From assembly GCA_015068825.1 (NCBI GenBank), contig SVJU01000014.1, forward strand, positions 1 to 50,053: DNA of 50,053 nucleotides. The letters are read 5' to 3'. Source of the stretch: Oscillospiraceae bacterium (GTDB taxonomy: Bacteria; Bacillota; Clostridia; UMGS1810). Under the pieces are notes generated by a model, which was not told the origin of the DNA, did not search any database, and worked only from the letters and a program-made list of their open reading frames with translations. The position numbers were made by a program, and so were the translations under genes. Positions 1 through 50,053 of this stretch are shown piece by piece; position 1 is the first letter of the stretch; each line of letters opens with the position of its first letter.

Positions 1-29
1 TAGATGGCATCTAAATCATTCGCTTCTTT

Positions 30-106
30 TGGTGGGCCTTCAGGGACTCGAACCCCGGACCAACCGGTTATGAGCCGGTTGCTCTAACCAACTGAGCTAA
101 AGGCCC
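30..106 (-). tRNA. tRNA-Met (CAT)
   Basis: Minus-strand cloverleaf with acceptor GGGCCTT pairing to AAGGCCC, D-arm, anticodon stem ACCGG/CCGGT with loop CTCATAA (anticodon CAT), and T-arm with GTTCGAG. Discriminator is A and the 3' CCA is encoded (30-32). Last tRNA of the six-gene cluster in transcription order. A CAT anticodon could also be the lysidine-modified Ile2 tRNA; the body resembles clostridial elongator Met tRNAs, so Met is preferred. Confidence 0.93.
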
Positions 107-121
107 TTATGATAAAGGGTT

Positions 122-154
122 TTGCGGTGCTTAAAACAAATTTAAACACCGCAA
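122..154 (-). other. Hairpin between tRNA-Cys and tRNA-Met
   Basis: Inverted repeat TTGCGGTG / CACCGCAA with a 17-nt AT-rich loop lies in the spacer between tRNA-Cys and tRNA-Met. On the transcribed minus strand it is followed by AAAACCC, not a U-run, so it is more likely a processing or spacing structure than a terminator. Function is inferred only. Confidence 0.5.
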
Positions 155-158
155 TTTC

Positions 159-232
159 TGGAGGCGCCAACCAGATTTGAACTGGTGATAAAGGTGTTGC
201 AGACCTCTGCCTTACCACTTGGCTATGGCGCC
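159..232 (-). tRNA. tRNA-Cys (GCA)
   Basis: Minus-strand cloverleaf with acceptor GGCGCCA/TGGCGCC, anticodon loop CTGCAAC giving anticodon GCA, T-loop GTTCAAATC and discriminator T, as expected for Cys. CCA is encoded at 159-161. Confidence 0.95.
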
Positions 233-240
233 ATAAATCA

Positions 241-264
241 AAAGACGCAAATATTTGCGTCTTT
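241..264 (-). other. Perfect palindrome between tRNA-Gly and tRNA-Cys
   Basis: A 24-bp perfect palindrome (half-site AAAGACGCAAAT) sits between tRNA-Gly and tRNA-Cys. On the minus strand the stem ends in TCTTTTG, so it could act as a weak intrinsic terminator or attenuator inside the cluster, or as an RNase processing site. The symmetry is seen directly; the role is inferred. Confidence 0.5.
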
Positions 265-271
265 CGTAAGA

Positions 272-346
272 TGGAGCGGAAGACGAGATTCGAACTCGCG
301 ACGTTCACCTTGGCAAGGTGACGCTCTACCACTGAGCCACTCCCGC
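272..346 (-). tRNA. tRNA-Gly (GCC)
   Basis: Minus-strand cloverleaf with acceptor GCGGGAG/CTTCCGC (one G-U pair), anticodon stem CACCT/AGGTG with loop TGCCA giving GCC, T-arm GAGTTCGAATCTC, discriminator T, and encoded CCA at 272-274. Confidence 0.95.
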
Positions 347-372
347 ATATATAGCCTTGGTAAACAAAGCTA

Positions 373-448
373 TGGTGCCTCCGGGCGGAATCGAACCACC
401 GACACGGGGATTTTCAGTCCCCTGCTCTACCTACTGAGCTACAGAGGC
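373..448 (-). tRNA. tRNA-Phe (GAA)
   Basis: Minus-strand cloverleaf with acceptor GCCTCTG/CGGAGGC, anticodon stem GGGGA/TCCCC, loop CTGAAAA with anticodon GAA, T-arm GGTGGTTCGATTCC, discriminator A and encoded CCA at 373-375. Confidence 0.95.
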
Positions 449-521
449 AAATGGAGTTGTTAAAATAATCCCCTAAAGGCAATTTTGAATTTACCAACAT
501 CACAATTTACAAATATTAAAA

Positions 522-598
522 TGGCGACCCGGAAGGGGCTCGAACCCTCGACCTCCAGCGTGACAGGCTGGCATTCTAACCAACTGAACTACCGGGCC
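522..598 (-). tRNA. tRNA-Asp (GTC)
   Basis: Minus-strand cloverleaf with acceptor GGCCCGG/CCGGGTC, anticodon stem CCAGC/GCTGG, loop CTGTCAC with anticodon GTC, discriminator G as usual for Asp, and encoded CCA at 522-524. The 73 nt to tRNA-Phe show no obvious structure. Confidence 0.95.
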
Positions 599-615
599 GT
601 ATTTGAAAGATGGTA

Positions 616-691
616 TGGTGGGCGGTACAGGGCTCGAACCTGTGACCCTCTGCTTGTAAGGCAGATGCTCTCCCAGCTGAGCTAACCGCCC
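616..691 (-). tRNA. tRNA-Val (TAC)
   Basis: Minus-strand cloverleaf with acceptor GGGCGGT/ACCGCCC, anticodon stem CTGCC/AGCAG region with loop CTTACAA giving TAC, T-arm CAGGTTCGAGCCCTG, discriminator A and encoded CCA at 616-618. First tRNA of the cluster, about 80 nt downstream of its promoter. Confidence 0.95.
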
Positions 692-775
692 ATACCGCTT
701 ATGATAGTTACTCAAAATGACCTCTAACCCGCTTTAACAGTAGGTTTTAAGAGCTCACCCCGAGCAACAATCAAT

Positions 776-804
776 AGTATACATTATAAAAAACAATTTG
801 TCAA
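776..804 (-). promoter_or_regulatory. Sigma-A-type promoter of the tRNA cluster
   Basis: On the minus strand TTGACA (804-799) and TATACT (781-776) are separated by exactly 17 bp, a near-consensus promoter pointing at the tRNA cluster. It lies just downstream of the hslO stop codon. Confidence 0.85.
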
Positions 805-833
805 TACTTTTTTTGAAAAAAATTTAAAATTTT

Positions 834-1727
834 TTAATTTTTTTCTCCACGCGCTTTTTTAAGAAGATTTCTAAGTTCTGTTTCGTCAAAGTTATACACT
901 TTATCGCAAAAATGGCATGTAAGTTCTGCCTTACCATCTGTTTCGATTATATCCATAAGTTCTTCTTCACCAACCGAAACCAATACTTTTTCTACTCTTT
1001 CTTTTGAACAATTACAATAATACTTTGTATCTAAAGTTTCGTTTGTTGTAAAGTCAATTCCATCAAGCACAACTTTTAAAATTTCTTCAGGTGTCATATT
1101 ATCATCAAGCATTTTTGTTACAGAAGTAACATTTTTTATATTTTCTTCAAGCTTACATATTACTTCTTCGGATGCATCGGGCATAACCTGAACAATAAAT
1201 CCCCCTGCTGCTTTAACACTTAAATCAACATCAACCAAAACGCCAAGCCCAACAACAGAAGGAACCTGTTCTGATACTGCAAAATATGATGTTAAATCGT
1301 CACCTATTTCACCCGTTACAAGTGGAGTTTTGCCAATATACGGTTCTTTTAAACCAAAATCTCTTATAACTGTTAAAAATCCATCTTTTCCTATTGCCCC
1401 ACCAACATCAAGCTTACCCTGTGCGTTTTTTGGAATATCTACCAGTGGATTGCCAACATATCCTTTAACATTAGAATGGCAATCAGAAGTTGCCAGAACT
1501 CTGCCTAAAGGACCATTTCCTGTTATCTGAAGTGTTAAAAGGTCATCTTCCGATTTTAACATTGCACCCATCATAGATGCGGCAGTAAGAAGTCTGCCAA
1601 GCGCTGCTGTTGCAACGGGATAAAGCTTATGCATTTTCTGTGCTTCATTTACAAGATTTTTTGTAGTGGCACAAAATGCTCTTACTGAACCGTCATTTGT
1701 TGAACATCTTACTATATAATCTTTCAC
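834..1727 (-). CDS. hslO: Hsp33 redox-regulated chaperonin
   Basis: 297-aa Hsp33 family protein, a cytosolic holdase chaperone switched on by oxidation of a zinc-bound cysteine centre. The C-terminal zinc motif is visible as YYCNCSKERVEK followed about 30 residues later by CHFC, giving the expected CxC plus CxxC arrangement. Length is normal for the family. The start is GTG, placed by a GGAGG ribosome binding site a few bases upstream; an ATG is absent there. It is the last gene of the tyrS/DRTGG/hydrogenase-like run, 17 nt after the 104-aa DRTGG gene. No clear terminator follows; an AT-only stretch leads straight into the tRNA promoter, so some read-through into the tRNA cluster is possible. 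Confidence 0.95.
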   Translation of the reverse strand: MKDYIVRCSTNDGSVRAFCATTKNLVNEAQKMHKLYPVATAALGRLLTAASMMGAMLKSEDDLLTLQITGNGPLGRVLATSDCHSNVKGYVGNPLVDIPKNAQGKLDVGGAIGKDGFLTVIRDFGLKEPYIGKTPLVTGEIGDDLTSYFAVSEQVPSVVGLGVLVDVDLSVKAAGGFIVQVMPDASEEVICKLEENIKNVTSVTKMLDDNMTPEEILKVVLDGIDFTTNETLDTKYYCNCSKERVEKVLVSVGEEELMDIIETDGKAELTCHFCDKVYNFDETELRNLLKKARGEKN

Positions 1728-1744
1728 TTTTATCCTCCGTAAAA

Positions 1745-2059
1745 CTAAATAAGTTTTGCTATCTCATAAGCTGTTTTAGAGCTTGAAAATATTATTATAT
1801 CCTCTTCTTTTGCCTTGTTTACAACATCTTCAGGCACCTTAATATCTTCAGGTACAATAATGCAGGCTGCTTCTGTTAAAGAAGCAATTGCAACAATATT
1901 TACATTTGTCTGAACAGTAATCCACACATTTTCTTCGCCTACTCTGCCCATTGCAAGACTTAATAAGTCGCTTATATAACAACCTGATATATTTTTTGCC
2001 AGATTATTTTGTGTAATACATTTTAAATCAAGAATTTTTTCAAGCTCAAGTGTATTCAT
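1745..2059 (-). CDS. DRTGG-domain-like protein (short)
   Basis: 104-aa protein resembling the single DRTGG-type domain proteins found beside [FeFe]-hydrogenase-like genes in Clostridia. The N-terminus reads KILDLKCITQNN, then GCYISDLLSLAMGRV, then a Rossmann-like strand pattern ending IIIFSSSKTAYEIAKLI. No catalytic residues can be named. It overlaps in theme with the 113-aa protein at 3841-4182, so the hydrogenase-like gene is bracketed by two members of this family. RBS AGAGGT precedes the ATG. The family's biochemical role is not established; a ligand-sensing role is often guessed from DRTGG domains in other contexts. Confidence 0.75.
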   Translation of the reverse strand: MNTLELEKILDLKCITQNNLAKNISGCYISDLLSLAMGRVGEENVWITVQTNVNIVAIASLTEAACIIVPEDIKVPEDVVNKAKEEDIIIFSSSKTAYEIAKLI

Positions 2060-2082
2060 ATTAATTACCTCTAAACGAAATA

Positions 2083-3357
2083 TTATTTAAGACCTCTGAA
2101 TTCTTCAAGACCTTCCGCAAGGTCCAAAATTTTTGCTTTAAGATTATAAATGCACGCATTGGTTGTATTATAGCCTCTTACAATATCTTCTGCAAGAGCA
2201 CGGCAGGTAGGAGCACCGCAAGAGCCGCAATCAAGACCAGGAAGAGATTCTGTAATTTCTATCATACGCTGCATTTTTTCCATTGCAACAACCATATCAT
2301 CGTCAAGTCTTAATGCTTTATTATGAGGAATTGGTGCATTCATCATAACATCTTCAACTTCGAATTTATTTTCGTCTTTTTTCTCTAATGTTTTAGACAG
2401 TTTTTTAATTCTTGCCTGCGCCACAAAACTGTTTTCAACTGTTAAAGGTCCACCTACACAACCGCCCGGACAGGCAAGTATTTCGGCATATTCAATTTCA
2501 GAAAGCTTATCGTCTTCTATTTCATCCAAAATTTTTATAACATTATGAATTCCGTCAACGGCAATTACATTTTCCATATCAAGCGATGCAACCTCACCGC
2601 CGCTGTTTGCCCAGCAAACGCCACGAAAATCTGCCTTTGAAAGTTCAATAACATCTTCTTTTTTAGATATGTAAGGTAAAACCTTTAAATATACATCACT
2701 AACCGACAAAACACCGTCAACATAGCTTTTATCAAGACCGCACGGAGACTTTACACTTGTTGCCTTTGCGGCACACGGGCTTATAAAGAAAGTTCCGATT
2801 TCTTCTTCTTTTAAACCTGTTTTTTCCATTGCAATCTTTTTGGCAAGCTTACCTGCTAAATCCATAGGCGATATAATTGGTATAATATTTGGCAAAAGAT
2901 TTGGATATCTTATGCTGATAAGCTTAACTACTGCAGGACAAGCTGAACTTATTGTAGGTGTTTCAAGCTCACCTGATGCAATAAGATTTTTTGTTTCTCT
3001 TGTTATAATCTGCGCGGCATAAGCCACCTCAAACACATCATCAAAACCAATTTTAACAAGTGCATTAAGTAGTGTGTTGATGTTTTCAACCTTTTTAAAC
3101 TGTCCGTAAAATGTAGGTGCCGGAAGCGCAATTTTATATTTGTAGTTATTTAACATATCAAAACTGTCTGTAACACCTTTTTTTGCGTGATACGGACAAA
3201 CTCTTATACACTCACCGCAGTCAATACATTTATCTTTTAAAATTTTTGCCTTGCCATTTCTTACTCTTATAGCCTGTGTAGGACAAAGCTGAATACATTT
3301 TGTGCAACCCTTACACCTGTCTTTATCAAGTGTAACCGAATGAATGATGTTCTCCAT
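2083..3357 (-). CDS. [FeFe]-hydrogenase-like iron-sulfur protein (sensory-type)
   Basis: 424-aa protein. Two N-terminal [4Fe-4S] ferredoxin motifs are visible (Cys15/18/21/25 and Cys44/47/50/54), then an iron-only hydrogenase large-subunit-like domain, then a C-terminal Fe-S motif (CGSCGAPTC). The four H-cluster cysteines are present: SSACPAV (about Cys140), SPCAAK (about Cys194) and ACPGGCVGG (about Cys295 and Cys299). The proton-relay cysteine of catalytic enzymes (TSCCP) is Ala here, and the Met of MPC is Ser. Those changes resemble the putative sensory hydrogenases (groups C/D) or HfsB-like proteins rather than a bulk H2 producer. Neighbours (anti-sigma-type ATPase and two DRTGG proteins) fit a redox or H2 sensing role. 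That role is an inference. Confidence 0.82.
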   Translation of the reverse strand: MENIIHSVTLDKDRCKGCTKCIQLCPTQAIRVRNGKAKILKDKCIDCGECIRVCPYHAKKGVTDSFDMLNNYKYKIALPAPTFYGQFKKVENINTLLNALVKIGFDDVFEVAYAAQIITRETKNLIASGELETPTISSACPAVVKLISIRYPNLLPNIIPIISPMDLAGKLAKKIAMEKTGLKEEEIGTFFISPCAAKATSVKSPCGLDKSYVDGVLSVSDVYLKVLPYISKKEDVIELSKADFRGVCWANSGGEVASLDMENVIAVDGIHNVIKILDEIEDDKLSEIEYAEILACPGGCVGGPLTVENSFVAQARIKKLSKTLEKKDENKFEVEDVMMNAPIPHNKALRLDDDMVVAMEKMQRMIEITESLPGLDCGSCGAPTCRALAEDIVRGYNTTNACIYNLKAKILDLAEGLEEFRGLK

Positions 3358-3381
3358 TTTAAGACACCTTCTTCTTAAATG

Positions 3382-3819
3382 TTATAATTCAACACTGTTT
3401 TTTACTAACATTTCAATAGTAGTTCCTTTTCCTACTTCGGTTGTAATTTTCATATCATCTGTATATTTTTTCATATTAGGAAGTCCCATACCTGCGCCAA
3501 ATCCAAGCTCTCTTACACTGTCGGCTGCGGTAGAGTATCCTTCTGTCATTGCAAGATTTATATCTTTTATACCAGGTCCGTTGTCTGCCAGAATCATTTT
3601 AATATATTCAGGCGTTATTTCAACATCTATTACACCGCCATTTGCGTGTATAACCATATTGATTTCACCCTCATACATTGCAACGGCAACTCGTCTTATA
3701 ACCTCAGGAGCAATGCTAAGCTGCTTTAAAGTTCTTTTAAGCTTTGTAGACGCTTCGCCCGCTGCAGAAAAATTGTTGGCATCAACATCAAACCTCATAG
3801 TAATTTTATTGTCAGCCAT
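3382..3819 (-). CDS. Anti-sigma-type HATPase (RsbW/SpoIIAB-like kinase)
   Basis: 145-aa GHKL ATPase of the RsbW/SpoIIAB type. The N-box reads EGEINMVIHAN, the G1 box DNGPGI, and the G2 box GAGMGLPNMKK. Such proteins bind ATP and can phosphorylate anti-sigma-factor antagonists or sequester sigma factors. No sigma factor or STAS-domain antagonist gene lies nearby, so the partner is unknown. It sits between the two DRTGG genes and directly upstream of the hydrogenase-like gene (25 nt gap), in the arrangement commonly seen for these clostridial hydrogenase-associated clusters. RBS GGAGA precedes the ATG. Confidence 0.85.
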   Translation of the reverse strand: MADNKITMRFDVDANNFSAAGEASTKLKRTLKQLSIAPEVIRRVAVAMYEGEINMVIHANGGVIDVEITPEYIKMILADNGPGIKDINLAMTEGYSTAADSVRELGFGAGMGLPNMKKYTDDMKITTEVGKGTTIEMLVKNSVEL

Positions 3820-3840
3820 AATTTTTCTCCGTTCTTTTGG

Positions 3841-4182
3841 TTAATTATTGCAAAGCCCTTCGGAATATAATTTTCCGCAAGCTATATAAAGCGGATAAGA
3901 AGTTGTAAGAATAGCAATTTTCATTTCTTTTGCAAGTTCAACTATTTCCTTACTTGGTTCTTTTCCTCTTACAAAAACAATAGCCTTCATATCCATCATT
4001 TCAGCTGTTCTTACAACCTGAAGATTAACAAGACCTGTAAGAAGCATAGCCTGATTTTTTACAAAAGCAAGTACATCACTCATAAGGTCGCATCCGCAAG
4101 CTGATAAAACCTCTGTATCAAGACCTTCGCCTTCAGTAAGAACATTTGCTTCCAAAAGTTTTTTAACGGCTTCTATTTTCAT
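3841..4182 (-). CDS. DRTGG-domain-like protein
   Basis: 113-aa protein beginning MKIEAVKKLLEANVL. The open frame extends six codons further upstream, but GGAGGGAG followed by four A residues places the start at this ATG. It shares the CGCDLMSDVLAF segment and a C-terminal Rossmann-like pattern (MKIAILTTSYPLYIACGKL) with DRTGG-domain proteins, and is a distant relative of the 104-aa protein at 1745-2059. It follows tyrS by 25 nt and probably shares its transcript. No function can be assigned beyond a likely regulatory role with the hydrogenase-like protein. Confidence 0.72.
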   Translation of the reverse strand: MKIEAVKKLLEANVLTEGEGLDTEVLSACGCDLMSDVLAFVKNQAMLLTGLVNLQVVRTAEMMDMKAIVFVRGKEPSKEIVELAKEMKIAILTTSYPLYIACGKLYSEGLCNN

Positions 4183-4207
4183 TTTTCTCCCTCCGTACAA
4201 AAAGAAT

Positions 4208-5434
4208 TTATCCCTCGATTACAATTTTGTGGAATACCTTTTTACCTTTTTTAATAATAAGGCTGTTATCGTCAAAATCTTTTTCGCTTATATTAAGCAT
4301 AACATCAGATACCTTTTCGCCGTTTACAGAAACACCGCCCTGTGTAATAAGTCTTCTCGCCTCACCTTTTGATGCTGCAAGGTTGGCTTTTACCATAAGG
4401 TCTAAAATATTTATTCCAGATGCCTCTTCTTTTGTAATAGAAGTTGTGGGCATATTTGAATTATCGCTTCCGCCACCAAAAACAGCCTCTGCTGCTTCTT
4501 TTGCTTTAGTCGCTTCCTCTTCGCCGTGAACAAGCTTTGTAACTTCATAAGCAAGAAGTTTTTTAGCTTCATTAAGTTCTTTTCCTTCAAGCTTTGCAAG
4601 CTCGTTTATTGTTTCCATTGGAACAAATGTGATAAGTTTTAAACATTTTATAACATCGGCATCATCAACATTTCTCCAGTACTGATAAAATTCATAAGGA
4701 GATGTTTTTTCTTTATCAAGCCACAAAGCACCTTTTTGAGTTTTGCCCATTTTCTTACCTTCGCTGTTTTGCAAAAGTGTAAATGTCATACCATAGGTCT
4801 GCTTCTGGTCTTTTCTTCTGCAAAGCTCAATACCACCCAAAATGTTGCTCCACTGGTCATCACCACCAAGCTCAATTTTACAGTCGTATTTTCTGTTAAG
4901 CATTAAAAAGTCATAACTTTGCATAAGCATATAGTTAAACTCTAAAAATGTTAAACCTTTTTCAAGTCTTTGCTTATAACATTCTGCAGTAAGCATTTTA
5001 TTAACAGAAAAGCATGAGCCGATATCTCTTAAAAATTCAACATAGTTAAGGTCTAAAAGCCAGTCAGCATTATTAACCATAATAGCCTTGCCGTCAGAAA
5101 AATCTATAATTCTTGAAAGTTGCTCTTTAAAACGCTCACAGTTGTAATTTATAGTTTCAAGTGTCATCATCTGACGCATATCAGTTCTTCCTGATGGGTC
5201 TCCTATATGACCTGTACCGCCACCGACAAGTGCAATTGGTCTGTGACCATAGTTTTGCATATGACGCATAACAACCATCTGAAGGAAGTGTCCTACATGA
5301 AGGCTGTCTGCAGTCGGGTCAAAGCCTATATAAAAAGTAACTTTCTCGTTTCCAAGAAGCTCTCTTATTTCTTTTTCATGTGTAGTCTGTGCAATAAGTC
5401 CTCTCTCTAAAAGAACATCATAAACATTATTCAT
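4208..5434 (-). CDS. tyrS: Tyrosyl-tRNA synthetase
   Basis: 408-aa class I aminoacyl-tRNA synthetase that charges tRNA-Tyr. The HIGH-type motif is HVGH near residue 46, the KMSKS-type motif is KMGKT near residue 230, and an S4 RNA-binding domain lies at the C-terminus ([19 protein letters not shown]). The [12 protein letters not shown] segment is typical of bacterial TyrRS. Length is normal. The 73 nt upstream hold the terminator of the preceding gene and no T-box leader, which is unusual because many Firmicutes tyrS genes have one. It is the first gene of a likely operon with the hydrogenase-like cluster, though no strong promoter is visible in the gap. Confidence 0.97.
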
Positions 5435-5465
5435 TTTTTACTACCCTTTCGTTTTATCATTAGTG

Positions 5466-5500
5466 CCAAAAAATTACACTTATACAAATTTAAGTGTATC
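5466..5500 (-). terminator. Intrinsic terminator after the ATPase gene
   Basis: On the minus strand TACACTTA pairs with TAAGTGTA across a short loop and is followed by ATTTTTTG. It ends transcription of the 349-aa ATPase gene ahead of tyrS. Confidence 0.75.
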
Positions 5501-5507
5501 ACAAAAC

Positions 5508-6557
5508 TTATGCCATTTCAAGTATTTGTTTAATTGTTTTGTCGCAAAGGGCATTTATTTTTTTAAAATTCATATTGGGTATATAATATTTTTCAAGCTC
5601 ATCGTGCATTTTTTTTGAATTTTTGATTGTATCAGCGGTTTTGTTTAAAATTTCTGTATACATTTTTATATCATACAATCTCTCATTTTCAAGATAAGGT
5701 TTTTTATTAAACTCAATAACTTCGCCGTTATCATAACCATGAAATTCATTGGATGTGCAAAACGCAAGATTTAACTCTTCTATAATAAGATGTTCACATT
5801 TTGAATAAGGCTCCATAATACAGTAATATTTTTCAACATCAAATCCTCTGGAAATTGCAAAATCTGAAATTTTTTCGAGAATATTACCCGTATAACCTTT
5901 TAAAATTTTTACATTTAACCCTTCAAAAATTGTATTTAATCTTTGTGAAAATCCCGATGGAGTTATTGCAGTTGCAAAAAGCTTTCGCTCGCTCCCTTTA
6001 ATAGGGCAAACAGGCATATTGGCAAAATAGGTATCATAAATTTCTTTTACAAACACTTCTCTTTCATATTCATCATAGCTTTTTTGATATATAACTTCAA
6101 GGTCATCATAAAAAGCCTTTGCTGCTTTAAGATATTTATAAGCTCTTTTAAAATTCTCACCTATTTTTTTATTGGTTGATATAATGTTATCTTTATTTTT
6201 ATAAATTTTTTCTTCATCCCAGAAATCACCAAGATTTATGATTGTATCAACAGCACCGGGGTTTTTGGGATCTGTAATATGCGGACTTGTTCCGTCTAAA
6301 AGTGCAATATTTTTTCCTTTTATGAGTATTCCATCCAAAGAGTCATCATCAGATGAGCAATGCATAAATTCAACATCATATCCTTCTTTAATCATCTTTT
6401 CGGCGCATTTTTTCATAAACGATGATTTTCCCGTTCCGGGGCCGCCTTTGATACAATAAATTTTTCTTGCTTCATACTGCGAAATTATATTATCGTAATA
6501 AGAAAAAAATCCATACGGTGTGTTTGCACCCAAATAAAAATGCTTCTGCATAGTCAT
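5508..6557 (-). CDS. P-loop ATPase, PRK06851-like
   Basis: 349-aa protein with a Walker A motif GGPGTGKSSFMKKCA near its N-terminus. The open frame runs 19 codons further upstream, but GAAAGGTGA sits just before ATGACTATG, so the start is placed at 6557. The overall pattern (YLGANTPYGFFSYYDNII, then P-loop, then FMHCSSDDDSLDGI) recalls an uncharacterised family of spore-former ATPases annotated PRK06851. The protein looks like two related halves, the second starting with LGANTP-like wording being less clear (FATAITPSGFSQRL). It is flanked by terminators and appears monocistronic. No substrate or partner can be named. Confidence 0.7.
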   Translation of the reverse strand: MTMQKHFYLGANTPYGFFSYYDNIISQYEARKIYCIKGGPGTGKSSFMKKCAEKMIKEGYDVEFMHCSSDDDSLDGILIKGKNIALLDGTSPHITDPKNPGAVDTIINLGDFWDEEKIYKNKDNIISTNKKIGENFKRAYKYLKAAKAFYDDLEVIYQKSYDEYEREVFVKEIYDTYFANMPVCPIKGSERKLFATAITPSGFSQRLNTIFEGLNVKILKGYTGNILEKISDFAISRGFDVEKYYCIMEPYSKCEHLIIEELNLAFCTSNEFHGYDNGEVIEFNKKPYLENERLYDIKMYTEILNKTADTIKNSKKMHDELEKYYIPNMNFKKINALCDKTIKQILEMA

Positions 6558-6583
6558 AAAAATCACCTTTCTTAAAAAAATCA

Positions 6584-6637
6584 AAACAAAAAAGCCACAT
6601 TTAATACTATTCATAAATAATATTATATGTGACTTTA
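6584..6637 (-). terminator. Intrinsic terminator after the M23 peptidase gene
   Basis: Minus-strand stem AGTCACAT / ATGTGGCT (one G-U pair) with an AT-rich loop, followed by TTTTTTG. It separates the M23 peptidase gene from the ATPase gene. Confidence 0.7.
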
Positions 6638-6661
6638 TTTTATTTATTTAAATTTACGTTT

Positions 6662-7903
6662 TTATTCAACGCATGAAAGCGGATTTACATTTTTTCCGTT
6701 TTCTATTATTTCAAAGTGAAGATGAGGCCCTGTGCTTCTGCCTGTATTACCAACAGTTGCAATAACATCACCTTTTTTTACCACATCACCACTTGAAACA
6801 AAAATTTCGTTGCAATGAGCATAAAATGTTTCGTAACCGTTATTATGATTTATTTTTACAATGTTGCCATAACCGCCCGATTCATAATCGGCATAAGTTA
6901 CTATTCCTTCATCTGCGGCATAAATTTTTGAACCGGTAGGTCCTACAATATCAATACCCTTATGAAGTCTTGAACCACGCCTGCCATAACGGGATGTAAT
7001 ATTTCCACCGTATGGCATCATAAAGTTTCCTGTTCCAACACCTTTTGGTCTTTCTTTTGTACCAAGTAAAAGAACCTGATTTTTTGGCTGTTTTGTAACT
7101 TCTTTTGATATTATTTTTTCGTTTTCAATTTTACCGTTTATTTTATCTATTCTGTTTACAAAATGCTCAATACCATTTTCGCCTTTAACCGAAATTCTTT
7201 TATTTCCTTCATAAACCTCATCGCTTTTAATTCTTTCTACCTCAAAAGCAATTTCGTTGTCATATTCTTCGATTTCATAAGTAAGAATTTTTATAGAATC
7301 AAAGAAATCATTATCACACAAATTATTTGCGGCAATCTGCACACTTGTTAAAAGTGATGAAGGAGCATATTTTTCTTCTATTTTAACATCACTTTTAATT
7401 TCGCAGCCTTTTGTGCTTTCTTCAATATATTTATTTTTACAAATTTCAAGAGCATCATCAGCATCTTTTTTCGTTCTTACACCCGCTAAATCATTTCCAT
7501 CAACACTTATTACAAACTGCTTAACCATTCTGCCTGTTGATTTTTTTATGTTTTCTGAAATTTCATCATTGCTTGTAACATCATCTTTTTTTATAAGTTT
7601 TAGCGAATACAAAGGTCTACTATCTACAACTTCAAGACCGTTATAATAAGCAGCATATTTTTCGTTTATAGTAGATATAACATTGTTAACCTCTGCTTTT
7701 GAAAGCGAATTTCCAACAAACTCATTATTTATAATAACACCATATCCAAGTGAAAAATTCATATTAAGAAGTAGTGCAATTGCTATTGTTCCTGCCGCTA
7801 TGTTTATTGTTTTTCTTATTTTTAAATCTATTAAGTTATATTTATTTTTTAATTTGCACGCAATATTTTTAATATGTAAAAAATATTTACTAAAAACCTC
7901 CAC
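6662..7903 (-). CDS. Membrane-anchored G5/M23 peptidoglycan endopeptidase
   Basis: 413-aa cell-wall protein. An N-terminal hydrophobic segment (about residues 32-52) anchors it in the membrane. A G5 domain follows, recognisable from the VNGKxxxxKxIxKEVTKxPxNQV pattern (about residues 210-285). The C-terminal 120 residues are an M23 (LytM-type) metallopeptidase with ligands in LHKGIDIVGP and GPHLHFEI, so the zinc site appears intact. M23 enzymes cut peptide cross-links in peptidoglycan. The start is taken as GTG at 7903 because AAGGAG lies 8 nt upstream; the longer open frame to 7951 has no RBS. It diverges from the small-gene operon at 8066 and ends at a terminator. A role in growth or sporulation cannot be decided from sequence. 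Confidence 0.88.
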   Translation of the reverse strand: MEVFSKYFLHIKNIACKLKNKYNLIDLKIRKTINIAAGTIAIALLLNMNFSLGYGVIINNEFVGNSLSKAEVNNVISTINEKYAAYYNGLEVVDSRPLYSLKLIKKDDVTSNDEISENIKKSTGRMVKQFVISVDGNDLAGVRTKKDADDALEICKNKYIEESTKGCEIKSDVKIEEKYAPSSLLTSVQIAANNLCDNDFFDSIKILTYEIEEYDNEIAFEVERIKSDEVYEGNKRISVKGENGIEHFVNRIDKINGKIENEKIISKEVTKQPKNQVLLLGTKERPKGVGTGNFMMPYGGNITSRYGRRGSRLHKGIDIVGPTGSKIYAADEGIVTYADYESGGYGNIVKINHNNGYETFYAHCNEIFVSSGDVVKKGDVIATVGNTGRSTGPHLHFEIIENGKNVNPLSCVE

Positions 7904-7950
7904 GCATTCATCTCCTTGAAATATTAAAAAAATATTAATTTTGTTACACA

Positions 7951-7979
7951 ATTGTTAAAATTCTATGTAAATTGTTAAA
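7951..7979 (-). repeat. Direct repeat in the M23 promoter region
   Basis: ATTGTTAAA occurs twice, at 7951-7959 and 7971-7979, exactly 20 bp apart (about two helical turns). On the minus strand one copy supplies a TTAACA that could be the -35 of the M23 gene, 18 bp ahead of TATTTT. The repeat could be an operator, or chance in AT-rich DNA. Confidence 0.3.
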
Positions 7980-8003
7980 TTCCTTCTTTTTTTTAAAACT
8001 TTT

Positions 8004-8032
8004 TTAACATTTTTTGTTTTCGCACATATAAT
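8004..8032 (+). promoter_or_regulatory. Promoter of the three-small-gene operon
   Basis: TTAACA (8004-8009) and TATAAT (8027-8032) with a 17-bp spacer, 34 nt ahead of the first small gene. Confidence 0.7.
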
Positions 8033-8065
8033 ATACTAAAAATAGTATTAAAAGGAAGTGTTTTT

Positions 8066-8326
8066 ATGGCTAACGGCAACGCAGAAATGATATTAAGACA
8101 GCTTTTAAACTCTGATATAGGAAAAATGGCAATAAAAAATTTGAACGCCGCATCAGAAAGTGATATAAAAAGAAAAATTGCCGATATGAATAAAGATGAA
8201 CTTGTAAGAAAATTAAATTCATTAAATTTAAGTGGTTATGCACAAAAGCTCAACTCAATAAGTAAAACCGATATAATAAGAGTTTTAAACGAAAATCCTG
8301 ATCTTTTAAAAAGCTTATTAAAATAA
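8066..8326 (+). CDS. Small hypothetical protein (86 aa)
   Basis: 86-aa hydrophilic protein starting MANGNAEMILRQLLNSDIG, with no signal peptide or membrane segment. It looks all-helical, with two similar LNS.. segments (VRKLNSLNLSGYAQKLNSIS) that suggest an internal helical repeat. RBS AAGGAAG lies 9 nt before the ATG. First gene of a three-gene unit on the plus strand; the second starts 14 nt after its stop. I do not recognise the family. The next gene shares the MAN start and the DxGxK pattern near its N-terminus. Confidence 0.75.
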   Translation: MANGNAEMILRQLLNSDIGKMAIKNLNAASESDIKRKIADMNKDELVRKLNSLNLSGYAQKLNSISKTDIIRVLNENPDLLKSLLK

Positions 8327-8340
8327 AGGAGGATTTAAAA

Positions 8341-8640
8341 ATGGCAAACGATATCGGCAATAAAATAAACGAAATTTTAAATAATCCTGATGCAATGGGA
8401 AAAATATCAGATATGATGTCGGGTATGAAAAATAATCAGAATCAAAACAGCATACCCGATGCGGATATGATGGAAAAGGTATCCAGAATTGCAAGTAAAA
8501 TGAGCGATAAATCCGACCCTAAAATAAATCTTTTATACGCATTAAGACCTTATATGAACAACACCAGAAGTCAGCACATTGACAGAGCAATTAAAATGAT
8601 TCAGCTTACAAAAATAACCGAGCTTTTTAAAGATTTATAA
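8341..8640 (+). CDS. Small hypothetical protein (99 aa)
   Basis: 99-aa soluble protein. The first half is Met/Asn-rich and low in complexity; the second half carries KINLLYALRPYMNNTRSQHI, a pattern I associate with short uncharacterised clostridial proteins (LLxALRPYL..R). RBS AAAGGAGG lies just before the ATG. Middle gene of the three-gene unit, followed 17 nt later by a small membrane protein gene. No function assigned. Confidence 0.75.
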   Translation: MANDIGNKINEILNNPDAMGKISDMMSGMKNNQNQNSIPDADMMEKVSRIASKMSDKSDPKINLLYALRPYMNNTRSQHIDRAIKMIQLTKITELFKDL

Positions 8641-8657
8641 AGGGGGTTATTTTATTA

Positions 8658-8894
8658 ATGGCAAGGCAGTTTTATGACGGATATAACGAATGTTATGAAA
8701 ACAAAAACAATTTGATATGTGAAAATAAAAGTAATAATTTTTTGTCGGCATTTAATTTAAACTCCATTTTTAACGATTTTAATATTGATGATATTATTCT
8801 TCTTACAATTGCCATTGTGCTTTTACACGACGGCACAGATGACCCAATCCTGCTTATTATTATAGGTATACTTTTTTTAGTGGGTCTTACATAA
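8658..8894 (+). CDS. Small membrane protein (78 aa)
   Basis: 78-aa protein with a hydrophilic Asn-rich N-terminal half and a hydrophobic C-terminal half: DDIILLTIAIVLLHDGTDDP followed by LLIIIGILFLVGL. This gives one or two short membrane segments with a D-D pair between them. Similar short IDDLLLL...DD..LLIL proteins occur in many Clostridia, some near sporulation genes, but I cannot assign a role. RBS AAAGGGGG precedes the ATG. It ends at the bidirectional terminator shared with fhs. Confidence 0.72.
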   Translation: MARQFYDGYNECYENKNNLICENKSNNFLSAFNLNSIFNDFNIDDIILLTIAIVLLHDGTDDPILLIIIGILFLVGLT

Positions 8895-8897
8895 AGA

Positions 8898-8932
8898 TAA
8901 AAATCCTTCCCACACGGGAAGGATTTTTATTT
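8898..8932. terminator. Bidirectional terminator between small-gene operon and fhs
   Basis: AAAATCCTTCCC / GGGAAGGATTTT stem with a four-base loop and T-runs on both strands. It serves the plus-strand small genes and the minus-strand purine operon. Confidence 0.9.
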
Positions 8933-8944
8933 ATCAAATAAATT

Positions 8945-10618
8945 TTAGAACAATCCGCTGATTTTTCCGTTTTCATCAACGTCTATTTTTTCTGCAGCAG
9001 GAACTTTTGGAAGTCCGGGCATTGTCATAATTTCACCTGTTAAAACAACTATAAAGCCTGCACCTGCAGAAATTTTTACATTCCTTACTGTTACTGTAAA
9101 TCCGCTTGGCGCACCAAGAAGTGTTAAGTCATCTGAAAAACTGTACTGTGTTTTTGCAATACAAACAGGAAGCTTATCAAATCCAAGCTCTGTAAGCTTT
9201 TGAATTTGTTTGTCTGCCGCTTTTGTAAAGTTTACACCATCACCGCCATAAACCTTTTTAACAACAGCTTCAATTTTTTCTTTGATGCTTAAATCATCCT
9301 CGTATGAGAAGGTGAAATCATTTTCTTTTTCACAAAGTGAAACAACCTCTTTTGCAAGGTCAATACCACCATCGCCACCTTTTGCCCAAACATCAGAAAG
9401 TACAACATTTACGCCAAGCTTTTTGCACTCATCAATAATAAACTCAACCTCTTTATCGGTATCTGTAGGGAATTTATTAACTGCCACAACAAGTGGAAGC
9501 TTATAAACATTCTGTATATTTGAAACATGTCTTAAAAGGTTTGGAATACCTTTTTTAAGAGCATCAAGATTTTCGTTTCCAAGTTCTGTTTTTGCCATAC
9601 CACCGTGCATTTTAAGTGCTCTTATTGTTGCAACAAGAACAACTGCATCAGGTTTAAGATTGGCAAAACGGCATTTTATATCAAGGAATTTTTCTGCGCC
9701 AAGGTCAGCACCAAAGCCAGCTTCAGTAACTGCATAATCACCAAGCTTCATAGCCATTTTTGTTGCTATAACAGAGTTACAGCCGTGTGCTATGTTTGCA
9801 AAAGGTCCGCCGTGAACAAATGCAGGAGTGCCTTCTAATGTCTGAACAAGGTTTGGTTTGATTGCATCTTTTAAAAGTGCGCACATTGCACCCTGAGCAT
9901 TTAAATCACCTGCTGTAACGGGCTTATCTTCATAGGTGTAACCAACAATTATTCTTGCAAGTCTTTCTTTTAAATCGGTGATTGATGATGCAAGACACAA
10001 AACAGCCATAATTTCTGATGCAACTGTTATATCATAGCCATCTTCTCTTGGAACACCATTAATTTTTCCGCCAAGACCGTCTGTTACAAATCTTAGCTGT
10101 CTGTCGTTCATATCTACGCATCTTTTCCATGTAATACGTCTTGGGTCAATATTAAGTGAATTACCCTGATAAATATGGTTATCAAGCATTGCAGCCAAAA
10201 GATTGTTAGCTGCACCAATTGCGTGAAAATCACCTGTAAAATGAAGGTTTATATCCTCCATTGGAATAACCTGTGCATATCCACCGCCTGCTGCACCGCC
10301 TTTAATACCAAAAACAGGTCCTAAAGATGGCTCTCTTAGTGCCACAACAACATTTTTGCCTATTTTTTTAAGACCGTCTGCAAGACCTATTGTTGTTGTG
10401 GTTTTTCCCTCACCTGCAGGAGTTGGTGTGATTGCGGTAACAAGTATAAGCTTACCGTCTTTTTTATCATTTTCTTTTAAAAGTGCCAAATCAACCTTTG
10501 CTTTAACATTTCCGTATTGTTCAAGATATTTTTCGTCTACACCGGCTACCTTTGCAATTTCTTTTATATTTTTGGGTGTAACCGACTGAGCAATTTCAAT
10601 ATCGCTTTTATAACTCAT
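8945..10618 (-). CDS. fhs: Formate-tetrahydrofolate ligase
   Basis: 557-aa ligase that makes 10-formyl-THF from formate, THF and ATP. The P-loop-like motif [19 protein letters not shown] is visible near residue 70, with the conserved [20 protein letters not shown] and FTGDFHAI segments. Length is normal. Last gene of the purine operon, 68 nt after purL, separated from it by a GC-rich hairpin without a proper U-run. Its presence here couples one-carbon supply to the two formyl-THF-using enzymes encoded upstream (PurN and the AICAR formyltransferase). fhs is a known target class of ZTP riboswitches, in line with the riboswitch at the operon's head. Confidence 0.97.
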
Positions 10619-10652
10619 AAGACTTTCGAATCCTTTCCAAAATATTTATTTA

Positions 10653-10676
10653 TAAGAGGGGGTAATCCCCCTCTTT
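10653..10676 (-). other. GC-rich hairpin between purL and fhs
   Basis: Perfect stem AGAGGGGG / CCCCCTCT with a TAAT loop. On the minus strand it is followed by TATAAATAAATATTTT, which is AT-rich but not a clean U-run. It may partly terminate, or stabilise the purL end of the mRNA, lowering fhs relative to upstream genes. Confidence 0.6.
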
Positions 10677-10685
10677 ATTATTTAT

Positions 10686-13600
10686 TTATATTTTGTAATA
10701 ATCCACCGCTGCTTTAAACATACCCATATCATATTTGCCATCAACATTTTTGTAAAGACCGTTTCCAATTCTTTCAGAGTGTCCCATTTTACCAAACACT
10801 CTTCCGTCAGGTGATGTAATACCTTCAATTGCGCAAACAGAACCATTGGGGTTAAAGTGAATGTCATTTGTTGCATTACCGCTTAAATCTACATACTGAG
10901 TTGCAATCTGGCCATTTTCGGCAAGTTTTTTAACAAGCTCCTGGCTTGCCAAAAATCTTCCTTCACCGTGAGAAATAGCAACTGTATAAACATCGTCTAC
11001 ATTTGTATTTGCAAGCCATGGAGATTTATTTGAAGCAATTCTTGTTCTTACAAGTCTTGACTGATGACGATTGATTGTATTAAAGGTTAATGTAGGACAA
11101 TTTTCGTCGGTATCAATAATTTTTCCGTAAGGAACAAGGCCAAGTTTTATAAGTGCCTGGAAACCATTACAGATACCGCAGATAAGCCCGTCGTTTTTCT
11201 CTAAAAGGTTTGAAACGCCTTCTTTGATTTCACCGTTTCTGAAAAATGCAGTAATAAATTTACCCGAACCGTCAGGTTCGTCACCACCCGAGAAACCACC
11301 GGGAACAAAAATAATTTGTGCATCTTTTAATTTTTTGGCAAACATTTCAACAGATTCTGAAATTCCTTTTGCCGAAAGGTTATTGATAACCATAATTTCA
11401 GCATCTGCACCGGCATCACGAAGAACCTTTGCACTGTCATATTCACAGTTTGTTCCGGGGAATACAGGAATAAGTGCCTTTGGTCTTGCAATTTTAATAG
11501 AAGGTGCTTTTCTTTCTTTAGCTTCAAATTTGTAATTTTCAATTTTGTTATCATCTGTTTTGATGTTACAAGAATATACACTCTCAAGTTTGTTTTCGTA
11601 ATCAGCTAAAAGTTCTGATAAGCCTATCTTTTCGCCATTATACGAAATTTCTTCTTCGGCTATTGTTTTACCCAATACTGTGCCAATCTGTGTATCAGCA
11701 TCAACCTCTAAAATAAATGCACCATAATTATATCCAAAGATATCTTCTTTTGATACATTTTTATCGTATTCAAAGCCTATGCCGTTACCGAATGCCATTT
11801 TCATAATTCCTTCTGCAACACCACCGTAGGTTGGTGTATATGCAGCATAAACTTTTTTAGCTTTAACAAGATTATTAACTTTATCAAACACTTCAATAAG
11901 TGACTTTGCTAATGGAAGATTTGTTTTAGCATCATATTCAGGTTTAACAAGACAAACCTTGTGGTTTGCACCTTTAAATTCAGGTGATATAATGTCATTT
12001 ACATTCTCTGTTGTGATTGCAAACGAAACAAGTGTTGGCGGAACATCAATATCTTCAAAACTTCCGCTCATAGAGTCTTTACCGCCGATTGCCGCAATAG
12101 ATAAATCCTTTTGTGCCATAAATGCACCAAGCAGTGCCGCAAGTGGTTTACCCCAGCGTTTTGCGTCTTTTTTCGGTTTTTCAAAATATTCCTGGAATGT
12201 TAAATAAACATCTTCAAATTTTGCACCTGTTGCAATTAGTTTTGCAACTGACTCAACAACTGCAAGATATGCACCGTGGTAAGGGCTTTTTTCGGTAATA
12301 AACGGGTTATAACCCCAAGCCATTACAGAACATGTATCTGTATGCTCCTTTTCAACAGATACTTTATTTACCATTGCCTGAATTGGTGTAAGCTGATTTT
12401 TTCCACCAAACGGCATTAAAACTGTACCAGCACCGATTGTAGAGTCAAAACGCTCTGAAAGGCCTCTTTTTGAGCAGACATTCAAATCAGTTGCAAGTTC
12501 TTTATATAATGAAGAAAATTCTCCATCAACATTTTTATCAAAATTTTCGCACTTTGCAGGAGCAATGTCAATATGCTTCTGTGCACCGTTTGAATTTAAA
12601 AATTCTCTTGAAATGTTTACAATGTCTTTGCCGTTCCAGTACATTACAAGGCGTTTTTCCTCAGTAACTTCGGCAACAACTGTTGCATTTAAGTTTTCTT
12701 TATCTGCAAGCTCTTTAAACTTTTCAACATCTTCTTTAGCAACAACAACCGCCATTCTCTCCTGCGATTCGCTGATTGCAAGCTCTGTTCCGTCTAATCC
12801 TTCGTATTTTTTAGGAACTTTATTTAAATCTATTTTCATTCCGTCTGCAAGCTCGCCAATAGCAACAGATACACCGCCTGCACCAAAGTCATTACATCTT
12901 TTAATAAGAAGTGATGCTTCGCTGTTTCTGAATAATCTTTGAAGTTTTCTTTCTTCAGGTGCATTACCTTTCTGAACTTCTGCTCCACAGCTTTCAAGTG
13001 ATTTTAAGTTATGCGATTTTGAAGAACCTGTTGCACCACCGCAGCCATCTCTTCCTGTTGCGCCGCCAAGAAGAATAACAACATCACCAGCCTCAGGGCA
13101 TTCTCTTCTTACATTTTTTGCAGGAGCAGCACCAACAACAGCACCAATTTCCATTCTTTTTGCAACATATCCATCGTGGTAGATTTCGTCAACCTGACCT
13201 GTTGCAAGACCAATCTGGTTACCGTATGAGCTGTAACCTGCCGCAGCAGTTGTAACAAGCTTTCTTTGAGGAAGCTTACCTTCGATTGTTTCAGAAACTT
13301 TCTTTAATGGATTTGCCGCACCTGTTACACGCATAGCTGCATAAACATAAGCTCTTCCTGATAACGGGTCACGGATTGCACCACCAATACAGGTTGCCGC
13401 ACCGCCAAAAGGCTCAATTTCGGTAGGATGGTTATGTGTTTCATTTTTGAATAAAAGAAGCCAGTCTTCTTCTTTACCTTCAACATTAACCTTCATTTTA
13501 ACTGTGCAGGCATTGATTTCTTCTGATTCATCTAATTTGTCAAGCTTACCTTCCTGTTTTAGATATTTTGCAGCAATTGTGCCAATATCCATAAGATTTA

Positions 13601-14381
13601 TAGGTTTTGTTCTGCCTATTTTTTCTCTTGTTAAAATGTATTCATCATAAGCTTTTTGCAAAATTTCATCTTCAAATTTAACCGAGTCGATTGTTGTTAA
13701 AAATGTTGTATGACGGCAATGGTCAGACCAGTATGTATCTATCATTTTGATTTCGGTAATGGTAGGATCTCTTTTTTCTGTCATAAAATACTGCTGACAG
13801 AATTTAATATCATCTAAATCCATTGCAAGACCATAATCATTTATAAAATCTGCAAGACCTTTTTCGTCAAGCTTTAAAAAACCGTCAAGTGTTTTAACAG
13901 AGGTTGGAATTTCGTATTTTGTTTCAAGTGTTTCAGGTTTTTCAAGTGATGCCTCTCTGCTTTCAACAGGGTTTATAACATATTTTTTTACAGCTTCAAC
14001 TTCATCGTTTGTTAAATTGCCATAAAGCATATAAATTTTTGCAGTTTTAACAAGCGGTCTTTCTTTTTTAGAAATAATCTGAATACACTGCATTGCAGAA
14101 TCGGCTCTCTGGTCAAACTGACCCGGAAGTGGCTCTACCGCAAAAAGATTTTTTGTATCAGCATCTAAATCATCATAAATATTATCAAGCTGTGGCTCCG
14201 CAAAAACCGTCATTTTACTTTGATTAAAAAGTTCTTCTTCAATGTTTTCTACATCGTAACGGTTTATAACTCTTAAATCAGTAAGGTTTTTCATTCCCAA
14301 AAACTGAACAATATCGTTTTTGAGAGTTTTTGCTTCAACAGCAAGCTCTTTCTTTTTTTCTACATATAATCTGTAAACCAT
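10686..14381 (-). CDS. purL: Phosphoribosylformylglycinamidine synthase, PurL-PurQ fusion
   Basis: 1231-aa single-chain FGAM synthase, step 4 of purine synthesis. The N-terminal three-quarters is the synthetase (SDHCRHTTFL, FKNETHNHPTEIEPFGGAAT, GGKDSMSGSF). The last 260 or so residues are a class I glutaminase with nucleophile Cys in LICGICNGFQALIKLG and the HQSRLVRTR segment. This large form is the one also found in enterobacteria and several Clostridia, so no separate purQ or purS is needed, and none is seen. RBS AAAGGTCGG lies about 13 nt before the ATG. It follows purD by 43 nt in the purine operon. Confidence 0.97.
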   Translation of the reverse strand: MVYRLYVEKKKELAVEAKTLKNDIVQFLGMKNLTDLRVINRYDVENIEEELFNQSKMTVFAEPQLDNIYDDLDADTKNLFAVEPLPGQFDQRADSAMQCIQIISKKERPLVKTAKIYMLYGNLTNDEVEAVKKYVINPVESREASLEKPETLETKYEIPTSVKTLDGFLKLDEKGLADFINDYGLAMDLDDIKFCQQYFMTEKRDPTITEIKMIDTYWSDHCRHTTFLTTIDSVKFEDEILQKAYDEYILTREKIGRTKPINLMDIGTIAAKYLKQEGKLDKLDESEEINACTVKMKVNVEGKEEDWLLLFKNETHNHPTEIEPFGGAATCIGGAIRDPLSGRAYVYAAMRVTGAANPLKKVSETIEGKLPQRKLVTTAAAGYSSYGNQIGLATGQVDEIYHDGYVAKRMEIGAVVGAAPAKNVRRECPEAGDVVILLGGATGRDGCGGATGSSKSHNLKSLESCGAEVQKGNAPEERKLQRLFRNSEASLLIKRCNDFGAGGVSVAIGELADGMKIDLNKVPKKYEGLDGTELAISESQERMAVVVAKEDVEKFKELADKENLNATVVAEVTEEKRLVMYWNGKDIVNISREFLNSNGAQKHIDIAPAKCENFDKNVDGEFSSLYKELATDLNVCSKRGLSERFDSTIGAGTVLMPFGGKNQLTPIQAMVNKVSVEKEHTDTCSVMAWGYNPFITEKSPYHGAYLAVVESVAKLIATGAKFEDVYLTFQEYFEKPKKDAKRWGKPLAALLGAFMAQKDLSIAAIGGKDSMSGSFEDIDVPPTLVSFAITTENVNDIISPEFKGANHKVCLVKPEYDAKTNLPLAKSLIEVFDKVNNLVKAKKVYAAYTPTYGGVAEGIMKMAFGNGIGFEYDKNVSKEDIFGYNYGAFILEVDADTQIGTVLGKTIAEEEISYNGEKIGLSELLADYENKLESVYSCNIKTDDNKIENYKFEAKERKAPSIKIARPKALIPVFPGTNCEYDSAKVLRDAGADAEIMVINNLSAKGISESVEMFAKKLKDAQIIFVPGGFSGGDEPDGSGKFITAFFRNGEIKEGVSNLLEKNDGLICGICNGFQALIKLGLVPYGKIIDTDENCPTLTFNTINRHQSRLVRTRIASNKSPWLANTNVDDVYTVAISHGEGRFLASQELVKKLAENGQIATQYVDLSGNATNDIHFNPNGSVCAIEGITSPDGRVFGKMGHSERIGNGLYKNVDGKYDMGMFKAAVDYYKI

Positions 14382-14424
14382 ACTTTTGTTATCCGACCTT
14401 TCTTATTTTGTATATATAATGAAG

Positions 14425-15699
14425 TTATTTTTTTGCCGCAAGTGCTTTTTGACCTATGTCTTTTCTGTAATATGCGTTTTCAAAATGAGTTCTTGAAACA
14501 AGCTCATACGCTTTTTTAATTGCACCTTCCAAGCTATCATCTATTGCGGTTGCGCCTAAAACTCTTCCGCCGTTTGTAACAAGCTTTGTATCTTTTATAG
14601 CTGCACCTGCAACATAAATTTCTTCATACTCTTTTGTTTCAGGAAGCTTCATTTCAAAGCCTTTTTCGTAAGAAACAGGATAGCCATCAGATGCCATAAT
14701 AACACATGCTGCACTTTTTTTAGCAAATACAACATCTTCTTCTTTTAAATTTTCATCTGCAACTTTTTTCATAATATCAAACAAATCACTTTTTAAAAGC
14801 GGAAGAACAACCTGTGTTTCAGGATCGCCAAAACGGCAGTTGTATTCTATAACATAAGGACCTTTTTTTGTAAGCATAAGACCAAAGTAAAGACATCCTT
14901 TAAAAGGTCTTCCCTCTTTTTTCATAGCTTCAATGGTAGGAACAAAAATTTTATCATAACATTCTTTTGCAACATCCTCTGTGTAATAAGGATTTGGTGC
15001 AATAGTTCCCATACCGCCTGTGTTTAAGCCTTCGTCGTTATCTTTTGCTCTTTTGTGGTCCATTGATGATACCATTGGCACAACAACATTTCCGTCTGTA
15101 AAAGATAAAACTGAAACTTCGGGACCTTCTAAAAATTCTTCTATAACAATTTTAGAACCACTCTCGCCAAAAACCTTATCTTCCATAATGGATTTTACAG
15201 CGTCAACAGCTTCGTCTTTGTCCTTTGCAATTATAACGCCTTTACCAAGCGCAAGACCGTCTGCCTTTATAACTGTTGGATATGAAGAATTAACTTCGTC
15301 AAGATATTTTAGCGCATCAAGCGCATTATCAAAAACTTCGTAAGAAGCAGTTGGAATATTGTATTTTTTCATAAGGTTCTTTGAAAAAACCTTGCTTCCT
15401 TCAATGATTGCCGCATTTTTTCTTGGACCAAAGCATTTTATGCCTTTTTCTTCAAGTGCATCAACCATTCCAAGAACAAGCGGGTCATCGGGAGCAACAA
15501 CTGCAAAACCGATATCGTTATTAAGAGCAAAATCAACTGCCCCTTCAATATCTGTTGCTTTAATATCTACACATGTAGCATCATTTATCATACCACCGTT
15601 GCCGGGAAGTGCATAAATTTTTTCTATTTCACTGCTTTTTTTAAGGCTTTTTATTATGGCATGCTCACGTCCGCCGCTGCCAATAACCATAACTTTCAT
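14425..15699 (-). CDS. purD: Phosphoribosylamine-glycine ligase
   Basis: 424-aa ATP-grasp ligase joining glycine to phosphoribosylamine (GAR formation, step 2). It starts MKVMVIGSGGREHAII, typical for PurD, and has the ATP-grasp core IKADGLALGKGVIIA and the metal/phosphate segment EYNCRFGDPETQVVLPLL. Length is normal. AAAGGACG lies upstream of the ATG. It follows the AICAR formyltransferase gene by 33 nt. Confidence 0.97.
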   Translation of the reverse strand: MKVMVIGSGGREHAIIKSLKKSSEIEKIYALPGNGGMINDATCVDIKATDIEGAVDFALNNDIGFAVVAPDDPLVLGMVDALEEKGIKCFGPRKNAAIIEGSKVFSKNLMKKYNIPTASYEVFDNALDALKYLDEVNSSYPTVIKADGLALGKGVIIAKDKDEAVDAVKSIMEDKVFGESGSKIVIEEFLEGPEVSVLSFTDGNVVVPMVSSMDHKRAKDNDEGLNTGGMGTIAPNPYYTEDVAKECYDKIFVPTIEAMKKEGRPFKGCLYFGLMLTKKGPYVIEYNCRFGDPETQVVLPLLKSDLFDIMKKVADENLKEEDVVFAKKSAACVIMASDGYPVSYEKGFEMKLPETKEYEEIYVAGAAIKDTKLVTNGGRVLGATAIDDSLEGAIKKAYELVSRTHFENAYYRKDIGQKALAAKK

Positions 15700-15732
15700 A
15701 ATATGTAATCGTCCTTTCTTAAAAGGTTAATT

Positions 15733-16917
15733 TTAGTGATGGAATAATCTCATACCGGTAAATGCCATTGCCATACCATATTTATTACAGGTTTCAATAA
15801 CATTGTCATCTCTTATAGAACCGCCCGGCTCTGCAACATAAGAAACACCGCTCTTTTTAGCTCTTTCAATGTTATCGCCAAATGGGAAGAACGCATCTGA
15901 ACCAAGGCTTACACCTGTGATAGAAGAAAGATACGCTTTCTTTTCTTCTCTTGTTAGAGGCTCAGGTTTTACCGAGAAGAATTTTTGCCATTCGCCATCA
16001 GCTAAAACATCTTCGTAATCGTCTGAAATATAAATATCTATTGTGTTATCTCTGTCAGGTCTTTTTACACTGTCAAGGAAAGGAAGATTTAAAACCTTAT
16101 CGTGCTGTCTTAAATGCCAGATATCAGCTTTGTTTCCTGCAAGGCGTGTGCAATGAATTCTTGACTGCTGACCTGCACCAACACCAATAGCCTGTCCGTC
16201 TTTTGCAAAGCAAACAGAGTTTGACTGTGTATATTTTAATGTGATTAGCGCAATAATCAAATCTTCTTTCGCACTTTGTGGAATTTCTTTATTTTCGGTA
16301 ACAACATCAGAAAGAAGGTCGTAATCAATTTTAAAATTGTTTCTGCCCTGTTCAAATGTAATACCAAAAACCTGTTTTTTCTCCTGAACATCAGGAATAT
16401 AGTTTTCGTCTATTTTAACAATGTTGTAATTTCCGTTTCTTTTCTGTTTTAAAATTTCAAGTGCTTCGTCGGTATATCCGGGAGCGATAACACCATCTGA
16501 TACTTCTCTTTTTATTAACTTAGCACAAGTAGCATCACAAACATCGCTAAGTGCAATCCAGTCACCAAAAGATGACATTCTGTCTGTTCCTCTTGCTCTT
16601 GCATAAGCACAGGCGATAGGAGATTCGTCAAGTCCTTCAACATCATCAACGAAGCATGCTTTTTTAAGCTTGTCGCTAAGCTTATTGCCAATAGCAGCCG
16701 ATGTAGGGCTTACATGCTTAAAGCTTGTCGCACAAGGTTTATTAAGTGCAGCTTTGATTTCTTTAACTAACTGCCATGAGTTGAATGCATCAAGAAAGTT
16801 TATATAACCGGGTTTTCCGCTTAAAATCTCTATTGGAAGCTCTTTGCCATTTTCCATATAAATTTTTGCAGGTTTCTGATTTGGATTACAACCATATTTT
16901 AATTCAAATTCTTTCAT
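15733..16917 (-). CDS. purH: AICAR formyltransferase, stand-alone (no IMP cyclohydrolase domain)
   Basis: 394-aa protein matching only the formyltransferase half of bifunctional PurH: it converts AICAR to FAICAR with 10-formyl-THF. The catalytic KHVSP motif (TSFKHVSPTSAA, near residue 65) is intact, as are GSDAFFPFGDN, EPGGSIRDD and the C-terminal RLFHH. The N-terminal MGS-like IMP cyclohydrolase domain is absent. The missing ring-closing activity is supplied by the purO-like gene just upstream in the operon. RBS AAAGGA precedes the ATG. A few residues differ from bifunctional enzymes in spacing, as is usual for this stand-alone clade. Confidence 0.92.
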   Translation of the reverse strand: MKEFELKYGCNPNQKPAKIYMENGKELPIEILSGKPGYINFLDAFNSWQLVKEIKAALNKPCATSFKHVSPTSAAIGNKLSDKLKKACFVDDVEGLDESPIACAYARARGTDRMSSFGDWIALSDVCDATCAKLIKREVSDGVIAPGYTDEALEILKQKRNGNYNIVKIDENYIPDVQEKKQVFGITFEQGRNNFKIDYDLLSDVVTENKEIPQSAKEDLIIALITLKYTQSNSVCFAKDGQAIGVGAGQQSRIHCTRLAGNKADIWHLRQHDKVLNLPFLDSVKRPDRDNTIDIYISDDYEDVLADGEWQKFFSVKPEPLTREEKKAYLSSITGVSLGSDAFFPFGDNIERAKKSGVSYVAEPGGSIRDDNVIETCNKYGMAMAFTGMRLFHH

Positions 16918-16942
16918 TTCTTTATCCTTTCGTAAGCAAAAC

Positions 16943-17662
16943 TTATTTATTTTTATTAATCATTCTGTTCTCTTCTTCGCCTGTTTGCAAATCAATATAA
17001 CGAACATAAAGAGAAATTTTGTTGTTTTCGTCAAGATTGTTCCAGATTTTATCTGTGAATGTGTCGATATCATCATCAATTTCAACTCTTTCAGGCTCGC
17101 CCTGGAAGGTTGGAATTGGATTTCCATCGGTAACATAAGTATGAATAAAATGTCCAAGTCCTTCTTTAGATGCGTAAGAATAAGTAAATCTGTTACAGAA
17201 AGAGCCTTCTTCATCACCGCTTTTTAAAATGCTCATTTTATATGTAAAGTCGTTTTCATCAAATGTAACCATACCGCTGATTCTTGGTGTAAAGTTGGGT
17301 GGGTCTGGCTCAAATTCTCTTGTTTCGAGTGCTTCTTCAAAGCTTTTTCCGTCTTTTACAAAATCATAAATTGTATCGGTCTGGTCACCGTTTGTAACAA
17401 TAAGGTTATTTTCAAAAATTCTTATAGGTGCATAAATTATAAGTGACGGATCAGCTAATTTTGAAGGGTCAAACGCACCTGTTTTAATTCCACCGTCTTC
17501 TTCGTAAAAAATTCTGTTACGGCTGTTTTCGCTTCTGCCCATTATAAAATAAGCAACTGCACATTTTTTGCCGTCTTTGCTCTTTCCTATAACAATACCT
17601 CTTCCAACATAAGGATTGCCATTTATAAGAGTGCCTATATCATCAATTTTATACACATTCAT
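16943..17662 (-). CDS. purO: IMP cyclohydrolase, PurO-type
   Basis: 239-aa protein resembling the archaeal-type PurO IMP cyclohydrolase family, which closes FAICAR to IMP. Visible features are the N-terminal NGNPYVGRGIVIGKS, FIMGRSENSRNRIF, and the conserved late segment GLGHFIHTYVTDGNPIPTF. It sits between purN and the stand-alone AICAR formyltransferase, so the two replace bifunctional PurH. RBS AAAGGA precedes the ATG. Family assignment rests on pattern memory plus context; the enzyme activity itself is inferred. Confidence 0.85.
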   Translation of the reverse strand: MNVYKIDDIGTLINGNPYVGRGIVIGKSKDGKKCAVAYFIMGRSENSRNRIFYEEDGGIKTGAFDPSKLADPSLIIYAPIRIFENNLIVTNGDQTDTIYDFVKDGKSFEEALETREFEPDPPNFTPRISGMVTFDENDFTYKMSILKSGDEEGSFCNRFTYSYASKEGLGHFIHTYVTDGNPIPTFQGEPERVEIDDDIDTFTDKIWNNLDENNKISLYVRYIDLQTGEEENRMINKNK

Positions 17663-17678
17663 AATAATTTTCCTTTCT

Positions 17679-18275
17679 TCAGTTCATATTTTTACATACC
17701 ATTTCGCAAGCCGCGGGAAGTATTTTCCATTCAGCTTCCTGCATAATTCTTTTTTGCAAAATTTCAGGAGTATCGCCTTCTTCAATATTAACTGCCTTTT
17801 GAAGAATGATTTTTCCGCCGTCGGGTATTTCATTTACAAAATGAACAGTTGCACCGCTAACCTTTACTCCGTACTCAAGTGCTGCCTCGTGTACCTTAAG
17901 ACCATAAAAGCCTTTTCCGCAAAAAGACGGAATAAGTGACGGATGAACATTTATTATTCTGTCGGCAAAATGCGATGTAAATTTTTCGGTAAGTATGCAC
18001 ATAAAGCCCGCAAGAACAATAAGGTCAATTTTTTCTTCATCAAGTTTTTTAATAAGCTCATCTTCAAATGCATCCTGACTTCCAAGTTCCTTTTTTGAAA
18101 TAACCAGAGAATCAATGCCCGCATTTTTTGCTCTCTCTAATGCATAGGCATTTTTGTTATTCGAAATAACAAGCTTAATTTTGCCTGATTTAATAATGCC
18201 ATCATTTTGGGCATCTATAAGTGCCTGAAGGTTTGTTCCACCGCCTGAAACTAAAACTGCAATATTTTTTAGCAT
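17679..18275 (-). CDS. purN: Phosphoribosylglycinamide formyltransferase
   Basis: 198-aa GAR transformylase using 10-formyl-THF (step 3). It begins [20 protein letters not shown], and the active-site block is [13 protein letters not shown] with the downstream [14 protein letters not shown] and [11 protein letters not shown]. Length is normal. The ATG overlaps the purM stop (ATGCTAA), indicating translational coupling, with GAGGGTG as RBS inside purM. Confidence 0.96.
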
Positions 18276-19306
18276 ATTACAACACCCTCATCGCCTTTTA
18301 TAATTTCACCCATAATATAAGCTTCTTCGCCGTTAGCTTTTAAAATTTCAAGTGCTTTGTCTGCATCGTTTTTATCAACAACAACACTCATACCAACGCC
18401 CATATTAAATGTATTGAACATATCTCTTTCAGGAATGTTGCCTGTTTTTTGCAATAGTGAGAAGATAGGAAGTATTTCAAGTGCGTTTTTATCAATCTTA
18501 GCGCCAAAGCCTTTTGGAATACTTCTTGGAATGTTTTCGTAAAATCCTCCGCCTGTAATATGAGATACTGCTTTAACAGTAATTTTATCAAAAAGAGCAA
18601 GCATAGGTTTAACATAAATTTTTGTAGGTGTTAAAAGTGTTTCTCCTATTGATTTGCCGCCAAGCTCAGCAACAGAAGATTTTATGTCATTTTTTTCAAC
18701 ATCAAAAACTTTTCTTACAAGTGAAAAACCATTTGAGTGAACACCAGAAGATTTAAGGGCAATAATTACATCGCCTTCTTTGATTGTTTTGTTGTTTAAA
18801 ACTTTATCTTTATCTACAACGCCAACAGAAAAACCTGCAAGGTCGTATTCATCAACAGGATAAAAACCTGGCATTTCAGCAGTTTCACCGCCGATAAGTG
18901 CACAACCGGACTGAACACAGCCTTCTGCAACACCCGATACAATTGATGCAACCTTTTCGGGAATGTTTTTGCCAACTGCAATATAGTCAAGGAACAATAA
19001 TGGTTTTGCACCACAGCAAATAATATCGTTTACGCACATAGCAACACAGTCAATACCAACTGTGTCGTGCTTGTCCATTAAAAATGCCATTTTTAGTTTT
19101 GTACCAACTCCGTCAGTACCGCTTACCAATACGGGTTTTGAAATTCCTGTTAAATCAAGTTCAAAAAGACCACCAAAACCACCAATATCAGACATAGCAC
19201 CTTTTGTCATTGTTTTTGCGATGTGAGTTTTCATAAGGTCTACTGCTTTGTATCCTGCGGTAATATCAACACCCGCAGCTTTATAACTTTCGCTGAAACT
19301 TTTCAT
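18269..19306 (-). CDS. purM: Phosphoribosylformylglycinamidine cyclo-ligase
   Basis: 345-aa AIR synthetase (step 5). Signature segments are [19 protein letters not shown] at the N-terminus, [22 protein letters not shown], and [13 protein letters not shown]. Length is normal. It follows purE by 41 nt with RBS AAAGGAAA, and its 3' end overlaps purN. Confidence 0.97.
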
Positions 19307-19347
19307 AAGTAAAATTTCCTTTCTTTTTGAAAATTTGTATTTTATTT

Positions 19348-19842
19348 TTAGTTGTTGTATTTATTTTCAATTTCCGCATTCTTTTTAAGAACATTTTCAG
19401 AAGATTTTTTTCTGTCCGCATCAAGCTTATCTGCCAAATCTTTATCATAAACAGAAATAATCTGAAGAGCTAAAAGTGCTGCATTTTTTGCACCATCTAT
19501 TGCAACTGTTGCAACAGGAATACCGCTTGGCATCTGAACTGTTGACAAAAGCGCATCAAGTCCGTCAAGGGTTGATGATTTAATCGGAATACCAATAACA
19601 GGAATTGTTGTATTTGCAGCAATTGCACCTGCAAGATGCGCCGCCTTTCCTGCTGCGCAGATTATTGCACCAAAATCATTTACTCTTGCGTTTTTAGAAA
19701 ACTCTCTTGCTTCTTCAGGTGTTCTGTGTGCAGAAAAAATATGCACCTCAAACAAAGCGCCAAAGCTTTTTAAAGTGTCAATTGCACCTTCAACAACCGG
19801 AAGGTCACTGTCACTTCCCATAATAATTGCAATTTTTTTCAT
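19348..19842 (-). CDS. purE: N5-carboxyaminoimidazole ribonucleotide mutase
   Basis: 164-aa PurE, class I type. The N-terminal loop [12 protein letters not shown], the SAHRTPEEA motif with the catalytic His, and the [12 protein letters not shown] and [15 protein letters not shown] segments are present. First gene of the purine operon, with a GGAGG RBS, directly downstream of the ZTP riboswitch. purK, purC, purF and purB are not in this window, so their genes must lie elsewhere. Confidence 0.97.
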
Positions 19843-19878
19843 TTGAAATTATCCTCCGTATACCATAAAAATTTGCCG

Positions 19879-19933
19879 AAAAAACATTTTTGGGCAGCCC
19901 CGTAAACATAAAACAATTTATAGGACTGCCCAG
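19879..19933 (-). terminator. Riboswitch-controlled intrinsic terminator ahead of purE
   Basis: On the minus strand GGGCAGTCC pairs with GGGGCTGCCC across a loop of about 20 nt, followed by AAAAATGTTTTTTC. The 5' strand of the terminator begins inside the 3' end of the aptamer (shared GGGC), so aptamer folding and terminator folding should exclude each other. Confidence 0.88.
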
Positions 19934-20016
19934 ACGGTCGGCTTATTTAAACTTTTGCTCCCTTGTGGTTTACCACTGCTTAAAGATTTTAAACATTCCG
20001 TCAGTCGCAAAAGCCT
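19925..20016 (-). promoter_or_regulatory. ZTP (pfl) riboswitch aptamer
   Basis: Minus-strand leader of the purine operon. P1 is CTTTTGC (20013-20007) with GCAAAAG (19958-19952). The conserved GACTGACGGA follows. P2 is GTGG/CCAC (19976-19965), then AAGGGAGC. The 3' domain reads GCCGACCGTCTGGGC (19942-19928). The pseudoknot GACGG (20002-19998) with CCGTC (19938-19934) is intact. This is the pfl/ZTP riboswitch architecture; the ligand is ZMP/ZTP, which signals 10-formyl-THF shortage. Bound ligand is expected to block the overlapping terminator and turn on purE-fhs. I identified it from the consensus by eye; a covariance-model search would settle it. Confidence 0.92.
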
Positions 20017-20036
20017 TTATTCAATTATATGTATAT

Positions 20037-20065
20037 ATTATAAAGTAAAAGACGAAAAAAGTCAA
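20037..20065 (-). promoter_or_regulatory. Promoter of the purine operon
   Basis: Minus-strand TTGACT (20065-20060) and TATAAT (20042-20037), 17-bp spacer, placing the transcript start about 20 nt before the aptamer. Confidence 0.9.
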
Positions 20066-20066
20066 G

Positions 20067-20093
20067 ATTTAGCATACTTTTGTTTTGCTAAAT
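20067..20093. promoter_or_regulatory. Inverted repeat abutting the purine operon -35 box
   Basis: ATTTAGCA (20067-20074) and TGCTAAAT (20086-20093) form an 8-bp inverted repeat with an 11-nt spacer, ending 1 bp upstream of the -35. It could be an operator for a transcription factor. It has no U-run suggesting a terminator. It does not match the PurBox (PurR) consensus I know. Confidence 0.35.
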
Positions 20094-20277
20094 TATAAGA
20101 TAAATTTTATCGCTTTTTATTAGTTTTATTGTTAATTTTCACCATAACAAAATATGTATTTCAATCTCATACAGAATAAACTTTTTGTATAAACAGTAAA
20201 ATATATTAATATTGCACAAAATAAGAATGATTTTTGCAATAATTTGTAGTATTTAGTCAGGAATTTAAAAATTACCC

Positions 20278-20306
20278 TTGAAAAAAGACTAAAAAAAAAG
20301 TAAAAT
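20278..20306 (+). promoter_or_regulatory. Promoter of glmU-prs
   Basis: TTGAAA (20278-20283), 17-bp A-rich spacer, TAAAAT (20301-20306), 38 nt ahead of glmU. The remaining 200 bp back to the purine promoter is AT-rich with no other recognised structure. Confidence 0.7.
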
Positions 20307-20344
20307 TATAGTGTGTGTTTAAAAATATTTAAGGACGTGATGAA

Positions 20345-21706
20345 TTGAGTAATTTTTCTGCAATTATACTTGCGGCAGGTCAGGGAAAAAGAATGAACTC
20401 TGATATTTCAAAGGTTATGCACAAAATAAGTGGTAAACCGCTTATAGACTGGGTATATACAAAGCTTAAAGAAGCAGGATGTAAAAATCATGTCATTGTT
20501 ATAGGACACAAAAAAGAACAGATTGAAGAATATTTTAAAGACAGTGTGAATTATGCAATTCAAAATGAAATGCTTGGCACAGGCCACGCTGTTATGATGT
20601 GCAAAGACTATTTTAAAGGCGAAAACACAACTGTTATGGTGCTTTGCGGTGATGCTCCGCTCATTTCAAAAGAGCTTATAGAAAAAACAATTAAAAGCCA
20701 CAAAGAATCAAACGCAAGCGCAACTGTTGTTTCAGCAATAGTAAATGACGCAACAGGCTATGGAAGAATTATAAAAGACGAAAATGAAAATCTTTTGAAA
20801 ATTGTTGAGCACAAAGATGCAACAGATGAAGAAAAAAAGGTAAACGAAATAAATTCAGGCATGTACTGCTTTGAATCAAAAGATTTATTCGATGCTTTAT
20901 CAAAAATAAAAAATGACAATGCACAGGGCGAATACTATCTTACCGATACAATAGGAATTCTTAAGTCCGAAGGTAAAAAAGTTAAAGCATTTGTTTGCGA
21001 TGATTTTGAAAAAACTCTTGGCGTAAATGACAGAATCGACCTTGCAAAAGCACAAAAAATAAAAAATAAAGAAATTGTTACAAAAAATCTTATAAACGGT
21101 GTTACAATTATTGATCCTGATAACACCTACATTGACGAAGATGTTGTAATCGGCAAAGATACCATTATTTACCCTAACTGTGTTTTAAGAGGAAATACCA
21201 TTATCGGCGAAAGATGCGAAGTTGGCCCTAATTCTACAATCGAAAACACAACCATAGGAAATGATGTTAAAATTATAAATTCAGTTGCAAACGAGGCTTT
21301 TGTTGGTGATAATTCAACCGTAGGTCCGTTTGCATATTTAAGACCTAAAGCAAACATTGGAAAAAAGGTTAAAATCGGCGATTTTGTTGAAATTAAAAAC
21401 TCCAACATTGACGAAGGAACAAAGGTTTCGCACTTAACATACATCGGCGACAGCGATGTTGGCAAAAACATCAACTTTGGCTGTGGAACAATTACTGTTA
21501 ACTACGATGGCAAAAACAAATTCAGAACTACTATTGAAGATAACGCATTTATCGGCTGTAACACAAATCTTGTTGCACCGGTTACAGTTAAAAAGAATGC
21601 TTTTATTGCAGCTGGCTCAACAATAACCGACGATGTTGACGAAGATTCACTTGCAATCGCAAGATGCCGTCAGACAATAAAAAAAGACTGGCGTAAAAAC
21701 AAATAA
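20345..21706 (+). CDS. glmU: Bifunctional GlmU: GlcN-1-P acetyltransferase / UDP-GlcNAc pyrophosphorylase
   Basis: 453-aa enzyme making UDP-GlcNAc for peptidoglycan. The N-terminal pyrophosphorylase has ILAAGQGKRMNSDISKVMHK. The C-terminal half is a left-handed beta-helix of hexapeptide repeats (VVIGKDTIIYPNCVLRGNT and onward). It ends with the acetyltransferase region around NYDGKNKFRTTIEDNAFIGC. The start is TTG at 20345: AAGGA lies 9 nt upstream, and the nearby ATG at 20340 is out of frame and meets a stop after two codons. Followed by prs after 44 nt, the usual Firmicute order. Confidence 0.96.
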   Translation: MSNFSAIILAAGQGKRMNSDISKVMHKISGKPLIDWVYTKLKEAGCKNHVIVIGHKKEQIEEYFKDSVNYAIQNEMLGTGHAVMMCKDYFKGENTTVMVLCGDAPLISKELIEKTIKSHKESNASATVVSAIVNDATGYGRIIKDENENLLKIVEHKDATDEEKKVNEINSGMYCFESKDLFDALSKIKNDNAQGEYYLTDTIGILKSEGKKVKAFVCDDFEKTLGVNDRIDLAKAQKIKNKEIVTKNLINGVTIIDPDNTYIDEDVVIGKDTIIYPNCVLRGNTIIGERCEVGPNSTIENTTIGNDVKIINSVANEAFVGDNSTVGPFAYLRPKANIGKKVKIGDFVEIKNSNIDEGTKVSHLTYIGDSDVGKNINFGCGTITVNYDGKNKFRTTIEDNAFIGCNTNLVAPVTVKKNAFIAAGSTITDDVDEDSLAIARCRQTIKKDWRKNK

Positions 21707-21750
21707 TTGTACAAAATTAAAATTTTAATATATACAAAGGAGATAGGACA

Positions 21751-22713
21751 ATGATATCACACGGTAAAAACATTAAGATTTTTGCTGCCAACGCAAGCAG
21801 AGATTTGGCACAAAAAATCGCTCAGCATCTTGGAGTATCACTTGGAAATGCAGAAGTAGGCAAATTTTCTGATGGAGAGATTTATGTTAACATTAACGAA
21901 ACCGTAAGAGGTGAAGACGTTTTTGTTATTCAGTCTACTTGTGACCCTGTAAACGATAACCTTATGGAAGTTCTTATTATGATTGATGCCTTCAAACGCG
22001 CATCAGCAGGAAGAATCACAGCAGTTATGCCATACTTTGGCTATGCAAGACAGGACAGAAAAGCAAAAGCAAGAGATCCGATTTCTGCAAAGCTTGTTGC
22101 TGACCTTATTGCAAAAGCAGGTGCCGACAGAGTTCTTACAATGGACCTTCATGCTGCACAGATTCAGGGATTTTTTGATATCCCGGTTGACCACCTTTTA
22201 GGTGTTCCTGTACTTGCAAAATATTTTAAAGAAGAATTAAAAGAAATCATTGAAGAAGACGATCTTGTTGTTGTATCTCCCGACTTAGGCAGCGTTACCC
22301 GTGCAAGAAACTTTGCTCAAAGACTTGACGCTCCTATTGCTATTATTGATAAAAGAAGACCAAGAGCCAATGTTGCTGAAGTTATGAATATCATTGGTGA
22401 TATTAAAGGCAAAACAGCCATTTTAGTTGACGATATGATTGACACCGCAGGAACAATTACAAACGGCGCTCAGGCACTTATCGACAGAGGTGCTAAAAAA
22501 GTTTATGCTTGTTGTACACACGGTGTTCTTTCAGGTCCTGCAATTGAAAGAATTAAAAATTCATGCATAGATAAGCTTATTATGCTTGACACAATCCAGC
22601 TTACAGATGACAAAAAGATTGACAAAATCAAAACCATATCTGTTGCTCCAATCTTTGGTGAAGCTATTGACAAGGTTTACGAAGAAACTTCAATCAGCAC
22701 ACTATTTATGTAG
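21751..22713 (+). CDS. prs: Ribose-phosphate pyrophosphokinase
   Basis: 320-aa PRPP synthetase, supplying PRPP to purine, pyrimidine and amino acid synthesis. It carries the ATP/Mg segment [18 protein letters not shown], the flexible-loop region [15 protein letters not shown] and the PRPP-binding [16 protein letters not shown]. Length is normal. AAGGAGATAG precedes the ATG. It follows glmU and ends at a terminator before pth. Confidence 0.97.
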
Positions 22714-22743
22714 TTTTAAATTTTTCATTATAAGGTTAAAATT

Positions 22744-22778
22744 TTCGGTGGCGGATTTTTTCTGTCACCGAATTTTGG
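22744..22778 (+). terminator. Terminator between prs and pth
   Basis: Twelve-bp stem TTCGGTGGCGGA / TCTGTCACCGAA, with two G-U pairs and a T5 loop, followed by TTTTGG. Termination may be incomplete because the T-run is short. Confidence 0.6.
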
Positions 22779-22816
22779 CATTTCATAAAATATACTAAAA
22801 AGGAGGTTTTTATGTT

Positions 22817-23389
22817 ATGTATCTTATTGTAGGTCTTGGAAATCCTGACAAAAAATACGACCTGACCCGTCATAATATTGGCTTTGATGCAGTAGATATG
22901 ATATCAAAGGAGTATAACGCTCCTGTTAAAAAAATCAAATTCAAAGCAATTATCGGCGAGGCTCAAATCGGCGGTGAAAGAGTAATACTTGCAAAGCCGC
23001 AGACATATATGAACTTAAGCGGAGAAAGTGTAAGAGAAATTGCGTCATTTTATAAAATCAAACCTCACAATATTATAGTTTTTCACGATGATATAAGCCT
23101 TCCTGTAGGAAAGGTACGCATACGAAAAAAAGGCAGTGACGGCGGCCACAATGGATTAAAATCAATAATATATCAGCTTGTAAGCGATGAATTTCCAAGA
23201 GTTAAAATAGGTGTTGGCGCACCCGATAACAAAGATTACGACCTTGCAGATTATGTTCTTGGTAAATTCACCAAAGGCGACCTTGAAAAAATCATTCCTG
23301 TTTTAAAAGAATGTTCTAAAATGGCAGAGTGTATGATAAAACAAGGTGCAGACACTGCTATGAATAAGTATAACGGTAAAGAATTTTAA
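22817..23389 (+). CDS. pth: Peptidyl-tRNA hydrolase
   Basis: 190-aa Pth, which frees tRNA from prematurely released peptidyl-tRNA. The active-site residues are visible in GLGNPDKKYDLTRHNIGFDA (Asn and catalytic His) and in HDDISLPVGKVRIRKKG, followed by GGHNGLKSI. The ATG at 22812 is out of frame and closes at once; the ATG at 22817, 10 nt after AAGGAGG, is the start. Followed by mfd after 35 nt. Confidence 0.97.
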   Translation: MYLIVGLGNPDKKYDLTRHNIGFDAVDMISKEYNAPVKKIKFKAIIGEAQIGGERVILAKPQTYMNLSGESVREIASFYKIKPHNIIVFHDDISLPVGKVRIRKKGSDGGHNGLKSIIYQLVSDEFPRVKIGVGAPDNKDYDLADYVLGKFTKGDLEKIIPVLKECSKMAECMIKQGADTAMNKYNGKEF

Positions 23390-23424
23390 TTTTAAATTTT
23401 TAATAAGTCAGAAGGTATTAAAGC

Positions 23425-26400
23425 ATGGAAGCATTAAAAAAAATAAATAAGCTGTATCCCGAGCTTTGCGCAATAGAAAATGCCATAAACACAAAAAGCA
23501 CCCCCGTTTCCATTTCGGGTACAACAGGCTCACAAAAAAATCAGCTTATATATTCAACCTCACAAAACACTCACAAAAAAGCATTCATAATAACAAGTGA
23601 CGAAGCTTATGCAACTAAAATTAAAAATGACCTTGAATCAATGAGTGGAAAAGAAGTTTATCTTTTTGATGCAAAAGAATATGTTTTTTACGATGTAGAT
23701 GTATCAACAAAAGAAATCGAATCAAAACGAATCAATACTTTAAAAAGTATTGAAAATGCTGATTTTGTTGTTGCGTCAGCTTTGGCTTGCATGCAATATA
23801 CTCTTTGTGAAAAGGAATTTAAAAAATATACAAAACACATAAAAATATCTGACATAATAAATCCAGAAGCACTTTTATCAGAGCTTATTAATATGGGATA
23901 TAAAAGAGTTTCTACCGTTGAAGGCGAATGTCAGTTTTCTAAAAGGGGTTCAATACTCGATATTTATCTTCCGGGTGACACCTTTGGTACAAGAATCGAA
24001 TTTTTTGATGACGAGATTGACACAATAAGAAAATTTGACATTGCAACACAAATATCTCATGGCCAAATAGACTCTTTTTATCTTTATCCTGCCCGTGAAC
24101 TTATTTTTGATGAAGAAACAAAACTTGACGTTATCAAAAAAATAAAATCACAGAAAAACGAAAATCTTATTTCAGATATTACAAAGCTTGAAGAAAATGG
24201 TTATTTTTCTTCGCTTGATAAGTATATCCCCTATTTTTACAAAGAAATTCCAACAGTTTTTGATTATTTGTCAGACGATTTTTTAATCTTTATTGACGAG
24301 CCTGCCCAGGTTCTTGATAAAGCAAAAATTTATCAGCAGGAACAGGCAGAAATTATAACATCAATGCTTGAAAAAGGTCTTTTTCCCAAAATCAAAGGAG
24401 ATTACTCTCTTACTCCTGAAGGCCTTTTTGAAAAAGCCTTAAAAAATCAGGTTGTTTTTACAAATGCAGTATCTCACCCATCTTTAGGATTTAATTTAAA
24501 AGAAATTGTAAACATCAGTGCAAAAACACTTCCGTCGTATAGCGGAAAAAGCGATTTTTTAATTGACGACATAACCTACTGGAAGAAAAACGGATACAGA
24601 ATTATGCTTATTTTGTCTAATGAAGACAAAATAAAGGCAGTAAAAAATTTGCTTTTTGAAAACGAAATTGATGCGGCGATATCAGAAAATTTAGAAAATC
24701 TTCCCGAAAAGGGCGAGGTGCTTTTAAGTGTGGGATTTATCGAAAAAAGCTTTGAATATCCCGCAATAAAAACTGTTGTTTTAAGTGACAACGGTGTTTT
24801 TGCCGTTCAGAAAAGAAAGGTCAAAAAAGTAAAAGCAGATAAGAAAAATATTATAAAAAGCTTTGACGAATTAAAGCAAGGCGATTATGTTGTTCACAAC
24901 ACGCATGGTATTGGTCAGTATATGGGCATAAAAGAGCTTGTTGTTGAAAATGTTGTGCGTGATTATATAAAAATAAAATACCGTTCGGGTGACTTTTTGT
25001 ATGTGCCTACAAATCAGCTCGACCTTTTGCACAAATACGTAGGCTCGGAAGCAAAAAATGTAAAGCTTAACAAGCTTGGCGGCATAGAGTGGCAAAAAAC
25101 TACCGCAAAGGTTAAAGAAAGCGTTATGGAACTTGCCGACGATTTAATAAAACTCTATGCTCAAAGAAGCGAAATAAAAGGTTACAAATTCTCGCCCGAC
25201 ACAGTCTGGCAGAAAGAATTTGAAGATGAATTTCCTTATGAGGAAACATCCGACCAGTTAAGATGTATTGAAGAAGTAAAAAAGGATATGGAAGACGGAA
25301 AGTGTATGGACCGGCTTCTTTGCGGAGATGTAGGCTATGGGAAAACAGAGGTTGCACTTCGTGCGGCATTTAAATGCGTATCCGAAAGCTTTCAGGTGGC
25401 GTATCTGGTTCCAACTACCCTCCTTGCTCAGCAGCATTACAACACCTTTAAATCAAGAATGGATAAATACCCCATAAAAGTTGAAATGCTCTCTCGTTTC
25501 AGAACAAAAAAACAGCAGGAAGAGATTATAAAGAAATTAAAATCAGGCGAAATTGATGTAATTATAGGCACACACCGCCTACTTCAAAAGGATATCGGTT
25601 TTAAAAATTTAGGCATGCTTATAATTGACGAGGAGCAACGCTTTGGCGTTGGCCACAAAGAATCAATCAAAAAGCTTAAAAACAATGTAAATGTTTTAAC
25701 CTTAAGTGCAACACCAATTCCAAGAACTCTTAATATGGCACTTGTAGGCATAAGAGATTTAAGTGTTATTTCAGAGCCACCTCAGAACCGTTACCCAGTT
25801 CAGACCTTTGTGCTTGAGAGAAATGAAGCGGTTATTGAGAATGCAATTTCAAGAGAAATGGCAAGGGGCGGTCAGGTTTATTATTTATTCAACCGGGTTG
25901 ACGGTATAGAACAAAAGGCGAACGAAATTGCAAAAATGTTCCCCGACAAAAAAGTTATGACTGCACACGGAAAAATGAGCGAAAATACGCTTGAAGAAAT
26001 TATGCTCGACTTTTTAAATGGTGACATTGATATTCTTATTTGCACAACCATTATTGAAACAGGACTTGATGTTGCAAATGTAAACACAATTATTATAGAA
26101 AATGCCGATAGATTAGGTCTTTCTCAGCTTTATCAGCTTCGTGGAAGGGTTGGGCGTTCAAACCGTCTTGCTTATGCTTATTTAACATATGAAAAAATGA
26201 AGGTTTTAGACTCGGTTGCACAAAAAAGACTTCAGGCAATAAAAGAATTTACCGAGTTCGGCTCAGGCTTTAAAATTGCTATGCGTGACCTTGAAATAAG
26301 GGGTGCAGGAAATCTTCTTGGAAAACAACAGCACGGTAATATGAATCTTGTTGGATATGATATGTACTGTATGCTTTTAGAAAGTGCGGTTGCAGAGCTT

Positions 26401-26877
26401 AAAGGCGAAAAAACCCAATTAGCTTTTGAAACAAACATTGACCTTAAAATAAGTGCATACATTCCAAAAGAATATATAACCGATGAGAATATAAGAATTG
26501 ATATGTATAAAAAAATTGCGCAAATTTGTGATGAAGAAGACGTTTTAAACATTACAGATGAGCTTATTGATCGTTTTGGTACATTTGACGAAAATGTTGC
26601 AAATCTTATAGATATTGCATTTATAAAATCACTTTGCCAGAAGCTTGAAATTACCGATATAACGGAAAAAGACGGTCAGGTTTTCTTTACAATAAACCAG
26701 AATGTAAATCCAAAGGTAATTGTTGAAATACTTTCTGATAAAACACACAAGCTTATGTTTTCATCGGGAGAAAAGTCTTATTTAGGGTATAAAATACAGG
26801 ATAATATGCTTTCGAATATTAAAATTATATTACAAAAGATGTTAAAGCTTACACTTGAAGCTGACAATGAGTTATAA
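23425..26877 (+). CDS. mfd: Transcription-repair coupling factor
   Basis: 1150-aa Mfd, which removes stalled RNA polymerase at lesions and recruits UvrA. It has the N-terminal UvrB-like region (GECQFSKRGSILDIYLPG), an RNA polymerase-interacting domain near residue 490 (GDYVVHNTHGIGQYMGI), then the RecG-like translocase. That part holds Walker A GDVGYGKTEVALRA, DEEQRFG as motif II, LSATPIPRTL, and the RAD/TRG-type motif ETGLDVANVNTIIIENADRL. A C-terminal TRCF domain closes it. Length is normal. It lies in the conserved Firmicute order pth-mfd-prsA-like. Confidence 0.97.
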   Translation: MEALKKINKLYPELCAIENAINTKSTPVSISGTTGSQKNQLIYSTSQNTHKKAFIITSDEAYATKIKNDLESMSGKEVYLFDAKEYVFYDVDVSTKEIESKRINTLKSIENADFVVASALACMQYTLCEKEFKKYTKHIKISDIINPEALLSELINMGYKRVSTVEGECQFSKRGSILDIYLPGDTFGTRIEFFDDEIDTIRKFDIATQISHGQIDSFYLYPARELIFDEETKLDVIKKIKSQKNENLISDITKLEENGYFSSLDKYIPYFYKEIPTVFDYLSDDFLIFIDEPAQVLDKAKIYQQEQAEIITSMLEKGLFPKIKGDYSLTPEGLFEKALKNQVVFTNAVSHPSLGFNLKEIVNISAKTLPSYSGKSDFLIDDITYWKKNGYRIMLILSNEDKIKAVKNLLFENEIDAAISENLENLPEKGEVLLSVGFIEKSFEYPAIKTVVLSDNGVFAVQKRKVKKVKADKKNIIKSFDELKQGDYVVHNTHGIGQYMGIKELVVENVVRDYIKIKYRSGDFLYVPTNQLDLLHKYVGSEAKNVKLNKLGGIEWQKTTAKVKESVMELADDLIKLYAQRSEIKGYKFSPDTVWQKEFEDEFPYEETSDQLRCIEEVKKDMEDGKCMDRLLCGDVGYGKTEVALRAAFKCVSESFQVAYLVPTTLLAQQHYNTFKSRMDKYPIKVEMLSRFRTKKQQEEIIKKLKSGEIDVIIGTHRLLQKDIGFKNLGMLIIDEEQRFGVGHKESIKKLKNNVNVLTLSATPIPRTLNMALVGIRDLSVISEPPQNRYPVQTFVLERNEAVIENAISREMARGGQVYYLFNRVDGIEQKANEIAKMFPDKKVMTAHGKMSENTLEEIMLDFLNGDIDILICTTIIETGLDVANVNTIIIENADRLGLSQLYQLRGRVGRSNRLAYAYLTYEKMKVLDSVAQKRLQAIKEFTEFGSGFKIAMRDLEIRGAGNLLGKQQHGNMNLVGYDMYCMLLESAVAELKGEKTQLAFETNIDLKISAYIPKEYITDENIRIDMYKKIAQICDEEDVLNITDELIDRFGTFDENVANLIDIAFIKSLCQKLEITDITEKDGQVFFTINQNVNPKVIVEILSDKTHKLMFSSGEKSYLGYKIQDNMLSNIKIILQKMLKLTLEADNEL

Positions 26878-26947
26878 TCACAATAGCAGATTGTTGTTAA
26901 TAATAGACTTTAAGTTTGTTTTAACAAAAGAAAGGAATGAACCTGTT

Positions 26948-27970
26948 ATGAAAAATTTTAAAAAAATTATTTCGGCTGTTTGCCTTGTATGCGTTTTAGC
27001 TCTTGCACTTTCCGGATGTGCAATCACAAAAAAAGTAACACTTGCAACAGTTGATAATGAAATTGTTTCGTTAGAAGATTTTTATCAGTATTTTGAAGGA
27101 ATCAAATCTTCAATGCTACAAGAAGCAGGCATTGATTTATCAAACCAGGAATCAGTTGACAATTTCTGGGATGAAGCGGAAATTGAGGGCAAAAATGCTC
27201 TTACAGTAGCAAGAGAAAGAGCTCTTAACGAAGCTGTTAAGCTTATTATTCAGAACAAAAAAGCAAAAGAAATGAACATTACTTTAACCGAAGAAGATAA
27301 AAAACAGATCGACCAGTACAAAACTGCTTTGGTACAACAGAATTTCGGTTCAAAATCTGCATTTTTAGAACAGCTTAAAGCTTTAAAAACAAACGAAGCT
27401 TCTTATGACAAAATGCAAAGCTATGCTCTTGTTGCATCAAAGCTTTATTCAGAAATTTCAAAGGGCGATGAATACAAAATTGACAGAGAAAAAGCTAAAG
27501 AAGCTCTTAAAGAAAGCGAAAGAGTTACAGCCAAACACATTCTTATTTCAACCGTTGATAATGAAACTCAGGCTCCATTAAGCGACGAAAAGAAACAGGA
27601 AGCTAAAAAGCTTGCTGAAGAAACCCTTGAAAAAATCAAAAACGGTGAAAGCTATGATGCACTTATGAAAGAATTATCTCAGGACCCTGGTCTTGCAACA
27701 AATCCTGAAGGTTACACCTTTGGAAAAGGCGAAATGGTAAAACCTTTTGAAGAAGCTGCATTTGCACTTTCCGAAAACGAAGTAAGCGAAATTGTTGAAT
27801 CAGACTTTGGTTATCACATTATAAAAAGACTTCCTCTTGTGGTTGAAGATACAGATATCGACAATCAGATAGCTAAAATGCAGCAGGAAGTTTACGATGA
27901 GCAAGTTGAAAAATGGAAAGCTGATTTTACAATCGATATTAACGAAAAAGCACTTAACAAAATTAAATAA
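26948..27970 (+). CDS. prsA: PrsA-like foldase lipoprotein (PpiC peptidyl-prolyl isomerase)
   Basis: 340-aa exported lipoprotein. The start is set at ATG 26948: MKNFKKIISAVCLVCVLALA is a signal peptide with lipobox LSGC, while the longer open frame back into mfd has no RBS or signal. A SurA_N-like helical region follows. A parvulin (PpiC) domain lies at about residues 195-290 (VTAKHILIS to DFGYHIIKRLP). It should assist folding of secreted proteins outside the membrane. It sits 70 nt after mfd, its usual neighbour, and ends at a strong terminator. Its PpiC domain closely resembles that of the protein at 46267-47409. Confidence 0.92.
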   Translation: MKNFKKIISAVCLVCVLALALSGCAITKKVTLATVDNEIVSLEDFYQYFEGIKSSMLQEAGIDLSNQESVDNFWDEAEIEGKNALTVARERALNEAVKLIIQNKKAKEMNITLTEEDKKQIDQYKTALVQQNFGSKSAFLEQLKALKTNEASYDKMQSYALVASKLYSEISKGDEYKIDREKAKEALKESERVTAKHILISTVDNETQAPLSDEKKQEAKKLAEETLEKIKNGESYDALMKELSQDPGLATNPEGYTFGKGEMVKPFEEAAFALSENEVSEIVESDFGYHIIKRLPLVVEDTDIDNQIAKMQQEVYDEQVEKWKADFTIDINEKALNKIK

Positions 27971-27982
27971 TTTGATTTTATG

Positions 27983-28018
27983 AGCGGACAGAATTTTATT
28001 TTCTGTCCGCTTTATTTA
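27983..28018 (+). terminator. Terminator after the prsA-like gene
   Basis: Stem AGCGGACAGAA / TTCTGTCCGCT with a seven-base loop followed by TTATTTAT. It isolates the housekeeping operon from the accessory operon that follows. Confidence 0.88.
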
Positions 28019-28097
28019 TGGAGAGGCTTTTTTTGTAAAATAAATTATATGTTTTTTGTGCAAATTTCAATAAAATTTTCTTAAATCTACATATTGT

Positions 28098-28125
28098 TTG
28101 ACTTATTTGGTATTTATGGTAAAAT
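28098..28125 (+). promoter_or_regulatory. Promoter of the accessory kinase/helicase operon
   Basis: TTGACT (28098-28103), 16-bp spacer, TAAAAT (28120-28125) preceded by TGG as an extended -10. It lies 58 nt before the first gene. No other strong promoter is seen until the operon ends at 38709. Confidence 0.65.
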
Positions 28126-28183
28126 AATTATTATGGAGTATTTTATATAAAATTAAGTTTACATATATTTTAAGGAGATAATT

Positions 28184-28546
28184 ATGTTTGTCAACTTCTC
28201 AAATCACCCATCCGAAAAATGGGAGGAAAAACAAATTAATAAAGCTTTGGAATTTGGCAAAATTACCGATATTCCATTTCCTGATGTTTCGCCCGAAATG
28301 TCTGAAGATGAAATTGATGATATTGCAAAAGATATTGTTGAAAAAATAGTATCCTTAAACCCAAAAGCAGTAATGTGTCAGGGCGAATATACTCTTTCGT
28401 TCAATGTTTCGTTAAGGCTTTTAAAAAAAGGAATAAATGTTGTTTGTGCCTGCTCCGAAAGATGCACAATTGAAACACAAAGTGGCAAAAACAATATGAG
28501 AAATTCGCTTTTTTCATTTGTAAAATTCAGAAAACTGGAGTTATAA
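28184..28546 (+). CDS. Conserved unknown, possible Csx20-like protein (120 aa)
   Basis: 120-aa soluble protein starting MFVNFSNHPSEKWEEKQ, with PFPDVSPEMSEDEIDDIA, then VMCQGEYTLSFNV and a Cys-rich strand VVCACSER. The pattern (N-[FL]-[ST]-N-H-P-S near the start, Q-G-E-[FY]-T-L in the middle, A-x-S-E-R near the end) is one I have met in small Rossmann-like proteins annotated in places as CRISPR-associated (Csx20 or similar). I cannot verify this, and no cas genes or arrays are in the window. AAGGAG precedes the ATG. First gene of the accessory operon; the amylase gene starts 4 nt after its stop. Confidence 0.72.
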   Translation: MFVNFSNHPSEKWEEKQINKALEFGKITDIPFPDVSPEMSEDEIDDIAKDIVEKIVSLNPKAVMCQGEYTLSFNVSLRLLKKGINVVCACSERCTIETQSGKNNMRNSLFSFVKFRKLEL

Positions 28547-28550
28547 ACAT

Positions 28551-30245
28551 ATGGATACATCAAAAATATTACATATTAACAGCAGATATCACACACAGGA
28601 TTTATTTGTTGAAGAAATAGGCAAAATAGGCATAAGAATACGCTGCGGTAAAGATATCGACGGTGTTGTAGTTGTATACAACGACCCTTATGTGCGCACC
28701 GTTACCGAAAATGGTCTTTACTGGCCATATAAAAAAGCCGAAATGAAAGTAAGCGGCGAAACTAATGAATTTAAATTCTTTTCTGTTTCTATAGATGCTT
28801 TAAGCCGACGACTAAAATACTATTTTTTAATTTATTCAAAAGACCAAGTTCTTCAATATTCCGAAACCGGCTTTACATCAGGCTATAACCACGATGATAT
28901 GTCTATGTTTTTTGTACCGTATATTGACAAAAACAGAATTCATTTGCCATACAGTTGGCTTAAAAATACAGTTTGGTATCAGATTCTGCCATCAAGATTT
29001 TCTAATTATAAAAACAGCAAAAACTGTAATCTTAAAGGCATTATGTCAAAACTTGAGTATTTAAAAAAGCTTGGAATTACAGGACTTTATTTAAACCCTG
29101 TTTACCACGGAAAATCGTATCATAAATATGATGTTATAGATTACGAACACATTGACCCTGATTTTGGAACTGATGAAGATTTTGTGCTTCTTTGTAACAA
29201 GGCTCACAAAATGGGTATGAAGGTTATGATGGATATTTCGTTTACCCATTGTTCATCCAGTAACAAATTCTGGCTTGATGTAATAAAAAACAAAGAAAAT
29301 TCAAAATATTTTGACTGGTTCAACATATACAAAGATGAAAAAGGCAATTTTTGCTACGAAACATTTGCCTACGAAAAAGAAATGCCAAAATTCAATACCG
29401 AAAATTTTAAGGTTATTGAATATTTTTGCAACAAAGTAGTAAAAAAATGGATGATGTTATGCAATATAGATGCATGGAGAATTGATGTCGCAAACGAAAT
29501 AAGCGATGAGCTTTTAATAAATGTAAAAAATGTTATGCACTCAATAAATCCACAGTCTTATATAGTTGGCGAAATATGGCACAACGCATCCGACTGGATA
29601 TCAAAAAAACGCCTTGACGGTGTTACAAATTATGCACTTTCAAGGTCAATCCTTTCGTTTGTTTGTGCGCCTTTTCACGATGTCAACAAATTCAAAAACG
29701 ATATCATCTGCCTTTTGCACTCATATTCACCCTGTCAGATTATAATGTCAATGCCACTTTTGGATTCGCACGATACTCCAAGATTAAGATATATGGCAAA
29801 TCAGGATAAAGACAAAGTAAAACTTTCGCTGTTTCTTCTTTTTACTTTTTATGGCGCTCCTTCAATTTACTACGGAACAGAGCGTTTTATGGACGGCGCA
29901 GGTGACCCTGATTGCAGAAGAAAAGTAGACTGGAAGGATACATCACCCGATACAGAAGAGTTTTTTAATATTACAAGCACCTTAATAAAATTAAGAAAAA
30001 ACCATCCCGAACTTTCAAACGACGGTACTTACGAATTTTTAAATGATGAAGATATACTCGTTTTTAAAAGACAAAGTTATAACAAAACATATTGGTGTGT
30101 TGTAAATCCAAACGAATACGATACACAATGCCATCTTAATTTTGCTTGTGGTAAAAAATTTAAAAATATAATAAATGGTGATACCATTTTTGAAAATATT
30201 AAAATGAACCGTCTTGGGTTTATGATATTAGAGGAGGATAAATAA
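28551..30245 (+). CDS. GH13 alpha-amylase family glycosidase (neopullulanase/cyclomaltodextrinase-like)
   Basis: 564-aa cytoplasmic GH13 enzyme without a signal peptide. An N-terminal beta-sandwich region of about 130 residues precedes the TIM barrel, which opens with WYQILPSRFSN. The catalytic residues are in place: nucleophile Asp312 in WRIDVANE, acid/base Glu341 in VGEIWH, and Asp408 in DSHDTPR. Region I reads DISFTHC, with Thr where most enzymes have Asn. The layout resembles neopullulanase or cyclomaltodextrinase, so a maltodextrin-type substrate is likely. Its place in a kinase/helicase operon is odd: 4 nt after the 120-aa gene and 1 nt before the DUF4145-like gene. No sugar transporter or other carbohydrate gene is near. 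Confidence 0.9.
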   Translation: MDTSKILHINSRYHTQDLFVEEIGKIGIRIRCGKDIDGVVVVYNDPYVRTVTENGLYWPYKKAEMKVSGETNEFKFFSVSIDALSRRLKYYFLIYSKDQVLQYSETGFTSGYNHDDMSMFFVPYIDKNRIHLPYSWLKNTVWYQILPSRFSNYKNSKNCNLKGIMSKLEYLKKLGITGLYLNPVYHGKSYHKYDVIDYEHIDPDFGTDEDFVLLCNKAHKMGMKVMMDISFTHCSSSNKFWLDVIKNKENSKYFDWFNIYKDEKGNFCYETFAYEKEMPKFNTENFKVIEYFCNKVVKKWMMLCNIDAWRIDVANEISDELLINVKNVMHSINPQSYIVGEIWHNASDWISKKRLDGVTNYALSRSILSFVCAPFHDVNKFKNDIICLLHSYSPCQIIMSMPLLDSHDTPRLRYMANQDKDKVKLSLFLLFTFYGAPSIYYGTERFMDGAGDPDCRRKVDWKDTSPDTEEFFNITSTLIKLRKNHPELSNDGTYEFLNDEDILVFKRQSYNKTYWCVVNPNEYDTQCHLNFACGKKFKNIINGDTIFENIKMNRLGFMILEEDK

Positions 30246-30246
30246 T

Positions 30247-30669
30247 ATGTTGTTTGAGTTTATACTGGATAAAAAATCACCTCTTAAAAGCTACGAAAGT
30301 CTTTATAGCATACTTAACGATGTGGAAAAATGTTTAAAATCAAATCCTGTTGAAGCGGTTCTTCGTGCAAGGGTTGCAGAAGAAAGATTTATTAATGCTA
30401 TTCTTGAAATAAACGGCATTGAAATTCCCGACGATCTTGGAATGCGAAAAAATCTAAAGCTTGAATGTACTGCAAACAAGCTTAATTTCTTATTTGAAAA
30501 AGGCTTTATTAATAAAACACAGCTTACATATTTAAATGCAGTAAGACGCGCAGGAAACATTGTTGCCAACCAGAAAACAGAAGATGAAAATGATATTGAT
30601 GCAAATAAAGTAGTTGAATTTCTTTATGAAGCAATTAAAATTTATGTAGAAAATTTTAAGGAGATATAA
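30247..30669 (+). CDS. DUF4145/HEPN-like domain protein (140 aa)
   Basis: 140-aa helical protein. It aligns by eye with the N-terminal 140 residues of the next gene product: both start MLF[ED], share R-A-R-x-A-x-E-R-F-I-N-A and LEINGI, and carry an [RN]xxRxAGNxxA motif. The AGN motif with flanking helices resembles DUF4145, a HEPN-like domain seen in restriction and defence proteins. Here the His that normally follows (AGNDATH) is Asn (AGNIVANQ). If the family is catalytic, this copy probably is not. RBS GGAGGA lies just before the ATG; the next gene starts 2 nt after its stop, so translation is likely coupled. Confidence 0.75.
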   Translation: MLFEFILDKKSPLKSYESLYSILNDVEKCLKSNPVEAVLRARVAEERFINAILEINGIEIPDDLGMRKNLKLECTANKLNFLFEKGFINKTQLTYLNAVRRAGNIVANQKTEDENDIDANKVVEFLYEAIKIYVENFKEI

Positions 30670-30671
30670 GA

Positions 30672-32099
30672 ATGCTATTCGATATATTGAAAGATGAAAA
30701 TTCCCGTCTTAAAGACTACAACAATATTTACCGACATTGTATCGACTGCGAAAAAACAGTAAGAACACATCCTTTTAACATTCAGATGAGAGCAAGAACT
30801 GCACTTGAAAGATTTATTAATGCAGTTTTAGAAATAAACGGAATAAAAATTCCCGAAGACAAAGATGAAAAAAAGGAAAAAGGTCTTGATTCACTTTACG
30901 ATAAAATCAATGTTTGCTTTGAAAATAATTTTATAGATGAATGTCACAAACGCGACATAAGAAATGTAAGGCTTGCGGGCAATGATGCTACTCACGAAAA
31001 AGACGAATACGAAGAAGCTGCAGATATATTAAGGTCGTTGTATGTGGTTATTGCATCTTATGCCATGAACGAAAGAATAACAAGAATTTCTGATACCGAA
31101 GTCATAAAGTATTATGATAAAAACAAAGAAGAACATGTTGTAAAGCAAGATGGATATGAAACAGAAGACCTTTTGCCAATAGGTGATTACGAAGTAATAA
31201 AACCTCTTTTTGCTATTCCTGATTCAAAAAATCCAAAACCTTCAAAAAGTATAAAGATGTACAGATGTAAAAAAACAACATCTTTTGGAGCAAATAACGA
31301 TACTCAATATGCAATTATAAAAAAATACATAAAAAATGCAACAGATGATGTAACACAGTTTCGCGATCAGTTAGCAATACACACAATCAAAAAGTATTAT
31401 AACATTCTTGAAAAACCGCCTATTCTTGCCGAAGAAATCGAAACATCAATTGATAACGATTACAACTATCTTTGCTATTTAACAAGTGAAAAAACATTTT
31501 TGTTAAGCCAGAAAAACACTTTCAGAAAATACATTCAATCAAGAAAATTAAAAACAGACAACGAAATGTTTTTTGTTAAGCTTAATATTTTAAAAGACAT
31601 TGTAGAAATTTTAAATTCGCTTATAGATATTACCGAAAATATATCACTTCATCACAGAAACCTTCGTCCCGACTGTATATTTTTAACTCCAACTCACAAA
31701 GGGCTTGGTGTTAATGTGGGTAATTTTGAATATTCTAAGGTAATGGATACCGCCAATATGAGCGAAGAAGCTGCTACAATAAACATAAATGCCTATGCAA
31801 AAAAGGTGTCGGACGACCCGTTTGCATCACCCGAAGTTAAAGATGCATCAATTAAAAAAATGGGTACTCCTAACTGGGAACAGGTTGATATTTATGCCTG
31901 CGCAAAAATGGCACTTTATATTTTGTGCGGTGATGCTGCAAACGAAAACATTCATAAAAACCTTGATTACATAAGCCAGACCTTATCTTACGATTTTTAT
32001 GAAATTACCAAAAAAATTCTTGAAACTCCCTACCCTTCAAGACCTACTCTTAAAGAGTATTTAAAGGCAATTAAAAAAGAGCTTATAGAGCTTGAATAA
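30672..32099 (+). CDS. DUF4145-like domain fused to a Ser/Thr pseudokinase
   Basis: 475-aa protein. Residues 1-140 are the same DUF4145/HEPN-like domain as the preceding gene, with the fuller motif VRLAGNDATH. Residues from about 170 to 470 follow a protein-kinase fold: YAIIKKY resembles the VAIK lysine strand and HHRNLRPDC the HRDLKPxN loop. The catalytic Asp is Asn330. The DFG Asp is Gly350 (GNF), and APE is replaced by GTPNWEQ, followed by VDIYACAKMALYILCG. Both key acidic residues are lost, so it should be a pseudokinase, perhaps a scaffold or regulator for the active kinase encoded 22 nt downstream. AAGGAG precedes the ATG. Confidence 0.8.
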   Translation: MLFDILKDENSRLKDYNNIYRHCIDCEKTVRTHPFNIQMRARTALERFINAVLEINGIKIPEDKDEKKEKGLDSLYDKINVCFENNFIDECHKRDIRNVRLAGNDATHEKDEYEEAADILRSLYVVIASYAMNERITRISDTEVIKYYDKNKEEHVVKQDGYETEDLLPIGDYEVIKPLFAIPDSKNPKPSKSIKMYRCKKTTSFGANNDTQYAIIKKYIKNATDDVTQFRDQLAIHTIKKYYNILEKPPILAEEIETSIDNDYNYLCYLTSEKTFLLSQKNTFRKYIQSRKLKTDNEMFFVKLNILKDIVEILNSLIDITENISLHHRNLRPDCIFLTPTHKGLGVNVGNFEYSKVMDTANMSEEAATININAYAKKVSDDPFASPEVKDASIKKMGTPNWEQVDIYACAKMALYILCGDAANENIHKNLDYISQTLSYDFYEITKKILETPYPSRPTLKEYLKAIKKELIELE

Positions 32100-32121
32100 A
32101 TTTTAAAGGAGAAATTGTAAA

Positions 32122-32970
32122 ATGGCAGAAAACAAACTTATTTTTAATAATAATTTTGAATATATAATTTTAGAAACCATTTACAAATCAAATAAAAACA
32201 AAACTGCCTTTTACAAAGCAATGGAAAAATATACAGGCAGAATTGTAGGTATAAAATACATTGAAACTACTCCAAATCTTATAAACGAATACATAAAAGG
32301 TATAAGAGTTCTTATTAACCTTGAAAGTAATGTTAAAAACATTCCAACTGTTTATCAGTATTATACACAAAAAACTTCTATTTTTGTAATAATGCAGTTT
32401 ATAGAAGGCAAAACTCTTTCTAAAATTATGGAGAGCGAAAAGAATGCCTGTCTTGAAAAAGATACCACCTATTTAAACTTAAAAAGGCTTAAAAAACTTT
32501 GCGAGGTTTTAAAACAGGTTCATCAGAAAAACTCCAATAATGGCTATACGCAGCACAAAGACTTAAAGCCTGATAACATTATTATTAAAGGAAAATTCCC
32601 CATCGAAGATGTTTATCTTATTGATTTTGACTTATCAAGTGCCACAATTGCAAAAGGCACGGTTGGTTATCAAGCACCCGAGCAAAGCGATATGTTTTCC
32701 AAAATGACAAACCATACAAGAATTGATGTTTTTTCATTCGGACTTATTATGTACGAGCTTTTATGCGGTGAAAAACTTATTTTTGGTCAGCATCTTATTC
32801 TGGATATTGAAAATAATCAATGGAAAAACATTCCAAAAATTTCTGATATCAACAAAAATATCACACCGGAAATTGACCAAATATTCAAAAAATGTATTGC
32901 ATTTAATCCCCAAGAAAGATTTAATGACGGAGGAGAAATTTTATGTCAGCTAAGAAAAATAATCAAATAG
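32122..32970 (+). CDS. Serine/threonine protein kinase
   Basis: 282-aa kinase domain with little else. The Lys strand reads VGIKYIE, the catalytic loop HKDLKPDNIII (Asp147), the metal motif DFD (Asp168, DFG with the third residue changed) and the activation segment ends GTVGYQAPEQ. Helix F is RIDVFSFGLIMYELLCG. The essential Lys, Asp, Asn and Asp are all present, so it should be active. The glycine-rich loop is poor (ETIYKSNKNKTAFYKA). There is no PASTA domain or membrane segment, unlike the housekeeping PrkC. RBS AAAGGAG precedes the ATG. Its 3' end overlaps the 51-aa gene by 28 nt. Confidence 0.87.
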   Translation: MAENKLIFNNNFEYIILETIYKSNKNKTAFYKAMEKYTGRIVGIKYIETTPNLINEYIKGIRVLINLESNVKNIPTVYQYYTQKTSIFVIMQFIEGKTLSKIMESEKNACLEKDTTYLNLKRLKKLCEVLKQVHQKNSNNGYTQHKDLKPDNIIIKGKFPIEDVYLIDFDLSSATIAKGTVGYQAPEQSDMFSKMTNHTRIDVFSFGLIMYELLCGEKLIFGQHLILDIENNQWKNIPKISDINKNITPEIDQIFKKCIAFNPQERFNDGGEILCQLRKIIK

Positions 32971-33098
32971 AACGAATTGGAAATATTTTTGATGAGCAGG
33001 ACAGAAAATTTATTTCACTTAAAGATAAAAATTTAGAAAAATTCACCAGCTTACCCGAAAGAAAAGAGGCGAGAGTATGGCCCAAAGTAACTCTTTAA
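32943..33098 (+). CDS. Small 51-aa protein overlapping kinase and helicase genes
   Basis: A 51-codon frame starts at ATG 32943 inside the 3' end of the kinase gene and ends at TAA 33096-33098 inside the first codons of the next frame. GGAGGAG lies 6 nt before the ATG, one of the better RBSs in the operon. The product starts MSAKKNNQIERIGNIFDEQD and is charged, probably helical, without cysteines or membrane segment. It could be a bona fide small subunit or a coupling peptide bringing ribosomes to the helicase start at 33077. No relatives are known to me. Confidence 0.55.
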   Translation: MSAKKNNQIERIGNIFDEQDRKFISLKDKNLEKFTSLPERKEARVWPKVTL

Positions 33099-33301
33099 CC
33101 AAAAGATTAGACCTTATAGAAAATCAATGGTATCATTCGCAATGTCCCATTGTGTTTTTTGCGTTCAAATCTCTTTTTGCCAATTATCCAAAAGAAGCGG
33201 CAGAAGTAAGAGAAATTCTTCTTAATACCAAAAGAACAAGAGTTCTTGAAATAGGAAACATTGCAAAGTTAAACGGCAATGTTGTATTTCAGATATTTTA
33301 A
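33077..33301 (+). pseudogene. N-terminal piece of the SF1 helicase, separated by a frameshift
   Basis: 74-codon frame starting MAQSNSLTKRLDLIENQWYH, preceded by AGAGG 7 nt before the ATG. It ends at TAA 33299-33301. The -1 frame is open from 33250 and runs without a stop into the helicase. Adding one T at the TTT of 33287-33289 would join ...LNGNVVF to SDILNGLLVNLRL and give one protein of about 1143 aa. So this is most likely the true N-terminus of the helicase, cut off by a one-base deletion or read error. A programmed -1 shift is possible: GTTAAAC (33268-33274) is correctly phased in the overlap. Confidence 0.65.
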
Positions 33302-33393
33302 ACGGCCTTCTTGTTAATTTAAGACTCAACTCGCAAAACAGAAATTTTAATATTACAAGTATTTTAGATACATCAAAAAATCCTGGTCCGAGA

Positions 33394-36300
33394 ATGCACT
33401 TTATTGAAAGCGAAAGAAAAACAATAAGTGTAGAAAAATTCGGCATCATTTTTTCAAAAGAACCTGTTGATGGCGGTGCCCACGAAGTAATGCCTCTTGA
33501 TGTTGCAGAAAAAATGAAACAGACCCATTCTCTTGATCACAATGACAATATGCCGAAAGCATTTTATGATGAACTTTCAAATTACATTACATCAAGTGCA
33601 AAACAGCTTGAAATTGAAGAAAAAAAGAAAGAATTCAAAGCGAAGTGGTTTTCGGATAAGTATCTTGATAATGTTCTTCACTATGCCGATTTTGAATATG
33701 AACTCGAACAGGATAAAACCGACAGTTCATATTCTCTTACATATACATCACGAAAATCAATAAAACAAGATGGTGACAAAAGCCACAAATATATTTATGA
33801 GTTCATCTGCCCTGATTTTGACACAGAAATGTATCCGCAAAACAGTGAGGTTGATGTTATTTTAGCTTCTGATGACCCAAACCGTCCCAAAAGACTAAAA
33901 GGCTCCATTTTTCAGATTGAAGATGCTTCTGACAATCAGAAAAGGCTCATTATAACCTTCAGAAATCAGTTTAACGAAAAAGACCTTCCCGAGTATGGAC
34001 AGATTAAAAGAAAAGCAAATGAATGTCAGAAAAATGTTCGTTACAAGGTTGTTGAACAATTTAAAACGGGCGAAGTTAAATCAAAATATATGCTTACTGC
34101 ATTTAATAATCATAAAAAAATTGTAACTCAGGATTTTGAAAAACTAAAAAATATAGATGCAATTATGAAGGAAATTGAAGACAGAGCACCAAAAGGACAA
34201 AAGCCTTTTGAAAAGCAGAAGGATGCAATAAAAGCCGGTATTTTATCAAAAGATTTAGCGCTTGTATTAGGCCCTCCGGGAACAGGCAAAACCACAGTTA
34301 TTGTTGAATGGGCACTTTATTTTATGCGTCAGGGAAAAAGGGTTTTAATATCATCCAAAAATAACAAAGCGGTTGACAACGCATTTGAAAGAATTGCAGA
34401 AAAACAGTTAGAAATGCCAGAGCTTAAAGACCATATTATTGCCCGTCTTGGCAATGTGGACAAGGTTCAGGATAATGTAAAGGATTATCTTATTGACAAT
34501 CAGCACGAAGCAATACAACAAAAAATTCTTTCATCTGCATCAAGCTGTGCACTGCAACTGAAAAAAGACCTTGAAAGTATTGCAGCTGCCGAAGGTGACC
34601 TGAAAAAAATGTCCCAGAATCTTGAAAGATTTTTCAAGATAAAAAATGAACTTGAAACAAACTACTATAAAAAAATAAACCAATGTATTCAAAAGATTCT
34701 GTCTGAGCACAACAATATTAAAGAAGAACAAGCTAAAGTTGAAAGTCAGATTGAAAGCCTTAATGCTATAAAGGAAAAAATAGCAGAAGCAAGAATTTAT
34801 CTTGAAGAAGAAAAGAAAAGATTTATTCTTATAAGACTTTTCCACAAAAGAGAAACAAACTACATACAAAAAAATCATGACGCACTTGTAAGGGAATTTA
34901 ACGCAGCCAAAATAACCGACGGAAGTATTCCGCACATAAAAAAATACAACGATGCTGTTTTAAATATCAAAAAGCTTTTAAATGACCAGACATTCAAGAA
35001 TTTGAAAAACGAATACCGCAACCTTGAAAAGGTACTTTCAGGCAATAAAAAGATATCTGTTAACCCTGCTTTTTATCCGGCTGTTTCTTATACATTTTCA
35101 GATGACAAGGAAAAATTTAATGCGTTTTTAAATCAGCTTAAATCCTTAAAGAAAAAAATGTTATATCTGAAAGAAATTCTTGGTGAATGGCACTCAATTG
35201 TTACGGATAAAACCAATACCGTTTTATCTGACATTCTTATAGACAGTGTTTCGGTTGTTGGTGCAACCTGTATAGGAATAAACACAAACAGGCAGTTTAC
35301 CAATGTGGATTTTGATGTTGCAATTATTGACGAAGCAGGGCAAATCCAGATTCACGATGCAATAGTTCCTATGTCGCGCGCAACAAAAACCCTTATGCTT
35401 GGCGACCACAAACAAATTCCGCCACAGGTTGATGATGCAATGATTAAAAAATGCCGTGAAAAAAATGTAGATACAACACTTTTGGAACAAAGCTTTTTCC
35501 AATATATTTTTGAAAAAGGCAATATTGACGAAAGCCACAAAATTTCACTCGACACACAATTTCGTATGCCAAAGCCTGTTGCAGATATACTGTCATATCA
35601 GTTTTACGACAACAAGTATTTTTCTTATAAAGACAAGCATACAGACGACAGAAGCGATGAGTGTAAAAAAGTATTTTCAAAACAGCTTGTTCTTATTGAC
35701 ACCTCCGATTCTGATGAGCGCTTTGAAAAAGAAGTAAAAAATAAGGATTCAAAAAATATAGAACGATACAATCCTTATGAGGCTAAACTCGTTGCAACTG
35801 TTCTTAAGAAATTTGGCGCAGGAAGCGAAAATCCACTTTTTGGAATTGATAAAATCGGTGTTATAGCACCTCTTAAAAAGCAAAAAGAAACCATTCAGAA
35901 AACAGTTAAGCAAAATATAAAATCGCTATCAGATGCAAACATAAAATCTATGATTGCCACACTTGACAGTTTTCAGGGACAGGAAAGAAAGCTTATTATT
36001 TACAGTTCTACCAGAAGCAATAAAATTAACAGCATCGGCTTTTTAAACGAATTAAGAAGACTTAATGTTGCACTTTCAAGATGTAAAGAACAACTTGTAT
36101 TTATTGGGGATTTCAGCTTTTTAACAACCTGTGTTGACAAGGAAAGAAAAGATAACGATTCGTTTAAAAACAATAACAACCTTAACAATAAAAATGGATT
36201 TTTCTTCAGCGGCGAAACATTTGAAAACGAAGAAGAATACGAATATGAGGAAAATCAGTATGACCAATACTCTGATTCATATGACGATGACGAATTTGAA

Positions 36301-36507
36301 ATAGATGAGAGCGAATTTGACGAAGTATATGATGACGAATTTGACCAGAATACCGAGGATGAGTATAGTGACGAAGATAAAGATGGTTATGTATCTCCCG
36401 AGCTTGACAAAACGGTAAGAAGATTTTCTGAATTTATGCAGTATTTTGTTGACGAAGTAAAAAAAGGAAACGGGCTTTACATTAAATCTAAAGACCTTGG
36501 AGAATAA
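33394..36507 (+). CDS. Upf1-like superfamily 1 helicase (DNA2/NAM7 type)
   Basis: 1037-aa frame from ATG 33394, probably the main part of a protein that begins at 33077 (see the separated N-terminal piece). No RBS precedes 33394, and the frame is open back to 33250 with protein-like sequence (NGLLVNLRLNS). Walker A is GPPGTGKTT (about residue 293), Walker B is IIDEAGQ (Asp646), then LGDHKQIPPQV, LDTQFRMPKPV, SFQGQERKLIIYSSTRS and RRLNVALSRCK. These are Upf1-family SF1 motifs. A long coiled-coil-like insert lies between motifs Ia and II. The last 100 residues hold a very acidic Glu/Asp/Tyr tract. The substrate, RNA or DNA, cannot be told from sequence. Confidence 0.88.
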   Translation: MHFIESERKTISVEKFGIIFSKEPVDGGAHEVMPLDVAEKMKQTHSLDHNDNMPKAFYDELSNYITSSAKQLEIEEKKKEFKAKWFSDKYLDNVLHYADFEYELEQDKTDSSYSLTYTSRKSIKQDGDKSHKYIYEFICPDFDTEMYPQNSEVDVILASDDPNRPKRLKGSIFQIEDASDNQKRLIITFRNQFNEKDLPEYGQIKRKANECQKNVRYKVVEQFKTGEVKSKYMLTAFNNHKKIVTQDFEKLKNIDAIMKEIEDRAPKGQKPFEKQKDAIKAGILSKDLALVLGPPGTGKTTVIVEWALYFMRQGKRVLISSKNNKAVDNAFERIAEKQLEMPELKDHIIARLGNVDKVQDNVKDYLIDNQHEAIQQKILSSASSCALQLKKDLESIAAAEGDLKKMSQNLERFFKIKNELETNYYKKINQCIQKILSEHNNIKEEQAKVESQIESLNAIKEKIAEARIYLEEEKKRFILIRLFHKRETNYIQKNHDALVREFNAAKITDGSIPHIKKYNDAVLNIKKLLNDQTFKNLKNEYRNLEKVLSGNKKISVNPAFYPAVSYTFSDDKEKFNAFLNQLKSLKKKMLYLKEILGEWHSIVTDKTNTVLSDILIDSVSVVGATCIGINTNRQFTNVDFDVAIIDEAGQIQIHDAIVPMSRATKTLMLGDHKQIPPQVDDAMIKKCREKNVDTTLLEQSFFQYIFEKGNIDESHKISLDTQFRMPKPVADILSYQFYDNKYFSYKDKHTDDRSDECKKVFSKQLVLIDTSDSDERFEKEVKNKDSKNIERYNPYEAKLVATVLKKFGAGSENPLFGIDKIGVIAPLKKQKETIQKTVKQNIKSLSDANIKSMIATLDSFQGQERKLIIYSSTRSNKINSIGFLNELRRLNVALSRCKEQLVFIGDFSFLTTCVDKERKDNDSFKNNNNLNNKNGFFFSGETFENEEEYEYEENQYDQYSDSYDDDEFEIDESEFDEVYDDEFDQNTEDEYSDEDKDGYVSPELDKTVRRFSEFMQYFVDEVKKGNGLYIKSKDLGE

Positions 36508-36509
36508 AA

Positions 36510-37655
36510 ATGGAACAAGAAAAAATATTAAATCAGGAAAATCCTGATCAGAATGCCCCCAAAAAGAAAAAAAGGGATAAATACCGATTTAAATATCTTT
36601 CAAATCCGGGCAAGCATTTAAGAAACTGGGTTGATTCCACGCCAGATTTTTTAAATTATGGAAAAATTGAATATTTTTATGGATTTTTGTGTCCTGTTTC
36701 AACTGCAAGTGTCAAGGTTTTAGAAAGAGCCAATTCCGACTACGACACTTTAGAACTTACAATTTTAAAGCTTTATGATGCAGGCATCAAAGATTCCAAA
36801 GTTATTTCGCTTCTTATGGGAATTAACGAAAAAATGGTTGTAAACATTTTAAATATTTTAAAAAATACATATCATCATATTGATGACGGCAAACTTACAG
36901 CTGAAGGAAGAACATCTTTAAACGAGCAAAAAAATATTCAGGTTTATGAAACAATCAAAACTGTTCAGTTTGAGGCACTTACAGGTTCAATTATTCCGCC
37001 GTCACTTTCGCAGAATATGCTCGGAATCGAGGCGTATTATGACCAGAAAAACATTGATGAAATAAAAAGATTTTTGCCAAAAAGATATATTGAAAAAAAT
37101 GTATACGACGACCTTATAGACCATCTTAGTGACCATAAAATGCAGGGCGTTGTAAGTAGAAATGTTGAAAAAATCATTTCTCTTAAAATTGACAACATAA
37201 TTTACACAGAAGCTTTCCTTATTAAATACGATTTTCTTTTGCATCCGTTCATACTTTTTCCTGTTTTAGGAAGGAACAAAACATTCTGGAATCCCGTTTC
37301 AATAAGTAAAGCGGCAGATGATGCAATGAAAAAGAAAAATCTTATTTTTAAATTCAAAGGCGACTATATATTTGATGCGCCTGTGAAAGATGCAAAGGAT
37401 TTTATAGAGCTTGCTAATATTGAAAATTCATTTAACTTAAGAACTCCCAAAATGCCTCTTTCTCAGACATATTCGAGAAAAAGACCAAAAGATAAAGATA
37501 ATACTGATATTATTGTTGAAACATTCTTTAAACTTGCATCAAAAAATGATGAAGGTGCATTTATAGATACACATCCTGATTCACCATACACACCAGTATA
37601 CAGCGTTATTATTGATGAAAAAGAATATCCTGCAACAAAGGAGGCTGATAAATAG
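36510..37655 (+). CDS. Unknown protein with winged-helix-like region (381 aa)
   Basis: 381-aa protein I do not recognise. A Lys-rich N-terminus (about residues 15-25) leads into YGKIEYFYGFLCPVSTASVK. Residues about 70-125 (TLELTILKLYDAGIKDSKVI, a helix, then a DDGKLTAEG wing) look like a winged helix-turn-helix. The middle segment FEALTGSIIPPSLSQ is distinctive. The C-terminal 70 residues are polar and probably flexible. No nuclease motif (HKD, PD-ExK, HNH) is visible. RBS GGAG; starts 2 nt after the helicase stop, and its own stop overlaps the next GTG start by one base, so it is tightly coupled to both neighbours. Confidence 0.78.
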   Translation: MEQEKILNQENPDQNAPKKKKRDKYRFKYLSNPGKHLRNWVDSTPDFLNYGKIEYFYGFLCPVSTASVKVLERANSDYDTLELTILKLYDAGIKDSKVISLLMGINEKMVVNILNILKNTYHHIDDGKLTAEGRTSLNEQKNIQVYETIKTVQFEALTGSIIPPSLSQNMLGIEAYYDQKNIDEIKRFLPKRYIEKNVYDDLIDHLSDHKMQGVVSRNVEKIISLKIDNIIYTEAFLIKYDFLLHPFILFPVLGRNKTFWNPVSISKAADDAMKKKNLIFKFKGDYIFDAPVKDAKDFIELANIENSFNLRTPKMPLSQTYSRKRPKDKDNTDIIVETFFKLASKNDEGAFIDTHPDSPYTPVYSVIIDEKEYPATKEADK

Positions 37656-38287
37656 TGTGGACTTGTGCATGTAAAACGCAAAACAATACAAGCTCTCCTT
37701 TTTGCACAAATTGTAAAAGTGTTATGCCATCTTCGGAAAGAAAGAGAATTTATAATGAGCAGCTTTTAATGGCACAAAAGGCACTTGGCATAGATTATAT
37801 AGGTGATATTGAAAAAGCCGCTCAGGAACTTCTTGGTGACAAAACAATTACAGTTGATAAAATATCAAGTGCAATATTCAGAATACCGCAAATTATTCTT
37901 ATGTGGTTTTTTAAACACAAGATTATAATTATTTCGGTTCTGTTGTTTATTACTTTCTTTTCTTCTTTTACAAGTTTATTTTCATCTGAAAGTAAATATA
38001 TACGCAATCAAACAAGAATTGAAAACATAATAAACAGACGTGTGATTACAGAAAATATATCATCAAAGCTTAAAAGCATTCCCGACAGGACTAAATATTA
38101 TTTTGATAATCCGGCAAATAGTATAAATGATGAAGTAAGGCAGGAGTTTAAAGAAAAATTTGCCGCCGTTAACCAAGGCATTGACAAAGTAAAGCAAAAT
38201 GTTAATAATCTTATTCAGGATGGTCTTATTAAGCTTGAAAAAATATTGGAAGAATGTATAAACAAAATTAAGGAGATGAAAAAATGA
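37655..38287 (+). CDS. Zinc-ribbon single-pass membrane protein
   Basis: 210-aa protein starting at GTG with AAAGGAGG about 10 nt upstream; the start overlaps the previous stop (TAGTG). A short zinc ribbon opens it (WTCACKTQN...FCTNC, Cys4, Cys6, Cys17, Cys20). A hydrophobic segment follows at about residues 80-108. The C-terminal 90 residues are amphipathic helix, probably coiled coil (VNQGIDKVKQNVNNLIQDGL). It looks like a membrane anchor with one face carrying the ribbon. It could tether the kinase/helicase complex to the membrane; this is inference. Its 3' end overlaps the next gene by 4 nt. Confidence 0.78.
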   Translation: MWTCACKTQNNTSSPFCTNCKSVMPSSERKRIYNEQLLMAQKALGIDYIGDIEKAAQELLGDKTITVDKISSAIFRIPQIILMWFFKHKIIIISVLLFITFFSSFTSLFSSESKYIRNQTRIENIINRRVITENISSKLKSIPDRTKYYFDNPANSINDEVRQEFKEKFAAVNQGIDKVKQNVNNLIQDGLIKLEKILEECINKIKEMKK

Positions 38288-38709
38288 TATTTAAACCTGT
38301 TCTTATAATCGTAGATTTTCTTCTTAGTATTATGCTTTTCATACTGGCAAAAAAATCTATGAAAACGGATCATTTAAAATTTGGTGGCAGTGACTTTACA
38401 AAAAAGAAAGAATATAAATCGTCATTTAACAAATGCTTCTGGATGGGAATCGGCATTAAATTTTTATACTGGCTTATTATTCCAGACATAAACAACAAAA
38501 TAGCATCTATGATTAATTTTGGCATCATTATGTGCCTTGCAATTGATTTTTTTGCAATTATTTATTTATTCCCAATGCATCTTATAAAAAAGGATAAATA
38601 TCAAAAATGCTCACCTGCAAGTTCTGCCGAATGGCTTATACGCTCAACAGGATGCATAATTTTGTTATACATACTTGCTTATTTAATTTCTGCACCTGTT
38701 ATGATGTAA
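38284..38709 (+). CDS. Multi-pass membrane protein (141 aa)
   Basis: 141-aa protein with about four hydrophobic segments: the N-terminus (FKPVLIIVDFLLSIMLFIL), FWMGIGIKFLYWLII, INFGIIMCLAIDFFAIIYLF and the C-terminus (GCIILLYILAYLISAPV). No motif is recognised. AAGGAG precedes the ATG, which overlaps the zinc-ribbon gene stop by 4 nt. Last gene of the accessory operon, ending at a strong terminator. The pairing with the single-pass protein suggests the system has a membrane part. Confidence 0.75.
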   Translation: MIFKPVLIIVDFLLSIMLFILAKKSMKTDHLKFGGSDFTKKKEYKSSFNKCFWMGIGIKFLYWLIIPDINNKIASMINFGIIMCLAIDFFAIIYLFPMHLIKKDKYQKCSPASSAEWLIRSTGCIILLYILAYLISAPVMM

Positions 38710-38716
38710 GGATACA

Positions 38717-38748
38717 AAAAAGGACATTCATATATGAATGTCCTTTTA
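38717..38748. terminator. Bidirectional terminator at the end of the accessory operon
   Basis: Perfect inverted repeat AAAAGGACATTCATA / TATGAATGTCCTTTT with T-rich tails on both sides. It serves the plus-strand accessory operon and the minus-strand lactate dehydrogenase operon. Confidence 0.92.
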
Positions 38749-38751
38749 TTT

Positions 38752-40137
38752 TTAAAATATTTTTCCGGGATTTAAAATGTTTTTGGGGTCAAATGCTTTT
38801 TTAATGCCACGCATTATTTCAATTGATTCTTTATCAAGCGATTTTTCAAGATATCCTTTTTTAGCATATCCTATTCCGTGTTCACCCGAAACCTCACCTT
38901 TTAAAGAATGTGCCTTTTCATACATTTTATCCATTGCACCTTTTAAAACGCCCTCCCAGTCTTTGTCGGCAATGTCGTCTTTTAAAACATAAATATGTAA
39001 GTTTCCATCGCCTGCATGACCAAAGCATTTAATTCTTGCACCAACCTCTTTTTGAAGTGCGTGAGAAAATTCCACCATTTCGTTTACTCTGTTTCTTGGA
39101 ACTACCACGTCAACCTCGTCCATATCTGAAGTTGAGTTTTTAATAGCCTCCAAAAATGCACCTCTTGCCTTCCAGATTGTTTCATCTCTTTCTTCGGTGT
39201 CCGAAATAAATATATCAATAGCACCATTTTCAAGGCAGATTTTTGCAGTATCATCATAATAGCTTTCAATTTCATCTGTGCTGTTTCCGTCAAATTTCAA
39301 AAGAAGATAAGCTTCTGAAGAAGAATCGGGGAATTTTGAACCAAGATAACTTTCTGCATCTTCAATAACTTCTCTTTGCATAAACTCAATAGCAGTTGGA
39401 ATTGCTTTTGCTTTTATTATTTTTGGCACTGTGCTTATTGCTTTTGAAATATCGGGGAATGGTATTAAAAGACTTATTGTCTTTTTAGGAAGCGGCAAAA
39501 GCTTTAAAGTTGCTTTTGTAATTATACCAAGTGTACCTTCACTTCCTACCATTAAATCTTTTAGTGCATATCCCGAGCTGTTTTTAACAATTTTTCCGCC
39601 AAAATTAACAATTTCGCCATTTGCAAGTACAACCTCAAGAGCTCTTACATAATCTCTCGTAACACCATATTTAACAGCTCTCATACCACCTGCGTTTGTG
39701 CTTATGTTACCGCCGATTGTTGCACTTTTTTCACCTGGGTCGGGTGGATAGAAAAGGTCGTGTTCTTCAACAAATTTAGATAATTCCATCAAAAGCACAC
39801 CAGGCTCAACTGTTACTGTTAAGTTTTCTTCGTCAAGCTCAAGAATGTTTTTCATTCCCGACATATCAAGAACAATTCCTTTATTAACCGGCACACACGC
39901 ACCAACAAGACCTGTTCCGCTACCTCTTACGGTTAAAGAAATTTCGTTATCGTAAGCATATTTTGCAATTTTTGAAACTTCCTCTGTCGACATAGCTTTT
40001 ACAACAATATCAGGAGTTGAATGTGTTCCGCCAAGCTCGTCATGAGAATATTCTTCGTTTATATTATCAGCATACAAAACTCTTTCGTCATCGTTTATAA
40101 TGCTTTTTATATCTTCGTAATTTTTATTTTCAAACAT
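38752..40137 (-). CDS. lctD: FAD-linked lactate/glycolate dehydrogenase subunit (LctD/GlcD-like)
   Basis: 461-aa FAD-dependent oxidoreductase of the GlcD/VAO type. The FAD-binding domain shows [14 protein letters not shown] and [20 protein letters not shown], and the C-terminus has [12 protein letters not shown] and [14 protein letters not shown]. The start is ATG 40137, one base after the etfA stop and behind AAGGAGGG; the longer open frame lies within etfA. With etfB and etfA it forms the LctB-LctC-LctD arrangement described in Acetobacterium woodii, where NAD-linked lactate oxidation is driven by ferredoxin. Lactate as substrate is inferred from this arrangement; glycolate or another 2-hydroxy acid remains possible. 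Confidence 0.88.
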
Positions 40138-40138
40138 A

Positions 40139-41323
40139 TTATTTACCCTCCTTAATACTCTTAATAAGGGCAGGTACAATTTCGTAAACATCGCCCACTA
40201 TGCCGTAATGCGCCACTTTAAAAATTGGTGCCTTTTCGTCTTTGTTGATTGCAAAAATATAATCTGAATTGTTCATTCCTGCACAGAACTGAACTGAACC
40301 TGAAATTCCAAGTGTAATAATAAGCTTTGGTCTTACAGTTCTTCCGGAAAGACCAATCTGGCATTTTGCATCTACCAAAGAAGCTTCAACAAGTGGTCTT
40401 GTGCAGGCAATTTCACCACCAAGAGCATCTGCAAGTTCTTTTGCAAGTTCAAGATTTTCTTTTGTTTTAAATGCTCTTCCCACTGCAACAAGAACATCGG
40501 CACTTTCAATAGTTTTTACCTTTTCTTTAGGTGATATTTTAAGAACCTTTGTTGTTACCTCAAGTTTTTTATCGTCTATATCACAAAGAGTAATTTTTCC
40601 TTGTTTTTCATTTAGTTTTTCCGGTGCATTCATAACCTTGTAACGAACTGTTGCAAGCTGAGGACGGCTGTTTGGTGTTGCAATCTGAGCCATAATGTTT
40701 CCGCCAAATGCAGGACGAATCTGAATAAGATCAGTTTCATCACTCATATCAAGTATAGTACAGTCTGCAGTAAGACCTGTTTTAAAATGTGCTGCAACCT
40801 TTGGAGCAAGCTCTCTTCCTATAAGTGTTGCACCAACTAAAATTGAGCAGGGTTTTACTTTGTTTATGAAATCTTCGCAAACATTGGCATAAGTTTCTAA
40901 AATATAATTTTTAAGAAGCTTGTTTTCATATACAAAAACTTCATCTACGCCATAATATAAAAGCTCGTCTGCTTTATCTTTAATGTTATCGCCCATAAAA
41001 AGACAATAAACTTTGTGCCCTATTTTATCCGCAAGTTCTCTTGCTTTACCGATAAGCTCGTATGTAACAGGATGAATAATACCATCGTCATGGTCAACAT
41101 AAACGCAGATGCCATTCCACAATGATTTATCTATTTTAACAATTTCATCTTCTATAACTTCTGCAGCCCCAGTTGGGCCTTTTTTAACACATATCTTACA
41201 CATTTTACAGCCTGATGAAGCTAAAAGTTTTCCGTCTTTCTCTTCAATTGCACCAAAGGGGCAAAGCTTTAAAAATGCGTCTAAATCGTCAATTTTTTCT
41301 TTATGAAATACTAATTTTGCCAT
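40139..41323 (-). CDS. etfA: Electron transfer flavoprotein alpha subunit with N-terminal Fe-S domain
   Basis: 394-aa EtfA. The first 70 residues form a ferredoxin-like extension with one probable [4Fe-4S] site (CPFGAI, then [15 protein letters not shown]). The classical EtfA core follows, with the FAD-binding C-terminus ([19 protein letters not shown], then [20 protein letters not shown]). The Fe-S extension is typical of the LctC subunit of bifurcating lactate dehydrogenases. It lies between etfB (15 nt upstream) and lctD (one-base gap). RBS GGGGAGAG precedes the ATG. Confidence 0.93.
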
Positions 41324-41338
41324 TTTTCTCTCCCCTTC

Positions 41339-42127
41339 TTATATAAATTTTAAATCTTTTAGTTTTTTGTGCAATCTTTCTGCAAGCTCATCCTTTGTGC
41401 CATTCCACATTTCTCTGTCCGAATTTGTCTGTGGTGGAAAAATTCTCTGAACCTGTGTAGGCGAACCTGAAAAACCATAACCTTTTGGATTATTATCTTT
41501 AAGGTCATTTAAAGTTATATGAGCTATTTCTCTGTCTTTTGTTGCCTGCTTTTTAAGATAAGAAGGAAGACGCGGAATATAAATATCCTTTTCTACACAT
41601 ATAATACAAGGGAAAGAAAGTTTAACAGTCTGGGTTGCTGTTGGTATTTCTCTTTCTACTGTTATATCCTTATTAGTTATTTCGATAATTTTTGTAACAT
41701 TTGTTATGCACGGAATACTTAACCATTCAGACATTTCAGGCCCTACCTGTGCGGTATCACCGTCTGTACTTTGTTTTCCGCAAATAATAAGGTCAAAATT
41801 ATCTGCCACTTTAAGTCCTTCCGAAATTGCCTTACTTGTTGCAAGAACATCGGCACCTGCAAATGCTCTGTCTGTTATAAGATAGCCTTTATCAGCACCT
41901 AAAGAATATGCTTCTTTTATAATAGATTCTGCCTGAGGCGGTCCCATTGTAATAACCGAAACGGTTGCATCCAGCTCTTCTTTTATGCGCATTGCCGCTT
42001 CTATTGCGTACAAATCATATGGGTTCATTTTTGACTCAACACCATTTCTGTTGAGTACACCTGTAACCGGATCTACTTCTACTTTGTTTGTACCCGGCAC
42101 CTGCTTAATACATACTGCCAAATTCAT
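41339..42127 (-). CDS. etfB: Electron transfer flavoprotein beta subunit
   Basis: 262-aa EtfB. It starts MNLAVCIKQVPGTNKVEVDP, and carries MNPYDLYAIEAA and the nucleotide-binding CGKQSTDGDTAQVGPEMSEW, a pattern found in bifurcating EtfB proteins that bind FAD and NAD. Length is normal. First gene of the etfB-etfA-lctD operon. No lactate permease or racemase gene is in the window. Confidence 0.95.
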   Translation of the reverse strand: MNLAVCIKQVPGTNKVEVDPVTGVLNRNGVESKMNPYDLYAIEAAMRIKEELDATVSVITMGPPQAESIIKEAYSLGADKGYLITDRAFAGADVLATSKAISEGLKVADNFDLIICGKQSTDGDTAQVGPEMSEWLSIPCITNVTKIIEITNKDITVEREIPTATQTVKLSFPCIICVEKDIYIPRLPSYLKKQATKDREIAHITLNDLKDNNPKGYGFSGSPTQVQRIFPPQTNSDREMWNGTKDELAERLHKKLKDLKFI

Positions 42128-42165
42128 AAAAATTTATCTCCCCTTACTAAACTAACCTAAATAAA

Positions 42166-42195
42166 ATTATAACACACAAATGATTGGCAGAGCAA
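42166..42195 (-). promoter_or_regulatory. Likely promoter of etfB-etfA-lctD
   Basis: Minus-strand TTGCTC (42195-42190), 18-bp spacer, TATAAT (42171-42166), about 38 nt ahead of the etfB start. Confidence 0.55.
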
Positions 42196-42245
42196 TATTT
42201 TACAACCATTTTGTGCAAAAACCATTAACAAAATTTTAACAAACT

Positions 42246-42274
42246 TTGACATTAAAATAACAATTAATTATATT
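42246..42274 (+). promoter_or_regulatory. secA promoter, upstream copy
   Basis: TTGACA (42246-42251), 17-bp spacer, TATATT (42269-42274). Confidence 0.65.
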
Positions 42275-42285
42275 ATAATTTTTTG

Positions 42286-42314
42286 TTGATATTTTACTTG
42301 GATTATGGTATAAT
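42286..42314 (+). promoter_or_regulatory. secA promoter, proximal copy
   Basis: TTGATA (42286-42291), 17-bp spacer, TATAAT (42309-42314) with TGG as extended -10, 74 nt before the secA start. With the upstream copy it makes a tandem promoter. Confidence 0.75.
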
Positions 42315-42388
42315 TAAAAAATGTATAACTAAATTTAAAATACCTTTATATATAGTAAATTATATACTTATTAAGGAGAAATTGAGAT

Positions 42389-45115
42389 ATGGCAAATATT
42401 TTTGAAAAAATCTTTGGCACATACAGCGAAAGAGAAATTAAAAGAATAAGACCCATTGTTGATAAAATCAATTCACTTGAGGAATCCATTCAAAAGCTTT
42501 CTGACGATGAATTAAAAGGAAAAACTCTGGAATTTAAAAGCAGATTAAACAATGGCGAAACACTTGATGATATCTTACCAGAAGCTTTTGCAGTTGTAAG
42601 AGAGGCAAGCATAAGAACACTTGGATTAAGGCATTTTGATGTTCAGCTTATTGGCGGTATTGTTCTTCATCAGGGAAGAATTGCCGAAATGAAAACCGGT
42701 GAAGGTAAAACACTTGTTGCTACACTTCCCTGTTATCTTAATGCATTAACAGAAAAAGGCGTTCACGTTGTAACAGTAAACGACTATCTTGCAAAGCGTG
42801 ACAGTGAGCAGATGGGAAAAATCTATAAATTTTTAGGACTCAGCGTTGGACTTATCACGCACGACACCGAAGACAGACGCGCGGCATACAATGCAGATAT
42901 CACCTATGGAACAAACAACGAATTCGGTTTTGACTATTTAAGAGATAATATGGTTATCTACAAAGAACAGCAGGTTCAGCAAAAAGGTCACAATTTTGCC
43001 ATTGTCGACGAGGTTGACTCAATTTTAATTGACGAGGCAAGAACACCGCTTATTATTTCGGGTGCAGGTACAGAATCAACTCAGCTTTATCAAGTTGCAG
43101 ATACCTTTGCACGCACACTAAAAGGCTTTAAAATTAAAGAAGAAGATACAAAAGTATTAAACGACGATATAGATGCAGATTATATTATTGATGAAAAAGC
43201 CAATACTGCTACACTAACTGCAAAAGGTGTTAAAAAAGCGGAAGAAGCATTTTCTCTTGAAAATTTATCTGACCCTGAAAATATGACAATATCTCATCAT
43301 ATCAATCAGGCTATAAAAGCACACGGCATAATGAAAAGGGACAAAGACTATGTTGTTAAAGACGGCGAGGTTATTATAGTTGACGAATTTACAGGCCGTT
43401 TAATGTTTGGAAGAAGATACAACGAAGGACTTCATCAGGCAATTGAAGCAAAAGAAAGAGTTACTGTTGCCAAAGAAAGTAAAACTCTTGCTACAATCAC
43501 CTTCCAGAACTTTTTCAGACTTTATAATAAGCTTGCAGGTATGACAGGTACTGCTCTTACCGAAGAAGTTGAATTTCAGTCTATTTACAAGCTTGATGTT
43601 GTGGTTATACCCACCAACAAGCCAATGATAAGAAAAGACCACAGCGATGTTGTTTATAAAAATGTTGAAGGAAAATTAAAAGCAGTTATTGACCAGATAG
43701 AAGAATGCAACAAAAAAGGTCAGCCTGTGCTTGTTGGTACAGTAACCATTGAAAATTCTGAGCTTTTAAGCGCGCTGCTTAAAAGAAGGGGCATAAAACA
43801 CGAGGTTTTAAATGCCAAATTCCACGAAAAAGAAGCACAGATTATTGCTCAGGCAGGTAAATTTGGTGCAGTTACCATTGCTACAAATATGGCAGGCCGT
43901 GGTACCGACATTATGCTTGGCGGTAACGCAGAATTTTTGGCAAAAGAAAAAATGCAGAAAATGGGTTATTCCGATGAGCTTATTTTGGAAAGCACCAGTT
44001 TTTCTGAAACAGATGATACTGAAATTTTAGAAGCAAGAGAAACCTTTGCAAAATTAAATAAAGAATTTAAAGAAGAAATAAAAGAGGAAAGAGAAAAAGT
44101 AATTGAAAGTGGCGGATTATTTATTTTAGGTACAGAGCGTCACGAATCAAGACGAATCGATAATCAGTTAAGAGGTCGAAGCGGCCGTCAGGGCGACCCC
44201 GGAGAATCAAGATTTTACATTTCTCTTCAGGATGAACTTATGCGTCTATTCGGTTCAGAAAGAATTGAATCAATTGTTGGTGCATTAGGTCTTAGAGATG
44301 ACGAACCAATCGAGCACAAAATGCTTTCTAACGCAATAGAAAACGCACAAAAGAGAGTTGAAGGCAGAAACTTCCAGATAAGAAAACATGTACTTCAGTA
44401 TGACGATGTTATGAATGTTCAGAGAAATGTTATTTACTCTCAGCGTCAAAAGGTGCTTGATGGCGAAAGTTTAAAAGAATCCATCATTAAAATGATTGAA
44501 GATTTTGTTAAAAACACCATTGAAAGCTATACAACTGCTGATTATCCTGATGACTGGAATTTAACAGGTCTTATTGAATATTGTGAAAATATTTTCCTTC
44601 CCGAAGGTACTCTTTCTTACAGTCGTGACGATTTAGAAGATTTAACAAAAGAAAAGCTTTATGACGACCTTATTGAAATTGCAATGAAGCGTTATGAGGA
44701 AAAAGAAAAAGAATTTGGCGAAGAACAATTCAGAGAAGTTGAAAGAGTTGTGCTTTTGCAGGTGGTTGACCACAAGTGGATGGATCATATAGACAATATG
44801 GATCAGTTGAGACAGGGAATTGGTCTTAGAGCTTACGGAAACAGAGATCCGGTTATTGAGTACAAAGAAGAAGGCTACAATATGTATGAAGAAATGCTCG
44901 GTAACATTGGCGAAGATGTAATTAAACTTTTATTTACCGTAAGAATAAAATCAAACATTGAAAGAAAACAGGTATCTAAACCCATTTCAACAAACGAGGG
45001 CGATGGAACAGTAGCTAAAAAACCTGTTACAAAAGATAAAAAGCCAGGCAGAAACGACCTATGCCCCTGCGGTTCAGGTAAAAAATATAAAAAATGCTGC
45101 GGCATTAACGAATAA
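42389..45115 (+). CDS. secA: Preprotein translocase ATPase SecA
   Basis: 908-aa SecA, the motor that drives secretory proteins through SecYEG. Walker A is [13 protein letters not shown], Walker B is [20 protein letters not shown], and motif VI is [18 protein letters not shown]. The C-terminal SEC-C zinc motif [13 protein letters not shown] is intact. Length and domain order are normal. AAGGAG lies 11 nt before the ATG. It is followed by prfB 14 nt later, a common Firmicute pair. Confidence 0.98.
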
Positions 45116-45129
45116 AGGATGTGAAATTA

Positions 45130-46252
45130 ATGATTGAACTGGAACAACTTAAAATTGAACTTTCAAGCATCAGTGAAAACATTGAGAATTTGAGGGATTC
45201 ACTTTGACATCTCAGGAGTTTTAGCTAAAATTGATGAACTTGAAAAAGAAACAATGCAGGAAGGTTTTTGGGACGATATGGAAAAAAGCCAGAAAATCCT
45301 AAAAAACTCAAAAGCACTTAAAAACAAACTTGAAAGATACGAAAATCTTAAAAACGATTATGACGACACTTTAATGCTTATTGATATGGCCATTGAAGAA
45401 GACGACGAAAGTATGTATCCTGAGCTTAGCCAGACTTCAAAAAGAATCAATAAAGAGCTTGAGGCACTTACGCTTGAAACACTTCTTAGCGGTCAGTATG
45501 ATAAAAACAATGCTATTTTAACACTTCATGCCGGTGCAGGCGGAACAGAGGCACAGGACTGGACAGAAATGCTTCTTAGAATGTATACCCGTTATGCCGA
45601 AAGAAATGATTTTAGTGTTGAAACGCTTGATTTTCTTGCAGGTGATGAAGCAGGCGTTAAAAGTGTAACCATTCTTATTTCGGGAATCAATGCTTACGGC
45701 TATTTAAAAGCCGAAAAAGGTATTCACCGTCTGGTAAGAATCTCTCCTTTTGACTCTTCAGGACGAAGACATACTTCTTTTGCATCAGCAGAAATTATGC
45801 CGGAAATTGAAGATGACATTGAAATTGAAATCAATGCCGACGATTTAAGAATTGACACCTATCGTTCTTCAGGTGCAGGCGGTCAGCACATTAACAAAAC
45901 CGACTCTGCTATAAGAATTACACATATTCCAACAGGAATTGTTGTATCCTGTCAGAATGAAAGGTCACAGCACAAAAACAAAGATACTGCTATGAAAATG
46001 CTTAAATCAAAGCTTATTGAAATTAAAGAAAGAGAACACATGGAAAAAATCGAGGATATAAAAGGCGTACAGAAAGATATTGCCTGGGGTAGCCAGATTC
46101 GCTCTTATGTGTTCCACCCATACAACCTTGTTAAAGACCACAGAACAAACTTTGAAATGGGAAATATTGGTGCAGTTATGGATGGCGATATTGACGGATT
46201 TATAAACGAATATTTAAAACAGTCAAATCTTGGCACAATAAACGAAAAATAA
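45130..46252 (+). CDS. prfB: Peptide chain release factor 2, with programmed +1 frameshift
   Basis: RF2, which ends translation at UGA and UAA. The gene starts at ATG 45130; 25 codons later the zero frame meets TGA at 45205-45207 in the context CTTTGAC, the classical RF2 frameshift site. GAGGG a few bases upstream acts as the internal Shine-Dalgarno. After a +1 shift the frame continues DISGVLAKIDELEKE to 46252, about 373 aa in all. The stop-codon recognition motif SPF (RISPFDSSGRR) and the catalytic GGQ (GAGGQHINKTDSA) are present. Annotations starting at 45254 would miss the N-terminus. It follows secA and precedes the PpiC gene by 14 nt. Confidence 0.97.
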
Positions 46253-46266
46253 AGGAGAAATACAAA

Positions 46267-47409
46267 ATGAAAAAAACTTTAAAAACATTTGTTGCAGGTA
46301 TTTTATGCGGTGCTCTTATTATGGGTATTCCTGCACTTGCAAACAGCATAAAAGAAATGATTGAAGTTACTCTTAACACAATAACAGTTAAAGTTAACGG
46401 CACAAAAGTTGAAGGCGACAATATTCTTTATAACGACACAACTTATGTTCCGCTTCGAAAAGTTGCCGAAATGCTTGGCAAAAATGTAAAATGGGACGAT
46501 GCAACAAAATCTGCCGACATTTGTGACAAAGCTGAAAATGAAATAGTATTTGCAGGTGATGCTTTAGGAGAGATTGAAGGCAAAATTATTTACAAAGATC
46601 AGCTTGATATGTATATATCTCTTGCAAAAGCTGCAGATGCCAACCTTAACGATTCAGATGCTTTAAACAAAGCAAAAGAAAATATTGTTTTTGACGAAGC
46701 AATTGTTCTTATGGCAAAAGAATCTGGCATTGTTATAGATAATGAATTTTACGATAAATACAATGCTTATGTAGAGCAGATGAACGCTCAATACGGCGAT
46801 TTTGAACAGCTTCTTAATGCGGTAGGTTATACCAAACAATCTTATCAGCTTGTTCAGGAAATTGAATATTTAAAATCAAAAATCATCGAAAAAAATAAAG
46901 ATCTTTATGCTCCAAAAGGTGACGAATTAGCTAAATACTATGAAGACAACAAAGAATATTTTAAATATGACGGTTTAATTGCAAAACACATTCTTTTATC
47001 AACACAGAACGAAGACGGAACAGAAAAAACCTCCTCACAGATTAAAGCCGTTGAAAGAAAAGCAAACGAAATCTATGCAAAAATCAACAGAGGCGGCGAT
47101 TTTGATGCTCTTATGAAAGAACATAGTGAAGACCCAGGTCTTGAAACATATCCTGATGGTTACACCTTTACAAAAGGTGAAATGGTTGAAGAATTTGAAA
47201 AAGCAGCTTATGCACTTGAAATCGGCGAAGTTTCAAAACCTGTAAAATCCCAGTTTGGATATCACATTATTAAACTTGTTGATAAAATTGAATATTTTGA
47301 TATAACTGATACTAATGTTATTGCATACATAAATTCACAAATTGAAAACAAAAAACTTAATGAAGATATCGCCAAAAAAGCTGATGCTATCAGCGTAAAA
47401 TGGAACTGA
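46267..47409 (+). CDS. Exported PpiC foldase with copper-amine-oxidase-N domain
   Basis: 380-aa protein with an N-terminal signal or anchor (TFVAGILCGALIMGIPALA, no lipobox). A copper amine oxidase N-terminal-type domain follows (about residues 35-85: VKVNG, then TTYVPLRKVAEMLGKNVKWD). This is a wall-associated module in Clostridia, not a copper enzyme. A SurA_N-like helical region comes next, and then a parvulin domain (about residues 240-345: IAKHILLS to QFGYHIIKLVD). It should aid folding of secreted proteins. Its PpiC segment is strikingly close to that of the lipoprotein at 26948-27970 (shared EDPGLxTxPxGYTFxKGEMV). It lies 14 nt after prfB in the secA operon, a fitting place for a secretion foldase. 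Confidence 0.9.
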   Translation: MKKTLKTFVAGILCGALIMGIPALANSIKEMIEVTLNTITVKVNGTKVEGDNILYNDTTYVPLRKVAEMLGKNVKWDDATKSADICDKAENEIVFAGDALGEIEGKIIYKDQLDMYISLAKAADANLNDSDALNKAKENIVFDEAIVLMAKESGIVIDNEFYDKYNAYVEQMNAQYGDFEQLLNAVGYTKQSYQLVQEIEYLKSKIIEKNKDLYAPKGDELAKYYEDNKEYFKYDGLIAKHILLSTQNEDGTEKTSSQIKAVERKANEIYAKINRGGDFDALMKEHSEDPGLETYPDGYTFTKGEMVEEFEKAAYALEIGEVSKPVKSQFGYHIIKLVDKIEYFDITDTNVIAYINSQIENKKLNEDIAKKADAISVKWN

Positions 47410-47426
47410 TTTATACATAAAAAAAC

Positions 47427-47453
47427 AGGCGGATTTTATCCGCCTTTTTATTT
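47427..47453 (+). terminator. Terminator of the secA-prfB-PpiC operon
   Basis: Stem AGGCGGAT / ATCCGCCT with a TTT loop, followed by TTTTATTTG. Confidence 0.9.
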
Positions 47454-47475
47454 GTTAAAGGAGGTTATAAATTTT

Positions 47476-47985
47476 ATGGTTGAAGAAAAACTTACCCTTG
47501 GCGAAAAAATAAAAGAACTCCGCCGTGCAGTTGGAATGTCGCAATTGGAACTTGCTAATAAAATAAAGGTAGGAAAAACAACTATATCAAATTACGAAAA
47601 TGGATATAGTATTCCTACATTTGATATAAGAGAGAAACTCGCAGATGCCCTTGATGCTTCATTGGAATATTTTTTGTCTGACGAAGAAATAGACAACTTA
47701 AGCGATAATCATATATATTTTTCAAGAGTTACAAAAATTCCTGTTTTTGAAAAAAATTCAAGCTACGAAATAATAACATCTAACCAAAACCGTTACATAC
47801 CGCGATATCTTGAGATCCCCTCCTGCAAAAATGTTCGTACTGGCAATTTTGTTTCAATACAGTGTCCTGACAACGCAATGGATAACTTAAATATCAAAAA
47901 AGGTGATTTTATTGTAATTGAAACAATCGAAAGCATCCCATGTCTTTATAACAAACTCTCTTTTTATCTTTTCAAGCTCGCATAA
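47476..47985 (+). CDS. Cro/CI-family regulator with degenerate S24-like C-terminus, 3' end likely truncated
   Basis: 169-aa regulator. The N-terminal helix-turn-helix is clear (GMSQLELANKIKVGKTTISN, about residues 20-45). The C-terminal half resembles the LexA/CI S24 domain (GNFVSIQCPDNAMDNLNIKK), with Ala where the catalytic Ser of the D-S-M motif should be. Right after the ETIESIP segment the sequence turns unusual (CLYNKLSFYLFKLA) and stops, overlapping by 99 nt a gene on the other strand. The normal domain end (catalytic Lys and last strands) is missing. The gene was probably cut at about 47935. The start is ATG 47476 behind AAAGGAGG; the open frame to 47452 has no RBS. Confidence 0.8.
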   Translation: MVEEKLTLGEKIKELRRAVGMSQLELANKIKVGKTTISNYENGYSIPTFDIREKLADALDASLEYFLSDEEIDNLSDNHIYFSRVTKIPVFEKNSSYEIITSNQNRYIPRYLEIPSCKNVRTGNFVSIQCPDNAMDNLNIKKGDFIVIETIESIPCLYNKLSFYLFKLA

Positions 47986-48378
47986 AACATCAAAAAACGA
48001 TTTTTCAGCCTGTTTTAAATCTTCCTTATACTTTCTTTGCTTTTCTCTTTCTAATCTTTCACGCTCTATTTTTCTTCGTTCTGATACACTTAAAGGTCTT
48101 ATTTTTACAAGGTTTAAATTAAAATCGTAATCAATTCTTGCAATAGCCTGTTTTAATGGTAGGTTAAAAAGCTTCATTACAAAATCAATAACACTTCCGC
48201 CCTCACCGCATCCGAAGCATTTAAACTTTCTGCCATCGGCATAAATCTTTAAAGACGGTGTTTTTTCGTTGTGAAAAGGGCAGCAAATAAATCCTGCCCT
48301 ATTCGGTTTAAATCCGTAAAGATTAAGTGCATCAAACATACTTACTCTTTCGGTAATTTCTCTTATTGTGTCAATCAT
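47887..48378 (-). CDS. CHC2 zinc-finger (DnaG-type) phage protein, 3' end likely altered
   Basis: About 163 aa. The CHC2 primase zinc finger is visible as CCPFHNEKTPSLKIYADGRK followed by CFGCGEGGSVIDFVMKLF. No TOPRIM domain follows; instead there is a basic, Arg/Lys-rich helix (RRKIERERLEREKQRKY). Stand-alone CHC2 proteins of this kind are common in phage and integrative-element replication modules. The start is ATG 48378, or GTG 48387. The last 30 or so codons lie antisense to the regulator gene and do not read like the usual end of such proteins. Its start overlaps the upstream ERCC4 nuclease gene. Confidence 0.78.
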   Translation of the reverse strand: MIDTIREITERVSMFDALNLYGFKPNRAGFICCPFHNEKTPSLKIYADGRKFKCFGCGEGGSVIDFVMKLFNLPLKQAIARIDYDFNLNLVKIRPLSVSERRKIERERLEREKQRKYKEDLKQAEKSFFDVLCELEKIKREFVIKTWDAFDCFNYNKITFFDI

Positions 48379-48835
48379 TGTTATCACCCAAAAGCTCTAT
48401 TATTTTTTTACCTGTTTCAGCTTTAGTACAGAATAAAAAATCTACATCGTATTTTTCGGAAATTGTTCTTAATGTCCTGTAAAGTCTTTCACCGCTCCAG
48501 GCATAAGGATTTTTGTCAAGTCTTGGATTTTGCCACTCTCTTACATCTTCAAGGCAAGTAATATTCCTTGAATGTTCACAAAGTATAATAAGCTTAATCC
48601 CTGCTTCTTTCGCTCTTGTAAGTTCCTCTCTGAAGCGTTTGTGTCCCTGACATACATTTGAATAAATTTCGCTTAAATTCTGCTTTCGGTCTATAATAAG
48701 TCTTGGATTGTCAAGGCTCATATAATCACCAACATAAAGCTTGCTTGTATAATGCGATACACCGCATTTATCAAATGTTGCAATAATTTTTGCTATCGCC
48801 TTTGCTTTTTCCCTCGAATCAATCTGGATTTGCAT
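48371..48835 (-). CDS. ERCC4-type nuclease (phage-like)
   Basis: 154-aa nuclease of the ERCC4/XPF fold. The active-site residues are visible: IDSREK at the N-terminus (Asp and Glu) and IDRKQNLSEI (the E/D-R-K segment, about residue 48). A basic helix follows (CQGHKRFREELTRAKEAG). Such small ERCC4 proteins are frequent in phages and mobile elements of Firmicutes, next to ssb and primase genes, as here. It likely cuts branched or flap DNA during recombination. It follows ssb by 13 nt. Confidence 0.85.
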   Translation of the reverse strand: MQIQIDSREKAKAIAKIIATFDKCGVSHYTSKLYVGDYMSLDNPRLIIDRKQNLSEIYSNVCQGHKRFREELTRAKEAGIKLIILCEHSRNITCLEDVREWQNPRLDKNPYAWSGERLYRTLRTISEKYDVDFLFCTKAETGKKIIELLGDNND

Positions 48836-48848
48836 CTACATCACCTTC

Positions 48849-49274
48849 CTAAAACGGCAAATCATCATCATTTGTCGGTGCAAATCCTTCAGGTGCAGGA
48901 AGTGAATTATCATCTTGTTTATTATCAGCTGATGCCTTTGTGCTTTTTTCTGCTCCGCTTGGTTTTCCGCTTGTAAAATCAATCTTATCAGCAATAACAT
49001 CCATTCCATATCTTGTAGTTCCGTCTTCATCCCATTTGCGTGTTTGAAGTCTGCCTATTATTCCAATGCCCTGACCTTTTACAAAATATTTACCTACAAA
49101 CTCTGCTGTATTTCCAAAAGCAGTACAGTTTATAAAGTCAGCTTCATATTCATCATTGTCATTTTTATAGTTTCTTTGTACCGTAACAGAAAAACGAGCA
49201 TATTTTGTTCCGCTTTGTGTTTCGTTTATCTCTATATCCCTTGTAAGTCTGCCTATCAAACAAACATTATTCAT
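48849..49274 (-). CDS. ssb: Single-stranded DNA-binding protein
   Basis: 141-aa SSB. The OB-fold begins MNNVCLIGRLTRDIEI and has the typical FINCTAFGNTAEFVGKYF. A flexible linker is followed by the acidic tip NDDDLPF, which binds partner proteins. It lies in the phage-like module, its start overlapping the exonuclease stop by 8 nt, so this is probably the element's own copy rather than the chromosomal ssb beside rpsF. Confidence 0.95.
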   Translation of the reverse strand: MNNVCLIGRLTRDIEINETQSGTKYARFSVTVQRNYKNDNDEYEADFINCTAFGNTAEFVGKYFVKGQGIGIIGRLQTRKWDEDGTTRYGMDVIADKIDFTSGKPSGAEKSTKASADNKQDDNSLPAPEGFAPTNDDDLPF

Positions 49275-49884
49275 ACTGTAAATCCTCCAAGCTTATAATA
49301 TCCTTTAAAACCTTTGTTCTCTTGCAATAATCACACTTTTCGCACCTTACAGGCTCTATAAGTCCTTTTTTAATGTCGGCAAAACGCCTGATGTGTGTTT
49401 TCACCGTTTCATAAGCAAGTGTTAAAAACTCTTTTGGAATACTAAATATACCTAAATCGGGTTCATCCTCTTTTGTAGCACCTGCAATAAAGAATGGAAG
49501 TGCATCACCCTCAACAGCCTGATACATTGCACCCTGAATGTCATATCCCCAAGCCTCAATAAAATTAAGCTTGCCTTGTCCTTCTTCCCATATAGGTGCA
49601 AAGTCTTTCATAATTTTAAGGTCTACAATGGCTCTGCCTTTGTGGTATGAATCAATTTTAATCTTTACAGGAACACCTTCTATTTCACCGGTCTTAATAA
49701 CTTGCTTTTCGCCCGACATGTACCGCATAAACATTTCATCACGGCTTATTCTTTCGATTATGTATTCTGCGTGTTTGAACTCAGCTCTTAAAGTTCCTTT
49801 TTGTGTAAATATTTCGGGATGCTGTGCTTTAAAAATATCCAAAGTTCCTTCAAAATGTGCATCTACATAAGAGCCTATAAGCAT
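49267..49884 (-). CDS. PD-(D/E)XK exonuclease, RecE/DUF3799-like (main part)
   Basis: 205-aa frame from ATG 49884, the catalytic part of a RecE-like phage exonuclease. It starts MLIGSYVDAHFEG, a segment internal to the family. The active site is VKIKIDSYHKGRAIVDLKIM (Asp, then Asp-x-Lys). C-terminal cysteines (RCEKCDYCKRTKV) may bind an Fe-S cluster or zinc. The frame is open upstream with family-like sequence (TVKGEFETKQTVA) to about 49925. The real N-terminus sits in another frame at 49916-50023, so the gene is split by a frameshift. Together with ssb and the ERCC4 nuclease it makes a recombination module. Confidence 0.8.
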   Translation of the reverse strand: MLIGSYVDAHFEGTLDIFKAQHPEIFTQKGTLRAEFKHAEYIIERISRDEMFMRYMSGEKQVIKTGEIEGVPVKIKIDSYHKGRAIVDLKIMKDFAPIWEEGQGKLNFIEAWGYDIQGAMYQAVEGDALPFFIAGATKEDEPDLGIFSIPKEFLTLAYETVKTHIRRFADIKKGLIEPVRCEKCDYCKRTKVLKDIISLEDLQYE

Positions 49885-49915
49885 TGCTACTGTCTGCTTT
49901 GTCTCAAACTCACCT

Positions 49916-50023
49916 TTAACAGTTGCCAGCTCTTGCTTCGCACTCCATAAAGTTTTTAAACTGTGTAGAACCCATATACTTTAATTCATTTTCTTTGCTG
50001 AAATAATTCTCATTAGTTATCAT
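49916..50023 (-). pseudogene. N-terminal piece of the RecE-like exonuclease, separated by a frameshift
   Basis: 35-codon frame from ATG 50023 behind AGAGGT, starting MITNENYFSKENELKYMGST and containing FKNFMECEARA, the usual family N-terminus. It ends at TAA 49918-49916. Removing one G of the GG at 49926-49927 fuses it to the main frame (CEARA-ATVKGEFE), giving an exonuclease of about 250 aa. A one-base insertion or a read error at the contig edge is the likely cause. Only 30 nt remain upstream in the window. Confidence 0.65.
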
Positions 50024-50053
50024 ATATAATTTACCTCTAACTCTCCATTGGTT

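Follow-up and report, generated by a model that had tools for sequence, protein, structure and literature searches.

Results

Genetic organisation of the locus

Positions 28184-38709 of the window, the whole 50,053-nucleotide stretch of Oscillospiraceae bacterium DNA analysed here, hold a tight cluster of genes on one strand (+) with housekeeping genes on both sides, the upstream neighbours being mfd and a PrsA-like gene and the downstream ones FAD oxidase/etfAB, secA and prfB. An earlier note made from the sequence had described a packed cluster amid housekeeping operons, and this is borne out by ORF spacing and by the neighbouring genes. The kinase gene overlaps a 51-aa ORF by 28 nt, which in turn overlaps the ORF starting at 33077 by 22 nt; other overlaps amount to 1 nt or 4 nt, and the remaining intergenic gaps measure 1-22 nt, a break within the helicase gene excepted. 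The operon ends at an intrinsic terminator (38718-38747, +) consisting of a 13-bp hairpin with a T-rich tail, which agrees with the strong terminator previously placed at 38717, and a second terminator hairpin (27982-28012) closes the upstream operon. The promoter formerly proposed at 28098 proved insignificant, as the number of promoter-like sites, 65, compares with 53 +/- 7 for shuffled sequences.

The kinase, DUF4145-pseudokinase, lone DUF4145 protein, helicase, GH13 enzyme and two membrane proteins listed in the earlier note were all found. One of its small proteins (33077-33301) represents the helicase N-terminus, the genuine small gene being the 51-aa ORF. Its proposal that the ten genes constitute one system is not supported, since the GH13, Csx20-like and lone DUF4145 genes are missing from relatives and conservation as a unit is confined to a core of genes 4-10 (30672-38709). 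In order, this core encodes a DUF4145-pseudokinase, a Ser/Thr kinase, a protein of approximately 50 aa, a UPF1-like helicase, an MkoB-type wHTH protein, a zinc-ribbon/transmembrane protein and a four-helix membrane protein.

Genes outside the core

The cluster is headed, 4 nt ahead of the GH13 gene, by a gene (28184..28546, +) for a 120-aa Csx20-family (ring-nuclease-like) protein. Like Csx20, a ring nuclease known from type III CRISPR systems, it aligns full length with the family (PADLOC Csx20 4.1e-30, match over 1-117), and it shares 41-50% identity with homologues that come mostly from type III loci, three of them being placed in type III CRISPR loci; unlike Csx20, the protein falls below the NCBIfam Csx20 equivalog cut-off (26/70 bits) and no Cas10 palm domain was found in the window's genome (96% complete), which places gene 1 outside a type III CRISPR locus. 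The occurrence of a Csx20-like gene in a genome lacking a detected Cas10 is worthy of note in its own right. No relatives of this protein were found among phage/viral sequences.

Gene 2 (28551..30245, +) encodes a GH13 enzyme of the neopullulanase/cyclomaltodextrinase type (564 aa; Pfam Alpha-amylase 7.3e-56) which carries an N-terminal Ig-like domain (Pfam) and has neopullulanase 1j0h as its best PDB match (1.5e-92). Genome G008 has a homologue of GH13 (28% identity) close to the corresponding site, which was judged coincidental. The lone DUF4145 protein encoded by gene 3 (30247..30669, +) is a duplicated copy of the N-terminal domain that the adjacent pseudokinase carries, 136 aa being 40% identical (E 4e-27) at protein level and 68 nt being 79% identical at DNA level.

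Kinase module and small ORF

Gene 4 (30672..32099, +) specifies a DUF4145 domain (4e-5) joined to a pseudokinase, which matches the MkoA kinase region (1.4e-11) and displays HRN in place of HRD and GNF in place of DFG, a loss common to its relatives; a solved-structure search with its profile returned nothing useful. The adjacent gene (32122..32970, +) encodes an active-looking Ser/Thr kinase (HKDLKPDN; Pkinase 4.4e-26) with matches to MkoA (3.7e-24; PDLC03920 residues 7-278), PD-T4-6 (2.8e-30) and MAD6 (2.4e-29). The pseudokinase-kinase tandem, which is a feature of PglW, is thus present as two adjacent genes, and the earlier proposal of a kinase and pseudokinase phosphorylation module is supported.

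The 51-aa ORF (32943..33098, +) overlaps both of its neighbours and is retained at the same place in genomes G006 and G359. Its non-overlapping core outperformed 2000 of 2000 shuffles when compared with G006 and 1985 of 2000 with G359, while its similarity to a similarly placed ORF in genome G479 was not significant in the shuffle test.

The helicase and its frameshift

The helicase gene (33394..36507, +) encodes, from an internal ATG, 1037 aa of a UPF1/SMUBP2-like SF1 helicase with an acidic tail, which matches MkoA (PDLC03920) at 5.6e-100 and, in profile searches of the PDB, SMUBP2 (3.8e-63) and UPF1 (2e-59). Its N-terminal piece is encoded separately at 33077..33301 (+), where tblastn matches to intact relatives run on into the next frame: an intact relative of 1139 aa aligns in two consecutive stretches that lie in different frames, locating one frameshift near 33290. 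Programmed frameshifting was considered and rejected; the helicase genes of G006 and G359 are intact and no good slippery site is present at 33260-33330, and a one-base loss or an assembly error is therefore preferred.

Gene 8 and the membrane proteins

Gene 8 (36510..37655, +) encodes an MkoB-type wHTH protein (MkoB residues 10-124, 1.6e-7), and in profile-profile comparison with MkoB proteins (97%, E=4.4e-11) only the N-terminal wHTH module matches. By sequence, the PLD nuclease has been lost: gene 8 gave no Pfam PLD match and lacks the HxK(x4)D motif, which is not present in six gene 8 relatives. The C-terminal half is conserved and belongs to no recognised family or fold; the AlphaFold2 model was poor (pLDDT 38) and unusable for a fold search, and a solved-structure search with the gene 8 profile gave nothing useful.

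Gene 9 (37655..38287, +) encodes a zinc-ribbon protein, with the pattern WxCxC..C..C invariant in three genomes, and one transmembrane helix (hydrophobic segment at residues 79-111); a solved-structure search with its profile was likewise uninformative. Gene 10 (38284..38709, +) encodes a small membrane protein, conserved in the three genomes, that is predicted to form a four-helix bundle (AlphaFold2 pLDDT 81) and that has no solved-structure match despite the good model. Neither membrane protein matched a known effector family in Pfam or PADLOC.

Relatives and distribution

The identical seven-gene order was found at other chromosomal sites in two further gut Clostridia MAGs, G006 (L005) and G359 (L006), so that of the ten-gene co-occurrence envisaged previously, genes 4-10 do travel together whereas the first three are absent. 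In G359, a CorA-like gene (PADLOC CorA 2e-62) follows 16 bp past gene 10. The core is sporadic, being present in 3 of 391 genomes of the class, and gene 8 in 2 of 16 family genomes. Seven family genomes hold other genes after mfd-prsA, rather than showing the invariant, family-wide occupation of this site that the earlier note regarded as incompatible with its proposal.

Looser arrangements of the core were also identified. G479, another Bacillota genome, encodes a pseudokinase, a kinase, a small ORF, a helicase and a gene 8 product fused to C-terminal transmembrane helices, while its second locus comprises a NERD-kinase, a kinase, a helicase and a soluble 426-aa gene 8 product, near which no membrane partner was seen. 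An Azospirillum plasmid carries PP2C-NERD-pseudokinase, kinase, helicase, gene 8 and a CorA-like membrane protein, adjoining BREX brxL/pglZ. By sequence, independent lineages accordingly have membrane proteins beside gene 8 or fused to it. Linkage to defence genes, in line with the defence islands that the earlier note suggested checking for, is seen for the Azospirillum relative, while among the genes flanking the window operon no other defence genes were recognised. Gene 8 found no relatives among viral contigs or plasmids, and the pseudokinase none among viral contigs. The MkoB family search returned 105 genomes, most of them PLD-only or wHTH-only matches that do not demonstrate Mokosh.

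Discussion

Proposed function and alternative explanations

With a probability of about 0.6, genes 4-10 form an accessory anti-phage operon belonging to a split lineage that is sister to Mokosh type I and acts through membrane effectors, where we infer both the defence role and the effector role. The UPF1-like helicase would probably sense or load on foreign RNA or DNA, upon which the kinase/pseudokinase pair, scaffolded by DUF4145, may phosphorylate a partner; the MkoB-type wHTH protein would relay the signal, and the zinc-ribbon/transmembrane and four-helix proteins would probably serve as effector, with membrane damage or depolarisation leading to growth arrest of infected cells. The membrane-tethered defence system suggested earlier agrees with the conservation of the membrane proteins, while its defensive purpose and its action on the membrane are matters of inference.

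Genes 9 and 10 could, however, be anchors or sensors of phage entry in a Mokosh-related defence system whose effector is the helicase or the conserved but unassigned C-terminal half of gene 8. The zinc ribbon and single transmembrane helix of gene 9 have an anchor-like layout, and the second G479 locus shows no obvious membrane partner beside its kinases, helicase and gene 8; nevertheless, the fusion of gene 8 to membrane segments in G479, and the CorA-like protein placed right after gene 8 in Azospirillum, which is the nuclease position in MkoB, render this reading unlikely. A stress or RNA quality-control operon, in which a kinase-controlled UPF1-like helicase acts on host RNA and GH13 provides a link to glycogen metabolism, would accord with the UPF1/SMUBP2 class of the helicase, the flanking housekeeping genes and the recognised GH13 catalytic family, but is quite improbable given that the kinase, helicase and gene 8 have defence proteins as their nearest annotated relatives, that gene 8 is so rare within the family, that GH13 is missing from the other loci and that the Azospirillum copy adjoins BREX.

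It is conceivable, though very doubtful, that a nucleotide second messenger is also at work in the operon, with the Csx20-like ring nuclease tuning it and, in G359, the CorA-like protein reading it. Csx20 cleaves cA4 (PMC12409355) and a membrane effector of the CorA family is responsive to SAM-AMP (PMC12255297); the position of the Csx20-family gene at the head of the same tight cluster, the proximity of the CorA-like gene to gene 10 in G359 and the apparent lack of Cas10 in the window's genome are consistent with such signalling, while none of the loci contained a recognisable cyclase or SAM-AMP synthase, and the Csx20-like gene, missing from the operon's relatives, may be a relic or belong to a different system. 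Similarly improbable is an extension of this to a defence class of its own, where a UPF1-like helicase under kinase/pseudokinase control would drive exchangeable membrane effectors by way of an MkoB-type adaptor, with CRISPR-free nucleotide signalling (Csx20-like, CorA-like) on top. Compatible with any of these readings, the window copy may be inactive because its helicase is frameshifted, with approximately 75-100 N-terminal residues removed. A single shift that splits two otherwise well-conserved frames, intact in G006 and G359, would fit a decaying operon; against this, every other core gene is open, the helicase motor region is intact, the 1037-aa piece starts at its own ATG and a base error is possible in a draft assembly of 62 contigs, and decay is considered possible rather than likely.

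Should the membrane-effector reading of genes 4-10 be correct, the nuclease would have been replaced while sensor, kinase and adaptor were kept, thereby separating sensing from killing. No settled account of the Mokosh mechanism was found in the accessible literature, and domain swaps would make it testable whether the MkoB N-terminus works as an adaptor. The findings also suggest that kinase-helicase defence shares the exchange of effectors familiar from CBASS and type III CRISPR, and they furnish a search profile for related loci, which the PADLOC Mokosh models recognise only in part.

Comparison with known defence systems

In G359 and Azospirillum the core is followed by CorA-like genes, which resemble the CorA-like membrane effectors of type III CRISPR, whereas the window itself lacks CorA and neither gene 9 nor gene 10 matches a CorA family. 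The kinase domain is similar to that of the MADS kinase MAD6 and to PD-T4-6, which is a lone kinase; in contrast to MADS, no MADS methyltransferase or other mad genes were recognised. With PglW of BREX type 2 and kinase-bearing DndF, defence proteins in which a pseudokinase-kinase tandem follows NERD (PMC12839542), the operon shares the tandem of an inactive and an active kinase as a putative control module, but its helicase is of the SF1 UPF1-like type, its proteins are separate and no PglX, PglZ, BrxD or Dnd genes were recognised among the window ORFs, the Azospirillum locus alone having BREX genes as neighbours.

The similarity to Mokosh type I, already raised in the earlier note from the kinase and helicase, both of which match MkoA, is closer than supposed because gene 8 is of MkoB type: the Ser/Thr kinase, the UPF1-like helicase and the MkoB N-terminal wHTH module are all homologous, and the order of kinase, helicase and MkoB-like gene is the same. 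The difference in composition that the note perceived is equally evident. MkoA fuses kinase and helicase, as in eight canonical loci, whereas kinase, pseudokinase and helicase are separate genes here and the kinase and helicase are likewise separate in G006, G359, both G479 loci and Azospirillum; the helicases of these split loci form one clade (99/98) apart from the eight fused MkoA proteins. DUF4145 stands where Mokosh has NERD. On the side of likeness, NERD is listed for type I (PMC10952713) and the PADLOC MkoA model PDLC03921 (1607 positions) matches the NERD-kinase of L048. Gene 8 lacks the PLD nuclease that forms the MkoB C-terminus, and two conserved membrane proteins and the protein of approximately 50 aa are additional. 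Since two defining features, the kinase-helicase fusion and the MkoB PLD nuclease, are lacking, the operon is not a strict member of Mokosh type I, and on these sequence comparisons we read it as a split sister of that system and a new variant.

Results

The interval 28184-38709 of the window is a tight cluster of same-strand genes with housekeeping genes on both sides. From first to last it specifies a Csx20-family protein, a GH13 enzyme of neopullulanase type and a lone DUF4145 protein; next come a DUF4145-pseudokinase, a Ser/Thr kinase, a 51-aa ORF, a UPF1-like helicase and a 381-aa protein with a winged helix-turn-helix (wHTH) module (gene 8), and last a zinc-ribbon protein with a transmembrane (TM) segment (gene 9) and a small membrane protein (gene 10). 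The strong terminator previously claimed at the cluster end was corroborated by a hairpin at 38718; for the claimed promoter the scan was uninformative (65 sites against 53 ± 7 expected). Codon fit in all nine cluster genes scored is slightly below the housekeeping average, and their GC content is 0.29-0.34 against mostly 0.34-0.38 in the surroundings, a weak hint of foreign origin. Elsewhere in the window, six tRNA genes are clustered at 30-691 (minus strand), and a ZMP/ZTP riboswitch is located at 19921-20018 (minus strand), upstream of the purine operon.

The ten-gene unit proposed in the earlier note was retained in part: genes 4-10 (pseudokinase to gene 10) recur as the same seven genes in the same order, at different chromosomal sites, in G006 (MAG RGIG7421 from water buffalo colon; same family, different genus) and G359 (MAG RGIG5265 from sheep colon; different family), while neither of these loci has the Csx20-like, GH13 or lone DUF4145 gene. 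The lone DUF4145 gene is nevertheless part of the operon's history, since it duplicates the N-terminal part of the pseudokinase (40% identity; DNA repeat D1).

Two small proteins had also been described. The 51-aa ORF, which falls below the standard ORF cut-off and would be missed, keeps its position in G006 and G359, its core score exceeding 2000 of 2000 shuffles with the former and 1985 of 2000 with the latter; a similar ORF occupies that place in genome G479, their resemblance alone not being significant in the shuffle test. The second, at 33077-33301, proved to be a helicase piece, as the helicase is broken in the window and ORFs 33077-33301 and 33394-36507 represent a single gene. With the intact 1139-aa helicase of G006 as tblastn query, the match covers residues 15-68 and then shifts to the next frame for residues 75-229, the frames joining near 33290. 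This frameshift may have arisen by mutation or stem from an error in the assembly.

Gene 8 was detected in 2/16 family genomes and 3/391 class genomes; a profile search of 398 phylum genomes returned the window genome and G479, and a broader profile 3 of 343 genomes. An invariant site across the whole family, which the earlier note would have held against its reading, was not observed: in seven family members whose contig extends past mfd-prsA the operon is absent and other genes are present instead. Such sporadic occurrence, with the site holding other genes, is what would be expected of an accessory module.

Two variants of the split locus, with kinase and helicase in separate genes, are held by G479. 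In the first (L013), a DUF4145-pseudokinase, a kinase and a small ORF are followed by the helicase and by a 733-aa gene 8 homologue whose C-terminal end has several TM segments; in the second (L048; G479:C1:595000-613000, 3493-10250), a NERD-kinase and a kinase precede the helicase and a gene 8 homologue of 426 aa that is soluble. An Azospirillum lipoferum plasmid locus, adjoining brxL and pglZ, comprises a PP2C/SpoIIE-like-NERD-pseudokinase (NERD assigned by inspection and PglW match, without a Pfam hit), kinase, helicase, gene 8 homologue and CorA-like membrane protein. A CorA-like gene of a type III CRISPR effector family (PADLOC 2e-62) begins 16 bp past gene 10 in G359 (L006, 14112-15458), no cas genes being recognised in the 19 kb fetched around it.

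Four homologues from the class share 41-50% identity with the window Csx20-like protein; they lie beside Cas10-like genes (L093, L094), beside RAMP genes (L095) or, in L092 (G377:C34, 2328-5088; 50% identity), 44 bp downstream of the gene for a 777-aa DUF4145 protein. The latter is a second Csx20-DUF4145 neighbourhood besides that of the window, on a short contig where CRISPR genes were not seen.

The window kinase retains HKDLKPDN; the pseudokinase has HRN for HRD and GNF for DFG. Its relatives carry N, Q, A or G at the changed positions, except for the NERD-kinase of L048, which keeps HRD. Gene 9 combines a zinc ribbon, invariant as WxCxC..C..C, with a single TM segment. Gene 10 is confidently predicted as a four-helix bundle (pLDDT 81), this model being without match in PDB or viral models.

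Discussion

We read the window operon as a split sister of Mokosh type I with putative membrane effectors. In all eight canonical loci compared (Nostoc, Anabaena, Pseudanabaena, Aliarcobacter, Microvirga, Aminobacter, G418 and G534) a fused kinase-helicase, MkoA, is followed by MkoB, which joins an N-terminal wHTH module to a C-terminal PLD domain. The match of gene 8 to MkoB is confined to the wHTH module (PADLOC 1.6e-7; profile-profile 97%, E 4.4e-11, residues 50-162). The HxK(x4)D motif occurs in none of six gene 8 relatives and in four of six MkoB proteins checked, the exceptions being the alphaproteobacterial proteins of L096 and L098 (Microvirga and Aminobacter plasmids), which match MkoB strongly without motif or PLD hit. 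In the helicase-core tree the six split loci form one group (99/98) containing none of the eight fused MkoA proteins, in a tree of only 16 rows with several long branches and an uncertain root.

The membrane proteins are putatively effectors swapped in for the nuclease, principally because they occupy the position of the MkoB nuclease, fused in G479 and adjacent elsewhere. Phosphorylation as a control layer is supported by L096 and L098, where a PP2C phosphatase follows the MkoA-MkoB pair. At L105 (7293-12429 on the 114-kb contig IMGVR_UViG_3300013382_000007, classed viral), a UPF1-like helicase lies beside a 635-aa protein whose C-terminal part matches the MkoB PLD (97%), with a zinc-ribbon/TM gene upstream.

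Csx20 cleaves cA4 (PMC12409355), and the window's genome yielded no Cas10 palm domain. The Csx20-like gene may be a leftover; use of a nucleotide signal by the operon would be a more novel but unlikely reading.

PglW and some DndF proteins carry NERD followed by a tandem of inactive and active kinases (PMC12839542), and NERD is listed among Mokosh type I domains (PMC10952713); in the window, DUF4145 stands in its place. Because it lacks two defining features, a fused MkoA and a PLD-bearing MkoB, the split operon is not classed as a member of Mokosh type I, yet it is Mokosh-like in its sensing and control parts, as their putative functions go.
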